This document shows positions 1-64,000 of a DNA stretch of 64,000 nt, in pieces. The notes under the pieces are model-generated. The model was not told where the DNA came from and did not search any database. It saw only the letters and a program-made list of their open reading frames with translations. This DNA comes from Acidobacteriota bacterium (GTDB lineage Bacteria > Acidobacteriota > Terriglobia > UBA7540). Each line of letters opens with the position of its first letter. Within the stretch, counting starts at the first letter, position 1. The stretch lies in the NCBI GenBank assembly GCA_004298155.1, contig SCRD01000012.1, positions 186,001 to 250,000 on the forward strand. Direction: 5' to 3'. The position numbers and the translations under genes were made by a program.

Positions 1-1563
1 CCCTGGCCGCATATAGGAATTCACCACATAGCTCAACCGGCTCCGGTACTGCCAACCGTTCCGCGCCATATTGTCGTCGGTAGCGTGCAGAAGGTATAGG
101 CTGCGACCCGAAGTCTGTTCCGGCAATTTAACGCATGAGAAGTAAGGCCCCAGGGGAATGGATCCAACCCCCGCAAATGGAAATTTTGGCAGAGGGACCT
201 GCAGCCAGGCGTATGCCTGCAGCGGAATGCCAAGGACGCGCAGGTACGAACACGGATTGCCATAGGCCGCTTCAAGAACTTTGCCGGTCGAGTAGGTGAC
301 AAAGCCCTCATCAAGCCACGGCTCTTCAAATTCATTATTGCCCACGAGTCCGTACCAGAACTGATGGCCAAATTCATGGACGGTTACGCCTTCCGGTTGG
401 AGCTCATGTTTTCCCGGCCAGAAGGTGCTGCCCGCGACAAATAAGGTTGGATATTCCATCCCCGAGGTATAGGAATTGCGCGGCGGATCAACAACCGTCA
501 AAGTGTCATATGGGTAGGCGCCGAACCGCAATCCGTAATACTTCAACCCATTGAAGGCGGCTCGAATGTAGCGGTCTTCGAGATTCCGGTGGTATGGTTG
601 CAGCAGAAGCGTTACCGACACATTACGTAGCGCGATTTCTGATGCAGGCAACCCCAGAATCCCGCTCCACCTCGTGACTTCGTCGCCCCGGACTTCCTTC
701 CCCCAGTCGAAGATGCGAGTGATCTTCTTGAAGTCTGGGCTGGCCGTCCAGGCAAAATCGTGGACATCCTGCTGATAGAAATTGTAAGTCGTGGTTCCGC
801 CAGCGTCTTTCTTTTCGGAGCGCTGGAAACCTGTGGAGCCCACGATGTATTCGGACGGAAGTGTCAGGTCAACGTCGTAGCTTCCATAGTCAGCGTAAAA
901 CTCAGTGTACCGGTGGAACTGGTGGCAGTTCCACCCGCCGGCCGTTCGGCCGCGATCGCCCGGCCCTTCGTACACGCCGATCTTGGGAAACCACTGGCTA
1001 ACCATGTAAAAATCCCCATCGTAGCCGGTCCGGGCAAAAGCCCGCGGCAGCTTTGAGGTAAAGTCGACGGAGAGTTCGATGGTTCCTTTTGGAGGAATTG
1101 GCTGCGGAAGTTGGATTCGCACCACCGTTCGATCGTCGGCATTGTTGTCATCAGGGTGCGCGTAGGTGATGAGTGGAGTCAGGTCAGCTCCATTGACAAT
1201 TTGAATCTTGTCAATCTGTTCCCAGCCCCATTTATCCTTCCCTGGAATGGTTAGCCAGTCCGTCAGCGAGTCATGTTCCCTGGCCATAGGGTCCCGGCGC
1301 ATGAAAGTGCTATCCAGGTTCTTGAAGGCGTTGAGGTACAAGTGCATATAGACGTCGGGAATGACGTCATCGGTATGGTTCCACCACGTCAGCAGATAGT
1401 GACCCTTGATGGTTCTCGTGCTGGGATACAGCGATGCCGACATTTTGTACTGGACGATGGGATGCTCGATATGCGACTGGTAGGTTTGAGCTAGGGAGAG
1501 AGAGGGAACGGCCGTTAGACAAGCGACCAGGCTTCCCACCAGCACTATGCAAGAATGGCGCAT
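1..1563 (-). CDS. M1-family zinc metallopeptidase, 3' end cut by window
   Basis: This reading frame is open from an ATG at 1563 to the window edge, giving 521 residues with no stop, so the C-terminus lies outside. Residues 1-25 form a signal peptide, which implies a periplasmic or outer-surface enzyme. The gluzincin motif HEFGH is at residues 396-400, and the third zinc ligand follows in WLDEG (Glu419), an exact HExxH-x18-E spacing. This is the signature of M1 (aminopeptidase N/leukotriene A4 hydrolase-like) peptidases. The preceding ~350 residues match the usual N-terminal beta-saddle. It probably trims peptides imported or released at the cell surface. It is transcribed away from the TonB-dependent receptor. 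Zinc peptidase activity is well supported; the substrate is unknown. Confidence 0.88.
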   Translation of the reverse strand, partial: MRHSCIVLVGSLVACLTAVPSLSLAQTYQSHIEHPIVQYKMSASLYPSTRTIKGHYLLTWWNHTDDVIPDVYMHLYLNAFKNLDSTFMRRDPMAREHDSLTDWLTIPGKDKWGWEQIDKIQIVNGADLTPLITYAHPDDNNADDRTVVRIQLPQPIPPKGTIELSVDFTSKLPRAFARTGYDGDFYMVSQWFPKIGVYEGPGDRGRTAGGWNCHQFHRYTEFYADYGSYDVDLTLPSEYIVGSTGFQRSEKKDAGGTTTYNFYQQDVHDFAWTASPDFKKITRIFDWGKEVRGDEVTRWSGILGLPASEIALRNVSVTLLLQPYHRNLEDRYIRAAFNGLKYYGLRFGAYPYDTLTVVDPPRNSYTSGMEYPTLFVAGSTFWPGKHELQPEGVTVHEFGHQFWYGLVGNNEFEEPWLDEGFVTYSTGKVLEAAYGNPCSYLRVLGIPLQAYAWLQVPLPKFPFAGVGSIPLGPYFSCVKLPEQTSGRSLYLLHATDDNMARNGWQYRSRLSYVVNSYMRPG

Positions 1564-1910
1564 CGAACCCGACTCAAAAGCGGCCTGAAAGGTTGGGTGA
1601 ATACAGTTCCTTGCCAATTAGTTCTCAAAACGGGGCCTATTCTATCAAAAGTGGACCAGCATTGGGGAGACTTTCACCCTCTTGCCCGCAGGCCGTTTCG
1701 AAGAAGAGCGTAACCGCATGGTGGTTTCAGGTATCCAATAATCATTTGGCCTCAAGCTGAGATAGCGCAGGCTATGCAGTTTGAAACTCATGCAGGTATA
1801 CTTGAAGTTTTGTGCTCCTTAGTTTGTTTTGCGCACAGCACGATGAGGCTTGGAAACCTGGGCCCGCCAAAGAAACTCGGCGGAGCTCAACCAGAAATCA
1901 GGAAGGATAG
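1564..1910. other. intergenic, divergent promoter region
   Basis: This 347-base gap lies between the divergently transcribed M1 peptidase and TonB-dependent receptor genes, so it must hold both promoters. A ribosome-binding site (GGAAGG, 1901-1906) lies just before the GTG start at 1911. No RNA gene, repeat or convincing extra coding sequence was seen. Confidence 0.5.
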
Positions 1911-4508
1911 GTGCGCGTTTTGCAGACTGATGTCACACGCGACAGTAAATTTTGGCGGACGGCTGCTTTAGCTCTTGTTGGCATCCTCGGATCCATCATC
2001 CTGAGTGGCCCCGTTTCCTATGGGTATACCCCCCAACCAACCCAGGAGTTAACAGGCGAGGTCGTTAATGAAAACAATGTCCCAATTGCCGGAGTCGACT
2101 GCGTCCTCCAGGGCGGCGTCCTGCCCAGCCAGGGAATTTCCGTTACTACAGGCTCTAATGGCGACTTTAGCGTTCGAGGTCTGTTGCCCGGGACGTATGT
2201 CGTGACCTGCACTGCGCTTGGATATGAACCTTTCGTCAAGACCGGCCTGGAGATAAACTCGGGCCAGGCAGCGACCGTTCATGCTGTGATGCCGACACAA
2301 AAAAAGCTCATACAGAAAGTGGAAGTCCGGGCCGAGGGGGGCACCGTCGCGGAGCAGGCCTCGACGACTCCGGCCACGCTAGGCTCGGAGGAGCTTACAA
2401 CCTTGCCCATTGCAGAGCAAAAGTTCAAGGCATTCCTGCCGCTGGTACCTGGAGTCATCCGGTCTCCCAACGGAAAGATCAACATCAAGGGGACCGTAGA
2501 AAACCAAGGCATGCTCCTGGTGGATGGCGCCCAGGCGGTGGATCCCACCACGGGCAGTTTCGATATCGATCTTTCCATTGATGCCATCCAGTCACTGAAT
2601 GTTTATAAGGCGCCTTTTGACGCCCAGTATGGTGGGTTCTCCGGGGGGTTGACCACTATAGAAACCAAGGCGCCATCCTACCGTTGGGGTTGGGACCTTA
2701 ACGACTTTTTCCCTGGCTTTCGCGGCCGAAGCGGCCAACTGGTGGGGATCAATGACTGGGAACCCAGGCTCAGCTTTACCGGCCCAATCTTAAAAGACCG
2801 TCTCAACTTTTCCGAGTCATTCATCTACGACATTTTGAAGATTCCCGTTCGGGGACTTGCCTGGCCTAATAACGAAACGAAGAAGGAAGGGTACAATTCA
2901 CTTACGACGCTGCAGTACGTCTTCTCGCCCCGGCATCTCGTGTCCTTCAACCTCCACCTGTTCCCGCGAAAGCAGGAGTTCGCCAACATCAATTCGCTGA
3001 TCGACCACCCTGCCTCAGCAAATCTTTCAGAACGCGGCTACTCCGTCCAGGGAAATGACAGTTTCCAGTTTGAGTCCGGCGCCATCCTCAACGGCCTCTT
3101 CAAATACACCCGGTTTGACGCCAACTCGCACGGCCAGGGCCCTGAGACGATGCTCGTTACGCCGAACGGTTATGGCGGAAACTATTTCAATGAATGGGCA
3201 CGAAAAAGCAATCAGGAAGAAGGCACGTTGAATTATCGCTTACCCGGCTGGACAAAGCTGGGCAAGCACCGGACAGAAATTGGCGGCGACTTTATCTACC
3301 GCTCCTATACCGGAACGAGCCTGTCAAGAACGGTGCTCGTAACACGGCAGGATGGCACGGTTGCACAAAGGCTTGACTTTCTAGGCACCGGCGGAGCTCC
3401 TTCCACGGAATCCCCATCATTGTTTTCAACCAGCAACGCAGAGGGAGCGGCCTACGTGGGCGATCATTGGATGCTGAACAAGCGCGCCGCCCTGGATTTC
3501 GGATTTCGTTATTACGGGCAGGCGGTTGGCAATCCCTATTCATTCGCGCCCCGAATGGGAATGGTATTTACACCAGACGAAAACGGCCGGACCATCATCC
3601 GCGCCGGTGTCGGCATTTTCAAGTCACGCATACCGCTGCTCGAAGCCGACTACAGCAGCAATCCCGCGAAAGTGGTGACTCTGTTCGACACCACGGGAAA
3701 TATTATGGGGGCCCCGGTAACTTACACAAGCCGATGCGCCACAAGAATACGAACAGGACTGAGCCTCCTCCCCGATTGCTCCGATCTTGACGCCACACCT
3801 TATAACCTGACCTGGAACGCAGAGGTTGATCGCCAGCTCACCAGCCGCGTCGCCTTCCGCGCCAGTTACCTTCGCAGCAGCACTTATAAGGATTTCGTCG
3901 TCAATCCCGTGCAGACTTTTCCAACCGCGGGCATGATGCTGCTCTCCAACCGCGGGGCCGCGCGATACCACGAATTTGAAGCCATGGTAAGTTACCGTGA
4001 CGCCCGGGGGAACCAGTTGAACGCCTCGTACGTCCGCAGCAGGACGATAGGTGACCTCAATTCAATGTCGCACATCTATGTCCCGTTCGAAGATCCCATT
4101 ATTCGCCCGGACGTTTACGCCAGCCTTGATGCCGACGTCCCTGACCGCATGATCGCATGGGGAATCTTTCACCTTCCCAGGGAAGTTGTCTTTGCACCGG
4201 TTATCGATCTGCACACAGGATTTCCCTGGTCGAAGGTCGACGAATTCCAGAATTACTTCGGTGAGCCTAACAGCAACCGGTTTCCAGCATTTTTTTCGTT
4301 TGACTTCAAGATCTGGAAGGTATTTCCTCTGCCACACTGGCTCCCCTGGGGGGGTGGGTTCAAGTTGAGGTGGGGAATTGGGGTCCGCAATCTGACGGAT
4401 GCACGCGATCCACGAGATGTTTACAACAACATCACATCGCCCAATTTTGGCCACTTTGTCGGATTCCAGCATCGGGTAATTGAGGTCGACGTGGACACCG
4501 GAGAATAG
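1911..4508 (+). CDS. TonB-dependent receptor, Oar-like, with carboxypeptidase-regulatory domain
   Basis: This is an 865-residue outer-membrane protein. A signal/anchor segment spans about residues 17-32. A carboxypeptidase-regulatory-like beta-sandwich spans about 47-127 and begins with the typical TGEVVNENNVPIAG pattern. A plug domain spans about 155-255, including LVDGAQ and an INIKG segment. The rest, to the C-terminus, is a beta-barrel rich in aromatic and Asn/Asp residues. The family imports large substrates such as oligosaccharides or peptides using TonB energy. The GTG start at 1911 is chosen because GGAAGG sits 4 bases upstream of it. The protein is shorter than the ~1,000-1,200 residues common for acidobacterial Oar-like receptors and ends in DVDTGE rather than an aromatic residue. 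No clear TonB box was found. No SusD partner is adjacent. The substrate is unknown. Confidence 0.85.
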   Translation: MRVLQTDVTRDSKFWRTAALALVGILGSIILSGPVSYGYTPQPTQELTGEVVNENNVPIAGVDCVLQGGVLPSQGISVTTGSNGDFSVRGLLPGTYVVTCTALGYEPFVKTGLEINSGQAATVHAVMPTQKKLIQKVEVRAEGGTVAEQASTTPATLGSEELTTLPIAEQKFKAFLPLVPGVIRSPNGKINIKGTVENQGMLLVDGAQAVDPTTGSFDIDLSIDAIQSLNVYKAPFDAQYGGFSGGLTTIETKAPSYRWGWDLNDFFPGFRGRSGQLVGINDWEPRLSFTGPILKDRLNFSESFIYDILKIPVRGLAWPNNETKKEGYNSLTTLQYVFSPRHLVSFNLHLFPRKQEFANINSLIDHPASANLSERGYSVQGNDSFQFESGAILNGLFKYTRFDANSHGQGPETMLVTPNGYGGNYFNEWARKSNQEEGTLNYRLPGWTKLGKHRTEIGGDFIYRSYTGTSLSRTVLVTRQDGTVAQRLDFLGTGGAPSTESPSLFSTSNAEGAAYVGDHWMLNKRAALDFGFRYYGQAVGNPYSFAPRMGMVFTPDENGRTIIRAGVGIFKSRIPLLEADYSSNPAKVVTLFDTTGNIMGAPVTYTSRCATRIRTGLSLLPDCSDLDATPYNLTWNAEVDRQLTSRVAFRASYLRSSTYKDFVVNPVQTFPTAGMMLLSNRGAARYHEFEAMVSYRDARGNQLNASYVRSRTIGDLNSMSHIYVPFEDPIIRPDVYASLDADVPDRMIAWGIFHLPREVVFAPVIDLHTGFPWSKVDEFQNYFGEPNSNRFPAFFSFDFKIWKVFPLPHWLPWGGGFKLRWGIGVRNLTDARDPRDVYNNITSPNFGHFVGFQHRVIEVDVDTGE

Positions 4509-4609
4509 CCTTTTTCAAGGCATGCTGTCCCGCCAGTTGGTGGCCCTTAATTGTACTGCGAAATCAAGACGACAGGTCTGCGCTGCCTGCAGGCGCCCGG
4601 GCGTAATTG

Positions 4610-6448
4610 ATGCCCCAAATCGAAATGGAGCGCACTACTCTCGACTCCGAGGGACCCTGCCACGCGACAGCAGCCTCCGCGCGGAGCGCCATTCCCTGGA
4701 TTTTGATCCTCATGGTGTGGATGGCAGTTTATTTCCAGGGCGCGTTCCGCCCTTCCTTGCTGGATGACGCCGACTCCACACATGCTGAGGCTGCAAGAGA
4801 GATGTACCAGGCGGGTGACTACGTCACGCTGCACGTGAACGGCATCCGTTATCTTGAAAAGGCTCCCTTGCCTTACTGGCTGGTGTCCTTTGGTTTTACA
4901 TTGGTCGGCGTTTCTGAGTTTGCCGTGCGTCTGCCTGTTATTCTTTCGATCCTGCTGCTGATTGGCCTCGGCACGCTCTGGGGGCTGCGGGCTTTTGGAG
5001 ATCGCGGAGGAATCTATTCCGGACTTTTTATAGCGACGTGTCTTGGTTGCTTTCTCTTCACTCGGGTATTTATCCCCGACGTCATTCTCAGCCTGCTGAT
5101 TGCACTTTCGCTCTATTTCTTTCTCTCAGCACTCGAGTCACGGCGACAGAATGAGTGGCAATGGTATGCCGCGTACGCCGCGATGGCGCTCGCTGTGCTC
5201 ACAAAGGGCTTAGTGGCAGCCGTCTTTATCGGCACCCCAGCCCTCAGCTATCTCCTGCTGACGGGCGAGGTGAAGCGATGGCGCGAACTGCGCCCGGGTA
5301 AAGGGATTGCCGTCTTCTTGATGGTCAGCGCACCGTGGCATATTCTGGCAAGTATTCGCAACCACGGATTCTTCTGGTTTTATTTCATCAATGAGCAGTT
5401 TCTGCGTTTTCTGGGAGAACGCTATCCGCGCGACTACAATAGATTGCCGGCCGCCCTCTACTGGGGACTGCACATCGTCTGGCTATTCCCCTGGAGCCTC
5501 TATTTTCCGCTCATCTTCCGCGACCTGAAGATGGACATCAAGGCGGCGCGAAACCCACCAAATCTTACCTTTGCGGCCAGGACGCGAGCTCTCTGCTGGG
5601 TCTGGGCAGGCGTGGTGCTGGTCTTCTTTTCGTTTTCGACCAACCAGGAATACTATACATTTCCTGCCTATCTTCCGCTGCTGTTGCTGGTCGCCGGAAC
5701 CCTGGCACGTGAGGAGGAACGGAAACGCCCAAGCCGATGGACCATTGTAGGCAGCGGACTTTACGCTGTAACGGGGCTGGCTATCGGTGCCGTACTTGTA
5801 GCGGCGCTGTGGACCTCAAAAAACCTTCCCGCCACCGCCGACCTCGGCCAATTGCTGGTCCATCGCGATATTGCAAACAACACGCTCTCAATGTCGAAGT
5901 TCTTTGACCTCACCACCGCGGCTTTTGCAGCGCTGCGCCTGCCAGCCGGACTGGCCGCCGCCGCACTGCTCATCGCCCCGCTCACAGGACTGATTCTGCG
6001 CCTCCGGAAAAAACATTTCGCTGCCACCTGGGCAACGGGAATTGCCACGGCGGTTTTCCTGTTGGCGGCCCAACTGGCTTTTGTCCGCTTCGGGCCGTTT
6101 CTCTCTTCCAAGCGGCTCGCAGATGCAATCCGAGGCAGGGAGAAGCCCGGCGACGTGGTGATGATTTATGGCGATCAGGCTTACGGGTCATCGCTGCTGT
6201 TCTATTTGAAAAGGCGGATTGATCTGGTTAACGGGCGAACGACATCAATGTGGTTCGGCTCAACCTTTCCCGACGCGCCGCACATCTTTTTGGATGATGC
6301 CAAACTTGTCCGCGACTGGAGCGGCGGGCACAGGATATTCCTGTTCGTTCCGCCAAGACAGCTCGACAAGGTAAACGAAATTCTGCCCCGGCCTCGATAT
6401 GTTGTCGCAGAGAGTTCCGGAAAAGTTGTCTACAGCAACGAACCGTGA
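4610..6448 (+). CDS. GT39/ArnT-like polytopic membrane glycosyltransferase
   Basis: This 612-residue integral membrane protein has many hydrophobic segments, from about residue 29 to residue 480, followed by a soluble C-terminal domain. The N-terminal periplasmic loop carries the acidic DDADSTHAE motif (Asp52-Asp53) and the sequence NGIRYLEKAPLPYW, both typical of the PMT_2/ArnT superfamily, where the aspartate is catalytic. These enzymes take a sugar from a polyprenyl-phosphate donor and transfer it to a lipid or protein on the periplasmic side. ATG at 4610 is preferred over the TTG just before it. The gene converges with the HpnI-like gene, with only 7 bases between them. ArnE/ArnF-like and ArnC-like functions lie close by on the other strand, suggesting a lipid-modifying role. 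Acceptor and donor are unknown. Confidence 0.82.
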   Translation: MPQIEMERTTLDSEGPCHATAASARSAIPWILILMVWMAVYFQGAFRPSLLDDADSTHAEAAREMYQAGDYVTLHVNGIRYLEKAPLPYWLVSFGFTLVGVSEFAVRLPVILSILLLIGLGTLWGLRAFGDRGGIYSGLFIATCLGCFLFTRVFIPDVILSLLIALSLYFFLSALESRRQNEWQWYAAYAAMALAVLTKGLVAAVFIGTPALSYLLLTGEVKRWRELRPGKGIAVFLMVSAPWHILASIRNHGFFWFYFINEQFLRFLGERYPRDYNRLPAALYWGLHIVWLFPWSLYFPLIFRDLKMDIKAARNPPNLTFAARTRALCWVWAGVVLVFFSFSTNQEYYTFPAYLPLLLLVAGTLAREEERKRPSRWTIVGSGLYAVTGLAIGAVLVAALWTSKNLPATADLGQLLVHRDIANNTLSMSKFFDLTTAAFAALRLPAGLAAAALLIAPLTGLILRLRKKHFAATWATGIATAVFLLAAQLAFVRFGPFLSSKRLADAIRGREKPGDVVMIYGDQAYGSSLLFYLKRRIDLVNGRTTSMWFGSTFPDAPHIFLDDAKLVRDWSGGHRIFLFVPPRQLDKVNEILPRPRYVVAESSGKVVYSNEP

Positions 6449-6455
6449 TGCGCTG

Positions 6456-7679
6456 CTATCCAGGGCGTATTCCGTCTTTGGGGCTCGCCGCCTCTGAACG
6501 ATCTTTGGGGACCATTCGTCCGCCGGAAACCAGCCGGTAACGCTCCCCGCGCCAGACAACCTCCGAACCCGAAAAGCTCGCGCACCACAGGATGAATCCC
6601 AGAAGGTCACGAAGAGGATACACCCAGCAATAAAGGGCCGAATCGCGGTCATGCGTGACGCCCCATCCAACCACCAGCGCCTGAATAACACGGTTGGCAA
6701 AAGCAGCAAAAAACAGGCCGAGCCCGAGCGCAGAGTTGCCAGACATCCAGCCCGCTGCCAACGCGAGCACACCAAACGGCATAGCAAACGTCAAGCCAGT
6801 TCCGATGTGACCCATGCGTCGCGAAAACCGCGAACTCTTCATCCAGCGCAGTTGATGGAGGAACGACGCCAGCCCGGACCGGTTTAATACGATGTGGTCA
6901 ATCACATGATGCGACAGCACCACTTTGCTGCCGGCTTCATACGTGAGCGCACCCATGACGAAATCGTCGGCACAGAAATCCCGCAGCACCCCGAACCCGC
7001 CCCATCGTGCCAGCACGTCTTTTCGGATGACCATTGTGGGTCCAAGCGCAAACTTCATTCCCTCCAAAAGGTTGGCTACTAACACGCCGGACGACATTTC
7101 TATCGACATGCCCAATGCCTCAAGGAGTGCCCAGAACCCACCTGTCGAAACGCCCCGATAAAGACAGGTGACCATGCCGACCGTCAGGTCCAGCATGGGC
7201 TTTACCACGTGCGCGAGGTAATCCGGCGCGACACGTACATCACTGTCGGTAATGAATAGGATGGGATAGGTGGCCAGTGGTAACATCCTCTCCATCAGAT
7301 GCACCTTGGCGTTTGGATAGCCTGGATTACCGGACAAGACGGTACGAGTTGCGATGTGCGGATATTTCATCCTGAGAGATTCGACAACGGCCAGTGCTGG
7401 GTCCGACCCGCTTCGCGCCCCGAAGATCAGTTCATAGACGGGATAATCCTGGCGAAAGAAACTCTCTAGACAGTCCTTCAGCAAGGGCTCCATGCCATGC
7501 AGCGGCTTGAGCACTGTCACGGGCGGTAGTGCGGTATTCCCCTTCGCCGTGTGGCACTCTTGATTCGCCGATGCACGAAAGCGCACCGCGGCGATGATAA
7601 CAAGCGCCAGGTAAACCGTTGACGCGACAAGTCCGGTGATAGCTACGATGAGTACGATAAGTTCAAGCATTGGGAGCAT
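6456..7679 (-). CDS. hpnI: HpnI-type glycosyltransferase (GT21, ceramide-glucosyltransferase-like)
   Basis: This 407-residue membrane-associated glycosyltransferase has an N-terminal membrane helix (about 5-33), a GT-A domain (about 52-290) and C-terminal membrane helices. It shows the GT21 signature aspartates: DSD at 145-147, ADDF around 237-240, and the HQLRW box at 275-279. HpnI is known to add N-acetylglucosamine to bacteriohopanetetrol during hopanoid head-group synthesis. The segment TCLYRG followed by Gly-Gly-Phe-Trp resembles HpnI more than the neighbouring paralogue does. It is last in the minus-strand run hpnJ-EamA-EamA-GT21-GT21. Two in-frame ATGs occur at the start; the first is used. 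It could instead act on another lipid acceptor such as diacylglycerol or ceramide. Confidence 0.75.
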   Translation of the reverse strand: MLPMLELIVLIVAITGLVASTVYLALVIIAAVRFRASANQECHTAKGNTALPPVTVLKPLHGMEPLLKDCLESFFRQDYPVYELIFGARSGSDPALAVVESLRMKYPHIATRTVLSGNPGYPNAKVHLMERMLPLATYPILFITDSDVRVAPDYLAHVVKPMLDLTVGMVTCLYRGVSTGGFWALLEALGMSIEMSSGVLVANLLEGMKFALGPTMVIRKDVLARWGGFGVLRDFCADDFVMGALTYEAGSKVVLSHHVIDHIVLNRSGLASFLHQLRWMKSSRFSRRMGHIGTGLTFAMPFGVLALAAGWMSGNSALGLGLFFAAFANRVIQALVVGWGVTHDRDSALYCWVYPLRDLLGFILWCASFSGSEVVWRGERYRLVSGGRMVPKDRSEAASPKDGIRPG

Positions 7680-7776
7680 AAGGAAAAAGCAAGGCTAATA
7701 TCATACGGCAGGCAGAATCATCAGAGCCAGTTGATCCAGACAGTTTGATAATTACGCGAGGCAGGAAAGCTGCCAA

Positions 7777-8943
7777 TCAGTCTTTGGCAGGTACGGGAAC
7801 CAGGCGTCCCTTGCGAACATAGAATTCGGTCCCACGCCAGTGAATGCGCCTTTTGACAAAGCTGACGGCAAGAATGCCAAACGCAAGAGCATCCCAAAGA
7901 GGGACGAGCCACAATCTTTTCCGAAGCAGAGGATCTTTGAGTCCCCAGACACCCACAGTCCAGGCCACGGCGAGCCGAAGCGCCAGGTATGCCCCTAGAA
8001 ATCCAGCCGTACCCTCCCAGGTGTTCTGTACCAGTGTTGCAGCCACCACCCACGGCAGGCCCTGGGTCAGAAGCCTGCCCAATTGTCCCCACGGGCGCGA
8101 ATGGGTCACGCCAACGGCCCAGCGGAGTTGATGTTTCATCGCGTCAAGAGCTCCCTGCGAGGGCGATAGGGTTTCCACTGTGTAAGGAATGAGTTCGACT
8201 TCGTGTCCCTGGTCGACAATTCGCCGGCCCAGCTCAAAGTCATCAGAAAAGCAATCCACGATGGCTTCAAACCCGCCGATTTCTTTCAACCTTTGGGCGG
8301 TGACGGCCATGGTGGCGCCCAGGGCAAACTTTACCCCTTCCAGTTGGCGGGCAACGATCACACCGGCCAGGAAGTCGGAAGTCAGGCCAACAGCCTCAAT
8401 TTCTGACCCTAATTTGGCTTCCGGCTGCATGTGGTACATGCAGGTGACGACGCCGACTCTCGGATCACGAAACGGACTCACGACAGCCCGCAGATAGTCG
8501 GGCTTGACGCGGATGTCACTATCGCTGATGACCAGCAGAGGGTATCTGGCCTCACGTGATAGACGGCAAAGCTTGCTGACTTTGCTGTTCCAGCCTTTGG
8601 ACGACGAACCAATCAAAAGTCGGATGCTTGTATTGGGACACTTTTCAATCAGTTTTTGGATAACCGGGATAACGGGATCGTCAGTGTCAGCAACACCAAA
8701 CAGAACTTCGTACTGCGGGTAATCGAGGTTGCAAAAGCTGGCAAAGTTTTCATAAGCCTCTCGATCGAGTCCCTTGACAGGCTTCAGGATGCTGACCGGG
8801 GGCGCGAAATCAGGATGGCGGGGAAAAGGGCGGCGGAAATAGCGCCAGGCGCTGAACAGCACTGCCAAATAATAAAGCAGTGAAATGATGGCGCCAACGG
8901 AAACAAACCACTCGATCAGATGCAAGTGCGAATGCATGGCCAT
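7777..8943 (-). CDS. HpnI-like GT21 glycosyltransferase, second copy
   Basis: This 388-residue paralogue of the next gene downstream has the same architecture: an N-terminal membrane helix (about 10-33), a GT-A domain and C-terminal helices. Motifs are SDSD at 140-143, SDDF at 233-236 and HQLRW at 271-275, so all GT21 catalytic elements are kept. The start at 8943 has AAGGA just upstream on the minus strand; a second ATG lies two codons later. It begins 13 bases after the small EamA gene, which indicates cotranscription. Two GT21 enzymes in one locus suggest two successive sugar transfers or two different acceptors. The acceptor is inferred to be a hopanoid from context only. Confidence 0.78.
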   Translation of the reverse strand: MAMHSHLHLIEWFVSVGAIISLLYYLAVLFSAWRYFRRPFPRHPDFAPPVSILKPVKGLDREAYENFASFCNLDYPQYEVLFGVADTDDPVIPVIQKLIEKCPNTSIRLLIGSSSKGWNSKVSKLCRLSREARYPLLVISDSDIRVKPDYLRAVVSPFRDPRVGVVTCMYHMQPEAKLGSEIEAVGLTSDFLAGVIVARQLEGVKFALGATMAVTAQRLKEIGGFEAIVDCFSDDFELGRRIVDQGHEVELIPYTVETLSPSQGALDAMKHQLRWAVGVTHSRPWGQLGRLLTQGLPWVVAATLVQNTWEGTAGFLGAYLALRLAVAWTVGVWGLKDPLLRKRLWLVPLWDALAFGILAVSFVKRRIHWRGTEFYVRKGRLVPVPAKD

Positions 8944-8956
8944 CGTCCTTTAATTC

Positions 8957-9328
8957 TTACACGCAGACCAGCGCTACTCCGGCACAGACAATAATAACGC
9001 CGATCCATCTTTCCCGGTTCACATGCTCGCCCAGCAGGAATTGCGCACCCAGGGCTCCCACGGCATAACTGGCAGCAGTGGCTGGAACCACCAGACTCAC
9101 GTTAGCCCAGGAAAGGAGCGCCAACAATGAAAAAAACGCCACGGCCATCAGGCCAATCCCGATCCACAGCCATTTTATGCGGATGGAGTTGCCAAGGAAG
9201 CTCAAGATATTCAGCAGAGTAAACCGCTTGATTTCTCCAACGGTTTTCATGGCCATCGACAAAGAAATATCGCCCAACTGCCCTGCAATGACAATAATCC
9301 CGATAAACAGAGCCGTTCGAGCCGTCAT
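8957..9328 (-). CDS. small EamA/ArnF-like four-helix membrane protein
   Basis: This 123-residue protein has four predicted membrane helices and belongs to the drug/metabolite transporter (EamA, SMR-like half-size) group. The C-terminal part, with SLVVPATAASYAVGALGA and a LLGEHV motif, matches the typical 'P...Y..gal.....l.GE......rwiGv.li..Gv' pattern. Half-size members such as ArnE and ArnF pair up to flip undecaprenyl-phosphate-aminoarabinose. Its ATG overlaps the stop of the upstream homologue by 4 bases (ATGA at 9325-9328), so the two are translationally coupled and probably form a heterodimer. The cargo is inferred to be a glycosylated lipid of the hopanoid pathway. Confidence 0.75.
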   Translation of the reverse strand: MTARTALFIGIIVIAGQLGDISLSMAMKTVGEIKRFTLLNILSFLGNSIRIKWLWIGIGLMAVAFFSLLALLSWANVSLVVPATAASYAVGALGAQFLLGEHVNRERWIGVIIVCAGVALVCV

Positions 9329-9741
9329 GGATTTTGGCTCGTGCTGGGATGCGTTCCGCCAACCACAAAAACCCCCACACAGATCAGGCCAACCCCAACC
9401 CAGCGCGTTGTAGGGACGTGCTCTCCCAGAATAAAGTATCCCATCAGCGCCACCAGGACATAACCGATTGCCGATGCAGGTGAAACGTAACTGAAATCCG
9501 CCCAGGAAAGCACCAGCATATAGCTCACCAGGAAGGCTATCAGAAGTGCAATCCCCATCCAGATAGTTCCACTCACAAACGCTCTTGCAAAGTACGCGAT
9601 TGCACTTCCCAAGGCCCAGCTATGGAGTTCACCAAGCCTCTTCATGCCCTGGCTGAGCAGAACGTCGCCGGATGACCCAAATATGACCATAAACGCCAGC
9701 AAGATAAAGGTCTTGCCACGCTGGCTTTTTGATTCAGACAT
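9325..9741 (-). CDS. small EamA/ArnE-like four-helix membrane protein
   Basis: This 138-residue protein is the first of the coupled pair. It has four hydrophobic segments and the EamA-type C-terminal signature: SYVSPASAIGYVLVALMG, then FILGEHVP and a Gly-rich last helix. ATG at 9741 (MSESK...) is chosen. The frame stays open further upstream, but that extension runs antisense-free into the 3' part of hpnJ and contains no membrane-protein-like sequence. The gene lies 49 bases downstream of hpnJ. By analogy with ArnE/ArnF it is likely one half of a lipid-linked-sugar flippase; the substrate is not shown by sequence. Confidence 0.75.
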   Translation of the reverse strand: MSESKSQRGKTFILLAFMVIFGSSGDVLLSQGMKRLGELHSWALGSAIAYFARAFVSGTIWMGIALLIAFLVSYMLVLSWADFSYVSPASAIGYVLVALMGYFILGEHVPTTRWVGVGLICVGVFVVGGTHPSTSQNP

Positions 9742-9790
9742 GAACTTCCACAGTCCAAAATAACTCAATGATTCGACGGCGGCCCGAGGC

Positions 9791-11272
9791 CTAGTCGATA
9801 GCCGGCACGCTGATTGAGGCGGTTTTTTGCGGACCTTTACGGGCGAACTTGAGGCGTTCGCTTCGCAAGCGCAAAAATTCCACGGCTTCATGATATAAAC
9901 GCTTGCGTTCGTCGTTGTTCCACAGCGCCTTGCGCATGATGCGCCACACAACTCGAGGCCGGAAGTAATACTCATCGTAAAAGCGGTTGACTGCATCCAT
10001 CATTTGAGCAGTCGAAAGCCCGGGATACTCGATGTGAGGCAACTGGTGACCGTTTGTGTCAGACATGGGAAGGTTCACCAGCTGTCCTGCCTGCAACAAC
10101 TGGTTGTACATTTCCGTACCCGGATATCCGTGCGCGATGGAAACCTGGATGGTTTCCGTGTCCAGTTCCTTGGCAAAATCGATGGTGCGCTGGATGGTTT
10201 CCGGGGTTTCGCCCGGCAACCCGATGATGAAATCGCCGTGAATGGCAATGCCAACCTTCTTGCAGTTCTTGGCAAACCTTCGGCCCATCTCAGCCGTTGC
10301 GCCCTTCTTGATGTTCTTCAGGACCTGATCGTCGCCTGATTCAAAACCCACGATAAACAGACGCGCCCCGCCGTCAGCCATGGCTTTCAGCGTTTCATAA
10401 TCGCTGTGAACTCGGGCCGTGCAGGACCAGCGAAAGCCCAGAGGTTTGAACTTCTTTGAGAGCTCTATCGCGCGGTCTTTGCGGATGTTGAAGGTATCAT
10501 CGTCAAAGAAGAATTCCTTTGCCTGCGGGAAAAGATTGAGAGCCTGCCGGACTTCCGCGACGACGTTGTCCACGGAGCGCGTCCGCCAGGCATGGCCGGA
10601 AAGCGTCTGCGGCCAGAGGCAGAACGTGCAGAGCGCAGGACATCCGCGGGAAGAATAGAACGAAACAAAAGGGTGAAGCAGGAACGGAACGTTGTAATTC
10701 TCGATAGTCAGGTTTTGCTTGTATACTTCCGTTGCGAACGGCAGACGATCAAGGTCTTCTGTCTGCAATTCTTTGCGCGGCGGATTGTGGACGATCTTTC
10801 CATCCTCACGGTAGCTGGCGCCGAGAATTTCACTGAGCGGCTTACCCTGCGCGAACTCCACTACGGCGTAATCGAATTCACCCCGCACGATAAAGTCGAT
10901 GTCCTCACTGGCCATCAAACTCTCTTCGGGCTTCACCTGTACCGGCGGCCCCACGAAAGCTACTTTCAGGCTCGGCTTGACCTCTTTCATTCGGCGAACC
11001 AATTTCAAGTCATTTTCAAAGCCGACGGCGGAAGTAAACAGAACCAAAAACTCGTAGTCTTTGGAAATTTCGACCGTCTGCTGGGGAGTGACCTTGTGTG
11101 GGGGGGCATCCAGCAAGCGGCTGCCGGGCAACATGCCCGCTGGATAAGTCAGCCAGACAGGATACCAGTATGACTCAATCTCGCGCGTGGCTGGCCATCT
11201 CGAGCTTGCACCACCGTCGAACTTCTCGAAACTTGGAGGGTTCAGCAAGAGCGTCTTCAAAACAGACTCCAT
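9791..11272 (-). CDS. hpnJ: hopanoid radical SAM protein HpnJ
   Basis: This 493-residue protein has an N-terminal B12-binding-like domain (about 1-170) and a radical SAM core. The SAM/[4Fe-4S] motif CxxxCxxC is at Cys211, Cys215 and Cys218, followed by LWPQT and later FFFDDDTF, all hallmark HpnJ segments. The N-terminus, with NPPSFEKFDGGASSRW and WYPVWL, is also HpnJ-like. HpnJ is needed to turn the glucosamine head group of bacteriohopanetetrol into the cyclitol ether by radical ring contraction. ATG at 11272 is preferred to a GTG two codons earlier because AAGGGAG lies five bases upstream of it. It heads a minus-strand run with two flippase-like and two HpnI-like genes. HpnK, the deacetylase normally acting between HpnI and HpnJ, is not in the window. 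Confidence 0.9.
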   Translation of the reverse strand: MESVLKTLLLNPPSFEKFDGGASSRWPATREIESYWYPVWLTYPAGMLPGSRLLDAPPHKVTPQQTVEISKDYEFLVLFTSAVGFENDLKLVRRMKEVKPSLKVAFVGPPVQVKPEESLMASEDIDFIVRGEFDYAVVEFAQGKPLSEILGASYREDGKIVHNPPRKELQTEDLDRLPFATEVYKQNLTIENYNVPFLLHPFVSFYSSRGCPALCTFCLWPQTLSGHAWRTRSVDNVVAEVRQALNLFPQAKEFFFDDDTFNIRKDRAIELSKKFKPLGFRWSCTARVHSDYETLKAMADGGARLFIVGFESGDDQVLKNIKKGATAEMGRRFAKNCKKVGIAIHGDFIIGLPGETPETIQRTIDFAKELDTETIQVSIAHGYPGTEMYNQLLQAGQLVNLPMSDTNGHQLPHIEYPGLSTAQMMDAVNRFYDEYYFRPRVVWRIMRKALWNNDERKRLYHEAVEFLRLRSERLKFARKGPQKTASISVPAID

Positions 11273-11485
11273 ACACACTCCCTTCTATTCCCGAGTCAAA
11301 TTAACAATTTCATTCATCTCCTGAACGTTGCGGCCATTTTACACGAAAGACATGGCTTTATTCGAATTAAACGGCCGGCAAAATCCAGGACGTCGCACTT
11401 CCAAACCAGTATTACCGCGTGGAGCACGGACCGGTTATCTGCTCCCGCAGGCGATCGAGTTTCCTTCCGTCTCTTCCCTGCCCGC

Positions 11486-12487
11486 CTAATTTGCGTCCAG
11501 GCGCCGGAGGGCATCCCGGGCCGATTGATTGTCGGGGCTCAGGCTGAGCGCAGAGCGGTATTCGTCAACCGCGCGTCGCTTCTCTCCCCGAATTTCGTGA
11601 ATCCGTCCCAGCCAGTTACGCGCTTCTGCATGAGACGGAAAATCGTCACGCGGGGGTGTTTTCGCGAGATACTCCTTCAAGTTTTGTTCAGCTTTAGAGA
11701 GGTCCTCATGTCTCATGACACTGGCGACTGCACTGTAATAATTCAGTCGGGGGTCCCTCGGAGCGATGGGAGAAACAGCTCGAACCACAGCTTCAACCTC
11801 CGCAGGCTTCCCATCAGCCTCATAGAAGTCCGCAACCTGAAAATAGGCCTCCGCCCGCTGCGGCTTCGCTTCCAGAACCTTTTGGAACTCTTTTGAGGCC
11901 AGCGCCGGCTCGTTCAGGTCGCGCCAATAAATTGCGCGGGCGAGATCGCCCTCCGTGGGGTTCCGCAAGGCAATGGCTTCGACCTGGTCCCATGCCTTTT
12001 CCTTACTTCCTCCCAGTATCCAGGGAGCCTGGAGGTAAAACTCCATCAGATCCCGGCGCGCGTCCAGGTTGTCCGGATCAAGCCGCGCTGCCACCTGATA
12101 CTCCATCCTTGCCTTCCTTGCCAGCAAAAAGCTGCGGGCTGTGTCGGCCTTCATTGCATAAGAGCGCGCCAGCCAGTAGTGTGATTCCGAACAATCGGGT
12201 GACAACCGCACGGCGTGCTCGGCATAAGTTACGGCCTGGTCGTATTCGGCGAGCTCCAGGAAGGAACGTGCCAGCCACAACGTGGCCTGTGCATCATTGG
12301 GATTCTTATCAACCTCCCTCTTGAGCACGGATACAGTTTCACCCAACATTGCCGCGTCGAACTCGCTTGCTATGCCGGGTGGCGCCGGACATGGGCTGGG
12401 GGCCGCGTTGCCTGAAGCCCACGCGCGCACGCCCAGAGCTAGGACAGAAAAGAGTGCTAAAAAAATATGTGTTTTCAGCAATTTCAT
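11486..12487 (-). CDS. secreted TPR-repeat protein
   Basis: This 333-residue protein has an N-terminal signal peptide (about 1-24, ending AWASG), so it is expected in the periplasm. Several tetratricopeptide repeats follow, for example at about 60-130 (YDQAVTYAEHAVRLSP) and near the C-terminus (KRRAVDEYRSALSLSPDN). No enzymatic domain was seen. TPR proteins serve as scaffolds in protein complexes. It lies about 210 bases upstream of hpnJ on the same strand and is divergent from ispH, so it may share the regulatory region with the hopanoid operon. A specific role is unknown. Confidence 0.8.
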   Translation of the reverse strand: MKLLKTHIFLALFSVLALGVRAWASGNAAPSPCPAPPGIASEFDAAMLGETVSVLKREVDKNPNDAQATLWLARSFLELAEYDQAVTYAEHAVRLSPDCSESHYWLARSYAMKADTARSFLLARKARMEYQVAARLDPDNLDARRDLMEFYLQAPWILGGSKEKAWDQVEAIALRNPTEGDLARAIYWRDLNEPALASKEFQKVLEAKPQRAEAYFQVADFYEADGKPAEVEAVVRAVSPIAPRDPRLNYYSAVASVMRHEDLSKAEQNLKEYLAKTPPRDDFPSHAEARNWLGRIHEIRGEKRRAVDEYRSALSLSPDNQSARDALRRLDAN

Positions 12488-12796
12488 ACATTAAGAAAAT
12501 GATCGACTAGCGTCTTGAGGCGGGCCTCCATTGTGGGCGCAATCCATAAAGTTCAATATTTTAGCAAAAACCCCTGCAAAAGGTATAGAGAGTTATTGTT
12601 CGCCACGGCACAACCCTCTTGGAATTAAGATGCATCGTTTCATAAGATGGCTTCATCAATATGGCGGAGAAACTATGGGACCACTTATGATGGTCAGACT
12701 GGGATGCCTAAGTCTCCGCTTATCTTGACGGTGAAAAGAGACCATGAGAGGATTATCCTTACAGGGGATGTAACTGGAAAGGATGATGACAAAACA
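12488..12796. other. divergent promoter region upstream of hopanoid operon
   Basis: About 309 bases separate the TPR gene (minus) from the chosen ispH start (plus). The ispH frame remains open back to 12647, but that extra stretch of 50 codons matches nothing I recognise in IspH and is treated as leader. The AT-rich stretch at 12551-12596 could hold promoter elements, but I cannot assign -35 and -10 boxes with confidence. Confidence 0.4.
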
Positions 12797-13765
12797 ATGA
12801 ACGTGGTTCCTCACGTTGAGAACTCTGTTTATACCGAACCGGGCACCTTGCTGTTGCTACGGCCCAGGGGCTTCTGCGCGGGTGTCATCCGTGCTATTGA
12901 CGTCGTGCGCATGGTTCTTGAAAAACTGGGGCCACCGGTGTATGTGCGGAAGGAAATTGTGCACAACCGCTACGTCGTAGACGAACTGGCCAGCCAGGGC
13001 GCGGTGTTCGTTGAAAATCTTGAAGAGGTGCCCACCGGAGCAGCCGTTATTTTCAGCGCTCACGGAGTTTCCCCCGCTGTCCGCGAGGAAGCACGCTCCC
13101 GGCAACTTCGTATTATCGACGCTACCTGCCCCCTGGTCACTAAGGTACATCTGGAAGTGATCCGGTATGCCCGAGAAAACTACACGATTGTCCTGATTGG
13201 CCATCGCGACCATGACGAAATGATTGGCACGCTGGGTGAGGCACCTGAAGCCATCCATCTAATCTCCTCCGTGGAGGATGTAGAAAATCTCAGTCCGCCC
13301 AATCCTAACCGGATCGTCTACTTGACGCAGACCACCTTGAGCCTCGACGACACGGCAGAAATTGTCGACCGACTCAAAGAGCGATTTCCTGCTATTATCG
13401 GGCCGCCCGGGCAGGACATCTGTTATGCCACTCAAAACCGGCAGATGGCGGTCAAAGCCGTTGCCCCCAGGGCTGATGGCATCCTAGTAGTAGGGGCCCA
13501 GAACAGTTCAAATTCAAACCGGCTGGTGGAAGTCGCCCGGCGAGGAGGAACTGCGGCTTACCTTATCGGCAATGCTGATGATATCCTCCCGGAGTGGGTA
13601 AGAGGCCATCGCCGGATCGGTGTCACCGCGGGCGCGTCAACGCCTGAAGTTCTGGTGCGGCAGGTCGTGGATCGCCTGAAGGAATGGGGCTTTACACGAG
13701 TCGAAGAAGTTGAGTGGATTGAAGAGGACGTCCGCTTTGCGCTACCTGCGGAATTGAAGGTGTGA
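12797..13765 (+). CDS. ispH: 4-hydroxy-3-methylbut-2-enyl diphosphate reductase (IspH/LytB)
   Basis: This is the last enzyme of the methylerythritol phosphate pathway, which reduces HMBPP to IPP and DMAPP using a [4Fe-4S] cluster. With the ATG at 12797 the protein is 322 residues, the normal family length; earlier in-frame starts would add up to 50 unrelated residues. The three cluster cysteines are visible in GFCAGV, DATCPLV and DICYATQNRQ. The substrate-binding AHGVSP, QTTLS and NSSNSNRL segments are also present. It lies 31 bases before the squalene-hopene cyclase gene, so precursor supply is probably co-expressed with hopanoid synthesis. Function is certain; only the start codon is in doubt. 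Confidence 0.93.
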   Translation: MNVVPHVENSVYTEPGTLLLLRPRGFCAGVIRAIDVVRMVLEKLGPPVYVRKEIVHNRYVVDELASQGAVFVENLEEVPTGAAVIFSAHGVSPAVREEARSRQLRIIDATCPLVTKVHLEVIRYARENYTIVLIGHRDHDEMIGTLGEAPEAIHLISSVEDVENLSPPNPNRIVYLTQTTLSLDDTAEIVDRLKERFPAIIGPPGQDICYATQNRQMAVKAVAPRADGILVVGAQNSSNSNRLVEVARRGGTAAYLIGNADDILPEWVRGHRRIGVTAGASTPEVLVRQVVDRLKEWGFTRVEEVEWIEEDVRFALPAELKV

Positions 13766-13796
13766 AGAGTTGCACGGAGAAAATGCCGGGGGGTTC

Positions 13797-15833
13797 ATGA
13801 CAAGGGAAGCAGGAATTGAGCTCGAACCGTTTAAAAACGGCGGTGCAGATGGCACCGTCGTTGCTGATCTTGATCTTCGGGTTCAACAAGCCATTGAACG
13901 GGCGGCCGAGCATTTGCTTTCTTTGCAGACTCCAGAAGGATACTGGGTCGGTGAGTTGCAGGCTGATTCTACTCTTGAGTCCGATTATGTGTTTTTCCTC
14001 CATGTTGTCGGCCAGTTTGACCCCGAGCGCATAGCAAAGCTTGCCAATTATATCCGGCACAGGCAGCTCCCGGACGGCGGATGGAACATCTATCAGGGTG
14101 GTCCTTCAGAGCTGAACGCCACCGTCAAGGCGTATGTGGCGCTTAAGCTTGCCGGCGACTCGGCTGATGATCCGCATATGGCAGCCGCTCGCTCTAAAAT
14201 TCACAAACTCGGCGGCCTGGAGCAGACCAATTCTTATACGCGCTTTTATCTGGCACTTGGCGGCGCCGTTAAATGGAAGCACGTACCGGCTATCCCCCCC
14301 GAGTTGATGCTCCCGCCAAAATGGTTTTTCTTTAATCTCTACTCTCTCTCTTCGTGGACCCGCGCCATTGTGGTTCCGCTCACCATCCTTTATGCCAAGC
14401 GACCAAAGTGGCCCGTGCCGGCTTACGCCCGGGTTGACGAGCTGTTCCGTGACCCCTCAGGTCACATCCCGGCTTTCGACTGGGATCGGAGAGTCCTTAC
14501 ATGGCGGAACCTCTTTCTGGCCATCGACCGGCTGTTCAAATTGCACGAATCCCTGCCGTGGAAACCCCTCCGTAAAATTGCTCTTGCGCAGGCGCAGAAA
14601 TGGCTGCTGGATCACCTGGAGAGGAGCGAAGGATTGGGGGCCATCTACCCCGCTATGGTCAACTCAATCTTTGCATTGCTGGCCATGGGATATTCCGCAG
14701 ATGATCCACTGACGGCGAGGGAGCTGGCGCATTTGCGCGGGTTCGAAGTAGAAAAGGGTGACACGATTTCACTGCAACCTTGCATGTCACCCGTCTGGGA
14801 CACGGCAATCGCAATGTACTCGCTCGAGGAAGCGGGACTGCATCCGGACCATCCGGCCCTGGTCAAAGCTGCACGATGGCTGCTCGACCGCCAGATTGTC
14901 GGCCCGGGCGACTGGCAGGTGAAGAACCAGGACGCCGCCCCGGGAGGCTGGGCGTTTGAATTTCGAAATGATTTTTACCCGGATGTTGACGATGCCTCTT
15001 TTGTGATGATGGCACTGCAGAGAGTTGCCTACCCGGACAAGGTCCGGCTCGAACATGCGCTCCGAAGGAGTTTTCGCTGGCTGGTCAGCATGCAGAACCG
15101 CGACGGCGGTTGGGGTGCTTTCGACCGTAACAACGACTGCTCAGTTCTGACTCGCGTCCCCTTTGCCGATCACAACGCCATGATCGATCCTTCAACGGCA
15201 GATGTGACGGCGCGGGTGCTGGAATGCATTGCGCGCCTTGGATGGCCGGCGTCTCACCCCGCAGTGCAGAGCGGGCTGAGTTACCTGCGGAAGGAGCAGA
15301 CTGCTGAAGGGGCCTGGTACGGACGGTGGGGAGTGAATTACGTGTATGGAACCAGCGGCGTGCTGCGAATGCTGGAAGCATTTGGACTCGGCAGGATACA
15401 GGAGGCCCAAAGGGGGGCCGACTGGCTCTGTGCCGTCCAGAACCGGGACGGCGGCTTTGGAGAATCATGCGCCTCCTACGATGACCCTTCTCTTAAAGGA
15501 AGAGGGGCAAGCACTCCTTCACAAACAGCATGGGGATTGATCGGGTTACTGGCAACTCGGAACGTGGACGACCCGGCCGTTATTAGATCCGTGCAATACC
15601 TGCTGGAGGAACAAACCGAAGAGGGATTCTGGAAAGAGGACGAGTTTACCGGGACGGGCTTCCCGCGGGTCTTCTATCTTTGTTACACTTTATATCGCGA
15701 CACCTTCCCGCTTTATGCGCTGGCACACTACCAAAGCCTTCGCAGCAAGAGGGGGCAGACGGAGTCCATTCGCTTTTCGCCCGCGGAATTTGAGCGACAT
15801 GATGGGAACGGAAAGAAGAACGGGAGGAATTGA
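13797..15833 (+). CDS. shc: squalene-hopene cyclase
   Basis: This 678-residue class II triterpene cyclase folds squalene into hopene/hopanol at the cytoplasmic membrane face. The catalytic DxDD acid motif is DVDD at residues 396-399. Several QW-type repeats are visible, for example LQTPEGYWVGEL near residue 43, QLPDGGW near 90, and NRDGGWGAF and NRDGGFGES further on. ATG at 13797 is chosen because a G-rich SD-like stretch (GGGGGG) lies just before it; a TTG 27 bases upstream is possible. The stop overlaps the hpnH start by one base (TGATG). Length and motifs agree with the family, and the downstream hopanoid genes confirm the role. Confidence 0.95.
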   Translation: MTREAGIELEPFKNGGADGTVVADLDLRVQQAIERAAEHLLSLQTPEGYWVGELQADSTLESDYVFFLHVVGQFDPERIAKLANYIRHRQLPDGGWNIYQGGPSELNATVKAYVALKLAGDSADDPHMAAARSKIHKLGGLEQTNSYTRFYLALGGAVKWKHVPAIPPELMLPPKWFFFNLYSLSSWTRAIVVPLTILYAKRPKWPVPAYARVDELFRDPSGHIPAFDWDRRVLTWRNLFLAIDRLFKLHESLPWKPLRKIALAQAQKWLLDHLERSEGLGAIYPAMVNSIFALLAMGYSADDPLTARELAHLRGFEVEKGDTISLQPCMSPVWDTAIAMYSLEEAGLHPDHPALVKAARWLLDRQIVGPGDWQVKNQDAAPGGWAFEFRNDFYPDVDDASFVMMALQRVAYPDKVRLEHALRRSFRWLVSMQNRDGGWGAFDRNNDCSVLTRVPFADHNAMIDPSTADVTARVLECIARLGWPASHPAVQSGLSYLRKEQTAEGAWYGRWGVNYVYGTSGVLRMLEAFGLGRIQEAQRGADWLCAVQNRDGGFGESCASYDDPSLKGRGASTPSQTAWGLIGLLATRNVDDPAVIRSVQYLLEEQTEEGFWKEDEFTGTGFPRVFYLCYTLYRDTFPLYALAHYQSLRSKRGQTESIRFSPAEFERHDGNGKKNGRN

Positions 15834-16891
15834 TGCGGTTTCCGCTCAGTTTGACGGCAAATCTTAGCACATACATAGCCGGAAAAAGGCTTCATCGGGT
15901 TGATAAATTTCCTCTGGTCATGATGTTGGAACCGTTGCATGCCTGTAACCTCACGTGCACCGGCTGCGGGCGTATTCGCGAATACAAAGATACCATCCGT
16001 GACAAGCTGACGGTTGAGCAGTGCTTGAATGCAGTGGATGAGTGTGGTGCGCCTATCGTTTCCATTTGCGGCGGCGAGCCAATGATCTATCCGGACTTGC
16101 CGCGCCTGGTGAGCGAAATCCTGGACCGCAGGAAAAACATCTACCTGTGCACGAACGGAATGTTCATCCGCAAACGCCTGAAGGATTACAAGCCCACGTC
16201 GCGGATGTTCTTCAACGTCCACCTGGACGGCATGGAGGCCACTCACGACCTCTGCGTCGAGCGCGAAGGTGTATTCCGTGAGGCCGTCGAGGCCATCAAG
16301 TTCGCCAAAGACCGCGGCTTTCAGGTGTGCACCAACACAACTATTTACAAGCAGACCGACCTCAACGAAATCGCGGAAATGTTTGAGTTCCTGCGGGGCC
16401 TCGGTGTTGACGGGCACATGCTTTCACCAGCCTATTCCTATATTGCGGTTCAGACCAAGGAAATCTTCATGTCACGGCAGGAAATTCATGAGAAGTTTCG
16501 GTTGGCCAGCCAATTGCTCGAAAGGTACAGCGTCATGACCTCGCCGATCTACCTGGAGTATCTGCGCGGCGAGCGTGAGTTGGAGTGTACGGCCTGGGGC
16601 AATCCTACATATAACCCGCGCGGCTGGAAGGGGCCGTGTTACCTGATCACCGACGCCCATTACGCCACCTTCAAAGAATTTATGGAATCTACTCCCTGGG
16701 AAAACTATGGACCAGGGAAAGATCCTCGATGCGAACACTGTATGGTCCATGTGGGGTTTGAACCTTCCGCGGTGCTGGGAGCCAACCGAACATTTCCCGA
16801 TACATGGAAACTGCTGAAATGGCAGCTCACAAAACCGAAGAACGGGCACAACGGCAACGGCGCCCATTACGGGAATGGAAGCGCAGGATGA
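15833..16891 (+). CDS. hpnH: adenosyl-hopene synthase HpnH (radical SAM)
   Basis: This 352-residue radical SAM enzyme attaches a 5'-deoxyadenosyl group to hopene (diploptene), the first step of C35 side-chain building. The cluster motif CxxxCxxC is at Cys38, Cys42 and Cys45 (ACNLTCTGCGR). The SAM-binding GGEP motif follows (CGGEPMIYP), and a SPASM-like C-terminal region contains further cysteines. ATG at 15833 is preferred to a TTG just before it because GGGAGG precedes it. It is translationally coupled to shc (1-base overlap) and to hpnA (4-base overlap). Family assignment is strong. Confidence 0.94.
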   Translation: MRFPLSLTANLSTYIAGKRLHRVDKFPLVMMLEPLHACNLTCTGCGRIREYKDTIRDKLTVEQCLNAVDECGAPIVSICGGEPMIYPDLPRLVSEILDRRKNIYLCTNGMFIRKRLKDYKPTSRMFFNVHLDGMEATHDLCVEREGVFREAVEAIKFAKDRGFQVCTNTTIYKQTDLNEIAEMFEFLRGLGVDGHMLSPAYSYIAVQTKEIFMSRQEIHEKFRLASQLLERYSVMTSPIYLEYLRGERELECTAWGNPTYNPRGWKGPCYLITDAHYATFKEFMESTPWENYGPGKDPRCEHCMVHVGFEPSAVLGANRTFPDTWKLLKWQLTKPKNGHNGNGAHYGNGSAG

Positions 16892-17910
16892 CCTCTCTTG
16901 TAACGGGTGCAAGCGGTTTTGTGGGAAGCCACGTAGCACGAATGCTGGTCGACCGTGGCGAAAAGATCCGTGTTCTGGTCCGCCCGCAGAGTAACCTTGT
17001 TGCCCTCGAAGGTGTGCCGGTAGAAAAGGTCGACGGCGACTTGCGAGACCCTGAATCCCTGGCGTGCGCGGTCGAGGGCGTCGATCGGGTCTTCCATGTT
17101 GCAGCCGACTACCGTCTGGGCGCGCGCCACCCTCAGGAGATATACGACTCCAATGTAGCCGGCACTCGAAATCTGCTCGAAGCGGCAGCCAGGGCGGGAG
17201 TTCAGCGCATCATCGTTACCAGCAGTGTTGCGACCATTGCAGTAGACCGCGGCAACACCCTGCCGAATGAAGCAACGGAGGCAGGCATCGAGGAAATGAT
17301 CGGACATTACAAGCGCTCAAAGTTTCTCGCTGAAAAAGAGGCGTTTAGAGCTGCACGCCAAGGAATTCCTGTCGTTGTCGTTAACCCCACGACTCCGGTG
17401 GGCCCAGGCGACTGGAAGCCCACGCCCACCGGCCGCATTATCGTGGACTTTCTTAACGGAAGGATGCCGGCATATGTGGAAGCGGGGCTCAATTGGGTGC
17501 CTGTCGAGGATGTTGCGTTGGGCCACTGGATCGCCGCCGAACGCGGCCTTGTTGGAAAGCGGTATATTCTTGGCGGCCGCAATATGCTGCTAAAAGAGGT
17601 TCTCGACACGCTGGCGCGAATTAGCGGGCGGCCCAGCCCTCGAATTTGTCTGCCTCATGCCGTGGCCATGGCGGCAGGCTATGCCGATCAGGTCTTTTCA
17701 CGCATACTCAACCGCCAGCCACGAATCCCGCTGGAGGGGGTTCGGATGGCCCGGCACAATATGTTTGTGGATTGTTCAAGAGCCGCCGATGAACTTGGTT
17801 TCAAGGCTGGCCCGGTAGAGGCTGCATTCGAGCGAGCTGTCGCCTGGTACGAGCGTAAGGGCTACTTCCATAACAATAACGCACCACCAAAATTTGTGCG
17901 GGCAGCATAG
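16888..17910 (+). CDS. hpnA: hopanoid-associated sugar epimerase HpnA
   Basis: This 340-residue extended short-chain dehydrogenase/reductase has the nucleotide-binding motif TGASGFVG at residues 6-13 and the catalytic Tyr141-x-x-x-Lys145 with Ser112/Ser113. This is the HpnA group of NAD-dependent epimerase/dehydratase-like proteins found in hopanoid loci. Its precise reaction is not settled; a role in modifying the side-chain sugar or head group has been proposed from context. The ATG at 16888 overlaps the hpnH stop (ATGA). A longer frame begins inside hpnH but would add unrelated sequence. Confidence 0.88.
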   Translation: MTSLVTGASGFVGSHVARMLVDRGEKIRVLVRPQSNLVALEGVPVEKVDGDLRDPESLACAVEGVDRVFHVAADYRLGARHPQEIYDSNVAGTRNLLEAAARAGVQRIIVTSSVATIAVDRGNTLPNEATEAGIEEMIGHYKRSKFLAEKEAFRAARQGIPVVVVNPTTPVGPGDWKPTPTGRIIVDFLNGRMPAYVEAGLNWVPVEDVALGHWIAAERGLVGKRYILGGRNMLLKEVLDTLARISGRPSPRICLPHAVAMAAGYADQVFSRILNRQPRIPLEGVRMARHNMFVDCSRAADELGFKAGPVEAAFERAVAWYERKGYFHNNNAPPKFVRAA

Positions 17911-17926
17911 TAAGGCAGTAACGCAA

Positions 17927-18682
17927 ATGAAAATGTTAGTGACATTTGCGGTGGAATGGGAATTCAAGCCATGGCTTCGGCTTGGGAGCTTTCAGCCGGT
18001 TCCGGGCAACAGCCATGCCTTTCGCAGAGAGACAGCAGGCAGCGATGTCGAGATCATCCTCACCGGGGTCGGTGCGGGCAATGCGGCTCGTGCAATCCGA
18101 AACTTCATCGATGAGGCTCCCGACATCTGCATTGCCTCGGGGCTGGCAGGGGGACTAAAGCCGCAGCACAGGCCGGGAGAAATCCTGGCGGCAAGATCTG
18201 TCCGCGCCGAAAGCACCGGACCTTCTTATGAGAGTGCCGAGGCTCTTCTGGTTGCTGCCGTTAAGTGTGGAGCGAAACCGGTAGACGAGTTTATTTCGGT
18301 TGCCCATGTGGCTCGCACAGCCAAGGAGAAAAATCTTCTCGGCGCTGTCGCAGATGGAGTAGACATGGAATCCTTTGCGGTTATGAAAGAAATGCGCGTG
18401 CTCGGCGTGCCCTGTGCTGCAGTGCGAAGCGTTGCTGACCCGGCCGAAATGGATGTACCGTGCGACTTTGACCAGGCCCTTGACGATTCGGGGCACATTC
18501 GGATTGGACGCATTTTAGGCCAAGTCGCAAGTGACCCACGACGCGCGTGGCCGCTGGCCCAGTTAGGCGTGCAGAGCGCGCGGGCCGCCACGGCCCTGGC
18601 CCGGTATCTCGAAGCTTTTGCCACTTACCTGGCCGGACATAAGGAGGAAATGGACCTGAGCGTCCAGCATATCAGCCGATGA
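17927..18682 (+). CDS. hpnG: adenosylhopane nucleosidase/phosphorylase HpnG
   Basis: This 251-residue nucleoside-phosphorylase-fold protein removes adenine from adenosylhopane to give ribosylhopane (or its phosphate). It shows the family TGVGAGNAARA segment (46-56), a SGLAGGL loop, VDMES at 145-149 (substrate ribose binding) and RSVAD near 167-171. ATG at 17927 is used; AAGG lies about 12 bases upstream. The gap after hpnA is 16 bases, and the stop overlaps the next gene by 4 bases (ATGA at 18679-18682). The assignment rests on fold motifs plus operon context and is strong. Confidence 0.88.
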   Translation: MKMLVTFAVEWEFKPWLRLGSFQPVPGNSHAFRRETAGSDVEIILTGVGAGNAARAIRNFIDEAPDICIASGLAGGLKPQHRPGEILAARSVRAESTGPSYESAEALLVAAVKCGAKPVDEFISVAHVARTAKEKNLLGAVADGVDMESFAVMKEMRVLGVPCAAVRSVADPAEMDVPCDFDQALDDSGHIRIGRILGQVASDPRRAWPLAQLGVQSARAATALARYLEAFATYLAGHKEEMDLSVQHISR

Positions 18683-19782
18683 CAACTGCCAGAGCAGAAA
18701 CCGGAACGCCCTCGGAACTTCAGCAGCAGCAGAAGCGCATGTGGGCTGGAGTCTACCGCGGGCAAGGCCGTGTGATAGCTGAAGAAGTTCCGGTACCGGC
18801 AATTGAATCCGGCGAAGTGCTGTTGCGAGTCTGCGCGTGCGGAATCTGCGGGACTGACATTAAGAAGATCAAGCAAGGATTTCTCCCTCCGCCGCAGATA
18901 TTCGGTCACGAGATTGCCGGAACGGTCGAGGCCGTTGGCGATGACGTCCGCAAATGGCGGCCGGGCGATCGGGTACTGACCTTCCACCACATTCCTTGCG
19001 GCGATTGTTTCTATTGCAGGCAGAAACTATATTCGCAATGCCCTACATACAAGAAGGTCGGAGTCACCAGCGGCTTCCGTCCCAGCGGCGGCGGCTTTGC
19101 GGAGTACGTCCGCGTGATGGATTGGATCGCCGAACGCGGGATGATCCATATTCCCCCCGATGTCAGCTTCGAGGAAGCTTCCTTCGTCGAACCAGTCAAT
19201 ACATGCTTGAAGGCAATCTATAAAGCCAGAATCGAGGCACACGATACAGTTCTGGTGATTGGCCAGGGTCCTATCGGCATGCTGTTGATGATGCTGGCGC
19301 GCATCTACGGCGGCAGGGTGATGACAACCGATCCGATGCAGGCGCGCCGGCGGAAGAGCGTCGAACTCGGGGCTGATGAATCCTTTGATCCTGCAGGCGT
19401 GGATCTTCTGGAGGCCATCCGCGAGCGGACTTCGGGGCGCGGTGCAGATGTCGTGCTGGTTGCGGCACCACAGCGGGAACTCCTGGAGCAGGCCCTGACG
19501 CTTAGCCGCCCCGGCGGACGTGTTTTGCTGTTTGCGTATAATGACCCGCTGCTTCGCGTGGAATTCCCTGCCGCAACAGTCGGTATAGAAGAAAAAGAAA
19601 TCCTCGGAAGTTATAGTGCCTCATTTGATCTGCAAGACGAGTCTGCGCGGCTAATTTTTGAACGTGTCCTCCCGGTCCGGGAATTGATATCCCACCGGTT
19701 TCCACTTTCTGAAATTGGACAGGCCTTGGAACTTGCAGCATATCCAACCGAGGAGTCTCTGAAAATCATAGTGGTGCCTTAA
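18679..19782 (+). CDS. zinc-dependent alcohol dehydrogenase (MDR family), hopanoid operon
   Basis: This 367-residue medium-chain dehydrogenase/reductase is of the sorbitol/threonine-dehydrogenase type. Catalytic zinc ligands are Cys57 (CGICGTD), His77-Glu78 (GHE) and Glu171. The structural zinc lobe has Cys107, Cys110, Cys113 and Cys121. The Rossmann motif GQGPIG is at 195-200, with an Asp after strand two (TTDP), which suggests NAD(H). All key residues are intact, so it should be active in polyol/ketose or aldehyde redox chemistry. It overlaps hpnG by 4 bases and the next dehydrogenase by one base, so it is firmly part of the hopanoid operon. A role in reducing or oxidising the ribosyl side chain is inferred; it is not a named Hpn protein I recognise. 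Confidence 0.85.
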   Translation: MTTARAETGTPSELQQQQKRMWAGVYRGQGRVIAEEVPVPAIESGEVLLRVCACGICGTDIKKIKQGFLPPPQIFGHEIAGTVEAVGDDVRKWRPGDRVLTFHHIPCGDCFYCRQKLYSQCPTYKKVGVTSGFRPSGGGFAEYVRVMDWIAERGMIHIPPDVSFEEASFVEPVNTCLKAIYKARIEAHDTVLVIGQGPIGMLLMMLARIYGGRVMTTDPMQARRRKSVELGADESFDPAGVDLLEAIRERTSGRGADVVLVAAPQRELLEQALTLSRPGGRVLLFAYNDPLLRVEFPAATVGIEEKEILGSYSASFDLQDESARLIFERVLPVRELISHRFPLSEIGQALELAAYPTEESLKIIVVP

Positions 19783-20840
19783 TGGAAACTCATCTCAGCG
19801 GCGATATGAACGCCGCAGTGTTATATGGTCGCGAAGACCTGAAAATTGAACGAATCCCGATACCAAACTTCGCTCCGGATGAATTGTTGGTCAGGGTAAA
19901 AGTGGCCCTGACCTGCGGAACGGACTTGAAAGTCTGGCGGCAAGGCTATCATGCCAGGATGATTGTCCCTCCGGCTGTTTTCGGTCACGAACTCTCCGGA
20001 GTTGTCGAAGCCGTTGGAAGGGATGTTGCTAATGGGTTGAAGCCGGGTTCCGCTGTGGTGCCCGCCAATTCCGCTCCCTGCAATAGCTGCGTTTTCTGCC
20101 GCAAGGGCCAGCCGAACCTCTGCAAGTCGCTGCTGTTTAACAATGGCGCCTATGCAGAATACATCCGGATTCCAGGCCGCATCGTTCGGGAAAATACTCT
20201 GGAAATCCCTGCGCACGTTCCGTTCCGGGATGCCGCGCTGGTAGAGCCGCTTGCGTGTATTCTGCGTGGCATCGAAGAGACGGGAATCCAGGCTGGCGAC
20301 GTCACGGTGGTTGTGGGATGCGGCCCCATAGGCCTGAAGTTCATCCGAATTCTTTCCGTCCGGGGCGTACGCGTGATTGCGCTCGGCAAACGGAAGGGCC
20401 AAGTTCGCACCGCGGAAAAGCTCGGGGCCTACGCGGCATTTGACGTCTCACAGATGGATAACCCCGTTTCCGCCGTCCGCCAGCTTACCGATGGCGGCCA
20501 CGGGGCTGATTCAGTAATCGAGGCGGTCGGGAACCCGCAGACATGGGAATGGGCTATCCAGATGGTGCGGCGGGGCGGTGCCGTCAACCTCTTCGGCGGA
20601 TGTCCACGCGGGAGCCATGTGCAGTTTGACCCTTCGGTGCTTCACTATTCGGAAATCACCATACGGTCCACCTTTCACCACACTCCGCAATTCATTCGGA
20701 AGGCTCTGGATGCAGTGGCACGAGGAGAAATCCGTGCCTCTGACTTCGTGACGGGCGAAATCCCGCTTGATGAATTGCCACACTTCTTCGAAAAAATGAA
20801 AAACCGGAACGGCGAGTTAAAAGTGGCAGTTATTCCTTAG
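19782..20840 (+). CDS. second zinc-dependent alcohol dehydrogenase (MDR family), hopanoid operon
   Basis: This 352-residue MDR enzyme is related to but clearly different from the preceding one. Zinc ligands Cys45 (TCGTD), His69-Glu70 (GHE) and Glu155 are present, as is a structural site with Cys100, Cys103, Cys106 and Cys114. The cofactor motif GCGPIG is at 179-184. After strand two the sequence is LGKRKGQ, basic and without an acidic residue, which suggests NADP(H) rather than NAD(H). The start overlaps the previous stop (TAATG). It is the last gene of the operon before a 400-base gap. It probably acts on the same side-chain or head-group intermediate as its partner; the substrate is unproven. 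Confidence 0.85.
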   Translation: METHLSGDMNAAVLYGREDLKIERIPIPNFAPDELLVRVKVALTCGTDLKVWRQGYHARMIVPPAVFGHELSGVVEAVGRDVANGLKPGSAVVPANSAPCNSCVFCRKGQPNLCKSLLFNNGAYAEYIRIPGRIVRENTLEIPAHVPFRDAALVEPLACILRGIEETGIQAGDVTVVVGCGPIGLKFIRILSVRGVRVIALGKRKGQVRTAEKLGAYAAFDVSQMDNPVSAVRQLTDGGHGADSVIEAVGNPQTWEWAIQMVRRGGAVNLFGGCPRGSHVQFDPSVLHYSEITIRSTFHHTPQFIRKALDAVARGEIRASDFVTGEIPLDELPHFFEKMKNRNGELKVAVIP

Positions 20841-21258
20841 ATTTTCTCCGGAATGATCACGAATACGTGGAATTTAGCGCGCAAAACCTATTTGAAAGTG
20901 CCTCGTTTAGAATCTGCACTGACCGTCACCCACCATGCATTCCACCTTCCCGTTCTTGCCTGAATGCATAGAGCCGCTTTAACCTATTAATAATAATTGA
21001 CTTACATAAACTTGCGAACGACTATAAATTGCAATTGACTGCACACTAACATCAGCAATTCCCGTATTGATCATCTGGCGCTTGCCGAAATTGAATTCAG
21101 GATATATCCTAGGACGTAAGTTTTGGAAGGTCACAACTACGGGGAGGCAGCCGGGAGGGGTCCCGCGCAAAGGACCATAAAGATGTGGGGTTGGTACATC
21201 TGCCTGGTCTAGATCTTGAGCGCCCCGGTGAAGACTCATGACTGGAAAGGATGAGAAC
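20841..21258. other. intergenic region with long putative leader
   Basis: About 418 bases lie between the hopanoid operon and the PEGA gene. The first part is AT-rich and may hold a promoter. The later part (21100-21200) is GC-rich with short self-complementary pieces, such as GGGGTCCC around 21156, and could be a structured 5' leader. It does not match a riboswitch class I can verify. Confidence 0.35.
20997..21028 (+). promoter_or_regulatory. weak sigma70-like promoter candidate
   Basis: TTGACT at 20997-21002 and TATAAA at 21023-21028 resemble -35 and -10 boxes, but the spacer is 20 bases, longer than the usual 16-18. If used, the PEGA transcript would have a leader of more than 200 bases. 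Confidence 0.25.
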
Positions 21259-21873
21259 ATGACCCCATTCCGCAGGAAGCTTGAACTTACCATACGAGTC
21301 CAGAGGCTGGAGCGGTTGCAGCCCTTATTGAACCTGCTTTGGCACGCAGCCGAATTATCATTGCTCCTCATTCTGGCGAGCAGTTGTGTCTACGCACAGG
21401 CTGCGGCAGAATACGGCGGAGCGACCTCTGGCATTGCTGGCAGCATAAACGGCAGCAATCTCATGAAGAAGGTTTCAGTTCCCGACTTGGGGAGTAATAG
21501 CACCCAGCCATCGGTCCTCATGAGCCAGCCAACGAACACTTCCGGCGCAAACCCGAATTACATCTTCGACTCCATGAAGCAGGGCTCCGTGGCCGAAAAC
21601 CGCAAGGACCTGGAGCAACGCGCCGGCAAGAATGCGGCTAAGCTCATGCTCCGTTCCTCACCAACCAATGCCGATGTGAAGATTGACGGGAAACCAGTCG
21701 GCAAAACTCCGATATTGCTGGTTGTGTCCCCCGGCCAATATGATGTGGCGATGAACGGGCCTCGAATGGACCACGCAGAGCAGAAAGTTGATCTTCTGCC
21801 GAATGAGACACGAGAGTTCTTACTGCCGCTCAAACAACTTTACCCTACGATAGTCAAGATCCAGCTGCACTAA
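21259..21873 (+). CDS. PEGA-domain protein
   Basis: This 204-residue protein has a hydrophobic segment at about 28-47 (signal or membrane anchor) and a C-terminal PEGA domain at about 130-195, recognised by SSPTNADVKIDGKPVGKTP and the following GQYDV pattern. PEGA domains are small extracytoplasmic beta-sandwiches found in surface proteins. ATG at 21259 is chosen because GGAAAGGA precedes it at good spacing; an ATG at 21238 with a weaker site is possible. It is followed after 30 bases by a coiled-coil membrane protein, so the two are probably one transcription unit. Function is unknown. Confidence 0.75.
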   Translation: MTPFRRKLELTIRVQRLERLQPLLNLLWHAAELSLLLILASSCVYAQAAAEYGGATSGIAGSINGSNLMKKVSVPDLGSNSTQPSVLMSQPTNTSGANPNYIFDSMKQGSVAENRKDLEQRAGKNAAKLMLRSSPTNADVKIDGKPVGKTPILLVVSPGQYDVAMNGPRMDHAEQKVDLLPNETREFLLPLKQLYPTIVKIQLH

Positions 21874-21903
21874 GGCAAAAGCGTAGTTTGCAGGGAGTTA
21901 ATA

Positions 21904-22899
21904 ATGGGCAGTCCAGTTTTTGACAGACAGGTTTTTGTTAAAAGAACAGAGCCCAGGCCGCCAACATCAAGATCTCCTTTGCCCGGAGGCATGGTGCTTT
22001 TGCTCGTTGCGGCCCTTTCCGCCTTCGCCACTTATCGGTACGTGAAGGCAGGCGGAAAAGATCCCTCAAACAGGGCAGATAAAGCCCGCATCGCGGACCT
22101 CCAGACAAAGTTGAAGGCAATGCAGGAGCACGTGGATGAACTTGAAAAACGGCGACACGCAGCGCCTGCTATGCATACCGTCGAAAAAAGAGCGCCCAAC
22201 ACCACCAAGGCCATACCCGCCGGAAGCACATTGCTTGCGGAATCTGCGCCACGACCGGCAGCTCGTGTGAAGAACCAATCTGATCTATCGTCAAAGGCTG
22301 TTGCCGACAACCCAAGCCGTTCCGCGAATGGAATACCCTTATCGCAAAACTCTCCGGTTATGGCGCCCGCCTCGGTAAAAACCTTAGAGCCTGTGACCAA
22401 TGCGGCGGCCTCAAACAGCCAAGCGGCCCCCAGCAAAGAGCTGAATGCAATACAAGGAAATCTGGCAGCCTCTCACGAGGAATGGCGCGCGACGACTGAC
22501 CGTCTGGGCAACGTCGTGGGCGAACTTGATACGCAGCGATCAACAATCCAGCAGACACAGAGTGGCGTCAATTACCTTCTGGAAAGGGTCCAGCGGTCCG
22601 ATGTTTCCTTCACCCTGACAAGAGGATCTGGACTCGAGCGCATTGGACCGATCTCAATGGAGCTTCAATCCACCAGCGAAAAAGACCAGCATTACAGTGT
22701 CCGCATGATAGTGGATGACAAGTCCGTTGTGTTGAAAGATCGAGCTCTGAATGAAATCGTCCAATTCTATACATCGCGAAGCAAGTTCCCCCTCCGGCTG
22801 ATCGTTTCACAGATTGGAAGAGGTGAGGTTTCAGGAACTCTGGCGGTTCCAACGGAATTAAGCCAGGAGATGAATAATACTCACCTTCAGGAAAGATAG
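21904..22899 (+). CDS. hypothetical single-pass membrane protein with coiled coil
   Basis: This 331-residue protein has one membrane helix at about 29-45 and a short basic cytoplasmic N-terminus. A heptad-like stretch follows at about 60-85 (IADLQTKLKAMQEHVDELEK), then a Pro/Ala/Ser-rich linker. A second helical stretch lies at about 180-225 and a beta-rich C-terminal domain at about 230-315. I recognise no family. It follows the PEGA gene by 30 bases in the same direction, which suggests the two proteins work together at the envelope. The start at 21904 has a GGGAG sequence nearby upstream. No catalytic motif is visible. Confidence 0.65.
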   Translation: MGSPVFDRQVFVKRTEPRPPTSRSPLPGGMVLLLVAALSAFATYRYVKAGGKDPSNRADKARIADLQTKLKAMQEHVDELEKRRHAAPAMHTVEKRAPNTTKAIPAGSTLLAESAPRPAARVKNQSDLSSKAVADNPSRSANGIPLSQNSPVMAPASVKTLEPVTNAAASNSQAAPSKELNAIQGNLAASHEEWRATTDRLGNVVGELDTQRSTIQQTQSGVNYLLERVQRSDVSFTLTRGSGLERIGPISMELQSTSEKDQHYSVRMIVDDKSVVLKDRALNEIVQFYTSRSKFPLRLIVSQIGRGEVSGTLAVPTELSQEMNNTHLQER

Positions 22900-23198
22900 G
22901 CTGAACGGCTGTTGCCGGAAGCCGGCCTTTTCAGTATTTTCCAAGTGCGCGCCAGGAGCGTTTCCAGTGTATTCCCTGCTGCCGCATCTTCTATAGTTTG
23001 CTTTCCTGAACCTTTAGAATTCTCCTTGCCAGCTTCCCTCCTCTGCTCTATCTGTTTTACCGTGCCTTTTAACCCCAGGCATTCTCCTTTGACTTCCGTA
23101 CGGGAAATAGCCATAATCGCGGCCTTGGCCTGATTCATCATTCGTCGTGATGACAACCATGCGTTGATGAATTTCCCAGACTGCAGGAGATTTCCGTT
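22900..23198. other. intergenic region upstream of rhamnosidase gene
   Basis: These 299 bases hold the probable promoter of the GH78-like gene and its ribosome-binding site (GCAGGAGA near 23182-23189). A minus-strand open frame of 89 codons across it has no recognisable protein and is not accepted as a gene. Confidence 0.35.
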
Positions 23199-25583
23199 AT
23201 GATCGTGCGCGGTGCCCGAGCATTACTTCTTGTTGCCTTCTTATTGGGTGTCTTCCCTGATGTGATCTCCAGTTCCACGGCATCCAACCCGGCCATCCTC
23301 CATCAACAGTGGACAGCCCAATGGATTGCATGTCCCGGCAGTCCGCGCCGCGAGTTTGGGGTCTACTATTTCCGCAAGGACTTTTCGCTTTCGAGCAGGC
23401 CGCAGCATTTTGTTATCCACGCAAGCGCCGACAATCGCTACCAGCTTTTCGTAAACGGCGCGCGCGTCGCCGTAGGCCCGGCGCGTGGAGATCTATTCCA
23501 CTGGCGGTATGAAACGGTCGACGTTTCCAGCCATCTCCAGACCGGAAGTAACGTTATCGCTGCTATCGTCTGGAACTTTGCCGAGCTTGCTCCCATGGCC
23601 CAAATGAGCCATGAGACCGGGTTGATCGTGCAGGGCGACACTACTCGGGAGTCAGCGGTCAACACGAACGCAAGCTGGAAAGTCATGGAGAGCCACGCTG
23701 TTCAAATGATACCAATCAACCGCAAGACTGTCCCTTTCTATATGGTGGTTGGCCCGGGCATTCGCGTGGATGCATCCCAGGTGCCCTGGGGATGGCAGGA
23801 TGCAGGGTTTGTTGACACATCCTGGAAGCCAGCAGAGGTGCTTGTCGAAGGAGGGCCACGCGGGGTTCAAGACAGCCATTCCCCCTGGATGCTGGTACCG
23901 CGAAATATCCCCATGATGGAGCAGACCCTTCAGCGCCTGGCCAGCGTCAGGCGATCGCAGGGAGTCGAGATCTCGAACAGCTTCCTGCAGGGACGTTCGC
24001 CCGTGAAAATCCCGGCCCACACAACAGCCACGATGCTTTTCGATCAGAGTTTCGAAACAACCGCCTATCCGGAACTTATCGTGAGTGGCGGTAAGGGTTC
24101 GTTGATTACTCTTACTTACGCGGAAGCTCTGTGGAAAGGCCGTGAGAAAGGCAACCGGAATGACATCGAGGGCAAGAAGATGCTGGGGATGGAAGACCAG
24201 TTCCTTCCCGATGGCGCCAGCCAGCGAATGTTCCGGACGCTCTGGTGGCGCACCTACCGTTACGTCCAGCTCGCTGTCACAACCGGTGATGAACCCCTCA
24301 CCCTCGACGACTTTCGCGGGACCTTCACAGCGTATCCCTTCACTGTCCGCGCCGCCTTTGATAGCGGAGATCCGACGCTGGAGAAAATGTGGGTAGTAGG
24401 CTGGCGTACCGCGCGGCTTTGCGCCCACACAACTTATATGGATTGCCCGTATTATGAACGATTGCAGTATGGGGGCGATACGCGCATTCAGATTTTGATT
24501 TCGCTCTATATGACGGGTGACGACCGGCTGGCAAAGAATGCCATCGAATTGCTGAATGAGTCGCGAATTCCTGAAGGCATCACACAAAGTCGCTACCCTT
24601 CGCACCTGCCGCAGTTCATTCCGCCTTTTTCGCTCTTTTGGATCGGCATGATGCACGATCTGTGGTGGTACCACGGGGATTCGGCATTCCTCCAGCAATA
24701 CCTTCCAGGCATGAGGGACGTGCTTGGATGGTTTGAACGGCGAATGAGTCCGTCCGGCCTGCTGGGAAGGCTCGAGTGGTGGAACTTTGTTGACTGGACG
24801 CATCAGTTCAACGCTGGCGTGCCCCCTGAAGAAAGAGACGGGCAGTCTTCGATTCTTACCCTCCAATTCGTTGCGGCGCTCCAAAACGCCGCTGATTTGG
24901 AATCAAGCTACGGCAACAAGTCCTTCGCAGAACAGGACCGGGCATTAGCGGCAAAAATCGCACGCGCCGTTTATGACAGGTGCTGGGACCCCGTGCGCGG
25001 CCTCCTGGCAGATACTCCCGCGCGCAAGGACTTCAGCCAGCATGCCAACATTCTGGGCATCCTCACCAATGCCATCCCTGATCAGGACCAGAAACAAGTG
25101 ATGCAAAAAGTTCTAGCAGATTCCGCATTGACGCAGTGCTCATATTACTTTCGGTTCTACCTGTTCCGCGCCATCAAGCAAGTTGGGATGGGCGATGATT
25201 ATCTCAGCCTGCTTGGGCCGTGGCGACGCATGCTCGACCTTGGCCTGACCACCTGGGCCGAGCAACCTGAACCTGTGCGCTCCGACTGCCACGCCTGGAG
25301 CGCCCATCCGAACTTCGACTTCCTCAACACCGTGGCCGGGGTCGAACCTGCCGCGCCGGGATTCCGCAAGGTTTTGATCCAGCCGTATCTGGGAACGCTG
25401 AACCGCCTTGCGGCCACGGTTCCTGTCCCGCAAGGGAGCGTCGTTGTGAAGTACACACGTCACAATAACCAACTGGCCGCTGACATCACGCTGCCTCAGG
25501 GCCTTACGGGCTGGCTTGTCTGGGGAGGACAAAAGCTGGAACTGCATCCCGGTGAGCAGCACCTGCAGGCTTCAAGACAATAG
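23199..25583 (+). CDS. alpha-L-rhamnosidase-like glycoside hydrolase (GH78-type)
   Basis: This 794-residue protein has a signal peptide (about 1-25). An N-terminal beta-sandwich carries the typical 'ASADNRYQLFVNG..V..GPARGD' carbohydrate-binding pattern (about 70-110). The (alpha/alpha)6 catalytic domain shows DCPYYERLQYGGD at residues 415-427, the equivalent of the GH78 DCPxRxE...GD signature, and a C-terminal beta domain ends with GSVVVKYTRHNN. It likely hydrolyses rhamnosyl or related residues of plant or bacterial polysaccharides outside the cytoplasm. The usual Arg in the DCPxR motif is replaced by Tyr-Tyr, as in some divergent members, so the sugar specificity may differ. It is transcribed alone, after a 299-base gap. 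Confidence 0.82.
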   Translation: MIVRGARALLLVAFLLGVFPDVISSSTASNPAILHQQWTAQWIACPGSPRREFGVYYFRKDFSLSSRPQHFVIHASADNRYQLFVNGARVAVGPARGDLFHWRYETVDVSSHLQTGSNVIAAIVWNFAELAPMAQMSHETGLIVQGDTTRESAVNTNASWKVMESHAVQMIPINRKTVPFYMVVGPGIRVDASQVPWGWQDAGFVDTSWKPAEVLVEGGPRGVQDSHSPWMLVPRNIPMMEQTLQRLASVRRSQGVEISNSFLQGRSPVKIPAHTTATMLFDQSFETTAYPELIVSGGKGSLITLTYAEALWKGREKGNRNDIEGKKMLGMEDQFLPDGASQRMFRTLWWRTYRYVQLAVTTGDEPLTLDDFRGTFTAYPFTVRAAFDSGDPTLEKMWVVGWRTARLCAHTTYMDCPYYERLQYGGDTRIQILISLYMTGDDRLAKNAIELLNESRIPEGITQSRYPSHLPQFIPPFSLFWIGMMHDLWWYHGDSAFLQQYLPGMRDVLGWFERRMSPSGLLGRLEWWNFVDWTHQFNAGVPPEERDGQSSILTLQFVAALQNAADLESSYGNKSFAEQDRALAAKIARAVYDRCWDPVRGLLADTPARKDFSQHANILGILTNAIPDQDQKQVMQKVLADSALTQCSYYFRFYLFRAIKQVGMGDDYLSLLGPWRRMLDLGLTTWAEQPEPVRSDCHAWSAHPNFDFLNTVAGVEPAAPGFRKVLIQPYLGTLNRLAATVPVPQGSVVVKYTRHNNQLAADITLPQGLTGWLVWGGQKLELHPGEQHLQASRQ

Positions 25584-25721
25584 CCTGAATACCGGCGCAG
25601 TCCACTGAGCCGGGGACAAGCAATAGCGGGAGAGTGTTACGCGGAACAATCGCAGGCTTAGACGCGCCCACCCGCGCTTTTCCTGATTCCCTTCCTGGCA
25701 GGCAGGTCCGGGGTGAGCGTT

Positions 25722-25925
25722 CTAACCCCCGGATGGCCGGACGGCAGCCGCCCTGGGCCCTTTGGGGCCGTCCTCGATATCAAACTCCACCGCATCGCCT
25801 TCCTTTAACGTGTCGAAGTTAAGTCCCTGTAGGCTGCTGCGGTGGAAAAAAATCTCACGCCCTTCAGCCGACCGGATAAATCCAAATCCGCGGTCGCGAA
25901 CCACTCGCTTTATTGTTCCTTGCAT
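25722..25925 (-). CDS. cold-shock domain protein (CspA family)
   Basis: This 67-residue single cold-shock domain has RNP1-like RGFGFI and RNP2-like IFFHRS nucleic-acid-binding motifs, and a typical QGTIKRV start and EGDAVEFDIEDGPKGPRA end. It binds single-stranded RNA or DNA as a chaperone. The ATG at 25925 follows GAGGTG on the minus strand; a GTG two codons upstream is possible. It is monocistronic, with about 250 bases of upstream sequence that may hold a structured cold-shock leader. Identity is clear; whether it is cold-induced is not shown. Confidence 0.93.
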   Translation of the reverse strand: MQGTIKRVVRDRGFGFIRSAEGREIFFHRSSLQGLNFDTLKEGDAVEFDIEDGPKGPRAAAVRPSGG

Positions 25926-26173
25926 AGACACCTCGCATGTCGACAGAAGGGCGGCTGCCGCCGGGGCAGGCAGAAGTTTGTTTCTTTTTTGGGAAATGAC
26001 ATTCGGAGAGAAGCTCCCTTTGTCGCATCGGCTTGAATGTACCAGCGCACCAGACGTTTGTCAAACACCCGTATTGCCTTCTCGCGGCGGTCGAATTATG
26101 AGGCACACTGGCCATTACACAATGGGCCTAAAACAGTGGTAGACTTCCCCTAACGCTTCCCAGAGGTGGTCTG

Positions 26174-27310
26174 ATGTCAAAACAAAACCTGTCACGCAGG
26201 AAGTTTCTCCACGGCGTCGCCGCAGGGTCCACCGGGGTTGCCCTGGGGTCAATCCCCTCTTCCGGCGCCCCAACGCCATCTTTTTCCGCCCTCGAACCAG
26301 GCATGCCCGTTACCTCGATTTCTTACCCGATTGCGCAGCCGGGCAGCTCCGTCCCCGCCGGTGAAATCAACATCGTTACCATGTCCAGCATCTCCCAGGC
26401 GCATCAGGAAACGATCCGCGCCCTGTCGCCCGCTATCAACCTGAAACTCTGCAAATCGCGCGACGACTTTCAGCGCGAACTTCCGAAAGCGCACGTCATC
26501 TTTGGGGGATTTTCCAAAGACGATCTCGCGCGCGCCAAACAACTCAAGTGGATCCAGTGGGGCGCGGCGGGCGTCGAGAGCATCATGTGGCCAGAGCTTA
26601 TCAATAGCGATATTGTGCTCACCAACATGCAGCGCATGTTTGCGCCGCCGATATCCGAAACCGTCTTCGCGCTTCTGCTGGCGCTCACGCGAGGCATTGA
26701 CCGCTACACCATGCAGACGCGCGAGCGCAAATGGCAGCCCGTCGGCGGACTGGTCGAGATCAGCGGGAAGACAATGGGGGTTGTTGGCCTCGGCGGAAAC
26801 GGCACCGACACCGCCCACCGCGCCTACTATGGTTTCGGCATGAACGTGCTGGCGGTGGATCCGAAGCCGCTGCCCAAGCCGCATTTTGTTTCGGAACTCC
26901 GTTCGCTTGACTGGTTTCCGCAAATGGTCGCTCGAGTGGACGTTCTGGTCTCTGCTGCGCCTTTGACGCCGGTTTCGCAAAACATGTTCAACGAAGCAGT
27001 CTTCCGGGCCATGAAGCCCACTGCCTATTTCATCAACATTGCCCGCGGCAAGCTGGTGGATACTCCCGCCCTTGTGCGCGCCCTCAACGAGCGCTGGATC
27101 GCGGGGGCAGGGCTTGATGTCGCGTATAAAGAACCGCTGCCGTCGGACGAACCGCTGTGGAACGCCGCCAACGTCATCATTACCTGCCACAGCTCGGGGC
27201 ATTCGCCCCAGACCGAGGGCCGGCTCCTCGCCCTGTTCACTGAAAACATTCGCCGCTATGCCAACGGCCTGCCGCTCCTGAACGTGGTGGACAAGCAGCG
27301 CGGCTACTGA
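26174..27310 (+). CDS. Tat-exported D-2-hydroxyacid dehydrogenase
   Basis: This 378-residue NAD-dependent dehydrogenase of the D-isomer 2-hydroxyacid family carries a twin-arginine signal (LSRRKFLHG, residues 6-14, followed by a hydrophobic stretch). The Rossmann motif is GLGGNG at 205-210. The catalytic triad is complete: Arg291 (IARGKL), Glu320 (YKEPLP) and His339 (CHSSGH). It would interconvert a 2-keto acid and a D-2-hydroxy acid. AGAGGTGG precedes the start. Export of an NAD enzyme implies that the cofactor is loaded before folding-dependent Tat transport. The 3' end overlaps the convergent TPR gene by 7 bases. The substrate is unknown. Confidence 0.88.
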   Translation: MSKQNLSRRKFLHGVAAGSTGVALGSIPSSGAPTPSFSALEPGMPVTSISYPIAQPGSSVPAGEINIVTMSSISQAHQETIRALSPAINLKLCKSRDDFQRELPKAHVIFGGFSKDDLARAKQLKWIQWGAAGVESIMWPELINSDIVLTNMQRMFAPPISETVFALLLALTRGIDRYTMQTRERKWQPVGGLVEISGKTMGVVGLGGNGTDTAHRAYYGFGMNVLAVDPKPLPKPHFVSELRSLDWFPQMVARVDVLVSAAPLTPVSQNMFNEAVFRAMKPTAYFINIARGKLVDTPALVRALNERWIAGAGLDVAYKEPLPSDEPLWNAANVIITCHSSGHSPQTEGRLLALFTENIRRYANGLPLLNVVDKQRGY

Positions 27311-28803
27311 TCTCCCGGCGTCCTCAAAATCCAGCGGTTGTCGCGCAGAAAAGCGCCCACCAGCAGCACATCCGAGCTGCCGCACACGATCTCGCGGCAG
27401 AATGTCACTGGCGAAAGGATTTCGGGGTCCCTGCTTGCCACATCATGCAGCACGCGCCGCGCTTCCGCATGCCGCCGGTCCTGCCAAAGCACAAACGCCT
27501 GAAGCGCCTGCATCGATGTCGAATGCGGGTCAACGGCCAGCGCCTGCGCGCACTCTGCCAGTGAAGCATCAGCCTGGCGCTCCCGCCAGAAAGCCAGCGC
27601 CAGCACCCGGTGGCCTTCCGCCGCTCCGGGGTCGCGTGCCGCAAGCGCCTGGGCCTGCGAAATTGCGCCCTGCACGTCGCCCTGGCGCAGCTCTATCAGC
27701 GCGAGTTGCTCGCTTGCCGGAAGAAAATCCGGCCGCGAAGCAACAATCTTTTTGAACAATTCATTCGCGCGCGCCGCCTCTCCGGATTTCATCAGGAGCT
27801 TGCCAAGCTCAAACTCGCTTTGCCAGTCATCCGGGTCGAGCGCCACAGCCTTTTTGAACATGCCGAGAGCTTCTCCAACCTGCCTCGCCGCAAGATAAAT
27901 CCTGGCAAGCGCTGCATAGGCCGCGCCCAGCCCAGGCGACACATGGATGGCCTGGTTGAAGTACTTTTGCGCCTGGGCAGGGTCCTGCCGGGCGAGAGAA
28001 AGCTGCCCCAGGCCGAGATAAGCCGGGCCGCTGGATGGATTTTCTTCGATTGCTTTCCTGTATTCGACTTCGGCGCGCAATTCATCGCCCGCAGCGGAAT
28101 AGGCGCGCCCCAGGGCCACGTGCGCCTGCGAGCGCTCCGCTGCTGAAGAGGCAAGAGAGATTGAACCCGAGGCATCGGCCTGCGCCTCCTTGTTCCTGCC
28201 TGCCTCGAGTTCCATTTCCGCAAGTTCCAGGCGCATGCTGAAGTCCTGCGGCTCAAGCGACGAGGCTTTCTGAATTTCGCTCAACGCCATTGAGCGGAAG
28301 TCTTCCGCGGCGAGGCCTGTGGCCGTGGCCCTCTCTGCCGGCCCGCTATAGATGCCCCATGCAAGCTGGCTAAGTTCAAAGTGCGCCCGGGCGCTGCCTG
28401 GTTCCAGCCTGGCCACGATGCTCAGCTCCTGCCAGGCCCGGGCAAAGGCCCCGTCGCGCCACAAGGCAATGCCAAGCCCTCGATGGGCGGCCGCAAAATC
28501 TGGGGCAATCTGGATCGCTTTCTGATAGGCGGCCTCCGCGCTCGCAAAGTCCTTTTGGTCCAGCAGCCTGTCGCCGTCGTTCACCAGCGCGGTAGCCTCC
28601 TTTGGCGGCACGCTGATGGCGGTGGGCTGCGTTGCCGCAGCGCCGCCTTCCGGCTTCTGGACTGCCCCCAAAATCGTTCCAGAAACCATCACGCAAGCCA
28701 GCAGCAGGCCTGCAAATACACAAGCAGAAAAAAACTCCCACTGCAAGAGCCGGGCTACGCTGAATAGCCTGCTACTCCGGCACGTGGATTTGTTTGGGGT
28801 CAT
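27304..28803 (-). CDS. membrane-anchored TPR-repeat protein
   Basis: This protein of about 499 residues has a basic N-terminus, one membrane helix (about 20-42) and then a long tetratricopeptide array (for example ALVNDGDRLLDQKDFASAEA and repeated 'A...LG...L' units) to about residue 440. The start is set at 28803 (MTPNKS...), which overlaps the end of the OB-fold gene by 32 bases. The frame is open further upstream, but that sequence lies inside the other gene and looks non-coding in this frame. The C-terminal 40 residues are Cys-containing and not TPR. It probably acts as a scaffold; no enzyme motif was found. The two genes are likely cotranscribed. Confidence 0.75.
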   Translation of the reverse strand: MTPNKSTCRSSRLFSVARLLQWEFFSACVFAGLLLACVMVSGTILGAVQKPEGGAAATQPTAISVPPKEATALVNDGDRLLDQKDFASAEAAYQKAIQIAPDFAAAHRGLGIALWRDGAFARAWQELSIVARLEPGSARAHFELSQLAWGIYSGPAERATATGLAAEDFRSMALSEIQKASSLEPQDFSMRLELAEMELEAGRNKEAQADASGSISLASSAAERSQAHVALGRAYSAAGDELRAEVEYRKAIEENPSSGPAYLGLGQLSLARQDPAQAQKYFNQAIHVSPGLGAAYAALARIYLAARQVGEALGMFKKAVALDPDDWQSEFELGKLLMKSGEAARANELFKKIVASRPDFLPASEQLALIELRQGDVQGAISQAQALAARDPGAAEGHRVLALAFWRERQADASLAECAQALAVDPHSTSMQALQAFVLWQDRRHAEARRVLHDVASRDPEILSPVTFCREIVCGSSDVLLVGAFLRDNRWILRTPGDQ

Positions 28804-29203
28804 GGATAATGATTTCAGCACGGCCATTGTAGGATGTGATCTCGCCTGCGATCTCAACTCTTCTGCCTTCAAGCGATCCCAGGTTTCCGAAGCGGGAACG
28901 GTCCGTCGCAAAGATGACACTGCCAAAGGCGCAATTGCGGTAGTCCTGGCAAAAGTCGAGAAACGTGCTCCCGGAGCGCGAGGTGAAAACGCGCAGCACC
29001 CGTCCTTCCACGCAGGTATTCTCTCCCGTGTGCAGGCTAGCCTGGGGGATATCAACGCATCCTCCCTGCGGGACCGCGACACTGCCGGCCTGGACGTCGT
29101 GTTTCGCAGCGTGACGCAGGCCCAGGCGGTATGCCACCATGGAACTTAGAACAACGGCCGCGATGCCGGCCACGGCTATGCCTGCGGTTTTCTTTCGAAT
29201 CAT
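28772..29203 (-). CDS. OB-fold domain protein with N-terminal membrane helix
   Basis: This 143-residue protein has a membrane or signal helix at about 5-28. An OB-fold-like beta-barrel follows at about 55-140, with a pattern starting CVEGRVLRVFTSRSG and continuing FLDFCQDY and LEGRRVEIAGEITSYNGRAEI, typical of the nucleic-acid-binding OB-fold/YhcR-like group. The ATG at 29203 is used; the frame continues upstream without a plausible N-terminus. Four cysteines (two pairs) could form disulfides outside the cytoplasm. It lies directly upstream of and overlapping the TPR gene. Ligand unknown. Confidence 0.65.
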   Translation of the reverse strand: MIRKKTAGIAVAGIAAVVLSSMVAYRLGLRHAAKHDVQAGSVAVPQGGCVDIPQASLHTGENTCVEGRVLRVFTSRSGSTFLDFCQDYRNCAFGSVIFATDRSRFGNLGSLEGRRVEIAGEITSYNGRAEIIIHDPKQIHVPE

Positions 29204-29437
29204 GACAACAATCGATAAAATTGCGGACCTGGGAAGCTCTGCTTCCTGTGAGAGGGCAAACCCGTACTCCGCCCCGCCTCCCGCACATGAGTATAACAAA
29301 CGCGGTCTGCGACAATTGAAACAACGCAACGATGCGGCGCGCCCGCCGGGTCATGGGGCCATGTAGCGGCAGCTTTACGCCGCCACGTAGCCATGTAATT
29401 TCACCGCTGCTTCGCCCAAATCGAGGATGGCCCTCTG

Positions 29438-30205
29438 CTAAGCGCGCCTGGCACGAAAAACTCCGTGCGGGTCGTGTTCAAAGTGATAGATCTTTGCCAC
29501 TTCGATTTCGAAGCGGCGCAGCCAGGTGAATTTACCAGCAGCCAGGGCCGCAAAGGTTCCAAGCAGTGGACCGGCCCAATAAACCCACCATCCGTACCAA
29601 TCGCCTGCCACAAGCGATGGCCCGATGCTGCGCGCCGGGTTGGTGCTGGTGCCAGAAACGGGCGCCTCTAGATAAACCATCACGGCGTACAGGAAAGGAA
29701 ACAGCAGGGGCGTGTAAGAACGAAGGCGGTGGTGCCCGAGAAATAAGAACAGCCCTGCTATCAAGCCAAACGTGGTGACAGTTTCCCCCAGCATGGCCTG
29801 CCATAGCGTAAAGCCGTTCCCTGGAAAAGTTCCGCCAAAGCCGATGCTGGCGCCCATCCGCCCCCAGGCCAGCAGCGGCAAAGCGCCTGCAATTCCGCCG
29901 GCAAGTTGCGCAACTACGTACCCGAGCGCATGAGGGCCGCTCATTTTGCCTTTCATCCAGAAAGCCAGCGTCACAACAGGATTGATATGCGCGCCGCTGC
30001 TTTTCCCCAAAGGTGAGACTGCAATCGAGGCGCCGGTCACTCCAAACAGGAAGCCTGTAATGATCCGCCGGAGCGCAGAGTCAGGCAGGAGCGCGGCCAC
30101 AGGGCTTCCCTGGCCGAAATTGAGGATCACAATGGAAACGCCCACGGCAACAAGCAAGGCCGTGCCAGCAAACTCCGCCAGGAAGAGTGTCCACAGGTTT
30201 TTCAT
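29438..30205 (-). CDS. aquaporin/glycerol-facilitator family (MIP) channel
   Basis: This 255-residue protein has six membrane helices and the two half-helix signature loops. The first is SGAHINPVVT, with NPV in place of the usual NPA; the second is GTSTNPARS with a normal NPA. The Arg of the selectivity filter follows the second motif. MIP channels conduct water, glycerol or other small neutral solutes across the inner membrane. Length is normal for the family. The altered first motif places it away from standard AqpZ, so the solute is uncertain. The 5' side is the repeat-rich intergenic patch at 30301-30547. Confidence 0.86.
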   Translation of the reverse strand: MKNLWTLFLAEFAGTALLVAVGVSIVILNFGQGSPVAALLPDSALRRIITGFLFGVTGASIAVSPLGKSSGAHINPVVTLAFWMKGKMSGPHALGYVVAQLAGGIAGALPLLAWGRMGASIGFGGTFPGNGFTLWQAMLGETVTTFGLIAGLFLFLGHHRLRSYTPLLFPFLYAVMVYLEAPVSGTSTNPARSIGPSLVAGDWYGWWVYWAGPLLGTFAALAAGKFTWLRRFEIEVAKIYHFEHDPHGVFRARRA

Positions 30206-30300
30206 TATTCTTATGCCGAGGCCGGGGCCGTCAGGCGATGATATATTTTGGGGGATTGAGTCGCGAGGATCGGCGGCCGGCTAGCCTTTTTTGCATGTGG

Positions 30301-30547
30301 GAGGTTCAACTCTCTCTCCGGTTCGTTTTCTCGCCGTTCTTTATTTTCAATAAGATCGGCAGCCTCGTTTTAGCTTTGTTTCCGGTTCGTTTTTTTAGCA
30401 GTCACGTGTTTTCAATAACTTCTCCGCTTCGTTTTTCGGTTCGTTCCGGTTCGTTTTTCAGGCCCGATCCTTTGTTTTCAACAACTTCTCCGGTTCGTTT
30501 TTCAAAACAACGATTTTTTTGTCCCATTCGTCCCATTTGTCCCAAAG
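30301..30547. repeat. degenerate intergenic repeat patch
   Basis: Four exact copies of CCGGTTCGTTTT occur at 30318-30329, 30382-30393, 30446-30457 and 30490-30501, with near-copies at 30424-30435 and 30437-30445. A 19-base element GTTTTCAAYAACTTCTCCG occurs at 30408-30426 and 30474-30492, 66 bases apart. Three tandem 9-base units starting GTCCCA follow at 30521-30547. The patch lies in the 478-base gap between the M16 peptidase 3' end and the aquaporin start. It has no spacers of uniform length, so it is not a CRISPR. The origin is unknown. Confidence 0.75.
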
Positions 30548-30683
30548 GCCTGCACGCTCAAGGCACGAGAGAAGGCTACCATACTAGCCCACGACTGTCA
30601 AGGAGTTTCTCACGCACAGAGCAGAAGTCAAGGGCCGCAAGATGAAAAGCCCAGGGCCATCGATCGCCGCTACTGCGAGAACG

Positions 30684-33434
30684 CTAGTGCGGCTGTGGGC
30701 CTTCGGTTACCTGTACAAGGCCTTCGGGGCGGAGCCATCTGGCAAAGGCCTTCTGGACTTCCGGCGCGGTTATTTTCACATATTGCCGGGCTGACTGCAC
30801 CGGCTCGTCGAGCGGCAATCCCATCGAGGAGCGGTAGATCAGCCCGCCGGCGATCCTGCTCAGGCTCGATTCTGAGAGCGGTATTTCGCGCAGCAGCATC
30901 GTCTTGGCCTGGCGCAGCTCGCCTTCGCTGACGGCCCTGGTTTGCATTTCCTTGAGATCGCGGACAATGATGGCCCGCGCTCTGGACACTTTCGGCGGAT
31001 CGCAGGCGTAAGTCACCTGATAAACCGTGCGCGTCTTTCCAAAGTTGAAGGAGGAGCCGACGTAATACACCAGCCCTGCGTTTTCGCGCAAGTCCTGATA
31101 GAGCCGGGTAGCGTAAAAGCCTCCGCCGAGAACGTGATTGCCTACTTCAAGCGGGTAGTAATCCGGGCTGAACCGCGTGAGTTTCAGCGTTTCGGCCAGC
31201 GTCACGCTGTCCTGCACTCTGCTCTTGTCTGGCACGGCTGTGCTGGCTGGAGAATTGTCCGGGACCGCGGGAAGGTCCGTAGGGGGCCTGGGGCCGCCGG
31301 CCTTCCAGCCGCCAAAGTATTTTTCAATCACGGCTTTCGCATCGTCCGGCGCGACCTTGCCGATCACCACAATGGTGCCCATGTCCGGCCTGAATACGTG
31401 CTGGTAATAGGCCTTGACGTCGTCGAGCGTTAGCGAAGAAACCGTTTTCGGCGTTGCCTCGCGCAGAGTCGGATCGGCCTTTGGGAACAGCGCAACGTGG
31501 ATGGCGCGCCCCGTCAGGTAGTCAGGACTTTGAAGCTGCTGCGCTACGGTGGCGGCCAGTTGGTTTTGAGTAACCTTGAACGCCTGTTCGGGCAGCGCCG
31601 GCTGCAGTTCATTCTGCGCCAGAAGTTCCACGCCGCGGTCGAGGTGGTTTGCCAGCACGCTGAGCGAGAAATCAGGCCCGGCGGACTCATCGGCGCCGAT
31701 ATCATCCAATGCTTTCTGGAAGGCGATGCGGCCAAGCGTTGTGCTCCCGTATGGGAACAGTTGGTCCAGTTCCTCGGCTGCACCTTCCTTCCCTTTTGGA
31801 GTTTCAAGATCCGCATTGTTCTTGATGTGGCCGTAGATGCTGACCGTGTCGCTGATGGATTCCGGCTGCACAATCAGCTTCAGGCCGTTCGAGAGCGTGC
31901 TGACCACAGGGTGCACGGTCGGTTCCGGAATGGATAGCTTTTTCATGGCCGCTTCTGCCCAGGCGGGCAGCTTGACGGACTTGGTGTGTTTGGGAGCAAA
32001 AGATTCCCGCCCGCCGAAGGATTTTGTGGAGACCGGCCTGCCTGATGACTGCGGCGTCAGCACTGCCGTGATTGCTTTCGATTGCGCCAGATATTGGCGC
32101 GCAACGCGGTTGACGTCCTCCACTGTCACCTTTTGAATTGCGTCAACATCGTCTATTGGCGATTCCCGGCCTTCCACGGCCAGGGCGTTTGACCATGCCA
32201 TGGCAAGCCCTGAAACGGAATTCTTCTGGAATTCCACGCTGGCCAGTTCATGCCGCTTGGCAGCGGCCACCAGGTCCCGAGGCAGGCCATTCCTGAGGTC
32301 ATCCTCCAGCACCTTGCGGATTTCCCCGGCAAGCTCTGCGCCGGTGGTTTCCCTGGTAAATGCTCCGATAGCGTAGCCAAGGCTTGCGTTGGGCAAAGAT
32401 TCCAGAGAAAAGCCTGCGTAGAGGGCCTTCCCTTCCGGCACCAGAGCGTACAGGCTGCCGCGCTGGCTGCTGAGAACATCGGCCAGCACCTCTGCCGCGG
32501 CAAAATCAGCGCTGCTCGAACCGGGCAGGCGGAAAGAAAGCAATGACAACCCGTAGGGCAGGTCCGTTTCCAGATTGAGCGTCTGAGCGCTGACCGGCTG
32601 GAGCGGGAAGGCGGGTTTGCGAGGAAGTGTTTTTGAAGGGACCGGGCCGAACAGTTTTTTTACTTCGGCCAGAGCGGACTGCGGGTTGACGTCGCCCACG
32701 ATCACCAGGATGGCGTTGTTGGGCGCATACCAGTCGTTGTAAAACTTTTGCAGCATCACCCCGGTGGTCTTGTTGAAGGACGGGCGCGAGCCGAGCGCGT
32801 CGTGCTCATAGGGCGTCCCGCGAAACATGGCGGCCAGCAGTTTTGTGTAGAAAACATATTCGGGATTGGAGAGGTCCTGGGCCACTTCCTGCTCGATGGC
32901 GCCGCGTTCCTGGTTCCAGAGCTTGTCCGTATCCAGAACTCCGCGCATGCGAGTGGATTCGACGTGGAGCGCCACGTTGAGATCGGCAACCGGCACGGTA
33001 AAGAAATATTGCGTGACGGTCTGCTGCGTGTCGGCATCGAATTCACCGCCCATCGCAGCGGCAATGTCCGCCAGTTGATTGGCGGAAAGGCCGGGGCTGC
33101 CGCGGAACATCATGTGTTCCTGCGCATGGGCCATGCCCGGGAAACCTTCCGGGGCCTGGTCGGAGCCGGCCTTGTAATTCATTACGGTGGTGACAACCGG
33201 GGCCAGCGTGTTGCGCACAATCACAACCCGCAGGCCGTTGGATAGGGTGGCCCGCAGCACGTCCTGGCTCGCGGCGGCCTTGGCGCGCGCGGGCGCTGCC
33301 GCGAGCAAAATGACCGCTAAATACGCAGCCATCAAAATAGCGCAGGCACGAAGCCGGCGCCTCAGCCCTGCAGCCGGCGTTCCGCACTGCCTGCTTTCAC
33401 ATGTTCCGGAATGATCCAGTCGAATTGCTTTCAT
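30684..33434 (-). CDS. M16-family zinc peptidase, two-domain
   Basis: This 916-residue protein has a signal segment at about 30-52. The N-terminal M16 domain carries the inverted zinc motif HAQEH at residues 103-107, with the downstream glutamates in AIEQE (179-183). A second M16-like half starts near residue 500 (TLSNGLKLIV). At the position of its zinc motif the sequence is GAAEEL, without histidines, so that half is structural, as is normal in two-half insulinase/pitrilysin-like enzymes. The protein should degrade peptides in the periplasm. It ends in VTEGPQPH. It is transcribed away from the quinoprotein gene. Family assignment is firm; the substrate is unknown. Confidence 0.9.
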   Translation of the reverse strand: MKAIRLDHSGTCESRQCGTPAAGLRRRLRACAILMAAYLAVILLAAAPARAKAAASQDVLRATLSNGLRVVIVRNTLAPVVTTVMNYKAGSDQAPEGFPGMAHAQEHMMFRGSPGLSANQLADIAAAMGGEFDADTQQTVTQYFFTVPVADLNVALHVESTRMRGVLDTDKLWNQERGAIEQEVAQDLSNPEYVFYTKLLAAMFRGTPYEHDALGSRPSFNKTTGVMLQKFYNDWYAPNNAILVIVGDVNPQSALAEVKKLFGPVPSKTLPRKPAFPLQPVSAQTLNLETDLPYGLSLLSFRLPGSSSADFAAAEVLADVLSSQRGSLYALVPEGKALYAGFSLESLPNASLGYAIGAFTRETTGAELAGEIRKVLEDDLRNGLPRDLVAAAKRHELASVEFQKNSVSGLAMAWSNALAVEGRESPIDDVDAIQKVTVEDVNRVARQYLAQSKAITAVLTPQSSGRPVSTKSFGGRESFAPKHTKSVKLPAWAEAAMKKLSIPEPTVHPVVSTLSNGLKLIVQPESISDTVSIYGHIKNNADLETPKGKEGAAEELDQLFPYGSTTLGRIAFQKALDDIGADESAGPDFSLSVLANHLDRGVELLAQNELQPALPEQAFKVTQNQLAATVAQQLQSPDYLTGRAIHVALFPKADPTLREATPKTVSSLTLDDVKAYYQHVFRPDMGTIVVIGKVAPDDAKAVIEKYFGGWKAGGPRPPTDLPAVPDNSPASTAVPDKSRVQDSVTLAETLKLTRFSPDYYPLEVGNHVLGGGFYATRLYQDLRENAGLVYYVGSSFNFGKTRTVYQVTYACDPPKVSRARAIIVRDLKEMQTRAVSEGELRQAKTMLLREIPLSESSLSRIAGGLIYRSSMGLPLDEPVQSARQYVKITAPEVQKAFARWLRPEGLVQVTEGPQPH

Positions 33435-33702
33435 TATTTTTGGGCCCTTCAGTTTCGGAGTTTATTGATTCTTACAGGTCCGGCTGGCGTGCGTTGCCCC
33501 GGACCATGGCAAACCGCCGTCCCGTGGTTAGATGCATTGATGCGCGGCAAAGTCTGCCTGCGCGGCGCGGCGTTGCTTCCCGGTCCTTCAATCACACTCC
33601 AGCCAAAATTGAATATCTACAAAATCCTACCGCTTGCGTGCCAATCTTTGATAAATTGGGCCGCACGCTATTTGGAGTAAATCCCTGCAAAGGACTATTG
33701 GA

Positions 33703-35895
33703 ATGCCTAAGCTGACAAGCCGCTTCCCCACCGCGCGAAGTCAAAACACCCATCATACGAGGCCGCTCGCACTATTTCAAATTGCGGCGCTGACGGTTGC
33801 CGTGGGGTTTCTGACCCAATGTGCAAAACGTCAAGAGGAGCCCGCGGGCAGCGAGAATTACCAAGCCTGGCGCGTCGTGGGCGGCACGCCCGACAACATC
33901 CACTATTCCACACTCGGCCAGATCAATCGCGGCAACGTCAGCCAGCTAAAGGCGGCCTGGAAATACGATACCGGCGACGTATTTAAGGGTTCCGAAATGG
34001 AGTGCAATCCCATCGTTGTCAACGGAGTCCTTTATGCCACATCGCCCAAACTTCGTGTGTTTGCTCTCAACGCCGCCACGGGCAAGCTGATCTGGAGTTT
34101 CAGCCCGCCCCAGGAAGACCCCGTGCACAAGGTGCGCAATCGAGGAGTCACCTATTGGAGCGAAGGAAATGATCAGCGCATCTTATTTGTTTTCGAACAC
34201 GACCTTTACGCCCTGGACGCCTCAACCGGCAAACCGGTTCTGACCTTCGGCCAGGCGGGGCATATCGACCTTCGCGAAGGCCTTGGACGCGATCCCGAGG
34301 GCCTCAGCGTTACCGACACGAGCCCCGGCGTCGTCTACAAAGACCTTATCATCATGGGCAGCAGCCTGCCCGAAGACCTTCCCTGCCCCCCTGGCGACAT
34401 CCGCGCCTATGACGTGAGGAGCGGCAAAATGCGGTGGAGTTTTCACACCATCCCGCGTCCCGGCGAGCCCGGCTACGAAACTTGGCCGAAGGACGCCTGG
34501 AAGTACACCGGAGGAGCCAACAACTGGGCGGGCCTCACCGTTGATGTGAAGCGCGGACTGGTGTTCGTGCCCACCGGCTCGGCTGCTTTCGATTTCTATG
34601 GTTCCGACCGCATCGGCGACGATCTCTATGCCAACTGCCTGTTGGCGCTTGATGCCAATACGGGCCATCTGGTGTGGTATTTCCAGGCGGTGAAGCACGA
34701 CCTGTGGGACCGCGATTTCCCCGCCGCTCCCGTACTGGTGACGGTCGAGCATGACGGCCAACGCGTCGACGCGGTAGCTCAGACGACGAAGTCGGGATAT
34801 GTTTTCGTCTTTAACCGCGAAACCGGCAAACCGCTGTTTCCGATTGAGTATCGTAAGGCCCCGGCATCCGATGTGGATGGCGAGAAGACGGCCGAAACAC
34901 AACCGTTTCCGCTTTTGCCACCGCCCTTTGGAGAACAGGAATTTACGCCGGCAATGCTGACTGATCGGACCCCCGCAGCACACAAGGCAGTGCTGGCGCA
35001 ACTGCGAAAGCTCCGCTACGGAGGCCAGTTTATTCCTCCCAGCCGCCAGGGAACAGTAGTCTTCCCGGGCTTTGACGGCGGAGGCGAATGGGGCGGCCCG
35101 GCGTTCGACCCATCGAGCGGCCTGCTTTACGTCAACGCCAACGTGATGGCATGGATCCTGCGGCTGGTTCCGCGGCCTCCAACCAGAGGGCTTGTGAACG
35201 GCCGCCAGCTTTACCTCAGCAATTGCTCGAGTTGCCATAAAGCCAACCTGGCCGGCAGCCCGCCTGAATTCCCTTCTCTTAAGAACATCGCAAGCAAATA
35301 CAACCAACGCCAGCTTGTTGACTTCATCCGAAAAGGCGGCGGACGGATGCCTGCCTTCTCGCAAATCGGGAAAGGGCCGATTCAAGCCATCGCGACTTAT
35401 CTGGCCACAGGGAAGCAGACTATGGCGCGGGCCACATGGGACGAGGATGAAATGGGTCCCTGGCTGAAATATATGACCGATGGTTATAACAAGTTTCTCG
35501 ATCCGGATGGATACCCGGCGGTGAAGCCTCCCTGGGGTACTCTGACCGCCATCGATCTGAACGCCGGAAAATTTGCCTGGCAGATACCCTTCGGGGAGTT
35601 TCCCGAACTTGAGAAGCAAGGAATCCGTAACACGGGCAGTGAGAATTATGGCGGCCCCCTGGTGACCGCTGGAGGGCTTCTCTTTATTGCCGCAACAGAC
35701 CATGACAACAAGTTTCATGCCTTTGATAAAGCCACAGGAAAACTGCTCTGGGAAGCCACACTGCCGTTTGCGGGAAATGCGACTCCCTCGACCTATGAAG
35801 CCGGTGGGCGGCAATACCTGGTGATTGGCGCCGGCGGAGGGAAATGGGGTGCAGCATCCGGCGGCGCCTATGTGGCCTATGCTCTGCCGCAATAG
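33703..35895 (+). CDS. PQQ-type quinoprotein dehydrogenase with internal cytochrome c
   Basis: This 730-residue protein begins with a lipoprotein signal (LTQC, Cys40). An eight-bladed beta-propeller is built from repeats ending in '[11 protein letters not shown]', '[11 protein letters not shown]' and '[11 protein letters not shown]'. Between blades sits a c-type cytochrome domain with CSSCH (Cys508, Cys511, His512) and a likely Met ligand (GRMPAF, about 548). This is the membrane-bound glucose/quinate-dehydrogenase-like group, in which electrons from an alcohol or sugar pass through heme to the respiratory chain. The start follows AAAGGA. No PQQ biosynthesis gene is in the window. The substrate is unknown. 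Confidence 0.88.
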
Positions 35896-36077
35896 GCTTC
35901 CGCAATCATCTGAGATTGGCTTCAGAATTCGCGGCACGGCTGAAGGTGCGGAAAGAAGGCCAACATGGACCGCAGACGTGAGGATTATCACAAGCGCTTG
36001 TGACCATCCTCACTGCCTGTAGACCTATCACGGCATACAAGTTATTCTAGAGGAATGTGTTGGTACTGGAGTTCGAT

Positions 36078-37388
36078 ATGGGGAAACTAAATGATCGGCT
36101 CGCGGAGCAGGCGCCAGACCTCCGTGAGACACTTCGCAGTATTGTTGCCGAGCACGGCGGGGCGGTTGTATCCGAGGTGACGGTCAGCCAGGTTGTTGGC
36201 GGCATGCGGGGCGTAAAGGGGCTGGTTTGTGACACCTCTGTTGTTGAGCCCGACAAAGGGTTATTGGTGAGGGGCATCCCCATCGGCGACCTGAAGAAAC
36301 GGCTCCCTGAAGAAATCTTTTACCTGCTTTGTACCGGTGAGCTTCCCGAAGCTGAAGCGCTAGCCAGCCTGCAGCAGGAGCTGCGGCAACGCGCTCAGGT
36401 TCCCTCCTACGTCTGGAATGTCCTTAAAGCGTTGCCGGCAGATACCCACCCCATGGCCATGTTCAGCACAGCCATTCTTTCCATGGAGCGCGAATCGGTC
36501 TTTCGAAAACGGTATTCAGAGGGAATGCAAAAGGCGGATTACTGGGAACCGGCATTGGAGGACGCACTCCGTCTGCTTGCCGTGCTTCCCGGAATTGCTG
36601 CGGGCATCTACCGCATTCACTTTCGCAAGGGCGAGCCGCTGCCGCCCAATCTCAGCCTCGATTGGGGGGCGGATTACGCCTCAATGCTGGGCCTGTCAGA
36701 CACTACGGGCGGGTTTCGCGACCTGATCCGCCTCTTCCTTACTCTCCACTGCGATCATGAGGGAGGTAACGTCAGCGCTTTCACCTGCCATACGGTCGGT
36801 TCAGCGCTGGCAGATCCATTCTATGCGGTGGCTGCGGGCATGAATGGCCTTGCAGGGCCTCTCCACGGGCTGGCCAATCAAGAGTGCCTGCACTTTGTCC
36901 TCGGGATCCGCAAGAAATACAACGGCGTTCCCACAGACGATCAGCTTCGGGACTACGTCTGGGAGACGCTAAAGGGCGGCCGCGTAATTCCGGGCTATGG
37001 GCACGCCGTGCTTCGCGTCACCGACCCTCGCTTTACTGCCATCCACGAATTTGGCGACCGGGTCTGCCCCGACGACGTCATGTTCAGGATTGTGGACCGC
37101 TTGTTCCACATCACTCCCCAAGTCCTTAAAACACAGGGCAAGGTGAAGGACCCCTGGCCAAACGTCGATGCTGTCTCGGGCTCCTTGCTTTACCTGTTCG
37201 GCCTGACCGAATTTGAGTACTACACGGTCCTGTTCGGAGTGTCACGCGCGCTGGGAATGTGCTCGCAACTGGTTCTCAACCGCTTGCTCGGGACCCCCAT
37301 CACACGGCCCAAGTCGGTAAGCACCGAGTGGCTGATCAAAACAGCGAGCGGCGCAAGTGTACCAACGGCACAGGGTGGGTCAGAATAA
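36078..37388 (+). CDS. citrate synthase, eukaryotic/mitochondrial-like type
   Basis: This 436-residue enzyme condenses acetyl-CoA and oxaloacetate to citrate, the entry reaction of the TCA cycle. Catalytic residues are visible: His263 (GPLHGLANQE), His309 (GYGHAVL) and Asp364 (PNVDAVSG). The acidic N-terminal half and the GKLNDRLAE start are characteristic of the mitochondrial-like branch rather than the hexameric GltA type. ATG at 36078 is chosen because TGGAG lies at normal distance; a GTG at 36057 would add seven residues. It is followed by the OsmC gene after 58 bases. Function is certain. Confidence 0.93.
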   Translation: MGKLNDRLAEQAPDLRETLRSIVAEHGGAVVSEVTVSQVVGGMRGVKGLVCDTSVVEPDKGLLVRGIPIGDLKKRLPEEIFYLLCTGELPEAEALASLQQELRQRAQVPSYVWNVLKALPADTHPMAMFSTAILSMERESVFRKRYSEGMQKADYWEPALEDALRLLAVLPGIAAGIYRIHFRKGEPLPPNLSLDWGADYASMLGLSDTTGGFRDLIRLFLTLHCDHEGGNVSAFTCHTVGSALADPFYAVAAGMNGLAGPLHGLANQECLHFVLGIRKKYNGVPTDDQLRDYVWETLKGGRVIPGYGHAVLRVTDPRFTAIHEFGDRVCPDDVMFRIVDRLFHITPQVLKTQGKVKDPWPNVDAVSGSLLYLFGLTEFEYYTVLFGVSRALGMCSQLVLNRLLGTPITRPKSVSTEWLIKTASGASVPTAQGGSE

Positions 37389-37446
37389 GAGCGAAGGAAG
37401 GCTGCCCGGCCGGCTCGCAATCGCGACCCTACCAGAGGAGGCTTCT

Positions 37447-37878
37447 GTGCTCCAGGCAAAACTTCACCTCACCACGGTTAGTGAGGGCCGCCAATTCGTA
37501 GGCCAATCAGGCTCCGGCCATCATGTGGTAATGGATGATGAACAGGGCAATTCAGGCGCAAAACCCATCGAACTCGCTTTGTTGGCCCTGGGGGGCTGCA
37601 CTGGGTTTGATGTTATTACGATTCTGAGGAAGATGCGTCAGCCCGTGGTCGGTTACGATATAGAACTCCACGCCCAACAGCGTTCCGAGCCGCCGAGGGT
37701 CTTTACGCACGTTACGATCAAGCATAAGCTGTCAGGGCGCATCAAGCCAGAGGCGCTCGAGAAGGCCATACACCTTTCAGAAACCAGGTATTGCTCAGTA
37801 AGCGCAATGATTGCCAAGACTGCAAAAATCGAAACCACGTTCGAAATAATCCCCGAAACAGAAGCTGCAGGTGAGTAA
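37447..37878 (+). CDS. OsmC-family peroxiredoxin
   Basis: This 143-residue OsmC/Ohr-like protein has the two redox cysteines Cys51 (LGGCTGFD) and Cys116 (TRYCSVSA), which reduce organic hydroperoxides via a thiol cycle. Starting at GTG 37447 gives the usual family length, and AGAGGAGG is well placed upstream. Longer in-frame starts overlap the citrate synthase gene. The YcfA/YhfA-like subgroup (IELALLALGGC) is often of unassigned specificity. Probably cotranscribed with citrate synthase. Confidence 0.88.
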   Translation: MLQAKLHLTTVSEGRQFVGQSGSGHHVVMDDEQGNSGAKPIELALLALGGCTGFDVITILRKMRQPVVGYDIELHAQQRSEPPRVFTHVTIKHKLSGRIKPEALEKAIHLSETRYCSVSAMIAKTAKIETTFEIIPETEAAGE

Positions 37879-38004
37879 TCCCATGGCGTGCGGCGAAACG
37901 TTCAGCGCGAACCCCGAGTGAATTCTGAGACATGCATCCGGGCACTACCGTGGAAGAGGGGCCTCAGGTGGATGCCTCCTTCCATGCTGCTGTGGAAACC
38001 CAAG

Positions 38005-38433
38005 TCACGCCGCTTTTTTCATCCGAAGGCGGGCATCTACTGAGCGCATGAAATCCCGCGGCGCGGCACACCGCTCGAGGTAATCGGCTGCGCCCATCTC
38101 CATTGCTTCCATGTAGCAGTCGATGTCCAGCGTCCGAGCCACAACCAGGACCGGCCTTTCGGGGTTGATTTCCACGGCGCGCGCCAGCACTTGACGTCCT
38201 TCAAACGCAGGACTTCCCTGCGCAACAACGACCATGTCAAATGTCCCATGCTCCAAACTGGTCAACGCTTCCGCGTAGGACGCTGAGACCGTGACTTCAT
38301 GCCCCAGGGCGCGCAAGACACCGTAGTAGTATCGGACATCGCTTGGGTCCTCGACTGCAAGGAGGGTCCTGAATATTGTCTCGCTTTGAGCTGGATTGAA
38401 CCTGGTTGGAATGGTCTTGATAGTACTCGCCAT
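38005..38433 (-). CDS. degenerate response-regulator receiver domain protein
   Basis: This 142-residue stand-alone receiver (CheY-like) domain has the acidic pair Glu28-Asp29 (AVEDPSD) and Thr101. At the expected phosphoacceptor site, however, the sequence is MVVVAQGSP, with Ala71 where Asp should be. The conserved Lys near the C-terminus is also lacking (YLERCAAPRDF). So it is a pseudo-receiver, likely acting without phosphorylation as a protein-binding domain. ATG at 38433 is preferred, with GGAGGAAG upstream. No output domain and no kinase lie nearby. Fold assignment is good; function unknown. Confidence 0.78.
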   Translation of the reverse strand: MASTIKTIPTRFNPAQSETIFRTLLAVEDPSDVRYYYGVLRALGHEVTVSASYAEALTSLEHGTFDMVVVAQGSPAFEGRQVLARAVEINPERPVLVVARTLDIDCYMEAMEMGAADYLERCAAPRDFMRSVDARLRMKKAA

Positions 38434-38922
38434 AACTTCCTCCTGCTTCCAGGCGGTCCACTGCCGATGATTCAGCCCTGGCCTCGCCAGGAGCTGTGCG
38501 TTCTTCATTCAACTAACACATAACACCTTGGGCTTCCCCATGAAAAGTAGAAAAAATCGCCCTGAACGGTCCATATTTTCTAACTGTCGTTCCCCCACAA
38601 AAAAATTGAGGAGCACGTAATAACTCCGGCCGGATCGCCCGTGGAATCGAATGGATTGCCGACTGCCGAACCTCTCAGCGAATGCGATTTTCCTTGAATT
38701 GAGCGCCATGATATGGCACAAGAACAAACGTGCCGCAACCTGCCGGTCCTGCCAACCATGGAGGCATGATGGGCTGGACTCATATGTTTCCCATTTCGGC
38801 TATGATGAGAGGCTTGCTGGTTTAGGGAAATTTCTGACCCCACCCACAATACGACCGGGCTGGGTTTTGCCCGGCGGGCAGGAAGCTGTGCCTGAACCAT
38901 ATTTGCTGGGAGTGCATGTACA
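38434..38922. other. intergenic region between divergent genes
   Basis: About 490 bases separate the pseudo-receiver gene and the cytochrome-quinoprotein gene and must hold both promoters. A short inverted repeat, GGCAC...GTGCC with a 10-base gap, occurs near 38715-38734 and could be an operator; nothing else is supported. Confidence 0.35.
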
Positions 38923-41199
38923 ATGCGTTATTTTTCACCACGCTCGATTTTCAGGATATGCCTTTGTTTGTGTGTCGCAGGACCACTGGCCCTTGCCGCC
39001 GGTCCACCCCAATCGCCGATGGCATCCGGGCGCATCGCGTTTGGAACAAATTGCGCCATTTGTCATGGAGCAGATGCGCGGGGCGGCGAGCGTGGGCCCA
39101 GCCTGCTCCGCACCCGGCGATCAAAAGCCCAGATCCTCGATATTATTCGCGAAGGAAGGCCGGGCGGCATGCCTCCATTTCATCTTCCTCCAAAGGAAGA
39201 GTCGGCGGTGGTCAATTTTGTCTACTCGCTTAATGCCCCAGCAGCGGGGAGCGGCATCACCGGAAACGCGGCCGCCGGCAAAGCCTACTTCTGGGGCAAA
39301 GGTGGTTGTGGCGCCTGCCACATGATCTATGGACGCGGCGGAGTGAAAGGTCCAGATCTCACCTCACTTGGCAAGACACTCACTGTATCGAGGATCGAGG
39401 AAGCTTTGAGCAAACCGGGGCGGACGCCCGGCTATCAGGTAGTTTCGGTCCGGTTGAGGAATGGCAGCACATTGCGCGGTTTTGCCAGAAATGAAAGCAG
39501 CTATGACCTCCAATTGCAGGATTTTGATGGAAACTTCCACTTTCTCCGGCAGGACGACATCGCCCAGATAGAACGGGATAAGCAGCCCCTGATGCCGCCC
39601 GTCAGCCTCAGTGGAACCGATCTCCACAACCTGCTGGCCTATTTAAGCGCCCCTACGCCCCCGGACCACGTGCCGGAGATTTTGGTGAATGGAGCGACCC
39701 CGGGCCCCGGAGACTGGCCCACATACAATGGCCAGCCGGGCGGCAACCGTTACAGTCTGCTTGACCAGATCAACATCGAAAACGTCAACCGGCTCGCACC
39801 GCGATGGACTTTTCAACTTCAGGGCGCGCAAGAGCTTGAAACAACGCCCGTGGTGGTTGGCGGCCTGATGATTGTAACGGGCCCCAATGAAGCCTACGCG
39901 CTTGACGCCGCCAGCGGGCGTGAGGTGTGGCATTATCGTCGCGCCGTCGCTGAAGGAGAAGGCGCTGAGGCGCAAGCGGCCAATCGGGGCGCCGCAGTTC
40001 TGGGCGACAAGATTTTTATGGCCACTCCGGACGCCCACCTGCTCGCCCTGAATTGGGTAACGGGAGGGCTGGTATGGGACGTGAAAGTGGCAGATTACCG
40101 GGAGGAATTTAGAATCACCGCGGCCCCGCTTGTGGTAGGGGACCTGGTGATCACCGGAGAAGGATTTGGCGACCTTGGCGCCCGCGGCTTCGTGGTCGCC
40201 TACAATGCGTCCAATGGGAAGGAAGTCTGGCGGTTTTACACCATGCCCGCGCCCGGCGATCCTGCGGCAAAAACCTGGGTGGGCCGGGCCCTGCCCCATG
40301 GCGGCGTTGCCACCTGGATGAATGGGACCTACGACCCTGAAAATGACCTCCTCATTTGGACAACCGGAAACCCCTGCCCTGATTTTAATGGCGATGAACG
40401 CAAGGGTGACAACCTCTACTCAAATTCGGTGATCGCACTGAAACCTGAGACCGGCAAGCTGCAATGGTACTTTCAATTCACTCCTCACGATACCCACGAC
40501 TGGGACGCGCAGGAAACTCCGCTGCTGGTGGACGCCACTTTCCACGGCCGGAATCGCCAGTTGCTGCTGCAGGCCAACCGCAACGGTTTTTTCTATGTGC
40601 TGGACCGGACCACGGGGCAGTTCCTGTTGGGGAAGCCCTTTGTTCACAAACTGACATGGGCGCGCGGCATTGCGCCCGATGGGCGGCCGGAGGTACTGCC
40701 AGGGACAGAACCAACGCTTAAAGGTGTGAAGGTCTGCCCGGCGGCCGAAGGGGCAACCAACTGGATGTCTCCGGCGTGGAGCCCCGTCACAGACCTCTTC
40801 TATGTCCAGGCGCTTGAGAAGTGCAACGTCTACTTCAAAGGTTCAGCCGTATGGGAAAAGGGCAAGCCATTCCGCGACCAGATTGCCCACGAAGTTCCCG
40901 GTGAGCCCGGCGAAAAGTATCTGCGGGCGATCGATATCCAAACCGGCAACGTGGTATGGGAAAGGCCGGAGGTGGGCCCTGGCAATACCTGGGGAGGTTT
41001 GCTGGCCACTGCCGGAGGACTGGTCTTGTTCTGCGACGATGGAGGCGCATTTGCCGCTGTCGACGCTAAAACCGGGAAGCTGCTCTGGCACTTCAGTATG
41101 AGCGAGCACTGGCATGCATCACCCATGACGTATATGGTGGACGGCAAGCAATATATCGCGATAGCCACAGGATCAGGCATCGTCGCGTTTGGATTGTAG
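38923..41199 (+). CDS. quinoprotein dehydrogenase with two N-terminal cytochrome c domains
   Basis: This 758-residue protein has a signal peptide (about 1-26). Two c-type heme motifs follow: CAICH at Cys44-His48 and CGACH at Cys129-His133. The PQQ-dehydrogenase-like beta-propeller then runs from about residue 265 to the end. The propeller carries the methanol/ethanol-dehydrogenase-like stretch GDNLYSNS followed by 'PETGKLQWYFQFTPHD', and the catalytic-site Asp in GDN. The adjacent-cysteine pair common in PQQ alcohol dehydrogenases is absent. This resembles acidobacterial quinoprotein groups described as lacking clear PQQ supply. It would pass electrons from a small alcohol or sugar to its hemes. 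The order of domains is the reverse of the cytochrome-inserted protein at 33703. Identity of the fold is clear; PQQ occupancy is uncertain. Confidence 0.85.
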   Translation: MRYFSPRSIFRICLCLCVAGPLALAAGPPQSPMASGRIAFGTNCAICHGADARGGERGPSLLRTRRSKAQILDIIREGRPGGMPPFHLPPKEESAVVNFVYSLNAPAAGSGITGNAAAGKAYFWGKGGCGACHMIYGRGGVKGPDLTSLGKTLTVSRIEEALSKPGRTPGYQVVSVRLRNGSTLRGFARNESSYDLQLQDFDGNFHFLRQDDIAQIERDKQPLMPPVSLSGTDLHNLLAYLSAPTPPDHVPEILVNGATPGPGDWPTYNGQPGGNRYSLLDQINIENVNRLAPRWTFQLQGAQELETTPVVVGGLMIVTGPNEAYALDAASGREVWHYRRAVAEGEGAEAQAANRGAAVLGDKIFMATPDAHLLALNWVTGGLVWDVKVADYREEFRITAAPLVVGDLVITGEGFGDLGARGFVVAYNASNGKEVWRFYTMPAPGDPAAKTWVGRALPHGGVATWMNGTYDPENDLLIWTTGNPCPDFNGDERKGDNLYSNSVIALKPETGKLQWYFQFTPHDTHDWDAQETPLLVDATFHGRNRQLLLQANRNGFFYVLDRTTGQFLLGKPFVHKLTWARGIAPDGRPEVLPGTEPTLKGVKVCPAAEGATNWMSPAWSPVTDLFYVQALEKCNVYFKGSAVWEKGKPFRDQIAHEVPGEPGEKYLRAIDIQTGNVVWERPEVGPGNTWGGLLATAGGLVLFCDDGGAFAAVDAKTGKLLWHFSMSEHWHASPMTYMVDGKQYIAIATGSGIVAFGL

Positions 41200-41300
41200 A
41201 CCACGCAAACCGCCAACAGTTCGACATGTGCGGGCCAATATTTGCGGGCACAGAACAGTCCGGCATATAATCACGGTTTTAAACGAGGAAGGCAGAATAC

Positions 41301-42713
41301 ATGGGCACGACTCCAGACAGCAAAGTACCCCTCAAGAATGAAATCCTGGGCGCGTTCCACCAGCGTGTCCAGCAAAAGACGGTGCAGGTGGGAGTTGTGG
41401 GGCTGGGATACGTCGGCCTGCCAATTGCTCTGCTCTTCTCAAGCAAGGGAATTTCGGCTACCGGTTTTGACATTGATTCAGCAAAGGTCACGCGCCTTCA
41501 GCAGGGCAAGAGCTACATCAAGCATATCCCCGAAGCCGACATCTCAGACGCGCTTCGGCGAGGACACTTCAAAGCCACAACGGATTTCTCTGAGCTTCGA
41601 GCGATGGACGCCGTCATCATCTGCGTGCCGACTCCGCTTGATGACCATCGTGAGCCCGACCTGACTTACATAGAAAACACCGCCCAATCTATCAGCGCAC
41701 ACTTGCGTCCGGGGCAGCTCATCGTTCTTGAAAGCACCACATATCCCGGCACTACCGAAGAGGTTGTCCTGCCTATTCTGGAGCGCTCAGGACTGCGCTG
41801 CCCGGTTGTCCCCTATACGGTGGCAGACGGCGAGGCCGTGGGTCCCGATACCCTGGATGCTGATTTCCTGCTCGCATTCTCGCCAGAACGGGAAGACCCT
41901 GGCAATCCAACAATCAAGACGCATCAAATCCCCAAGGTGGTGGGAGGAGTCAACGCCGCCAGCGCTATGGCGACAAAGCTGCTTTACGAAGCGGCCTTCA
42001 ACCGGATTGTGCTGGTCAGCTCGTCTCGCGCCGCGGAGATGACCAAGCTGCTGGAAAACATTTACCGCAGCGTCAACATCGCCATGGTGAATGAGCTGAA
42101 GTTGCTCTGCCAGCGCATGGGGCTCGACATCTGGGAGATCATTGGCGCCGCAAAAAGCAAACCGTTTGGATTTTCCGCTTTTTACCCGGGACCCGGCCTG
42201 GGCGGACACTGCATCCCCATCGACCCCTTCTATCTCACCTGGAAAGCCCGTGAATTTGAGTTCCCGACCCGCTTTATCGAACTGGCAGGCGAAATCAACA
42301 CCTCGATGCCTCACCACGTGATTGAAAGGCTATCAGAAGCTTTAAACCGCCGCAGCAAATGCCTCTACGGTGCGCGCATTCTGGTGCTCGGCATTTCTTA
42401 CAAGAAGGATGTGGACGATCTGCGGGAATCTCCCTCGCTCAAAATCATTGAGCTTCTGCGGGAGCGCGGCGCCAGCGTCGATTACAACGACCCCTATTTC
42501 GAGAAACTCCACAAGATGAGGCAGTACGATCTGGGCCTCGAGTCGGTTGCGTTGACAGCGGAATCGCTTTCGAGCTACGACGCGGTCCTCATTGCCACCG
42601 ACCATTCGTCATACGATTACGCATTCATCGCCGCTAACGCGCAGCTCGTGGTTGACACGCGGAACGCCACCGGCAATTTGACACTACACAGAGAGAAGAT
42701 TGTCCAGGCGTGA
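41301..42713 (+). CDS. nucleotide-sugar dehydrogenase (UDP-GlcNAc/UDP-ManNAc 6-dehydrogenase type)
   Basis: This 470-residue UDP-sugar dehydrogenase has the NAD motif GLGYVG at 34-39, a STTYPGTTEE segment (the 'S.T.pp.t' substrate motif), SPEREDPG, and the catalytic Cys304 in GGHCIPIDP. It oxidises the C6 of a UDP-sugar to the uronic acid in two steps, feeding polysaccharide synthesis. The SPERxDPG pattern suggests the WbpA/TuaD-like N-acetylhexosamine branch. GAGGAAGG precedes the ATG at 41301. No glycosyltransferase cluster adjoins it; it is single and convergent with the M55 gene. Confidence 0.88.
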   Translation: MGTTPDSKVPLKNEILGAFHQRVQQKTVQVGVVGLGYVGLPIALLFSSKGISATGFDIDSAKVTRLQQGKSYIKHIPEADISDALRRGHFKATTDFSELRAMDAVIICVPTPLDDHREPDLTYIENTAQSISAHLRPGQLIVLESTTYPGTTEEVVLPILERSGLRCPVVPYTVADGEAVGPDTLDADFLLAFSPEREDPGNPTIKTHQIPKVVGGVNAASAMATKLLYEAAFNRIVLVSSSRAAEMTKLLENIYRSVNIAMVNELKLLCQRMGLDIWEIIGAAKSKPFGFSAFYPGPGLGGHCIPIDPFYLTWKAREFEFPTRFIELAGEINTSMPHHVIERLSEALNRRSKCLYGARILVLGISYKKDVDDLRESPSLKIIELLRERGASVDYNDPYFEKLHKMRQYDLGLESVALTAESLSSYDAVLIATDHSSYDYAFIAANAQLVVDTRNATGNLTLHREKIVQA

Positions 42714-42774
42714 GGATATAGCAGCGCGCCCATCTTAAAGCGGGATGCGGCCTAAGGACCGTCTGCCGCTCCGG

Positions 42775-43704
42775 TTACAGCCTTCCAAACTTGAACCACG
42801 CTTCGATAACGTTTTTCCCCGTGTAGCCTACGGTCCGCTCATCAAGGCGCCGGCTGGCGCGGCGGGGTTCCGGCCCGGGGGCGCCTGATGTCGTAAACTC
42901 CACTTTCACTTCAACCGGGCCTTCAATTCGATAAGGTTTGAATTCCGCGAGGCGCTCCATTGCGCGCTCAGCCTTCTCACGGATCAGTTCACAGGCCGCC
43001 GGGTGTGAAAGCGTGTATCCTGCCGTAGAACTCACCCCGGACTTGACTTCCGCGCATTCCGCCTGTGGGATTAACTCCCGAATCTCATTGCATGCCGCTG
43101 TGTCCCCCGCAAGCATGATGGCAGGGACGCCCAATTCACCGGCCACCATCGCTCGCATCCCGATCTCTCCCACCAACTGGCCGTTCACCCACAGGTTCTG
43201 AATGTTGAAGAAAAAGGAATGCGGCAAAACACCGTCTTTCGCTCCGGCCATGGCGTGTTGGCCGACGAAGACAATCGCGCTGAATGTGGAATCGAATTCC
43301 CGGATAGGAGGGATGGGTGAACCAATCAGCAGCCGCGCTTTCGGGTGAATGTCAGCGGCGGAAAGCGTCTCGCCCCCGTCGTGACCGTCCCAGACAACCA
43401 CCTCAGTGGCGCCGCCGGCAAGCAAACCTTCAACCGCTGCATTCACTTCGCCGGTCAACAGCGTTCGGGATTCCTGCCAGCGCGCGCTCTTCAATGGATT
43501 GCACTGCTCGGCCCAGTTGAAGATCCCATCCACGCCCTCCATATCGGACATGATCAGGACCTTCCGAATGTCCTGGCCCGGAGCCTGCGCTTCGCCGTTT
43601 TCACCCATGGAGGGAATCGCACTTGCGGCGATGCTCGCGCTGGTTGCCGCACTTTTTTTAAAGAAGTCCCTCCGGCTGATTCCCTTTGTGGTTTGTTTCG
43701 CCAT
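42775..43704 (-). CDS. Tat-exported M55 D-aminopeptidase (DppA-like)
   Basis: This 309-residue protein has a twin-arginine signal (ISRRDFFKK, about 9-17). The DppA zinc ligands are all visible: Asp54 and Glu56 (SDMEG), His108 (DGHDGG), His150 (GQHAMAG) and Glu180 (VGEIGM), with HS at 162-163. DppA removes D-amino acids from the N-terminus of short peptides, such as cell-wall fragments. A Tat signal places the enzyme in the periplasm, whereas Bacillus DppA is cytoplasmic. It follows the sugar-isomerase-like gene after 41 bases, probably in one operon. Function in peptidoglycan-peptide turnover is inferred. Confidence 0.87.
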   Translation of the reverse strand: MAKQTTKGISRRDFFKKSAATSASIAASAIPSMGENGEAQAPGQDIRKVLIMSDMEGVDGIFNWAEQCNPLKSARWQESRTLLTGEVNAAVEGLLAGGATEVVVWDGHDGGETLSAADIHPKARLLIGSPIPPIREFDSTFSAIVFVGQHAMAGAKDGVLPHSFFFNIQNLWVNGQLVGEIGMRAMVAGELGVPAIMLAGDTAACNEIRELIPQAECAEVKSGVSSTAGYTLSHPAACELIREKAERAMERLAEFKPYRIEGPVEVKVEFTTSGAPGPEPRRASRRLDERTVGYTGKNVIEAWFKFGRL

Positions 43705-43745
43705 ATGGATCGATGGGCGCGGGGGCGCAAAGCGCGTACCAAGAT

Positions 43746-44690
43746 TCAGGCCGTCGAGTATTTCCGGCAGAGCGTCTTGATCCTGTCCATCAGCTTGGGC
43801 ACGGCCGTCATGGCATCTTCCTTACCCTCGTACTCGGCCGACATGTAACCCTTGTACCCGGCTTCGGCAAAGAGCCTCCAGACGCGTTCCAGGTCAACTG
43901 GCGTGCCGTCTTCAAAGTGGTCGCGAATGTGGCTGTGCGTGGCGTAGGGAAGACAGGCTTTGATCTGGGCATAGGGGTCCGCGCTGGTCGTTGCCACAAA
44001 GTTGGTAATGTCGAGGTTGATGCCCGCATAAGGTGAATCCACGCGCTGCATAATTTCAAGACAAATGTCGGCGTTCTGCGTCACGCCCTGATGGTCTTCG
44101 ATACCGAGCGTGATGCCTTTCTTGCCCGAATAGTCGCAGGCCGGTTTCATGATTTCAACCACCCAGTCTGTCCCCTGCTTCGTGGTCACTCCATTGGGCA
44201 GTGGACCGCCGAAAATCCGCAAGTGGGGTGCTCCCAGGCGGTCCGTAACATCCACCCACTTCTTGATTTCCGCCAGCACGCCCTGTCGCCTGGCAGCGCT
44301 GGCCTGCACCATGCTCGAGCCGCAGGCAGCGCCCGAGAACGGAATTCCTCTCTTGAAGGCTTGATGCCGCAGGTCATCGAGGTAACCCGGCCCCGTTGAC
44401 TCGAACCAGTAAACTGTCATGTCGGCGCCCAGCGAGCCCATTTCCACTACTTTGTCGAAGAACTCCGGGTAGGTCATCTTTTTCCCGGAAAGATAAGTGT
44501 TGAACGAGTACGCGCAGCAGCCGGGCAAAAGCCGCGGCCCGTGCGAGGCAAACTCCGTGGAGCTTGTTGGGGCCGAGCTGCTCTCTGCCGGCTTGTTCTC
44601 CGGTTGGGGTCCACAACCGACTGAGAGCGCCCCCGTGACTGCCAACCCGCCTGCCTTTAGAAATTGTCTACGTGCTATTTTGTCAGTCAA
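43746..44690 (-). CDS. Tat lipoprotein, sugar phosphate isomerase/epimerase-like TIM barrel
   Basis: This 314-residue protein belongs to the xylose-isomerase-like TIM-barrel family (AP endonuclease 2 fold). The start is TTG at 44690, because GGAGG is perfectly placed seven bases upstream. It has a twin-arginine motif (ARRQFLK) and a lipobox (LSVGC, Cys26), so it is predicted to be a Tat-dependent lipoprotein. The barrel shows the metal-binding-type residues in GIEDHQG and in the TNFVAT and SHIRDHFEDG segments. Members isomerise or epimerise keto-sugars or inositol derivatives; the exact reaction is unknown. Lies between the Gfo/Idh and M55 genes on the minus strand. Confidence 0.8.
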   Translation of the reverse strand: MTDKIARRQFLKAGGLAVTGALSVGCGPQPENKPAESSSAPTSSTEFASHGPRLLPGCCAYSFNTYLSGKKMTYPEFFDKVVEMGSLGADMTVYWFESTGPGYLDDLRHQAFKRGIPFSGAACGSSMVQASAARRQGVLAEIKKWVDVTDRLGAPHLRIFGGPLPNGVTTKQGTDWVVEIMKPACDYSGKKGITLGIEDHQGVTQNADICLEIMQRVDSPYAGINLDITNFVATTSADPYAQIKACLPYATHSHIRDHFEDGTPVDLERVWRLFAEAGYKGYMSAEYEGKEDAMTAVPKLMDRIKTLCRKYSTA

Positions 44691-44795
44691 AACTGCCTCC
44701 TTCCCCTCGACATAAGGCGACGATACGCCGCCTCAATTAGCCCAGCCATTTCCGGAGCGCCGTTATCCCCCGGGTGTGCTGCTCCAGGCGCCCGG

Positions 44796-46031
44796 CTAAA
44801 CAATTTGTGCTGCTTCGGAATCCCAGCGGACTTCCCGCCCCTGCCGGTATGAGGCAATGGCCATCTGGCAGGCTATTGCCGAGCGGAACCCTATCTCAAA
44901 CGGGCAATTGGGAGTTTTCCGGTTGCGGACGCAATCAAAGAAATTCTGCATATGAATTTCTGTTTCGTCTCCGCCGCCCACGATATCGGGTGAAGAAGCT
45001 CCCTCCCCGCCAGCAGTGACGCCGCCGTGCCGCGTCTGTTTCGGAATATAGGTCACCGTATCGTGCCTCTGGTCTCGTGCCACGGCGCCATCGCTTCCCA
45101 GCACAACTTCATCTGCGTCGTAGTAACTGCTGCCAAAGCCGGAATTCCAACTGAAGAATATTTTATCCGGCAACGTCATGGTGACATCCATCGTATCAGG
45201 CACCTGCATCTCCGGAGAAAAGTAATTGGCGCCCGTCATGCTGACCCGCTCAGGGATGTGAAGGTCCATCGCCTTGAACCAGAAGCCCACCTGGTGAACC
45301 ATGTTTTCGAAAACGTTGCCGCCGGAATAATCCCAGTAAAACCGCCAGTTCATGTAGCGGTTGGGATCAAAGGGATGAAGGGCTGCCTCTCCCTCAAAAG
45401 TCTTCCACTCGACGTGACGCGGGTCACAATCGGCAGGAATTGGCCGCTTCCAGCCGCCATAAGCTGCATCGCGGTACATATGCGAGTGAATAGCGGTAAT
45501 TCTGCCCATCGGCTTGCTGCGGACAAGTTCATGGGCCCTCACCTGAGCCTGGCTGCTGGTGGATTGGATTCCCACCTGCACCACGCGGTCTGACGCCAGA
45601 AACGCATGCCGCATCCGCCGGGCGTGGTCAGGATTAAATGCCATCGTCTTTTCCTGGTAGACGTCCTTGCCTGCCTCGATGGCAGGTACAAAATTCAAGG
45701 CATGCTGGTGCTGCGGAGTGGCAATCAGGACGGCATCGACGCTCTTGTCATCCAACAGTTGGCGGAAATCCGAATAGGTCTTCACTCCGGGCGCAATGGC
45801 TTTTGCCTGGTCCAGCCGCCGCGTATAAACATCGGCCACTGCAACCGCTTCGGTGTTTGGAGCCTTGATCGCGGCCTTGAAGATTTCCTGGCCGCGTCCT
45901 CCCGCTCCGATCAGCCCAAAACGAACTCGATCGTTCGCGCCCAGAATTCTGCCCGCCGGAGCTAATCCAGAAACTGCCATGGCGGCGCTACCTCCCAGAA
46001 CTTGCCGCATAAAGGTTCTTCGATCTGACAT
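44796..46031 (-). CDS. Tat-exported Gfo/Idh/MocA family oxidoreductase
   Basis: This 411-residue protein has a twin-arginine signal (SDRRTFMRQ). The nucleotide-binding motif is GAGGRG at 42-47, and the EKxM motif of this family has Lys128 (YQEKTMAF). The C-terminal alpha/beta domain includes GGGDETEIHMQNFF. Members oxidise or reduce sugars or inositols using tightly bound NAD(P), as in the exported glucose-fructose oxidoreductase. AGGAGG precedes the ATG at 46031. It lies in a minus-strand run with RraA- and isomerase-like genes and a transporter, so it probably belongs to a sugar or sugar-acid breakdown pathway. Confidence 0.87.
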   Translation of the reverse strand: MSDRRTFMRQVLGGSAAMAVSGLAPAGRILGANDRVRFGLIGAGGRGQEIFKAAIKAPNTEAVAVADVYTRRLDQAKAIAPGVKTYSDFRQLLDDKSVDAVLIATPQHQHALNFVPAIEAGKDVYQEKTMAFNPDHARRMRHAFLASDRVVQVGIQSTSSQAQVRAHELVRSKPMGRITAIHSHMYRDAAYGGWKRPIPADCDPRHVEWKTFEGEAALHPFDPNRYMNWRFYWDYSGGNVFENMVHQVGFWFKAMDLHIPERVSMTGANYFSPEMQVPDTMDVTMTLPDKIFFSWNSGFGSSYYDADEVVLGSDGAVARDQRHDTVTYIPKQTRHGGVTAGGEGASSPDIVGGGDETEIHMQNFFDCVRNRKTPNCPFEIGFRSAIACQMAIASYRQGREVRWDSEAAQIV

Positions 46032-46334
46032 AATTGCCTCCTGTTAATTAGAAACTGCGCGCTAAAAGAAATAATATTTTTGGGCTGACCGAGGCGCATG
46101 GTTCCTGCGCAGGTTTAGTGAATCTCGATTTCCTGCGTTGGGAACACCGTACCCATGGGCCCGGGGCACTGCCACTTGCCCGTCCGGGTCTGAAACACAG
46201 TCAGGCATTAACTGGACCAGCTCACCTTCGTACACCCATTAGCTTCGCAAGTCAAGGAAAGCATTCGTGGGTTGAACCAGTGAAAACCATCATTGCAATG
46301 GAATTCTTCCTATTACCATGCCTTCCATGGATGC
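46032..46334. other. intergenic region between Gfo/Idh and RraA-like genes
   Basis: About 303 bases lie between two minus-strand genes. It is AT-rich near 46050-46085 and may hold a promoter for the downstream Gfo/Idh-isomerase-M55 genes. No repeat or RNA gene was seen. Confidence 0.35.
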
Positions 46335-47018
46335 TCAAAACCGGCCATACTTTCGATAGGCATCAACGGGGTGCACGCCGCCGAGAATTGCCTTGCGGAC
46401 GAAATTTTCAGTGTTCACAACTTCTTCCGATTTTTCGAGGACCTGGATGGTAACCTCTTGCGGAATCACTATGACTCCATCCTTGTCACCCACAACGAAA
46501 TCTCCGCGGCGGATGGCCACCTGCCCAATTTTGATCTCCGTACCATACGACACAAGCTTCCACCTGCCCATCACGTCAGCGGGCGTCCGATAACGGCAGA
46601 AGACGGGAAATCCCAGCTTCAGGATGTAGTCGATGTCGCGCGCTCCGCCGTCAATCACGGCTCCTCTGGCGCCACGGACCCTGGCCGTCTCGCAGGACAG
46701 TTCACCGATGTGGGCGCTTACGTTGTCGTGCGGCTGGGAGACGATCACATCACCGTTACGCAGGTCGCCAAGCATCTTGAGAATGGGTACATAGACGACC
46801 TCAGGATCAGTGCTTGTTGTGGGTTCCCCCTCAACCGGCATGGCGATGCCTGCCACCTGTTGGTCCATCGTCAGCGCCTGGATGGAGGGCGGCAGCACCT
46901 GGTTGTGGAAGCCCATCTCGTGCAGCACATCAGAAATAGCTCCGGTGTAGATCACCGAAAAACGGCCGCAGACATCATCCACATTAAAATTAACGATACG
47001 ATCTCCCTGTTCCGCCAC
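46335..47018 (-). CDS. RraA-like / 4-hydroxy-4-methyl-2-oxoglutarate aldolase family protein
   Basis: This 227-residue protein of the RraA/HMG aldolase fold has the metal- and substrate-binding signature GGARDI (Arg127, Asp128), preceded by HIGELSCETA and followed by FCRYRTPADV, as in the aldolase branch rather than the RNase E regulator branch. Such enzymes cleave 4-hydroxy-2-keto acids or act as oxaloacetate decarboxylases in sugar-acid breakdown. The start is a GTG with AGGAGGG 7-8 bases upstream. It lies between an MFS transporter and a Gfo/Idh oxidoreductase, which fits a catabolic role. RNase E inhibition is unlikely here. Confidence 0.82.
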   Translation of the reverse strand: MAEQGDRIVNFNVDDVCGRFSVIYTGAISDVLHEMGFHNQVLPPSIQALTMDQQVAGIAMPVEGEPTTSTDPEVVYVPILKMLGDLRNGDVIVSQPHDNVSAHIGELSCETARVRGARGAVIDGGARDIDYILKLGFPVFCRYRTPADVMGRWKLVSYGTEIKIGQVAIRRGDFVVGDKDGVIVIPQEVTIQVLEKSEEVVNTENFVRKAILGGVHPVDAYRKYGRF

Positions 47019-47098
47019 GGAGTTCCCTCCTGTTGACTCGCCTGCATGCCGCTACTGTGGGCGCTCGGCTGCGACACCTCTCGCGCTGCCAGACAGTT

Positions 47099-48367
47099 TC
47101 ATACTTCCCGAATTGCCGCCGGAGACGCCCTTGGCGCAGTGCGAACGAGAGAAGTGAGCACTGCGCCCACTATGTAGCCGATGCCCAAGGCGGCGAAACC
47201 GTAAGCAAAGTTGCCAGTCCGCTTCTCGAGATACCCTACGACGACAGGCCCAAAATAGCCACCTAGATTGCCCAATGCGTTGATCAATCCCATTGCAGAA
47301 CCACTGACCGATCGCGGCAGCGTTTCGGAAGGGATTGCCCAGAAGGGCCCCAGCGCTCCGAACGACCCTGCTCCAACCAGGCTTATGGCGATAAAAGAGA
47401 GCACGAATGAATGCGGGCTAAGGAAAACGCTTGCCAGCATAAACACGCCGCCCCAGGCCATGGCTCCCGCAACATGCCTTTTCCTCTCACGGGTCTTATC
47501 GGAATGCCGCGAAATCAATACCATTCCGATGCCCGTCACAATGAAGGGAATCGTGAAAAGGAGACCTACCATCAGATCGCTCAGACGTTTCTCACGGTGA
47601 AGCGCGCTTGGCAGCCAGAAGAGATACCCGTAGTTGCCGCTGTTCTGCGTGAAATAGATAAGCACCAGCAGCAGCACCTGGGGGCGCAACAGCACCTTGA
47701 AAAACGGCTCCAGCTTCCCAGGACTTAGCTCGGCAGCCTCCGCTTCAAGAGTGGTCTCCAGAAAATTCTTTTCCTCTCCGCAAATCCACTTGGCCTGGTG
47801 CGGCTGGTCTTCGACAAACTTGAGCCAGATGATCAGCCATATAAAGGGCAATGCACCTTCTGAGATCAGCATCGCACGCCAGCCCCAGCGGCCGAGAATC
47901 CAGCCGGAAACTGGCGAGGATAGTACGACGGCTGTCGGAAGGCACAGCATCCAATATGCGTTCGCCCGGGCGCGTTCCGCTCGCGGGAACCAGTGCGCCA
48001 GCAGCACCAGCGTGGCGGGCCACACGCCGCCCTCGGCAATGCCGAGCACAAAGCGCATGACCCAGAATTGCTCCCACGTGCGCACCAGCCCGCAGACCAC
48101 AGCCGCAAGCCCCCAGCAGACCAATAGGATGCTGATGAACCGCTTGGCACTCCAGTGTTCTGCAAGGTAGCCGCCCGGAATCTGCAACAGCAGGTAGCCC
48201 CAGAAAAAAATGCCGGCCGCGCTGCCTGCCTGCGCGGCGTTCATGTGGAGATCGTGACTGATGGAAGGCAGAGCTAGAGAGATATTTGTCCGGTCGACGA
48301 AAGCGATCGTGTACATGATGAAGGCGACCGGAATGATGTGCTGCCAGCGTTTCTCTGGGATCGGCAT
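47099..48367 (-). CDS. MFS transporter, anion:cation symporter (ACS) family
   Basis: This 422-residue protein has 12 membrane helices and the ACS-type N-terminal pattern (FVDRTNISLALP, then GYLLLQIPGGYLAE), with a mid-loop of about 40 residues. This family brings in organic anions such as hexuronates, galactonate or phthalates with protons or sodium. It is first on the minus strand before the RraA-like, Gfo/Idh and isomerase genes, so it probably brings in their substrate. The ATG at 48367 gives the normal family length. Transport class is clear; the substrate is a guess. Confidence 0.86.
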   Translation of the reverse strand: MPIPEKRWQHIIPVAFIMYTIAFVDRTNISLALPSISHDLHMNAAQAGSAAGIFFWGYLLLQIPGGYLAEHWSAKRFISILLVCWGLAAVVCGLVRTWEQFWVMRFVLGIAEGGVWPATLVLLAHWFPRAERARANAYWMLCLPTAVVLSSPVSGWILGRWGWRAMLISEGALPFIWLIIWLKFVEDQPHQAKWICGEEKNFLETTLEAEAAELSPGKLEPFFKVLLRPQVLLLVLIYFTQNSGNYGYLFWLPSALHREKRLSDLMVGLLFTIPFIVTGIGMVLISRHSDKTRERKRHVAGAMAWGGVFMLASVFLSPHSFVLSFIAISLVGAGSFGALGPFWAIPSETLPRSVSGSAMGLINALGNLGGYFGPVVVGYLEKRTGNFAYGFAALGIGYIVGAVLTSLVRTAPRASPAAIREV

Positions 48368-48500
48368 AAGCGGGCAGGATTATACCAGACTCTTACTAAG
48401 ACACAATTTTTAAGTGAGACCGCCGTGAGCCATCCAGAAGGAAGGATATTCGAAGAAAATGTGTTCTGAGGAATCCGCAGCCCAATAGGCGCCAGGCAGC

Positions 48501-48797
48501 TTAAGCCCCGGCGCTCCGCTTCTCGTAATTTTCCATACAGTTCTTCGAGCAGAAATGGAGAACATGCCCGTTTTTCACCAGGCGATGCGACACTTCAGTC
48601 GAAACAAACATGCCGCACATCGGATCGCGTGCGGTCCGGCCCTGGGCTGCCTTTGCCTTATTGCTCTGCCCGCCCTGGGGACGGCCGTTCACGCCCCTGG
48701 GCGCCCCGCCGAGGATGCCGCGAATGGTCTTTGAGATGGCGAACACCATCCCGATCATAAAGACCAGATCCATGATGGCTTCAAATAAACGTGCCAC
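48501..48797 (-). CDS. YHS-domain protein with N-terminal membrane helix
   Basis: This 98-residue protein has an N-terminal hydrophobic helix (about 7-30), a Gly/Gln/Lys-rich linker and a C-terminal YHS/TRASH-type metal-binding domain. Its cysteines are Cys61 (DPMCGMFV), Cys83 and Cys87 (HFCSKNC). YHS domains occur in copper- and heavy-metal-handling proteins. The annotated start is GTG at 48797; an ATG at 48773 would shorten the N-terminus by eight residues. Neither has a strong ribosome-binding site. Stands alone, between the MFS and TPR genes. Confidence 0.75.
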   Translation of the reverse strand: MARLFEAIMDLVFMIGMVFAISKTIRGILGGAPRGVNGRPQGGQSNKAKAAQGRTARDPMCGMFVSTEVSHRLVKNGHVLHFCSKNCMENYEKRSAGA

Positions 48798-48841
48798 AAT
48801 AATATGACGGCGCCCAACCCGGCGAAGATGCCCGGCATCCG

Positions 48842-49492
48842 CTAAGGTTTCATAGCGGAGCCTGCGCTCCCCATGGCCGCGTCCAATTTCCCTCTGATGT
48901 CTTTCAAGCCTGGATAATTCGGGTTCTGCCGGTTGAGCTCATTCCAATACTTGTTGGCAGTCCTTAAGTCGTGGGTACCCTCAAGGTTTACCACAATAAG
49001 GTTGAAGATAGTCGGCTGGTGATTCGGGTTCATCACAAGCGCTTCGTTATATTGCGTAATGGCTTGCTGGACTTGACCGGTATAAAAGTAGCTTGTTCCC
49101 AGATCGGTCCGCGCGTTGATGTCCCTGGAGTTCAATTTCAGGGAACGCTGGTACCAATCAATCGCCAGATTGAAATACTTGTTGTCATAAAGGTAATTTG
49201 CCAGTTGCAACGGGACCTCGGCATCCTGAGGATTCTGCCTGGCGCGTTGTTCGTAGCTCTGGATAATCTGCGCAACTTCCAGCGGCGGATGTCCTTTGGG
49301 AAGGCCCGTTGCCGGATCAACGCTTGCGTTTCCGCTCACGCCCATCGCACCGGCTGAAGGAGACTCAGCGTTTGCCGTCGCCGCAGCAGCCGGCGCCGGA
49401 ACAATTGCCTGCCGCTGGGACTTGTAAATGAAACCTGCCAGAAATCCAACGCTGAAGAAAATGACAGCGGTCACGATTGTTTCGATTTTCAC
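48842..49492 (-). CDS. membrane-anchored TPR protein (CcmH/NrfG-like)
   Basis: This 216-residue protein has an N-terminal membrane helix (about 5-24) and an Ala/Pro-rich linker. Tetratricopeptide repeats span about 75-200, for example YFNLAIDWYQRSLKLNSRD and QVQQAITQYNEALVMNPN. This arrangement resembles the TPR part of cytochrome c biogenesis proteins such as CcmH/NrfG but is not diagnostic. The helix and linker place the repeats outside the cytoplasm. It lies 44 bases before the YHS gene on the same strand, so both are probably cotranscribed. No other biogenesis gene adjoins it. Confidence 0.78.
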   Translation of the reverse strand: MKIETIVTAVIFFSVGFLAGFIYKSQRQAIVPAPAAAATANAESPSAGAMGVSGNASVDPATGLPKGHPPLEVAQIIQSYEQRARQNPQDAEVPLQLANYLYDNKYFNLAIDWYQRSLKLNSRDINARTDLGTSYFYTGQVQQAITQYNEALVMNPNHQPTIFNLIVVNLEGTHDLRTANKYWNELNRQNPNYPGLKDIRGKLDAAMGSAGSAMKP

Positions 49493-49812
49493 TTCGTTCT
49501 TAACCCTCGATCAATTCTCAAACTTCAATTCGAAGAACTTTATAGTACGATATAAGGCTGGCCAATGGTAGCAGGAACGCGCTGCCGTTCCTCTACTCGT
49601 AGGCTAAATTAGGACGAGAGCAGGGTCTGCGGAACAGGGTTTCACAATAATTATCATTTACACCTGCTTCGCCATTGCCGGCCGCCTCGACATGGCTGGC
49701 CGCTCGCTTATGGCCAGAAGGTGCTGTGCCGGCAGTCAATGTTATATGACTATCCCGGAACGTTTGGATGGTTCGCGTTTTCAATCTCAGTCGTCGCACA
49801 GACGGAGGTCTT
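49493..49812. other. divergent intergenic region
   Basis: About 320 bases separate the TPR gene (minus) and the aldehyde dehydrogenase gene (plus). A GGAGG site at 49803-49807 serves the latter. An AT-rich stretch at 49537-49560 could be the TPR promoter. No other element is supported. Confidence 0.35.
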
Positions 49813-51270
49813 ATGCCCCAAGTTTATCGAAACCTAATCGCCGGCCAATGGATTGAATGCGCATCGAAGAAAACATTCCCCAACGTCAATCCGGCCAACA
49901 CCGAAGAAGTGATCGGACAGTTTCAGGCTTCCGGCCCTGAAGACGTGAATGCAGCATGCGCCGAGGCGGCAAAGGCACAGCCCGTGTGGGCTGCATTGCC
50001 CGCCCCCCGCCGTGGAGAATATTTGTTCAAAGCCGCTGAGTTGCTGGAATCCCGCATCGACAAGGTTGCTGAAGATATGACCCGCGAAGAAGGCAAAACG
50101 CTGCCGGAAGCCAAGGGTGAAGTCAAGCGCGCCATCAACATATTCCGATATTTCGGGGGCGAGGGCGCGCGGGCATTTAGCTACCAGATTCCTTCGGAAC
50201 GGCCGAACGTCTTCTGCTACATGATGCGCAAACCGCTCGGACTGGTGGGCCTGATAACGCCGTGGAATTTTCCCAGCGCGATCCCTGCATGGAAAATGGC
50301 CCCGGCTCTGGTGGCCGGCAATACGGTCGTAATCAAGCCGGCGTCACTTGCCCCGCTCAGTCCCTACCGCCTGGTGGAAGCGCTGGTCGAGGCCGGCATA
50401 CCCGGAGGCGTGATAAATTACGTCACCGGAAGCGGGAGGGGAGCAGGCAACGCCCTGGTGGAGCACCCTGCTGTTCGCGCCATATCCTTTACAGGTTCGT
50501 GCGATGTGGGCAATCGGCTTCACGAACAACTGGCGGGACGCAAGGTGCGGGTCCAGCTTGAGATGGGCGGCAAGAACCCGACGATTGTCCTGAAGGACGC
50601 AGATCTTGATTACGCGGCAGACATTCTCATCAACGGTGCGTTCTTCTCAACCGGGCAGAAATGCACTGCGTGCAGCCGCGCCATTATCGAAAAAGACATT
50701 TACAGGCCGCTGGTTGAAAAGCTGGTCGCCAAAACGAAAGCCTTGAAAGTAGGCAACGGAATAGAACCGGGAATCCAGATTGGGCCTGCGGTGGATGAAA
50801 ACCAACTTGAAACCGACCTGAAGTATATTGAAATTGCCAGGAAGGAAGGCGCCAAACTGTTGTGCGGAGGGAACCGCCTGACTGGCGGAATTTATGACAA
50901 AGGCTTCTTTGTTGAGCCGACAATTTTCGACCAGGTCAAGCCAGAAATGCGTATTGCCCAGGAAGAAGTTTTCGGGCCGGTACTCGCACTGATGGTGGCT
51001 GACGATTTTGAAGATGCCATGCGTCTGGCCAATGGGGTCCAGTTCGGACTTTCTGCTTCCATCGTGTCACGAGACCTGACGCGGGTGCACCAGTTCATCA
51101 ATGGTATCGAGGCCGGGCTGATCACCGTCAACCTGCCCACTGCGGGTGTCGAATACCAGCTTCCGTTTGGGGGTACCAAAGAATCAAGCTTCGGCATGCG
51201 CGAACAGGGGCCGGTGGCGCTCGATTTCTATACAGAATCGCGCACGGTTTACTTAAAGTACACGCAATAG
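49813..51270 (+). CDS. aldehyde dehydrogenase, 2-oxoglutarate-semialdehyde type
   Basis: This 485-residue NAD(P)-dependent aldehyde dehydrogenase has catalytic Cys284 (GQKCTACS), general base Glu250 (LEMGGKNP), the oxyanion Asn152 (TPWNFP) and the Rossmann segment FTGSCDVG. The sequence is closest in character to the 2-oxoglutarate-semialdehyde and related dehydrogenases that finish oxidative pentose, glucarate or hydroxyproline breakdown. The start at 49813 is chosen because GGAGG is 5 bases upstream. A U32-like gene follows after 30 bases, suggesting an operon. Catalytic identity is sure; the substrate is inferred. Confidence 0.87.
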
Positions 51271-51300
51271 AGAGAACCTGAGGAAAATCTGAGGCTCCAC

Positions 51301-52242
51301 ATGGAGATAGCCATGAAAAAGACCCAACAATTTCTCGCCAAGCTCAAGCTTCCGTATGAAGACAATCATGCGCTCGAACCCAGTTCCCTGAGGTTCAAGG
51401 ACGGCGGACAATACCGTTTTGAGATCCCAAGCGTGGAGGGCCCTCGCGTTTTCCGTGAAGTGCTCGATGCGGCCAAGAACCTGAATGTCCCGATTCACCG
51501 CGTTAGCCAGGGAAGCGGCATCATGCTGCTGACGAAGGCCGAAATTTCCGAAATGGCCCGCATCGGCCGCGATCAGCGCATCGAGGTCTGTTTGTTCGTC
51601 GGGCCGCGCGCGACTTTCGAGACGGGGGCGCAGATATCTTCTTCGGCCGGTAAAGTGCTCGGACTCCAACATCGCGGCGCCGACCAGCTGGTCTACGCTA
51701 TCGAAGAAATCAGGCGCGCTTGCGATTTGGGCATACGCAGCGTTCTTCCCGCCGATCTTGGATTGATCTGGGTGATTAATGAGATGAAGAAGAAGGGCGA
51801 ACTGCCCAGAAACCTGGTCATCAAGAGCTCGGTCACTCTGCCAGCCGCCAATCCCGCTACGGCCCGATTATTTCAACAAGCGGGTGTCTCCACTTTGAAT
51901 ATCCCCACCGACCTTGCGCCTGCGCAAATCGGGGCCATCCGTCAGGCGGTGAATATTCCCATCGATCTTTACATCGAAGTCCCGGACAATTTCGGGGGCT
52001 TCGTCCGCTACTACGAAATGCCGCGGATCATCCAGGTTTCTGCGCCCAATTATTTCAAATTCGGGCTCCGGAATGCTCCGGACATTTATCCTTCCGGCAT
52101 CCATATTGAAGACCTGGCAGCCAGGATGGGCCGCGAGCGTGTCCGCCGCGCCCGTATCGCATTTGACCTTCTGGAGCAGTATGCGCCAGACGTGAAGATG
52201 TCTCCACTCGGTTCCAAAGACCTGGGAATCCCGGAAGTGTGA
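51301..52242 (+). CDS. U32-like TIM-barrel protein
   Basis: This 313-residue protein looks like a TIM barrel of the peptidase U32/YrbL-like type. It has hydrophobic strands alternating with helices, for example RIEVCLFVGPRATFE, NLVIKSSVTLPAANP and IPIDLYIEVPDNFGGF. I do not see the usual U32 signature cysteine cluster, so the family call is tentative. It starts at ATG 51301 (GAGG upstream); a second ATG at 51313 with GGAG before it is equally possible. It follows the aldehyde dehydrogenase gene by 30 bases, so a catabolic role is likely. I cannot name a reaction. Confidence 0.6.
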   Translation: MEIAMKKTQQFLAKLKLPYEDNHALEPSSLRFKDGGQYRFEIPSVEGPRVFREVLDAAKNLNVPIHRVSQGSGIMLLTKAEISEMARIGRDQRIEVCLFVGPRATFETGAQISSSAGKVLGLQHRGADQLVYAIEEIRRACDLGIRSVLPADLGLIWVINEMKKKGELPRNLVIKSSVTLPAANPATARLFQQAGVSTLNIPTDLAPAQIGAIRQAVNIPIDLYIEVPDNFGGFVRYYEMPRIIQVSAPNYFKFGLRNAPDIYPSGIHIEDLAARMGRERVRRARIAFDLLEQYAPDVKMSPLGSKDLGIPEV

Positions 52243-52432
52243 CCGGCTCATATTCCATTGCCGGACCGTCTCTGTTAATTGCTCCGCCAATGCATGAGGA
52301 TGCGTTTTCGTCTGACTCCAGGGCCCCTGCCCTGGCGTTTTGTAAAACGTCTGTCAAATTGGCCGGGCCCGTGGCAGCGCATAGAAACGCCTAACATCCG
52401 AATCCCGTATATCATGATAGGCATTTACAAGC

Positions 52433-55039
52433 ATGCAAAGGTTTCTTCCATTCCCGAAGCCTGTGCTGGCTGCTCTTGCGGCAATCTTTAGCGCCGCAGT
52501 TGTACTTTATAGCGCGCTATGGATGTACTCCATCCGCTGGCAGAGCGGCGTGGACCTGGGATTTAATTTCGACTATATCGGGTCACTGCATGCCGAACGT
52601 GTCAGGAGCGTCGAGCCCGGAGGGCCCGCTGCAAAAGTCGGGTTGCGAGTGGGAGACCGGATCACGGCAATCAACGGGCACCCCATCGAAGATCGTCACA
52701 TGATATTTGAATTGTGGTCGGGCCAGAAGCCTGGTGATTCTGTCAGGCTCTCCATCGTCCGACAAGGTGAACCTTCTCCGCTGGAAATCACTGCCACTTT
52801 CCGGATGCGGCGGCCAGAGTCCCGGGAAGCAGGGTTGGCGGAAAGGCTGGGGAGGGAAATTCTCCAGACCTATCCATTCGTGTTCCTGATTGTCGGTCTG
52901 CCGGTCCTGTTTCTGCGGTTAGAAGATCGAAATGCCTGGGTCCTGGCCCTGATGTTTGTCTGTTTCATTGCCGCCCCGCCTTTTCCCAATATGTTCGCAG
53001 GTCTGGACCCTGCCCTTCGTTCATTTGCCACGGCCTATCGAGCGATCTTCAGCACCTTGCTTGGGGCGATCTTCTATTGCTTTTTCGCGCTCTTCCCTGC
53101 CCGGTCATTCCTGGACCGCCGCTTTCCATGGCTAAAGTGGCTTGGACTGGTTGTTGGCATGACTTTTGCTTTGCCAGGGTTGCAGATTGGAACTTCGCAT
53201 GCTCCCGCTGCGTTGGACGGTCTGATCGGCCCACACTCTTCACATATCATTCGCCTGTCTTACAACTACGCGTTCATCGCACTCGGCTTGATCGCTCTCG
53301 TAGATAACTGGTTCACCGTACCGACTCCGGAAGCCCGGCGCAAAATTCGCGTTCTCCTGTGGGGAACTCTCGTGGGAGTGCTCCCTATATCTTTTCTGGC
53401 CGCTCTTGGAGATTTCTTCCGAGTGCATCCGCCGCTGGCTGTGGGTGTAACAATGGCCATGCTGCTCTTTCTTTTCCCTCTCTCCTTCGCCTACGCAGTC
53501 GTCAAGCACCGTGTCCTTGAGGTTCCGGTCCTGTTGCGCCGCGGCGCTCGTTACCTCCTGGTCCTTCGCGGCTTCACAATTCTTCTGGCCCTTGCCAGCA
53601 TTGGCATTACGCTGGTCTTCGCCTTTTTCCTTACCCCGTACCTGGAACTTCTTGCCGCCGGCGGAGTTCCAGGCGGCATTGCGCTGGGAGCCGGGTTTGG
53701 CACAATCCTGCTGTGGACTGGAATGGCGGTCCATAAGCGCGTTGGAGAAAAGATCGACCGTGCTTTTTTCCGGAACTCATATGACGCACGCATGGTCCTG
53801 GAGAACCTGGTCGAAATTTCTCGAACCGCGACCGACAGGGAAAAGTTGGCAGACCTGTTGCAGAAACACGTGGAACAAGCGTTGAGCCCAAGCTCGCTGG
53901 TGGTCTACCTTGAGACAGCCGACAACCAGCTTTCCGCCATGCGTGGAGAGGCCACACCAGAGCTATCCGTCCTCCCACCCGCCGACCCGTTGCTGTCTGA
54001 AATGGTCCGGCGCGGGCTGCCGTGGGAAGTAATGAACGAGGACGAGGATAGGCTCCCCCAGCCGTTTCTGCTGGCGCCGCTCAAGCCCGACTGCCTTGTG
54101 CCCATACTCGGACGTAAGGGCCATCTGGCAGGCCTTCTCGTGCTCGGCTCAAGGCTTTCGGAGGAGCCTTATTCCCGCGAGGACAAGCGGCTTCTGGCGT
54201 CTGTAGCCACCCAGGCCGGCATCGCGATGGAAAGCATCCATCTGGGCGAGGAGATTGCCGAACGCATTGAGACAGAGCGCCGCGCCGCCCAGGAAATGGA
54301 GTTTGCCCGTCAGGTCCAATCCCGGCTGTTCCCGCAAAAATTCCCACCGGTTCGAACGCTTGATTACGCGGGAGGCTGCGCTCAGGCCCGCGAAGTGGGC
54401 GGCGATTATTACGATTTTCTTGAACTTCGGCCCGGCCGCCTGGCGCTGGTGCTGGCGGACATCGCGGGCAAGGGGGTTTCCGGAGCCTTGTTGATGGCCA
54501 ATCTTCAGGCCAACCTGCGCAGCCAGTATGCCTTGGCGCTCAACGACATGTGTCAGCTTCTGAGTTCGGTGAACCGCCTGTTTTACGAAAATACCGGCGA
54601 TAATAGCTACGCCACGCTTTTTTTTGCGGATTACGACGACATAACCCGCCGCCTCCGCTACGTGAATTGCGGCCACTTGCCGCCCCTTCTGGTCCGAGGG
54701 TGTGATCATTCCACTGCCAACTCTGATCCACCGTCGAATGTCGAACGTCTGGAACCCACATCAACCGTGCTTGGCCTTTTTGAACAGTGGGAATGTAACG
54801 TCGCAGAGACCTCCCTAAACCCCGGAGATACTTTGCTGCTCTACACTGACGGCGTAACAGAGGCTACCAACCCCTCCGGCGAGGAATTCGGAGAGTCGCG
54901 GCTGCTTCAGACACTCTGTTCCCATTACAACCTCGATGCCCAGCCATTGCTCGACTCCGTCATTCGGGCCGTGCAGCAGTTTGGCAGTGAGGAGCAGGCC
55001 GATGACATCACCCTGGTCGTCGCGCGTTGCAGGTCATAA
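52433..55039 (+). CDS. PDZ - multi-pass membrane - GAF - RsbU-type serine phosphatase
   Basis: This 868-residue signalling protein has an N-terminal membrane helix (about 10-33) and a PDZ domain (about 45-127, with 'GGPAAKVGLRVGDRI..ING'). A multi-pass membrane region (about 140-460) follows, then a GAF-like domain (about 470-620). The C-terminal PP2C/SpoIIE phosphatase shows its metal-site motifs: GGDYYDF (656-662), DIAGKGVSG, YTDGVTEATN and DDITLVVAR. RsbU-like phosphatases dephosphorylate anti-sigma-factor antagonists and so turn on stress or developmental sigma factors. The PDZ domain may sense or recruit envelope proteins. No anti-sigma partner lies next to it. Confidence 0.87.
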   Translation: MQRFLPFPKPVLAALAAIFSAAVVLYSALWMYSIRWQSGVDLGFNFDYIGSLHAERVRSVEPGGPAAKVGLRVGDRITAINGHPIEDRHMIFELWSGQKPGDSVRLSIVRQGEPSPLEITATFRMRRPESREAGLAERLGREILQTYPFVFLIVGLPVLFLRLEDRNAWVLALMFVCFIAAPPFPNMFAGLDPALRSFATAYRAIFSTLLGAIFYCFFALFPARSFLDRRFPWLKWLGLVVGMTFALPGLQIGTSHAPAALDGLIGPHSSHIIRLSYNYAFIALGLIALVDNWFTVPTPEARRKIRVLLWGTLVGVLPISFLAALGDFFRVHPPLAVGVTMAMLLFLFPLSFAYAVVKHRVLEVPVLLRRGARYLLVLRGFTILLALASIGITLVFAFFLTPYLELLAAGGVPGGIALGAGFGTILLWTGMAVHKRVGEKIDRAFFRNSYDARMVLENLVEISRTATDREKLADLLQKHVEQALSPSSLVVYLETADNQLSAMRGEATPELSVLPPADPLLSEMVRRGLPWEVMNEDEDRLPQPFLLAPLKPDCLVPILGRKGHLAGLLVLGSRLSEEPYSREDKRLLASVATQAGIAMESIHLGEEIAERIETERRAAQEMEFARQVQSRLFPQKFPPVRTLDYAGGCAQAREVGGDYYDFLELRPGRLALVLADIAGKGVSGALLMANLQANLRSQYALALNDMCQLLSSVNRLFYENTGDNSYATLFFADYDDITRRLRYVNCGHLPPLLVRGCDHSTANSDPPSNVERLEPTSTVLGLFEQWECNVAETSLNPGDTLLLYTDGVTEATNPSGEEFGESRLLQTLCSHYNLDAQPLLDSVIRAVQQFGSEEQADDITLVVARCRS

Positions 55040-55131
55040 CCAATTGCTGTTCGCCGCAAAAACACGCCGGTGCCATACCCGCCAAAACGGTTCTCTGCTC
55101 CACCGGTTTACGGTTATGGTAAACTCCATCC

Positions 55132-55791
55132 ATGAAGTATCTGCTCGCCATTACGGTGTTTCTGGCGGGTGCCTTGTTTCCGCTCGCCCTCACCGGCCAA
55201 TCCACTGCTTTGATGTCCGGCTCATCCGCTCCCGGCTTCTGGGCGCCGCCCGGATTCCGCGTGCTCGGCGGCACGCGTGCAATTGTCTTTCCTTCATTTT
55301 ACGGGTATCCGGAGAGTTATCCGTTCACCTATTTCTACCCGAGCCTGTGGCCGCCACTCGACGTCGAATACCAGCAGGCTTCGCTGATCGCGAACGGCGA
55401 CGTTGCCGCGGAAGTTGCCGCGCAAGAGAAAGAGTATCTCTCCAGCCAGGTACAGGCGCTGACGAACGAGGTGCATTCGCTTCGCGAGCAACAAAGTCTT
55501 CGGCAGATCGTGCAGGGACCTGCCGCGTCATCGGGCGTCGAGACCTCTGGCCGGCCCTTGCCACAGGCTGAATCCCGCGCTCAGCAGGCATTCCCGGTCA
55601 CTGTTTTTATCTACCGCGACGGGCACGAGATGGAAGTGCGTGACTATGCGATTTTTGGTGACACTTTATGGGTTTTCAACGGCCCGGCCGCCCGCAAGTT
55701 TCCACTTTCCGATTTCAACATAGAGGCCAGCCGGCAGGTCAACGAAGAGCACGGAGTTGAATTCCCGTTGTCTGGACCGCACCGCCCATAA
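55132..55791 (+). CDS. secreted protein of unknown function with coiled coil
   Basis: This 219-residue protein has a signal peptide (about 1-22). A Tyr/Pro/Phe-rich segment lies at about 50-75, a heptad-like helix at about 90-120 (EKEYLSSQVQALTNEVHSLREQQ), and a beta-rich C-terminus (VTVFIYRDGHEMEVRDYAIFGD) at about 155-210. It is probably periplasmic or envelope-associated. I do not recognise a family with certainty, though the C-terminal part resembles small beta domains common in acidobacterial secreted proteins. The start at 55132 has only a weak ribosome-binding site. It is 92 bases after the phosphatase gene. Confidence 0.65.
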   Translation: MKYLLAITVFLAGALFPLALTGQSTALMSGSSAPGFWAPPGFRVLGGTRAIVFPSFYGYPESYPFTYFYPSLWPPLDVEYQQASLIANGDVAAEVAAQEKEYLSSQVQALTNEVHSLREQQSLRQIVQGPAASSGVETSGRPLPQAESRAQQAFPVTVFIYRDGHEMEVRDYAIFGDTLWVFNGPAARKFPLSDFNIEASRQVNEEHGVEFPLSGPHRP

Positions 55792-55917
55792 TGTGGCGCC
55801 GCTATTTCCACGGCTTTACACCCCGTTCAATAATCCGCGCTTGCGTTCCCGGCCGGATCACATCATAATCTGGCATTTCCGGGTTCTACTCCCGTTCACA
55901 GCCAAAGGAGGATTTAA

Positions 55918-57204
55918 ATGTCATCGGAAGAGTTTCAGTCGGGTCACGGCCCTCTATCTAAAACGTCACGCCGTAAATTTTTGAAACACACAGCCGCCTT
56001 AGCCATGGCAGGCTCTGCACTTGCGTGCGCTCCCCAAAGCGAAGTGAAAGAATCGGAGCAGCCAAAGCCTTCAGGCAAACCGCGTCTGGTCTGCGTGGGA
56101 ACATATAGTTCACCAGCGGGACCGGAAGGAAGCCCCGGCCAAGGTCAGGGTGTCTATTTGTTTGAAATGGACCCGGCAACCGGTGCCCTCACCCAGCGGG
56201 AAGTGCTTGGGAATCCCAGGAATCCTTCGTGGCTCGCTCTCAGTCCTGACAAAAAGCATTTATATTCCGGTGACGAGATCCATGATTTCCAGGGCAAACG
56301 CTCCGGTGCGGTCAGTTCCTATTCTGTTGACATTTCCACCGGCCACCTGACTCTGCTTAACACCGTCAGTTCCGAGGGTGACGGCCCAGCCCACATCAGC
56401 GTGCACCCTTCCGGCCGCTACGTCTTCGTCGCCAACTATGGCGGCGGAACCATCGCCGTGGTACCCATCCTTTCCAATGGAGAGCTGGGGCCAGCCACAG
56501 ACGTTCACCAGGACAAGGGGCCGCTCGGCCCCCTGCAAGCTGCCAGCGCGCCAAAGGGAAGTTTTGCGATCAGCGGCCACGATGCTCCGCATGCGCACAT
56601 GATTGAGTCTGACCCCAGCGGCAAGCGTGTTCTCTCCACGGACCTGGGCATGGACAAGATTCTCGTCTGGAATTTTGACGTGGAAAAAGGCAAGCTGACG
56701 CCAAACGCCCCTCCTTCGGCTTCAGCGCCTCCGGGCGATGGCCCGCGCCATTTTGTTTTCCATCCTAATGGACGCTGGTTCTATTGCATTCAGGAGGAAG
56801 GGTCGTCAGTGGTAGTGTACGACTATGAAGATTCGAATGGCAGCCTGACTCAGAAACAGATCATCTCGACGCTACCCAAGGGCTTCGTCGGCACCAACTT
56901 TACTTCCGAAATCCGCATTTCATCGGATGGAAAATTCGTTTATGGCGCCAACCGCCTGCATGACAGCATCGCGTGGTTTTCCGTAGATGGGGACGGCAAG
57001 CTGAGTTTTGCCGGCGAAGAGTGGACTCGCGGCGACTACCCGCGCAGCTTCACGATCGATCCAGCAGGCGATTTCCTTTACTGTTGCAATCAGCGCGCCG
57101 ACGCCATCACTACTTTCCGCGTCAACAAGCAAACCGGAGCGCTTACCTTCACTGGCCAGTACACGCCTGTCGGAACTCCGGCCAACGTGGTGTTTCTCAC
57201 TTAG
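55918..57204 (+). CDS. Tat lipoprotein, lactonase-family beta-propeller (6-phosphogluconolactonase-like)
   Basis: This 428-residue protein has a twin-arginine motif (TSRRKFLKH) and a lipobox (SALAC, Cys37), so it is a predicted Tat lipoprotein. The rest is a seven-bladed propeller of the Pgl/YbhE lactonase family, with repeated segments such as HISVHPSGRYVFVANYGGG, HFVFHPNGRWFYC and SSDGKFVYGANR. Family members hydrolyse sugar lactones such as 6-phosphogluconolactone, although external location suggests another lactone. AAAGGAGG precedes the ATG. A GCAGGAC...GTCCTGC hairpin follows the stop at 57229-57252. Confidence 0.88.
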   Translation: MSSEEFQSGHGPLSKTSRRKFLKHTAALAMAGSALACAPQSEVKESEQPKPSGKPRLVCVGTYSSPAGPEGSPGQGQGVYLFEMDPATGALTQREVLGNPRNPSWLALSPDKKHLYSGDEIHDFQGKRSGAVSSYSVDISTGHLTLLNTVSSEGDGPAHISVHPSGRYVFVANYGGGTIAVVPILSNGELGPATDVHQDKGPLGPLQAASAPKGSFAISGHDAPHAHMIESDPSGKRVLSTDLGMDKILVWNFDVEKGKLTPNAPPSASAPPGDGPRHFVFHPNGRWFYCIQEEGSSVVVYDYEDSNGSLTQKQIISTLPKGFVGTNFTSEIRISSDGKFVYGANRLHDSIAWFSVDGDGKLSFAGEEWTRGDYPRSFTIDPAGDFLYCCNQRADAITTFRVNKQTGALTFTGQYTPVGTPANVVFLT

Positions 57205-57228
57205 GCGCCGCCGACCGCCTTGTCGCCG

Positions 57229-57252
57229 GCAGGACTGGAACACCGGTCCTGC
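57229..57252 (+). terminator. hairpin after lactonase gene (possible terminator)
   Basis: GCAGGAC at 57229-57235 and GTCCTGC at 57246-57252 form a perfect 7-base stem with a 10-base loop, 25 bases after the stop codon. There is no strong T-run after it, so intrinsic termination is uncertain. Confidence 0.4.
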
Positions 57253-57536
57253 GCTTGCTTTCGGCTGGCAGGACAAAAAGGTTCGAAAACGGCGTAGCGT
57301 CAGGTATACTTGGCTGTCCGATATAGAGAAAAGGAAATCCCGGTGTAAGCGGGCCGGCATTCGAAGGCGGCGCCTCGCCAACAATATGTCGATCCGGGGC
57401 AAAGCTTCTTCTAATAAAGCTCACTGAATTCGTGGCCGTGGCTGTGCTGGAATTCCAGACACTTCTTTCGGAGGTCGTCGCCGAGCGACGCATGCTATTG
57501 TCGCGCTGCAGGCCGCTATCCATCGGAGTATAAGCA

Positions 57537-59204
57537 ATGCTGAAGTTGACTGAGTTTCGCCAGCCCCCTGGGTCAGAATCTGCGGTGGACCCTGACACTC
57601 TGCCCGCCTTTCGTCCGCTCGGTCCGGCCCCCAAGGTTCTCCTGGTCTGGCCGCGGTTCCCGGCATCGTTTTGGAGCTTCGAAGGGATTCTGGACCTCGT
57701 TCCCATGGAGACTGAACAACCTCCGCTGGGTCTCCTGACCGTCGCCGCACTCTGCCCGAAGAACTGGGCGCTGAGGCTGATCGACCGCAGCTTTGAGGAC
57801 TTGCTCGATGAGGACCTCCTTTGGGCTGATCTCGTGATGCTCAGCGGCATGCGCGTCCAGAAGGACGACATCCGCGAAATTCTCCTCAGGGGGCGGGCGC
57901 TGGGCCGGCGAACGATCATCGGCGGACCCTTTGCAAGCAGCGAACCGGAACTCTTGCTGCGATGGGCGGACCATGTGGTGGTGGGTGAGCCGGACGAGGT
58001 GTTCCCTGAGATTGCTTCTGACCTTGAGCATGGTTCTGCCAAGCGTCTCTATGTGGTCAAAGAAAAGCCTGATGTCAGCAAGACGCCTCTCCCCAGGTTT
58101 GACCTGCTCAAAATCGACAAGTATGCTTCGATGGCCATCCAGTTCTCCCGCGGCTGCCCTTTTCAGTGCGAATTCTGTGACATCATTACCATTTACGGAA
58201 GGAAACCCCGCGCCAAGAGTCCTGCCCAGGTGCTGGCCGAATTGGACGCCTTGCTTGAGCTTGGCTGGCGCGACCAGGTCTTTATCGTTGACGACAATTT
58301 TATCGGCAACCACAAACTGGCTCATGAACTGGCCCTCGAACTTCAGGAATGGCAGAAACGGCGCGGCTATCCGCTGTTGTTTTACACCGAGGCGTCGATT
58401 GATCTTGCCCAGAAGCCGGATTTGATTGACGCCATGGTGAAGGCGAATTTTTTTTACGTGTTTATCGGTATCGAGAGCCCCTCTCCCAAGGCCTTGAAGG
58501 AAGCCAGGAAATTTCAGAACCTCCGGCGCGACCCGCTGGAGTGTGTTCACTCCATCCAGAGCCAGGGCCTTTGGGTGACTGCAGGCTTCATCATCGGCTT
58601 CGATTCCGATACAGAAGAAATCTTCGAACAGCAGAGAGATTTTATTGAACAAGCGGCCATTCCTTGGGCCATGGCTGGTTTTCTGATTGCACCTCCCACG
58701 ACTGCGCTTTATGATCGGATGCTGAAGGAAGGCCGGTTACTGACGGATACCACGGCCACCAGCAACTTTGATCCACCCAACTTCAAGACTCGTTTACCGC
58801 TGCCTGTTCTGTTGAGGGGAATGCACAAGACCTTGACGTCCCTGTACGCGCCCTCGGCATTCTACGACCGGTGCTATCGTTCCCTCGTGCAGTGGAAGGC
58901 TCGCGAGCCGCAGAAGGCTCCCGATATTTCACCCTGGGCAATGCTTGTAATTTTCGTCCGCTCTATCGTTCGCCAAGGCCTCCTATCAAACTACCGGGGA
59001 GCTTACTGGAAATTTCTGTTTCGGTCGCTCAGGCATTGGCTGCTCGATCCACGAAAGCTCAGCATGGGACTTGCGATGCTGCTGTCAGGACATCACTTTA
59101 TACCCTATGCAAGGCAGGTCGCGGCCCAATTGGAAATGGAACTCAGTAAACCCATCGTCGAACAGGGTACCCCGGAATTACATGAAGAGATCGCTGCCTG
59201 CTAG
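57537..59204 (+). CDS. B12-binding radical SAM protein, DUF4070 type (HpnP-related)
   Basis: This 555-residue protein has a cobalamin-binding-like N-terminal domain (about 25-170), a radical SAM core with CxxxCxxC at Cys207, Cys211 and Cys214 (RGCPFQCEFCDI), and a C-terminal DUF4070-type region. It shares this architecture and segments such as VDDNFIGN with HpnP, the hopanoid C-2 methylase. However, the N-terminus (PPLGLLTVAALCP) is more like the general DUF4070 group than true HpnP (PQGLLLIAAYLP). It may methylate an unactivated carbon of a lipid or other natural product. It lies alone, downstream of the lactonase gene. The substrate is unknown. Confidence 0.82.
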   Translation: MLKLTEFRQPPGSESAVDPDTLPAFRPLGPAPKVLLVWPRFPASFWSFEGILDLVPMETEQPPLGLLTVAALCPKNWALRLIDRSFEDLLDEDLLWADLVMLSGMRVQKDDIREILLRGRALGRRTIIGGPFASSEPELLLRWADHVVVGEPDEVFPEIASDLEHGSAKRLYVVKEKPDVSKTPLPRFDLLKIDKYASMAIQFSRGCPFQCEFCDIITIYGRKPRAKSPAQVLAELDALLELGWRDQVFIVDDNFIGNHKLAHELALELQEWQKRRGYPLLFYTEASIDLAQKPDLIDAMVKANFFYVFIGIESPSPKALKEARKFQNLRRDPLECVHSIQSQGLWVTAGFIIGFDSDTEEIFEQQRDFIEQAAIPWAMAGFLIAPPTTALYDRMLKEGRLLTDTTATSNFDPPNFKTRLPLPVLLRGMHKTLTSLYAPSAFYDRCYRSLVQWKAREPQKAPDISPWAMLVIFVRSIVRQGLLSNYRGAYWKFLFRSLRHWLLDPRKLSMGLAMLLSGHHFIPYARQVAAQLEMELSKPIVEQGTPELHEEIAAC

Positions 59205-59312
59205 GGCGGCGCTGTTATGAGCTATTCTTCCTCCAATCCCAGCTTCACTCAAGCGCAACCCTCCAATCGCGGGCCGATTCCGTCAACTGAACAACCACAA
59301 CCCTGAACCCGA

Positions 59313-59783
59313 TTGGAGATCTTCAATGAAGCCGGAACGTCTTGTTCAGTTTGTGCTGCTGTTGCGAGATCGTTCACCGAGAACGCCGTGACAACCAGGG
59401 AGAGATCTGTCGCTTCTCGCGAGCTTGATTGCACTTACCGCATCAGCCTGCAGAACCTGCCGAAAAGCAACAACTCATGGCGCATCTGGATACCCGTCGC
59501 CACACCCGCTCCGCACCAGATCGTTAAGCTGACCCAAATGACCGGCACCGTCCCGCTGCCTATCACCCGCGAATCCGAATACGGTGGTCACATGGCATAT
59601 GCAGAAATTCATCATCCGGATTTCCAAACAGTGAACTTTACCCTGACACACCACGCCAGACGACGGGAGTATTCCGCCGGCGCGTTTTGCCGGCTTTGGC
59701 TGGAGAACCGAAAAATTGTTTTGGGTCTGCCTATTTTCTCGGCCGGAAAAGCTGGACGAAGACTGCGCCCATCACGATCATGA
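59313..59783 (+). pseudogene. transglutaminase-like N-terminal remnant
   Basis: This frame encodes, at residues 38-121, a sequence like the N-terminal domain of bacterial transglutaminase-like proteins: YRISLQNLPKSNNSWRIWIP, then HQIVKLTQMTG, ESEYGGHMAYAEI and RRREY. No catalytic Cys-His-Asp domain follows. After RREYS (about 59675) the sequence diverges and runs antisense into the small membrane gene. The N-terminus has no signal peptide in this frame, but a short out-of-frame ATG at 59325 encodes MKPERLVQFVLLL, which looks like one, so a frameshift is likely. Interpreted as a decayed, 3'-truncated gene. Confidence 0.55.
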
Positions 59784-59940
59784 TGGCGCCCCACCAGACC
59801 GCTGCGTGAAGGTTGGCCAGGACAGTGGCCGGGGGATGAGACCATTCCGCCAGCCCGCTGATAAAAATCAGGATGCCGTAAATGAAAAGCAAGATCCCGG
59901 CAAAAAACCAGACAGGGATCATCCGACGTTCTTCGCTCAT
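59731..59940 (-). CDS. small two-helix membrane protein
   Basis: This 69-residue protein has two membrane helices, at about 9-30 and 44-64 (VWWGAIMIVMGAVFVQLF), and a basic C-terminus. GGGAG lies upstream of the ATG at 59940. It is 65 bases downstream of the sodium:solute symporter gene and on the same strand. It is likely a small accessory subunit or partner of that transporter; small membrane proteins next to SSS transporters are known in other bacteria. No enzymatic motif was seen. It overlaps the 3' end of the transglutaminase remnant on the other strand. Confidence 0.7.
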   Translation of the reverse strand: MSEERRMIPVWFFAGILLFIYGILIFISGLAEWSHPPATVLANLHAAVWWGAIMIVMGAVFVQLFRPRK

Positions 59941-60005
59941 TCCGTTACTCCCGGGTTTTCGATTTCATTATGATTTCGCTTTCGTTCAACGCCGTAGCCT
60001 AACAA

Positions 60006-61736
60006 CTATCGGAAGATCCATTGCAGCACCAGAAAGACCGCAAAGCACACGCCGCCCCAGAAGATTGGTCTCTTGTAGAGCGGCAGATGGCCTTCGCTGG
60101 GGATTTCGGTCTCGCCGTAAACCAGACCCTGCAATTCCGCAGCGGTTTTGGGCTTTGTTAACAGGCTGATAACAATCGTGACGATGACACAGGCCAGAAA
60201 AGCCCACAGCGCCTGCCACATGGCCTGGGCCAGCGGCGCCGACTTTGCATAGAACGTGAACCAGGCGACACGGCCCGGATGGTTGCGCATCAGCGAAAAC
60301 ATCGTGACAGACGAGACCACGCCTGCCAGCAATCCCCAGAATCCCGCCTGCTTGGTCGCGCGTTTCCATAACATGCCAATAAGGACAGTCCCAAATAGCG
60401 GCGCAATGAAGAAGCTGAACAACGCCTGAACGTAATCCATCAGGCTTCCAAATCGCGTGACGACGTAGGCGGCCCCGATACTGACCAGGAGCCCGATGAT
60501 TGTGCACCACCGCCCCATGGTGACATAGTGCTGGTCGGTGGCGTCCTTCCTGATGAAAGGCCGGTAGAGATCGTAAGTCCAAACAGTGGCAAAGGCACTG
60601 ATGTTCCCTGCCATGCCCGACATGAAGCCAGCAATCAGCGCCGTAATGCCCAGGCCCAGCAGACCGGGGCCCAGATAGCGGGCCATCATTAGAGGCAGCA
60701 CCTGATCATAGGTGTGTTGTCCGGCCATTGCTGCATTGGCGGGATAAAGATGGAACGGCAGCACCGCCAGGCCCAACAATCCGGGGAGGATCACGATAAA
60801 CGGGACCGCCATCTTAAAAAAAGCGCCGATGATGGGCGCCGACTTCGCCGAGCGAATGTCTTTGGCGGCGATAACCCGCTGCACCACCAGGAAGTCCGTC
60901 GTCCAATAGCCCATCGAAAGCACTGCGCCCAGGCCGAAGACGATTGCCACCCACTGCACGCCCATAGGGTTCTGGGAAGGATGGGCCATCGGCCCCCACA
61001 TATGCGTGAAATCCTGCCCGGGGAAGTTCTGATGAATTTTTGCCACCATGCCGGACCAGCCGCCGGATTCCACGAGTCCCAGAATAGGGACCAACAGGGC
61101 GCCCAGCCAGATGAGGAAGAACTGGATCACCTCGTTGAAGATGGCGGAAAAAAGCCCACCCAGCGCAACGTAGATGCCCACCGTCAGAGATGAAACCCAG
61201 ATGCTGAAATGAATGTTCCAGCCCAGGATCACCTGCATCACCACCGCCATCGCATACATATTCACGCCTGACATCAGAATGGTCATGACGGCAAAGGTGA
61301 CCGCGCTGAGTCCGCTTGTGGCATGGCCGTAACGCAACTCAAGGTATCCAGGGACGGAATGTGTCTTGCAGATGTAATAGAAAGGCATCATGACGAGGGC
61401 GAGAAACAGCATGGCGGGAATCGCGCCCACCCAATACCAGTGCGCCGCCAGGATGCCATACTGGTAGGCATTGCCGGCCCAGCCCAGCAGTTCGAGCGAT
61501 CCAAGGTTTGCGGAAATGAAAGCGAGTCCGGCCACCCAGGCCGTCATCTCGCGGCCAGCCACAAAAAAGTCCTCGCCGCGTTTGGCGTAACCCTTCAAGT
61601 AGAAGCCAATCCCCAGCACCGCGACAAAGTAAATTACGATGATGGCCAGATCGACCGGCCTGAGGCTGATGATCCTGTTTTTCGCGGCAGCCGGGACCGC
61701 CAGTAACGCATAAAGTAAAACGCCGAAATGAATCAT
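60006..61736 (-). CDS. sodium:solute symporter (SSS/SLC5 family)
   Basis: This 576-residue protein has about 13-14 membrane helices. SSS hallmarks include FFVAGREMTAWVAGLAFISANLGSLELLG near the start (residues 55-85), the sodium-site-type segment GYWTTDFLVVQRVIAAK, and GLGITALIAGFMSGMAGNISAFATVWTYDLYRP. The closest character is the sugar/inositol (SGLT-like) branch. It would import a sugar or polyol with sodium. AAGGGTG lies upstream of the ATG at 61736. A small membrane protein gene follows on the same strand, and a hydroxypyruvate-isomerase-like gene diverges from it. Confidence 0.9.
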   Translation of the reverse strand: MIHFGVLLYALLAVPAAAKNRIISLRPVDLAIIVIYFVAVLGIGFYLKGYAKRGEDFFVAGREMTAWVAGLAFISANLGSLELLGWAGNAYQYGILAAHWYWVGAIPAMLFLALVMMPFYYICKTHSVPGYLELRYGHATSGLSAVTFAVMTILMSGVNMYAMAVVMQVILGWNIHFSIWVSSLTVGIYVALGGLFSAIFNEVIQFFLIWLGALLVPILGLVESGGWSGMVAKIHQNFPGQDFTHMWGPMAHPSQNPMGVQWVAIVFGLGAVLSMGYWTTDFLVVQRVIAAKDIRSAKSAPIIGAFFKMAVPFIVILPGLLGLAVLPFHLYPANAAMAGQHTYDQVLPLMMARYLGPGLLGLGITALIAGFMSGMAGNISAFATVWTYDLYRPFIRKDATDQHYVTMGRWCTIIGLLVSIGAAYVVTRFGSLMDYVQALFSFFIAPLFGTVLIGMLWKRATKQAGFWGLLAGVVSSVTMFSLMRNHPGRVAWFTFYAKSAPLAQAMWQALWAFLACVIVTIVISLLTKPKTAAELQGLVYGETEIPSEGHLPLYKRPIFWGGVCFAVFLVLQWIFR

Positions 61737-62136
61737 CTGTCACCCTTAACTTGATGATCTATGAACGGCAAGACCTGTCACCAGCATAGCCTGCCGTCTG
61801 CATGCACTGAGCGTCTATAAATCCGGGCCTCCAGTGTCCCCCTGAATGCGGCCAGCCCATCGCGAATTCCTCAAAAGGAAAAAAGCAAGATGTCACGTTC
61901 CATCAGGATGTTCAAGAGGAAAGTACAATTGCTTACTTTTGGCTGCCCTCCAGCCGCACTCGCGCTGTCCCACGCTGCCTCTTGAAATTCTCTTTGCTTC
62001 GCGCAAAAGTGTTCTGTATCATCAGGCGGGGTAGCCACCGCGCCCCGAAAACGCAGCCCTGGCATCAGGCGTCGCAGGCATCGCGCTTGTGGCAACACTG
62101 CCCAGAATAACAACTTCACCTTTTGGGAGACCTTTG
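61737..62136. other. divergent promoter region
   Basis: About 400 bases lie between the symporter gene (minus) and the isomerase-like gene (plus). GGGAG precedes the start at 62137. No RNA gene, repeat or protein-coding sequence is supported here. Confidence 0.35.
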
Positions 62137-63033
62137 ATGAATCGTCGCGCCTTTAATCGAATCCTTGCAGGGGCAGGCCTGGGCAGCCTCGGCGCGCCTT
62201 CCCTGCTTCCGGCCGCACCGGCGGGCCAGGAAAAGGCAGCTGCCGCTGCGCCGTACAAGATTTCCATCATGTTGTGGACGGTCTTTCATGACCTGCCGTT
62301 CGAGCAGCGCCTGGAAAAAGTTTCGAAAGCCGGCTATCGCGCCGTGGAACTCGTGCGCGAGTTTGAACACTGGAGCGGTTCCGATTACGCCCGCGTCAAC
62401 CGGAAGAAGCGCCAGCTTGGCATCACCTTCGACACAACGGCTGGGCTCCGCCATGGAGTTGGCGATCCCAGGGAGCGCGAGGCCTTCTTGAAAGACCTGA
62501 GCGGAATGCTGGCGGTTTGTAACAAGCTGGAATGCCCTCGCCTGATCGTTATGTCGGGCAACGTTGTGCCGGGTATGACGCGCGCCGATCAGCACCAGAG
62601 TTGCATCGAGGGATTGAAACGCGCCGCAGAGAAGGTTGAGGGCAAAAACATCACGCTGCTTGTGGAGAACATCGATCCGGAAGAAAACTCCAGGTATTTC
62701 CTGACGTCGGTGGCGGAAGGATTCGAAATCATCAGGGCCGTCAACCACCCGCAGGTGAAGTTCCTCTACGACTTTTACCATGAACAAATCGCCGAGGGTA
62801 ACCTGATCGAGAAAATGGAAAAGAACATCGATCTGGTCGGCCTCTTCCATATCGCCGACGTCCCGCACCGCCATCAGCCTGGCACGGGCGAAATCAATTA
62901 CGCCAACATCTATAAAAAAATGGTCGAACTGAAATATGACCGCTACATAGCGATGGAATTCATGCCCGTTGGCGACCCCATTCAGATACTCCGTGCCGCG
63001 CGTATGGAGGCGGAGCACGCCGCAGCAAGTTAG
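62137..63033 (+). CDS. Tat-exported hydroxypyruvate isomerase-like TIM barrel
   Basis: This 298-residue protein has a twin-arginine-type signal (MNRRAFNRILAGAG). Its TIM barrel matches the hydroxypyruvate isomerase (Hyi) group: the metal-ligand Glu in VENIDPEEN, Asp/His in FLYDFYHEQIAEGN, the diagnostic ADVPHRHQPGTGEINY, and a final Glu in AMEF. Hyi interconverts hydroxypyruvate and tartronate semialdehyde; an exported version probably acts on another keto-sugar. ATG at 62137 follows GGGAG. The divergent sodium symporter may import the product. The family is sure; the reaction is inferred. Confidence 0.86.
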   Translation: MNRRAFNRILAGAGLGSLGAPSLLPAAPAGQEKAAAAAPYKISIMLWTVFHDLPFEQRLEKVSKAGYRAVELVREFEHWSGSDYARVNRKKRQLGITFDTTAGLRHGVGDPREREAFLKDLSGMLAVCNKLECPRLIVMSGNVVPGMTRADQHQSCIEGLKRAAEKVEGKNITLLVENIDPEENSRYFLTSVAEGFEIIRAVNHPQVKFLYDFYHEQIAEGNLIEKMEKNIDLVGLFHIADVPHRHQPGTGEINYANIYKKMVELKYDRYIAMEFMPVGDPIQILRAARMEAEHAAAS

Positions 63034-63134
63034 CCGCTACGAAGCCGGGAAGAAGTCTTTGCTGGAGCCGGCTATCCGTCCGTCAACCTGAATCTGCCGC
63101 AGCATCTGCTTACCTGCCAGGCCGTGTTATTCGA

Positions 63135-64000
63135 TTATTGATACATGATGTAGCTCGGCCGGGGAGACAGGCGCAGGATTTCCGCCGGTGTCATTAGATG
63201 CTGGCCAATCCTCACGTCGTTGTTATAAAACAACTTGAATCCGGTAAACTGCACCGGCTGCCTTGCGATATAGGACTTGTACGTGGAGGTCTTCAAGGCG
63301 GGCGCTCCGAACCCATCCATATCCATCACGATCTCTACTTCGGGCAGTGGCTTGATGGCGCGGAAGTCCGTCACCATACGTTCAGTGAATCGATGGACAA
63401 CCAGGATTTTGGGGGGCAATTTGTTTTCGTGCACGATCTGCGCCAGGAAGCGCGCGGCAAAGTTTATGTCAGCGGCACCCAGCGTGCCGACCCATGCTCC
63501 TGGCCGTTTGCCGTCGGTCAGCGCGAACTCCGGATCGAGAGCAAGCTCTACGTTCGGGCGTTTGAGGTACGATGCCAGGCGCGGCGCCTCTACCTCCACA
63601 GTGCTCCACCCGGGCTGCACGTCAAGAAACACCAACCCATTGATCCTGTCCGCCAGACTGGTTGCTTTTTCGATCTGGCTGGATGGCATTCGCAGGCGGT
63701 ACTTTCCGTCGCGCCCCGGAATCCCCTGTGCGGAGACCACAATGTAGTCCACGGCGGGCACCACAGGCGTTGAGGGATCAGCCGCTGCCCATGAGGCTGC
63801 CACCGACGAAAGCATGGAGAGTACTTTGTCCGGCGGATATTCCCCCAGGATCCCCATGCGCGTGGAATAAAAATTGCCATAATACGCGACGATGCGCTTG
63901 AAAGGCAGGATGGCGCCCGCTTCGGGATAGGGAGCGTGCGCCGGCCAGAGCGCCTGCGGGCACGGACGAAGCACGGCCTCCTTTGTAACGAATGCCACAG
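63135..64000 (-). CDS. hypothetical protein, 5' end cut by window
   Basis: This frame covers at least 288 residues and is open to the window edge, so its start is likely outside; a GTG at 63998 is not convincing. The sequence (AYYGNFYSTRMGILGEYPPDKVL, VVPAVDYIVVSAQG, GLVFLDVQPGWSTVEVEAPRLASYL, ELALDPEFALTDGKRPGAWVG, VEIVMDMDGFG) alternates strands and helices and looks like a TIM-barrel fold. I do not recognise a named family; a lipoprotein or glycosidase-like extracellular protein is possible. Ends with RPSYIMYQ. Confidence 0.6.
   Translation of the reverse strand, partial: VAFVTKEAVLRPCPQALWPAHAPYPEAGAILPFKRIVAYYGNFYSTRMGILGEYPPDKVLSMLSSVAASWAAADPSTPVVPAVDYIVVSAQGIPGRDGKYRLRMPSSQIEKATSLADRINGLVFLDVQPGWSTVEVEAPRLASYLKRPNVELALDPEFALTDGKRPGAWVGTLGAADINFAARFLAQIVHENKLPPKILVVHRFTERMVTDFRAIKPLPEVEIVMDMDGFGAPALKTSTYKSYIARQPVQFTGFKLFYNNDVRIGQHLMTPAEILRLSPRPSYIMYQ

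Follow-up and report, generated by a model that had tools for sequence, protein, structure and literature searches.

Paired small EamA genes, probably for a flipping step of hopanoid lipids, and an ArnT-like gene accompany hopanoid head-group genes in Acidobacteria

The window, that is, the whole stretch of 64,000 nucleotides that was analysed, comes from the phylum Acidobacteriota and contains a genuine hopanoid locus (ispH/lytB, shc, hpnH, hpnA and an hpnG-like gene, 12647-18682, plus strand), beside which lie head-group genes, a pair of small EamA genes and an ArnT-like gene:

4607..6448, plus strand: ArnT/PMT-like GT-C glycosyltransferase (PF13231, PMT_2, 1.3e-19)
6456..7679, minus strand: HpnI2, an HpnI paralogue of the ArnT-paired clade (TIGR03472, 310.4 bits, cut-off 310)
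7777..8943, minus strand: HpnI1, bacteriohopanetetrol (BHT) N-acetylglucosaminyltransferase family, hpnJ-operon clade (TIGR03472, 333.8 bits, cut-off 310)
8957..9328, minus strand: EamA2, second subunit of the pair, 123 aa (PF00892, 5.4e-5, below gathering)
9325..9741, minus strand: EamA1, first subunit of the small EamA pair of predicted SMR fold, 138 aa (PF00892, 1.3e-7; weak ArnE match)
9791..11272, minus strand: hpnJ (TIGR03471, 715 bits, cut-off 577.6)
11486..12487, minus strand: TPR protein just upstream of hpnJ (TPR Pfam models)
12647..13765, plus strand: ispH/lytB, which opens the divergently transcribed isoprenoid/hopanoid operon (above the cut-off of NCBIfam ispH models)
13770..15833, plus strand: shc, squalene-hopene cyclase (TIGR01507, 777.6 bits, cut-off 431)
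15830..16891, plus strand: hpnH, adenosylhopane synthase (TIGR03470, 432.8 bits, cut-off 225)
16804..17910, plus strand: hpnA, true start probably near 16888 (TIGR03466, 439.8 bits, cut-off 368; model match from residue 29)
17894..18682, plus strand: hpnG-like phosphorylase (TIGR03468, 5e-29, below cut-off)

The true start of EamA1 was placed at about 9741, the 223-aa open reading frame at 9325-9996 being over-long, and the EamA1 and EamA2 genes overlap by 4 nucleotides (ATGA). The ArnT-like gene is convergent with the HpnI2 gene and ends 7 nucleotides from it. Every gene named in the original prediction (HpnJ, a coupled EamA pair, two GT21 enzymes and an ArnT/GT39-like transferase) was present in the window, and their grouping at this locus is not due to chance.

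HpnJ, the enzyme that converts BHT-glucosamine into BHT cyclitol ether, carried a B12-binding domain (PF02310) and a radical SAM domain (PF04055), scored over its equivalog cut-off and was aligned with 14 acidobacterial orthologues (alignment A1). Both "GT21" genes were identified as HpnI by the NCBIfam equivalog cut-off (TIGR03472, at least 310 bits), HpnI2 only barely. The HpnI tree placed HpnI1 in a starred clade of 19 rows, 17 of which adjoin hpnJ, and HpnI2 in a separate starred clade of seven, six of which adjoin an ArnT-like gene. The two GT21 enzymes that had been predicted are thus present, but as HpnI paralogues, so that most of the head-group chemistry (BHT to GlcNAc to GlcN to cyclitol ether) is that of a pathway already described. 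The best HpnK-type protein of this genome, encoded on another contig, reached 208 bits for an HpnK cut-off of 232.6 and also matched a chitin disaccharide deacetylase model; because it scored below the cut-off, cyclitol-ether synthesis is uncertain in this genome. The hpnK gene has been reported absent from acidobacterial subdivisions 1 and 3 (PMC5462960).

Comparison of the window with the HpnI-HpnK-HpnJ pathway of BHT cyclitol ether in Burkholderia and Alphaproteobacteria (summarised in PMC12583986) showed a similar core, with HpnI and HpnJ over their equivalog cut-offs and shc, hpnH, hpnA and an hpnG-like gene alongside. However, this genome differs from that pathway elsewhere in having the EamA pair and the ArnT-like gene near hpnJ in place of HpnL, in having two HpnI and no HpnN, and in an HpnK-like protein that is below cut-off and on another contig. 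Acidobacterial clusters with hpnJ near the hpnA/hpnG and hpnC/D/E clusters have been described, including "two additional genes" between these clusters and hpnJ in strain KBS83 (PMC5462960), but that study neither identifies nor interprets EamA, ArnT-like or exporter genes, and the words transporter and glycosyl are absent from it.

The two EamA proteins (138 and 123 aa) have the size (about 100-140 residues), the four transmembrane helices and the predicted fold of small SMR/EamA transporters. The AF2 model of EamA1 (pLDDT 87) gave EmrE and Gdx-Clo as best PDB matches, with Foldseek probabilities of 0.99-1.00 though E exceeded 0.05, and one TM1 position is almost always acidic or Asn. Positions 1 and 2 of the pair formed two separate, starred clades (SH-aLRT 99), each position being orthologous across pairs. 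The mean charge bias was +2.1 at position 1 and -5.6 at position 2; it was higher at position 1 in 100 of 100 pairs and opposite in sign in 86 of them, and the values in the window were +1 and -4. Opposite Arg/Lys bias of adjacent genes is a signature of fixed-topology SMR heterodimers (PMC9574504), and this signature was found in the adjacent EamA genes, whose sequences thus suggest an antiparallel heterodimer. The pair resembles ArnE/ArnF, of the SMR lipid subtype (PMC9574504), as two coupled 4-TM proteins of about 110-140 aa in a lipid amino-sugar operon, and it adjoins a deacylase gene in some lineages. In contrast to ArnE/ArnF, it is linked to hopanoid and not to lipid A genes and falls far under the ArnE cut-off (NF011625, at least 92 bits; 27.7 bits for EamA1, no match for EamA2). 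The ArnE/F-like pair of the original prediction was therefore borne out in architecture but not in orthology.

Exactly two EamA genes followed hpnJ in 99 of 120 loci, and the order hpnJ-(hpnK)-EamA-EamA-(hpnI) recurred in several acidobacterial families and in one MAG named Deltaproteobacteria. Across 47 whole genomes, 33 of the 34 EamA matches of at least 100 bits lay within 2 kb of hpnI/J/K. In one genome (G267), hpnK-EamA-EamA is sited away from hpnJ. Specificity of the pair for HpnJ was rejected, since EamA also follows hpnI-hpnK without hpnJ in four genomes (G037, G066, G196 and G274). The presence of hpnI/J/K with neither EamA nor ArnT in genome G029, and of ArnT without EamA in G278, showed that neither gene is required for head-group synthesis as such. 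Near hpnJ, EamA was found in 102 loci and hpnL in seven, and the two were never found together; HpnL, which is unrelated to EamA and belongs to the LPG_synthase_TM family of membrane proteins, takes the place near hpnI/J/K in lineages that lack the EamA pair. The function of hpnL is not established (PMC12583986).

The ArnT-like gene was found in 54 of 57 Shc+HpnI+ genomes versus 0 of 19 Shc+HpnI- genomes and was almost exclusive to Shc+ genomes (54/59), with Fisher values that are inflated by shared ancestry and a genome sample dominated by one family; within Shc+ genomes it tracked HpnI in 11 of 13 families. An hpnI gene lay within 5 kb in 33 of the 57 genomes having both, mostly in convergent orientation as in the window, and similar arrangements were seen at loci L043, L083 and L091. 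A tie to hpn genes is also seen in the second ArnT-like gene of this genome (ArnT2), which stands in a row with an hpnL-like and an hpnK-like gene on contig C29. The membership of this gene had been doubted on account of its strand, a doubt that is lifted by its co-conservation with hpnI and hopanoid synthesis. Since the EamA pair was likewise co-conserved with hpnI/J/K, the original prediction passed the gene-neighbourhood half of its own refutation test. The ArnT-like protein reached 71.4 bits with the GT-C/PMT_2 model PF13231 (cut-off 26.1), and its sole PDB match was ArnT (5ezm/5f15, 1.7e-37), which places it in the same GT-C family by sequence. It differs from ArnT in its association with hpnI and shc and in its scores, 103 bits for the ArnT equivalog (NF009784, at least 567) and 21.3 bits for the Arnt_C domain (PF18583, gathering 26.5). 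The ArnT motifs were incompletely conserved, YFEKP reading YLEKA with the essential Lys kept and RYA reading THA; in ArnT both lie in the first periplasmic loop (PMC5377068). The AF2 model of the protein, from a 4-row alignment, had a pLDDT of 41, and no structural claim rests on it. The curated ArnE and ArnT cut-offs reject the identity of the set as ArnE/ArnF/ArnT: it would work like Arn, yet it is not Arn.

Hopanoids are bacterial relatives of sterols whose head groups serve as biomarkers, so that lineages able to make or export head groups matter for reading the records. To our knowledge, hopanoid flipping across the inner membrane has not been demonstrated for any protein, and no protein had been named for the outward membrane step of hopanoid biology. 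Judging from sequence, the EamA pair probably flips the completed hopanoid lipid onto the outer face of the inner membrane in soil Acidobacteria. We lean, with a confidence barely above even, towards a dedicated SMR-fold flippase for the BHT-glucosamine or cyclitol-ether lipid, with the ArnT-like protein as a glycosyltransferase that serves this pathway in the periplasm. On the cytosolic side, HpnI1 would attach GlcNAc to BHT; a deacetylase of HpnK type, whose gene lies at another place in the genome, would free the amine, and HpnJ would convert the amino sugar into the cyclitol ether by rearrangement, as in the head-group chemistry known in other bacteria. EamA1 and EamA2 would form an obligate antiparallel heterodimer that flips the completed lipid into the periplasmic leaflet, as ArnE/ArnF do for Und-P-Ara4N, and HpnL may hold the position of the pair in other lineages. 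One more sugar would be added in the periplasm by the ArnT-like enzyme of the GT-C type, the partner of the HpnI2 subfamily; its donor would most likely be a polyprenyl-phosphate sugar and its acceptor most likely a hopanoid head group. For a phylum that is abundant in soils and peat, these data yield a short list of candidate genes for hopanoid flipping, and they predict that HpnL and the EamA pair can replace each other and that hopanoids receive an outward-facing glycosylation from an ArnT relative.

The flipped molecule could instead be a polyprenyl-phosphate sugar, loaded by HpnI2 or another glycosyltransferase, deacetylated by the HpnK-like protein and put on the hopanoid head group by the ArnT-like enzyme, which would make a genuine Arn-like route with a hopanoid as its end point, a possibility that we consider real but rather unlikely. 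Its precedent is that ArnE/F flip Und-P-Ara4N, which ArnT uses as donor (PMC9574504, PMC5377068). The joint absence of EamA and ArnT from G029 despite hpnI/J/K suits a shared role of this kind, as do the ArnT-paired HpnI2 clade, an hpnI-hpnK-EamA-DegT aminotransferase run convergent to ArnT in G196, and the presence of an aminotransferase and an NAD epimerase in G235 and G066. However, the EamA pair follows hpnJ/hpnK and not ArnT, which is far from EamA in most genomes; the EamA+ genome G007 lacks ArnT at 1e-40 and the ArnT+ genome G278 lacks EamA; and HpnI, as a GT21-type enzyme, should use a lipid hydroxyl and not a phosphate as acceptor.

The near confinement of the ArnT-like gene to Shc+ genomes and its tracking of HpnI, together with the fact that squalene-hopene cyclase is not needed for lipid A modification, make it quite improbable that the ArnT-like, HpnI2, HpnK-like and HpnL-like proteins form a lipid A aminosugar system (NaxD-type), tied to hopanoid makers only by descent and separate from an hpnJ-EamA-EamA-HpnI1 operon, even though ArnT is the sole solved relative, the HpnK-like protein has the low score and the chitin disaccharide deacetylase match given above, and ArnT2 is lined up with hpnL and hpnK on contig C29, as described above. 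Export of a small cation or a pathway by-product by an SMR-type EamA pair would agree with the fold matches to EmrE and Gdx and with the TM1 residue, which could couple to protons, but we consider it very improbable, since the closest curated subfamily is the ArnE flippase, the linkage to lipid head-group genes is constant and EamA is mutually exclusive with HpnL. The ArnT-like gene is on the opposite strand and so has its own transcript, and many acidobacterial genomes hold several paralogues; that it is a chance neighbour is nevertheless largely refuted by the recurrent, mostly convergent hpnI nearby, by the ArnT-paired HpnI2 clade and by its co-occurrence with HpnI.

HpnN is an RND transporter that carries hopanoids from the inner to the outer membrane, the same overall outward task as that proposed for the window system. 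HpnN (TIGR03480) had no match at 1e-20 in this genome (G000), nor was it matched in the listed Acidobacteriaceae-type HpnJ+ genomes, and it was over cut-off in 0 of 297 acidobacterial genomes. The flippase reading that we prefer could be extended, tentatively and with little confidence in the whole, to a complete Arn-like hopanoid line, in which HpnI/K/J would act inside, EamA1/EamA2 would flip and the ArnT-like enzyme would act outside to yield an undescribed glycosylated hopanoid, with adaptor-TPR-(MacB)-TolC export in many lineages instead of HpnN and with HpnL as the EamA equivalent elsewhere. An intact exporter set was unsupported in this genome, where the TPR gene alone adjoins hpnJ and the top TolC-like match at other sites has 24% identity. 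A TPR homologue lay upstream of hpnJ and on its strand in 49 loci, and the order adaptor-TPR-(MacB)-TolC was found upstream of hpnJ in 46 of 98 loci of relatives.

The acidobacterial genome that holds the window (G000; 5.2 Mb, 98% complete) has, by hpnJ, Acidobacteria subdivision 2, subdivision 13 and Ca. Acidiferrales MAGs among its closest relatives. The minus strand carries, in order, hpnJ, two half-size EamA genes (EamA1 and EamA2) and two hpnI paralogues (HpnI1 and HpnI2), and 7 nt separate the ends of HpnI2 and of the ArnT-like gene on the plus strand.

4607-6448, plus strand: ArnT/PMT-like gene
6456-7679, minus strand: HpnI2, NCBIfam equivalog cut-off reached
7777-8943, minus strand: HpnI1, NCBIfam equivalog cut-off reached
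8957-9328, minus strand: EamA2
9325-9741, minus strand: EamA1
9791-11272, minus strand: hpnJ
11486-12487: TPR gene
divergent from the hpnJ run: ispH, shc, hpnH, hpnA, hpnG-like gene, two Zn-dehydrogenases

From hpnJ to HpnI2, the short gaps (49 nt, then 13 nt and 97 nt after a 4-nt ATGA overlap between the EamA genes) are compatible with a single transcript. The longest ORF of EamA1 (9325-9996) intrudes 206 nt into hpnJ, and homology places its true start at the ATG at 9741. The two Zn dehydrogenases (18679-20840, within the shc-hpnH-hpnA-hpnG run) are of the medium-chain type, and their homologues adjoin hpnG/hpnA in many acidobacterial loci.

The original prediction counted two GT21 enzymes here; the number stood and the identity was refined, both being HpnI. 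The chemistry ahead of any flipping is thus probably the described HpnI-HpnK-HpnJ route, from BHT to BHT-GlcNAc (HpnI), BHT-GlcN (HpnK) and the cyclitol ether (HpnJ) (PMC12583986). In the HpnI tree, HpnI1 fell inside a starred clade consisting mostly of hpnJ-operon copies. HpnI2 fell inside another starred clade, in which six of the seven members adjoin an ArnT-like gene. The best HpnK-type protein of the genome scores below the HpnK cut-off, and hpnK was reported missing from Acidobacteria subdivisions 1 and 3 (PMC5462960).

The proposed coupling of an EamA pair to hpnJ was borne out by 120 hpnJ neighbourhoods (40 from the phylum sample and 80 from named genomes), since exactly two EamA genes follow hpnJ in 99 of them, several exceptions being contig ends, frequently as hpnJ-(hpnK)-EamA-EamA-(hpnI). 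First- and second-position proteins lie on opposite sides of one branch of the EamA tree (99% SH-aLRT), which implies that the duplication is older than the divergence of the lineages and that the order was kept. Paired SMR proteins are expected to have opposite Arg/Lys biases (PMC9574504). The mean bias was +2.1 at position 1 and -5.6 at position 2, with position 1 exceeding position 2 in 100/100 pairs and opposite signs in 86/100, the helix limits being set by the analyst and related loci not being independent. A TM1 motif is nearly invariant (G-(D/N) in EamA1, G-(D/E) in EamA2), and the AF2 model of EamA1 (pLDDT 87) best matched EmrE and Gdx-Clo among solved structures (Foldseek probability 0.99-1.00, E-values > 0.05). 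Both proteins fall short of the ArnE cut-off, and identity as ArnE was rejected for either on that basis.

A six-frame search of 47 whole genomes with the joint EamA alignment gave 34 strong matches (at least 100 bits), 33 of them no more than 2 kb from an hpnI, hpnJ or hpnK gene; below 100 bits, only a contig-end fragment lay this close. The EamA pair of G267 adjoins hpnK, its hpnJ being located elsewhere, and a single EamA follows hpnI or hpnI-hpnK in G037, G066, G196, G235 and G274, where hpnJ was not found. Among the Shc-positive genomes searched that lack hpnI, no such EamA was detected except a weak 75-bit match in G246. The EamA gene therefore belongs to the whole amino-sugar head-group pathway. 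No hpnL was found within 6 kb in any of 102 hpnJ loci with EamA, and no EamA in the seven hpnJ loci with hpnL (L042 and L043 of this phylum, an Omnitrophota MAG, Methylobacterium and three Burkholderiaceae), from which we infer that the EamA pair and hpnL are two unrelated solutions to one step, the transfer of the completed lipid out of the cytosolic leaflet.

The ArnT-like gene, whose membership had been doubted for its opposite strand, proved a regular companion of hpnI. At E <= 1e-40 it is present in 59/297 genomes, 57 with hpnI and 54 with shc. Among 76 Shc-positive genomes it occurs in 54/57 with hpnI and 0/19 without (Fisher p 4e-15, a significance that shared ancestry exaggerates); by hand count, it occurs in 11/13 families having genomes with both Shc and HpnI and in 0/8 families as judged through their Shc-positive, HpnI-negative genomes. 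In 33 of the 57 genomes with both genes, the distance to an hpnI is 5 kb or less; the two are mostly convergent and often separated by under 250 nt, as in the window. L043, L083 and L091 have a similar convergent arrangement beside hpnJ. The neighbourhood counts, here as for the EamA genes, derive from related genomes. The sole solved relative of the protein is ArnT (1.7e-37), whose motifs are YFEKP and RYA (PMC5377068); the window protein keeps the Lys of the former but is without the latter. It is therefore not ArnT proper, but a GT-C enzyme that accompanies hpnI. A second ArnT-like protein is encoded in the same genome at an end of contig C29 (G000:C29:159-4360, L200), where its gene, an hpnL-like gene and an hpnK-like gene form a single run that follows an asparagine-synthase-like gene.

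We propose that the amino head group would be synthesised at the cytosolic side, that an EamA1/EamA2 heterodimer would flip the lipid bearing it, and that the ArnT-like enzyme would glycosylate on the periplasmic side. That the pair is a flippase with a hopanoid substrate has, in our judgement, about an even chance. GT-C enzymes in general use a lipid-phosphate donor, so the hopanoid glycoside is more likely the acceptor of the ArnT-like enzyme and unlikely its donor. The pair might instead flip a polyprenyl-P-sugar, a doubtful alternative that we rank below a hopanoid substrate. In the relatives L196, L197 and L193 (G196, G235 and G066), hpnI-(hpnK)-EamA is followed by a DegT/PseC-like aminotransferase, without hpnJ, and L193 and L197 additionally have an NAD epimerase; both enzymes are absent from the window. 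They could supply an NDP-amino sugar to the same head-group module, which would strengthen the parallel with Arn. Paired SMR-type lipid flippases and GT-C enzymes are known kinds; the set predicted here differs in serving another lipid.

The hpnI, hpnJ and hpnK genes are already known, and genes without known role near hpnJ were already noted (PMC5462960). A search limited to the open-access literature turned up no paper that names a flippase, an EamA pair or an ArnT-like enzyme as part of hopanoid synthesis.

HpnN is the proteobacterial transporter of hopanoids from the inner to the outer membrane. Over 297 genomes it never exceeded the cut-off, and neither G000 nor the hpnJ-bearing genomes of its class that were listed gave any match. 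Of the 98 loci with sufficient upstream DNA, 46 carry, immediately before hpnJ and in its orientation, an HlyD/MacA-type adaptor, a TPR gene, optionally a MacB-like permease, and a TolC-like gene (L078, offset -4981 to -111 of hpnJ; L074, L087, L139 and others), a candidate envelope exporter that would replace HpnN, of which the window retains only the TPR gene.

The HpnJ of L082, on a contig filed as a Gammaproteobacteria MAG, is 76% identical to that of the window, and the contig is probably a misassigned acidobacterial one. Five consecutive B12-binding radical SAM homologues at G000:C3:26782-35539 are all distant from HpnJ, and a B12-binding radical SAM protein with DUF4070 (window 57537-59204) is likewise only distantly related to it. 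The window also encodes two PQQ-dependent dehydrogenases with cytochrome c domains (33703-35895 and 38923-41199).
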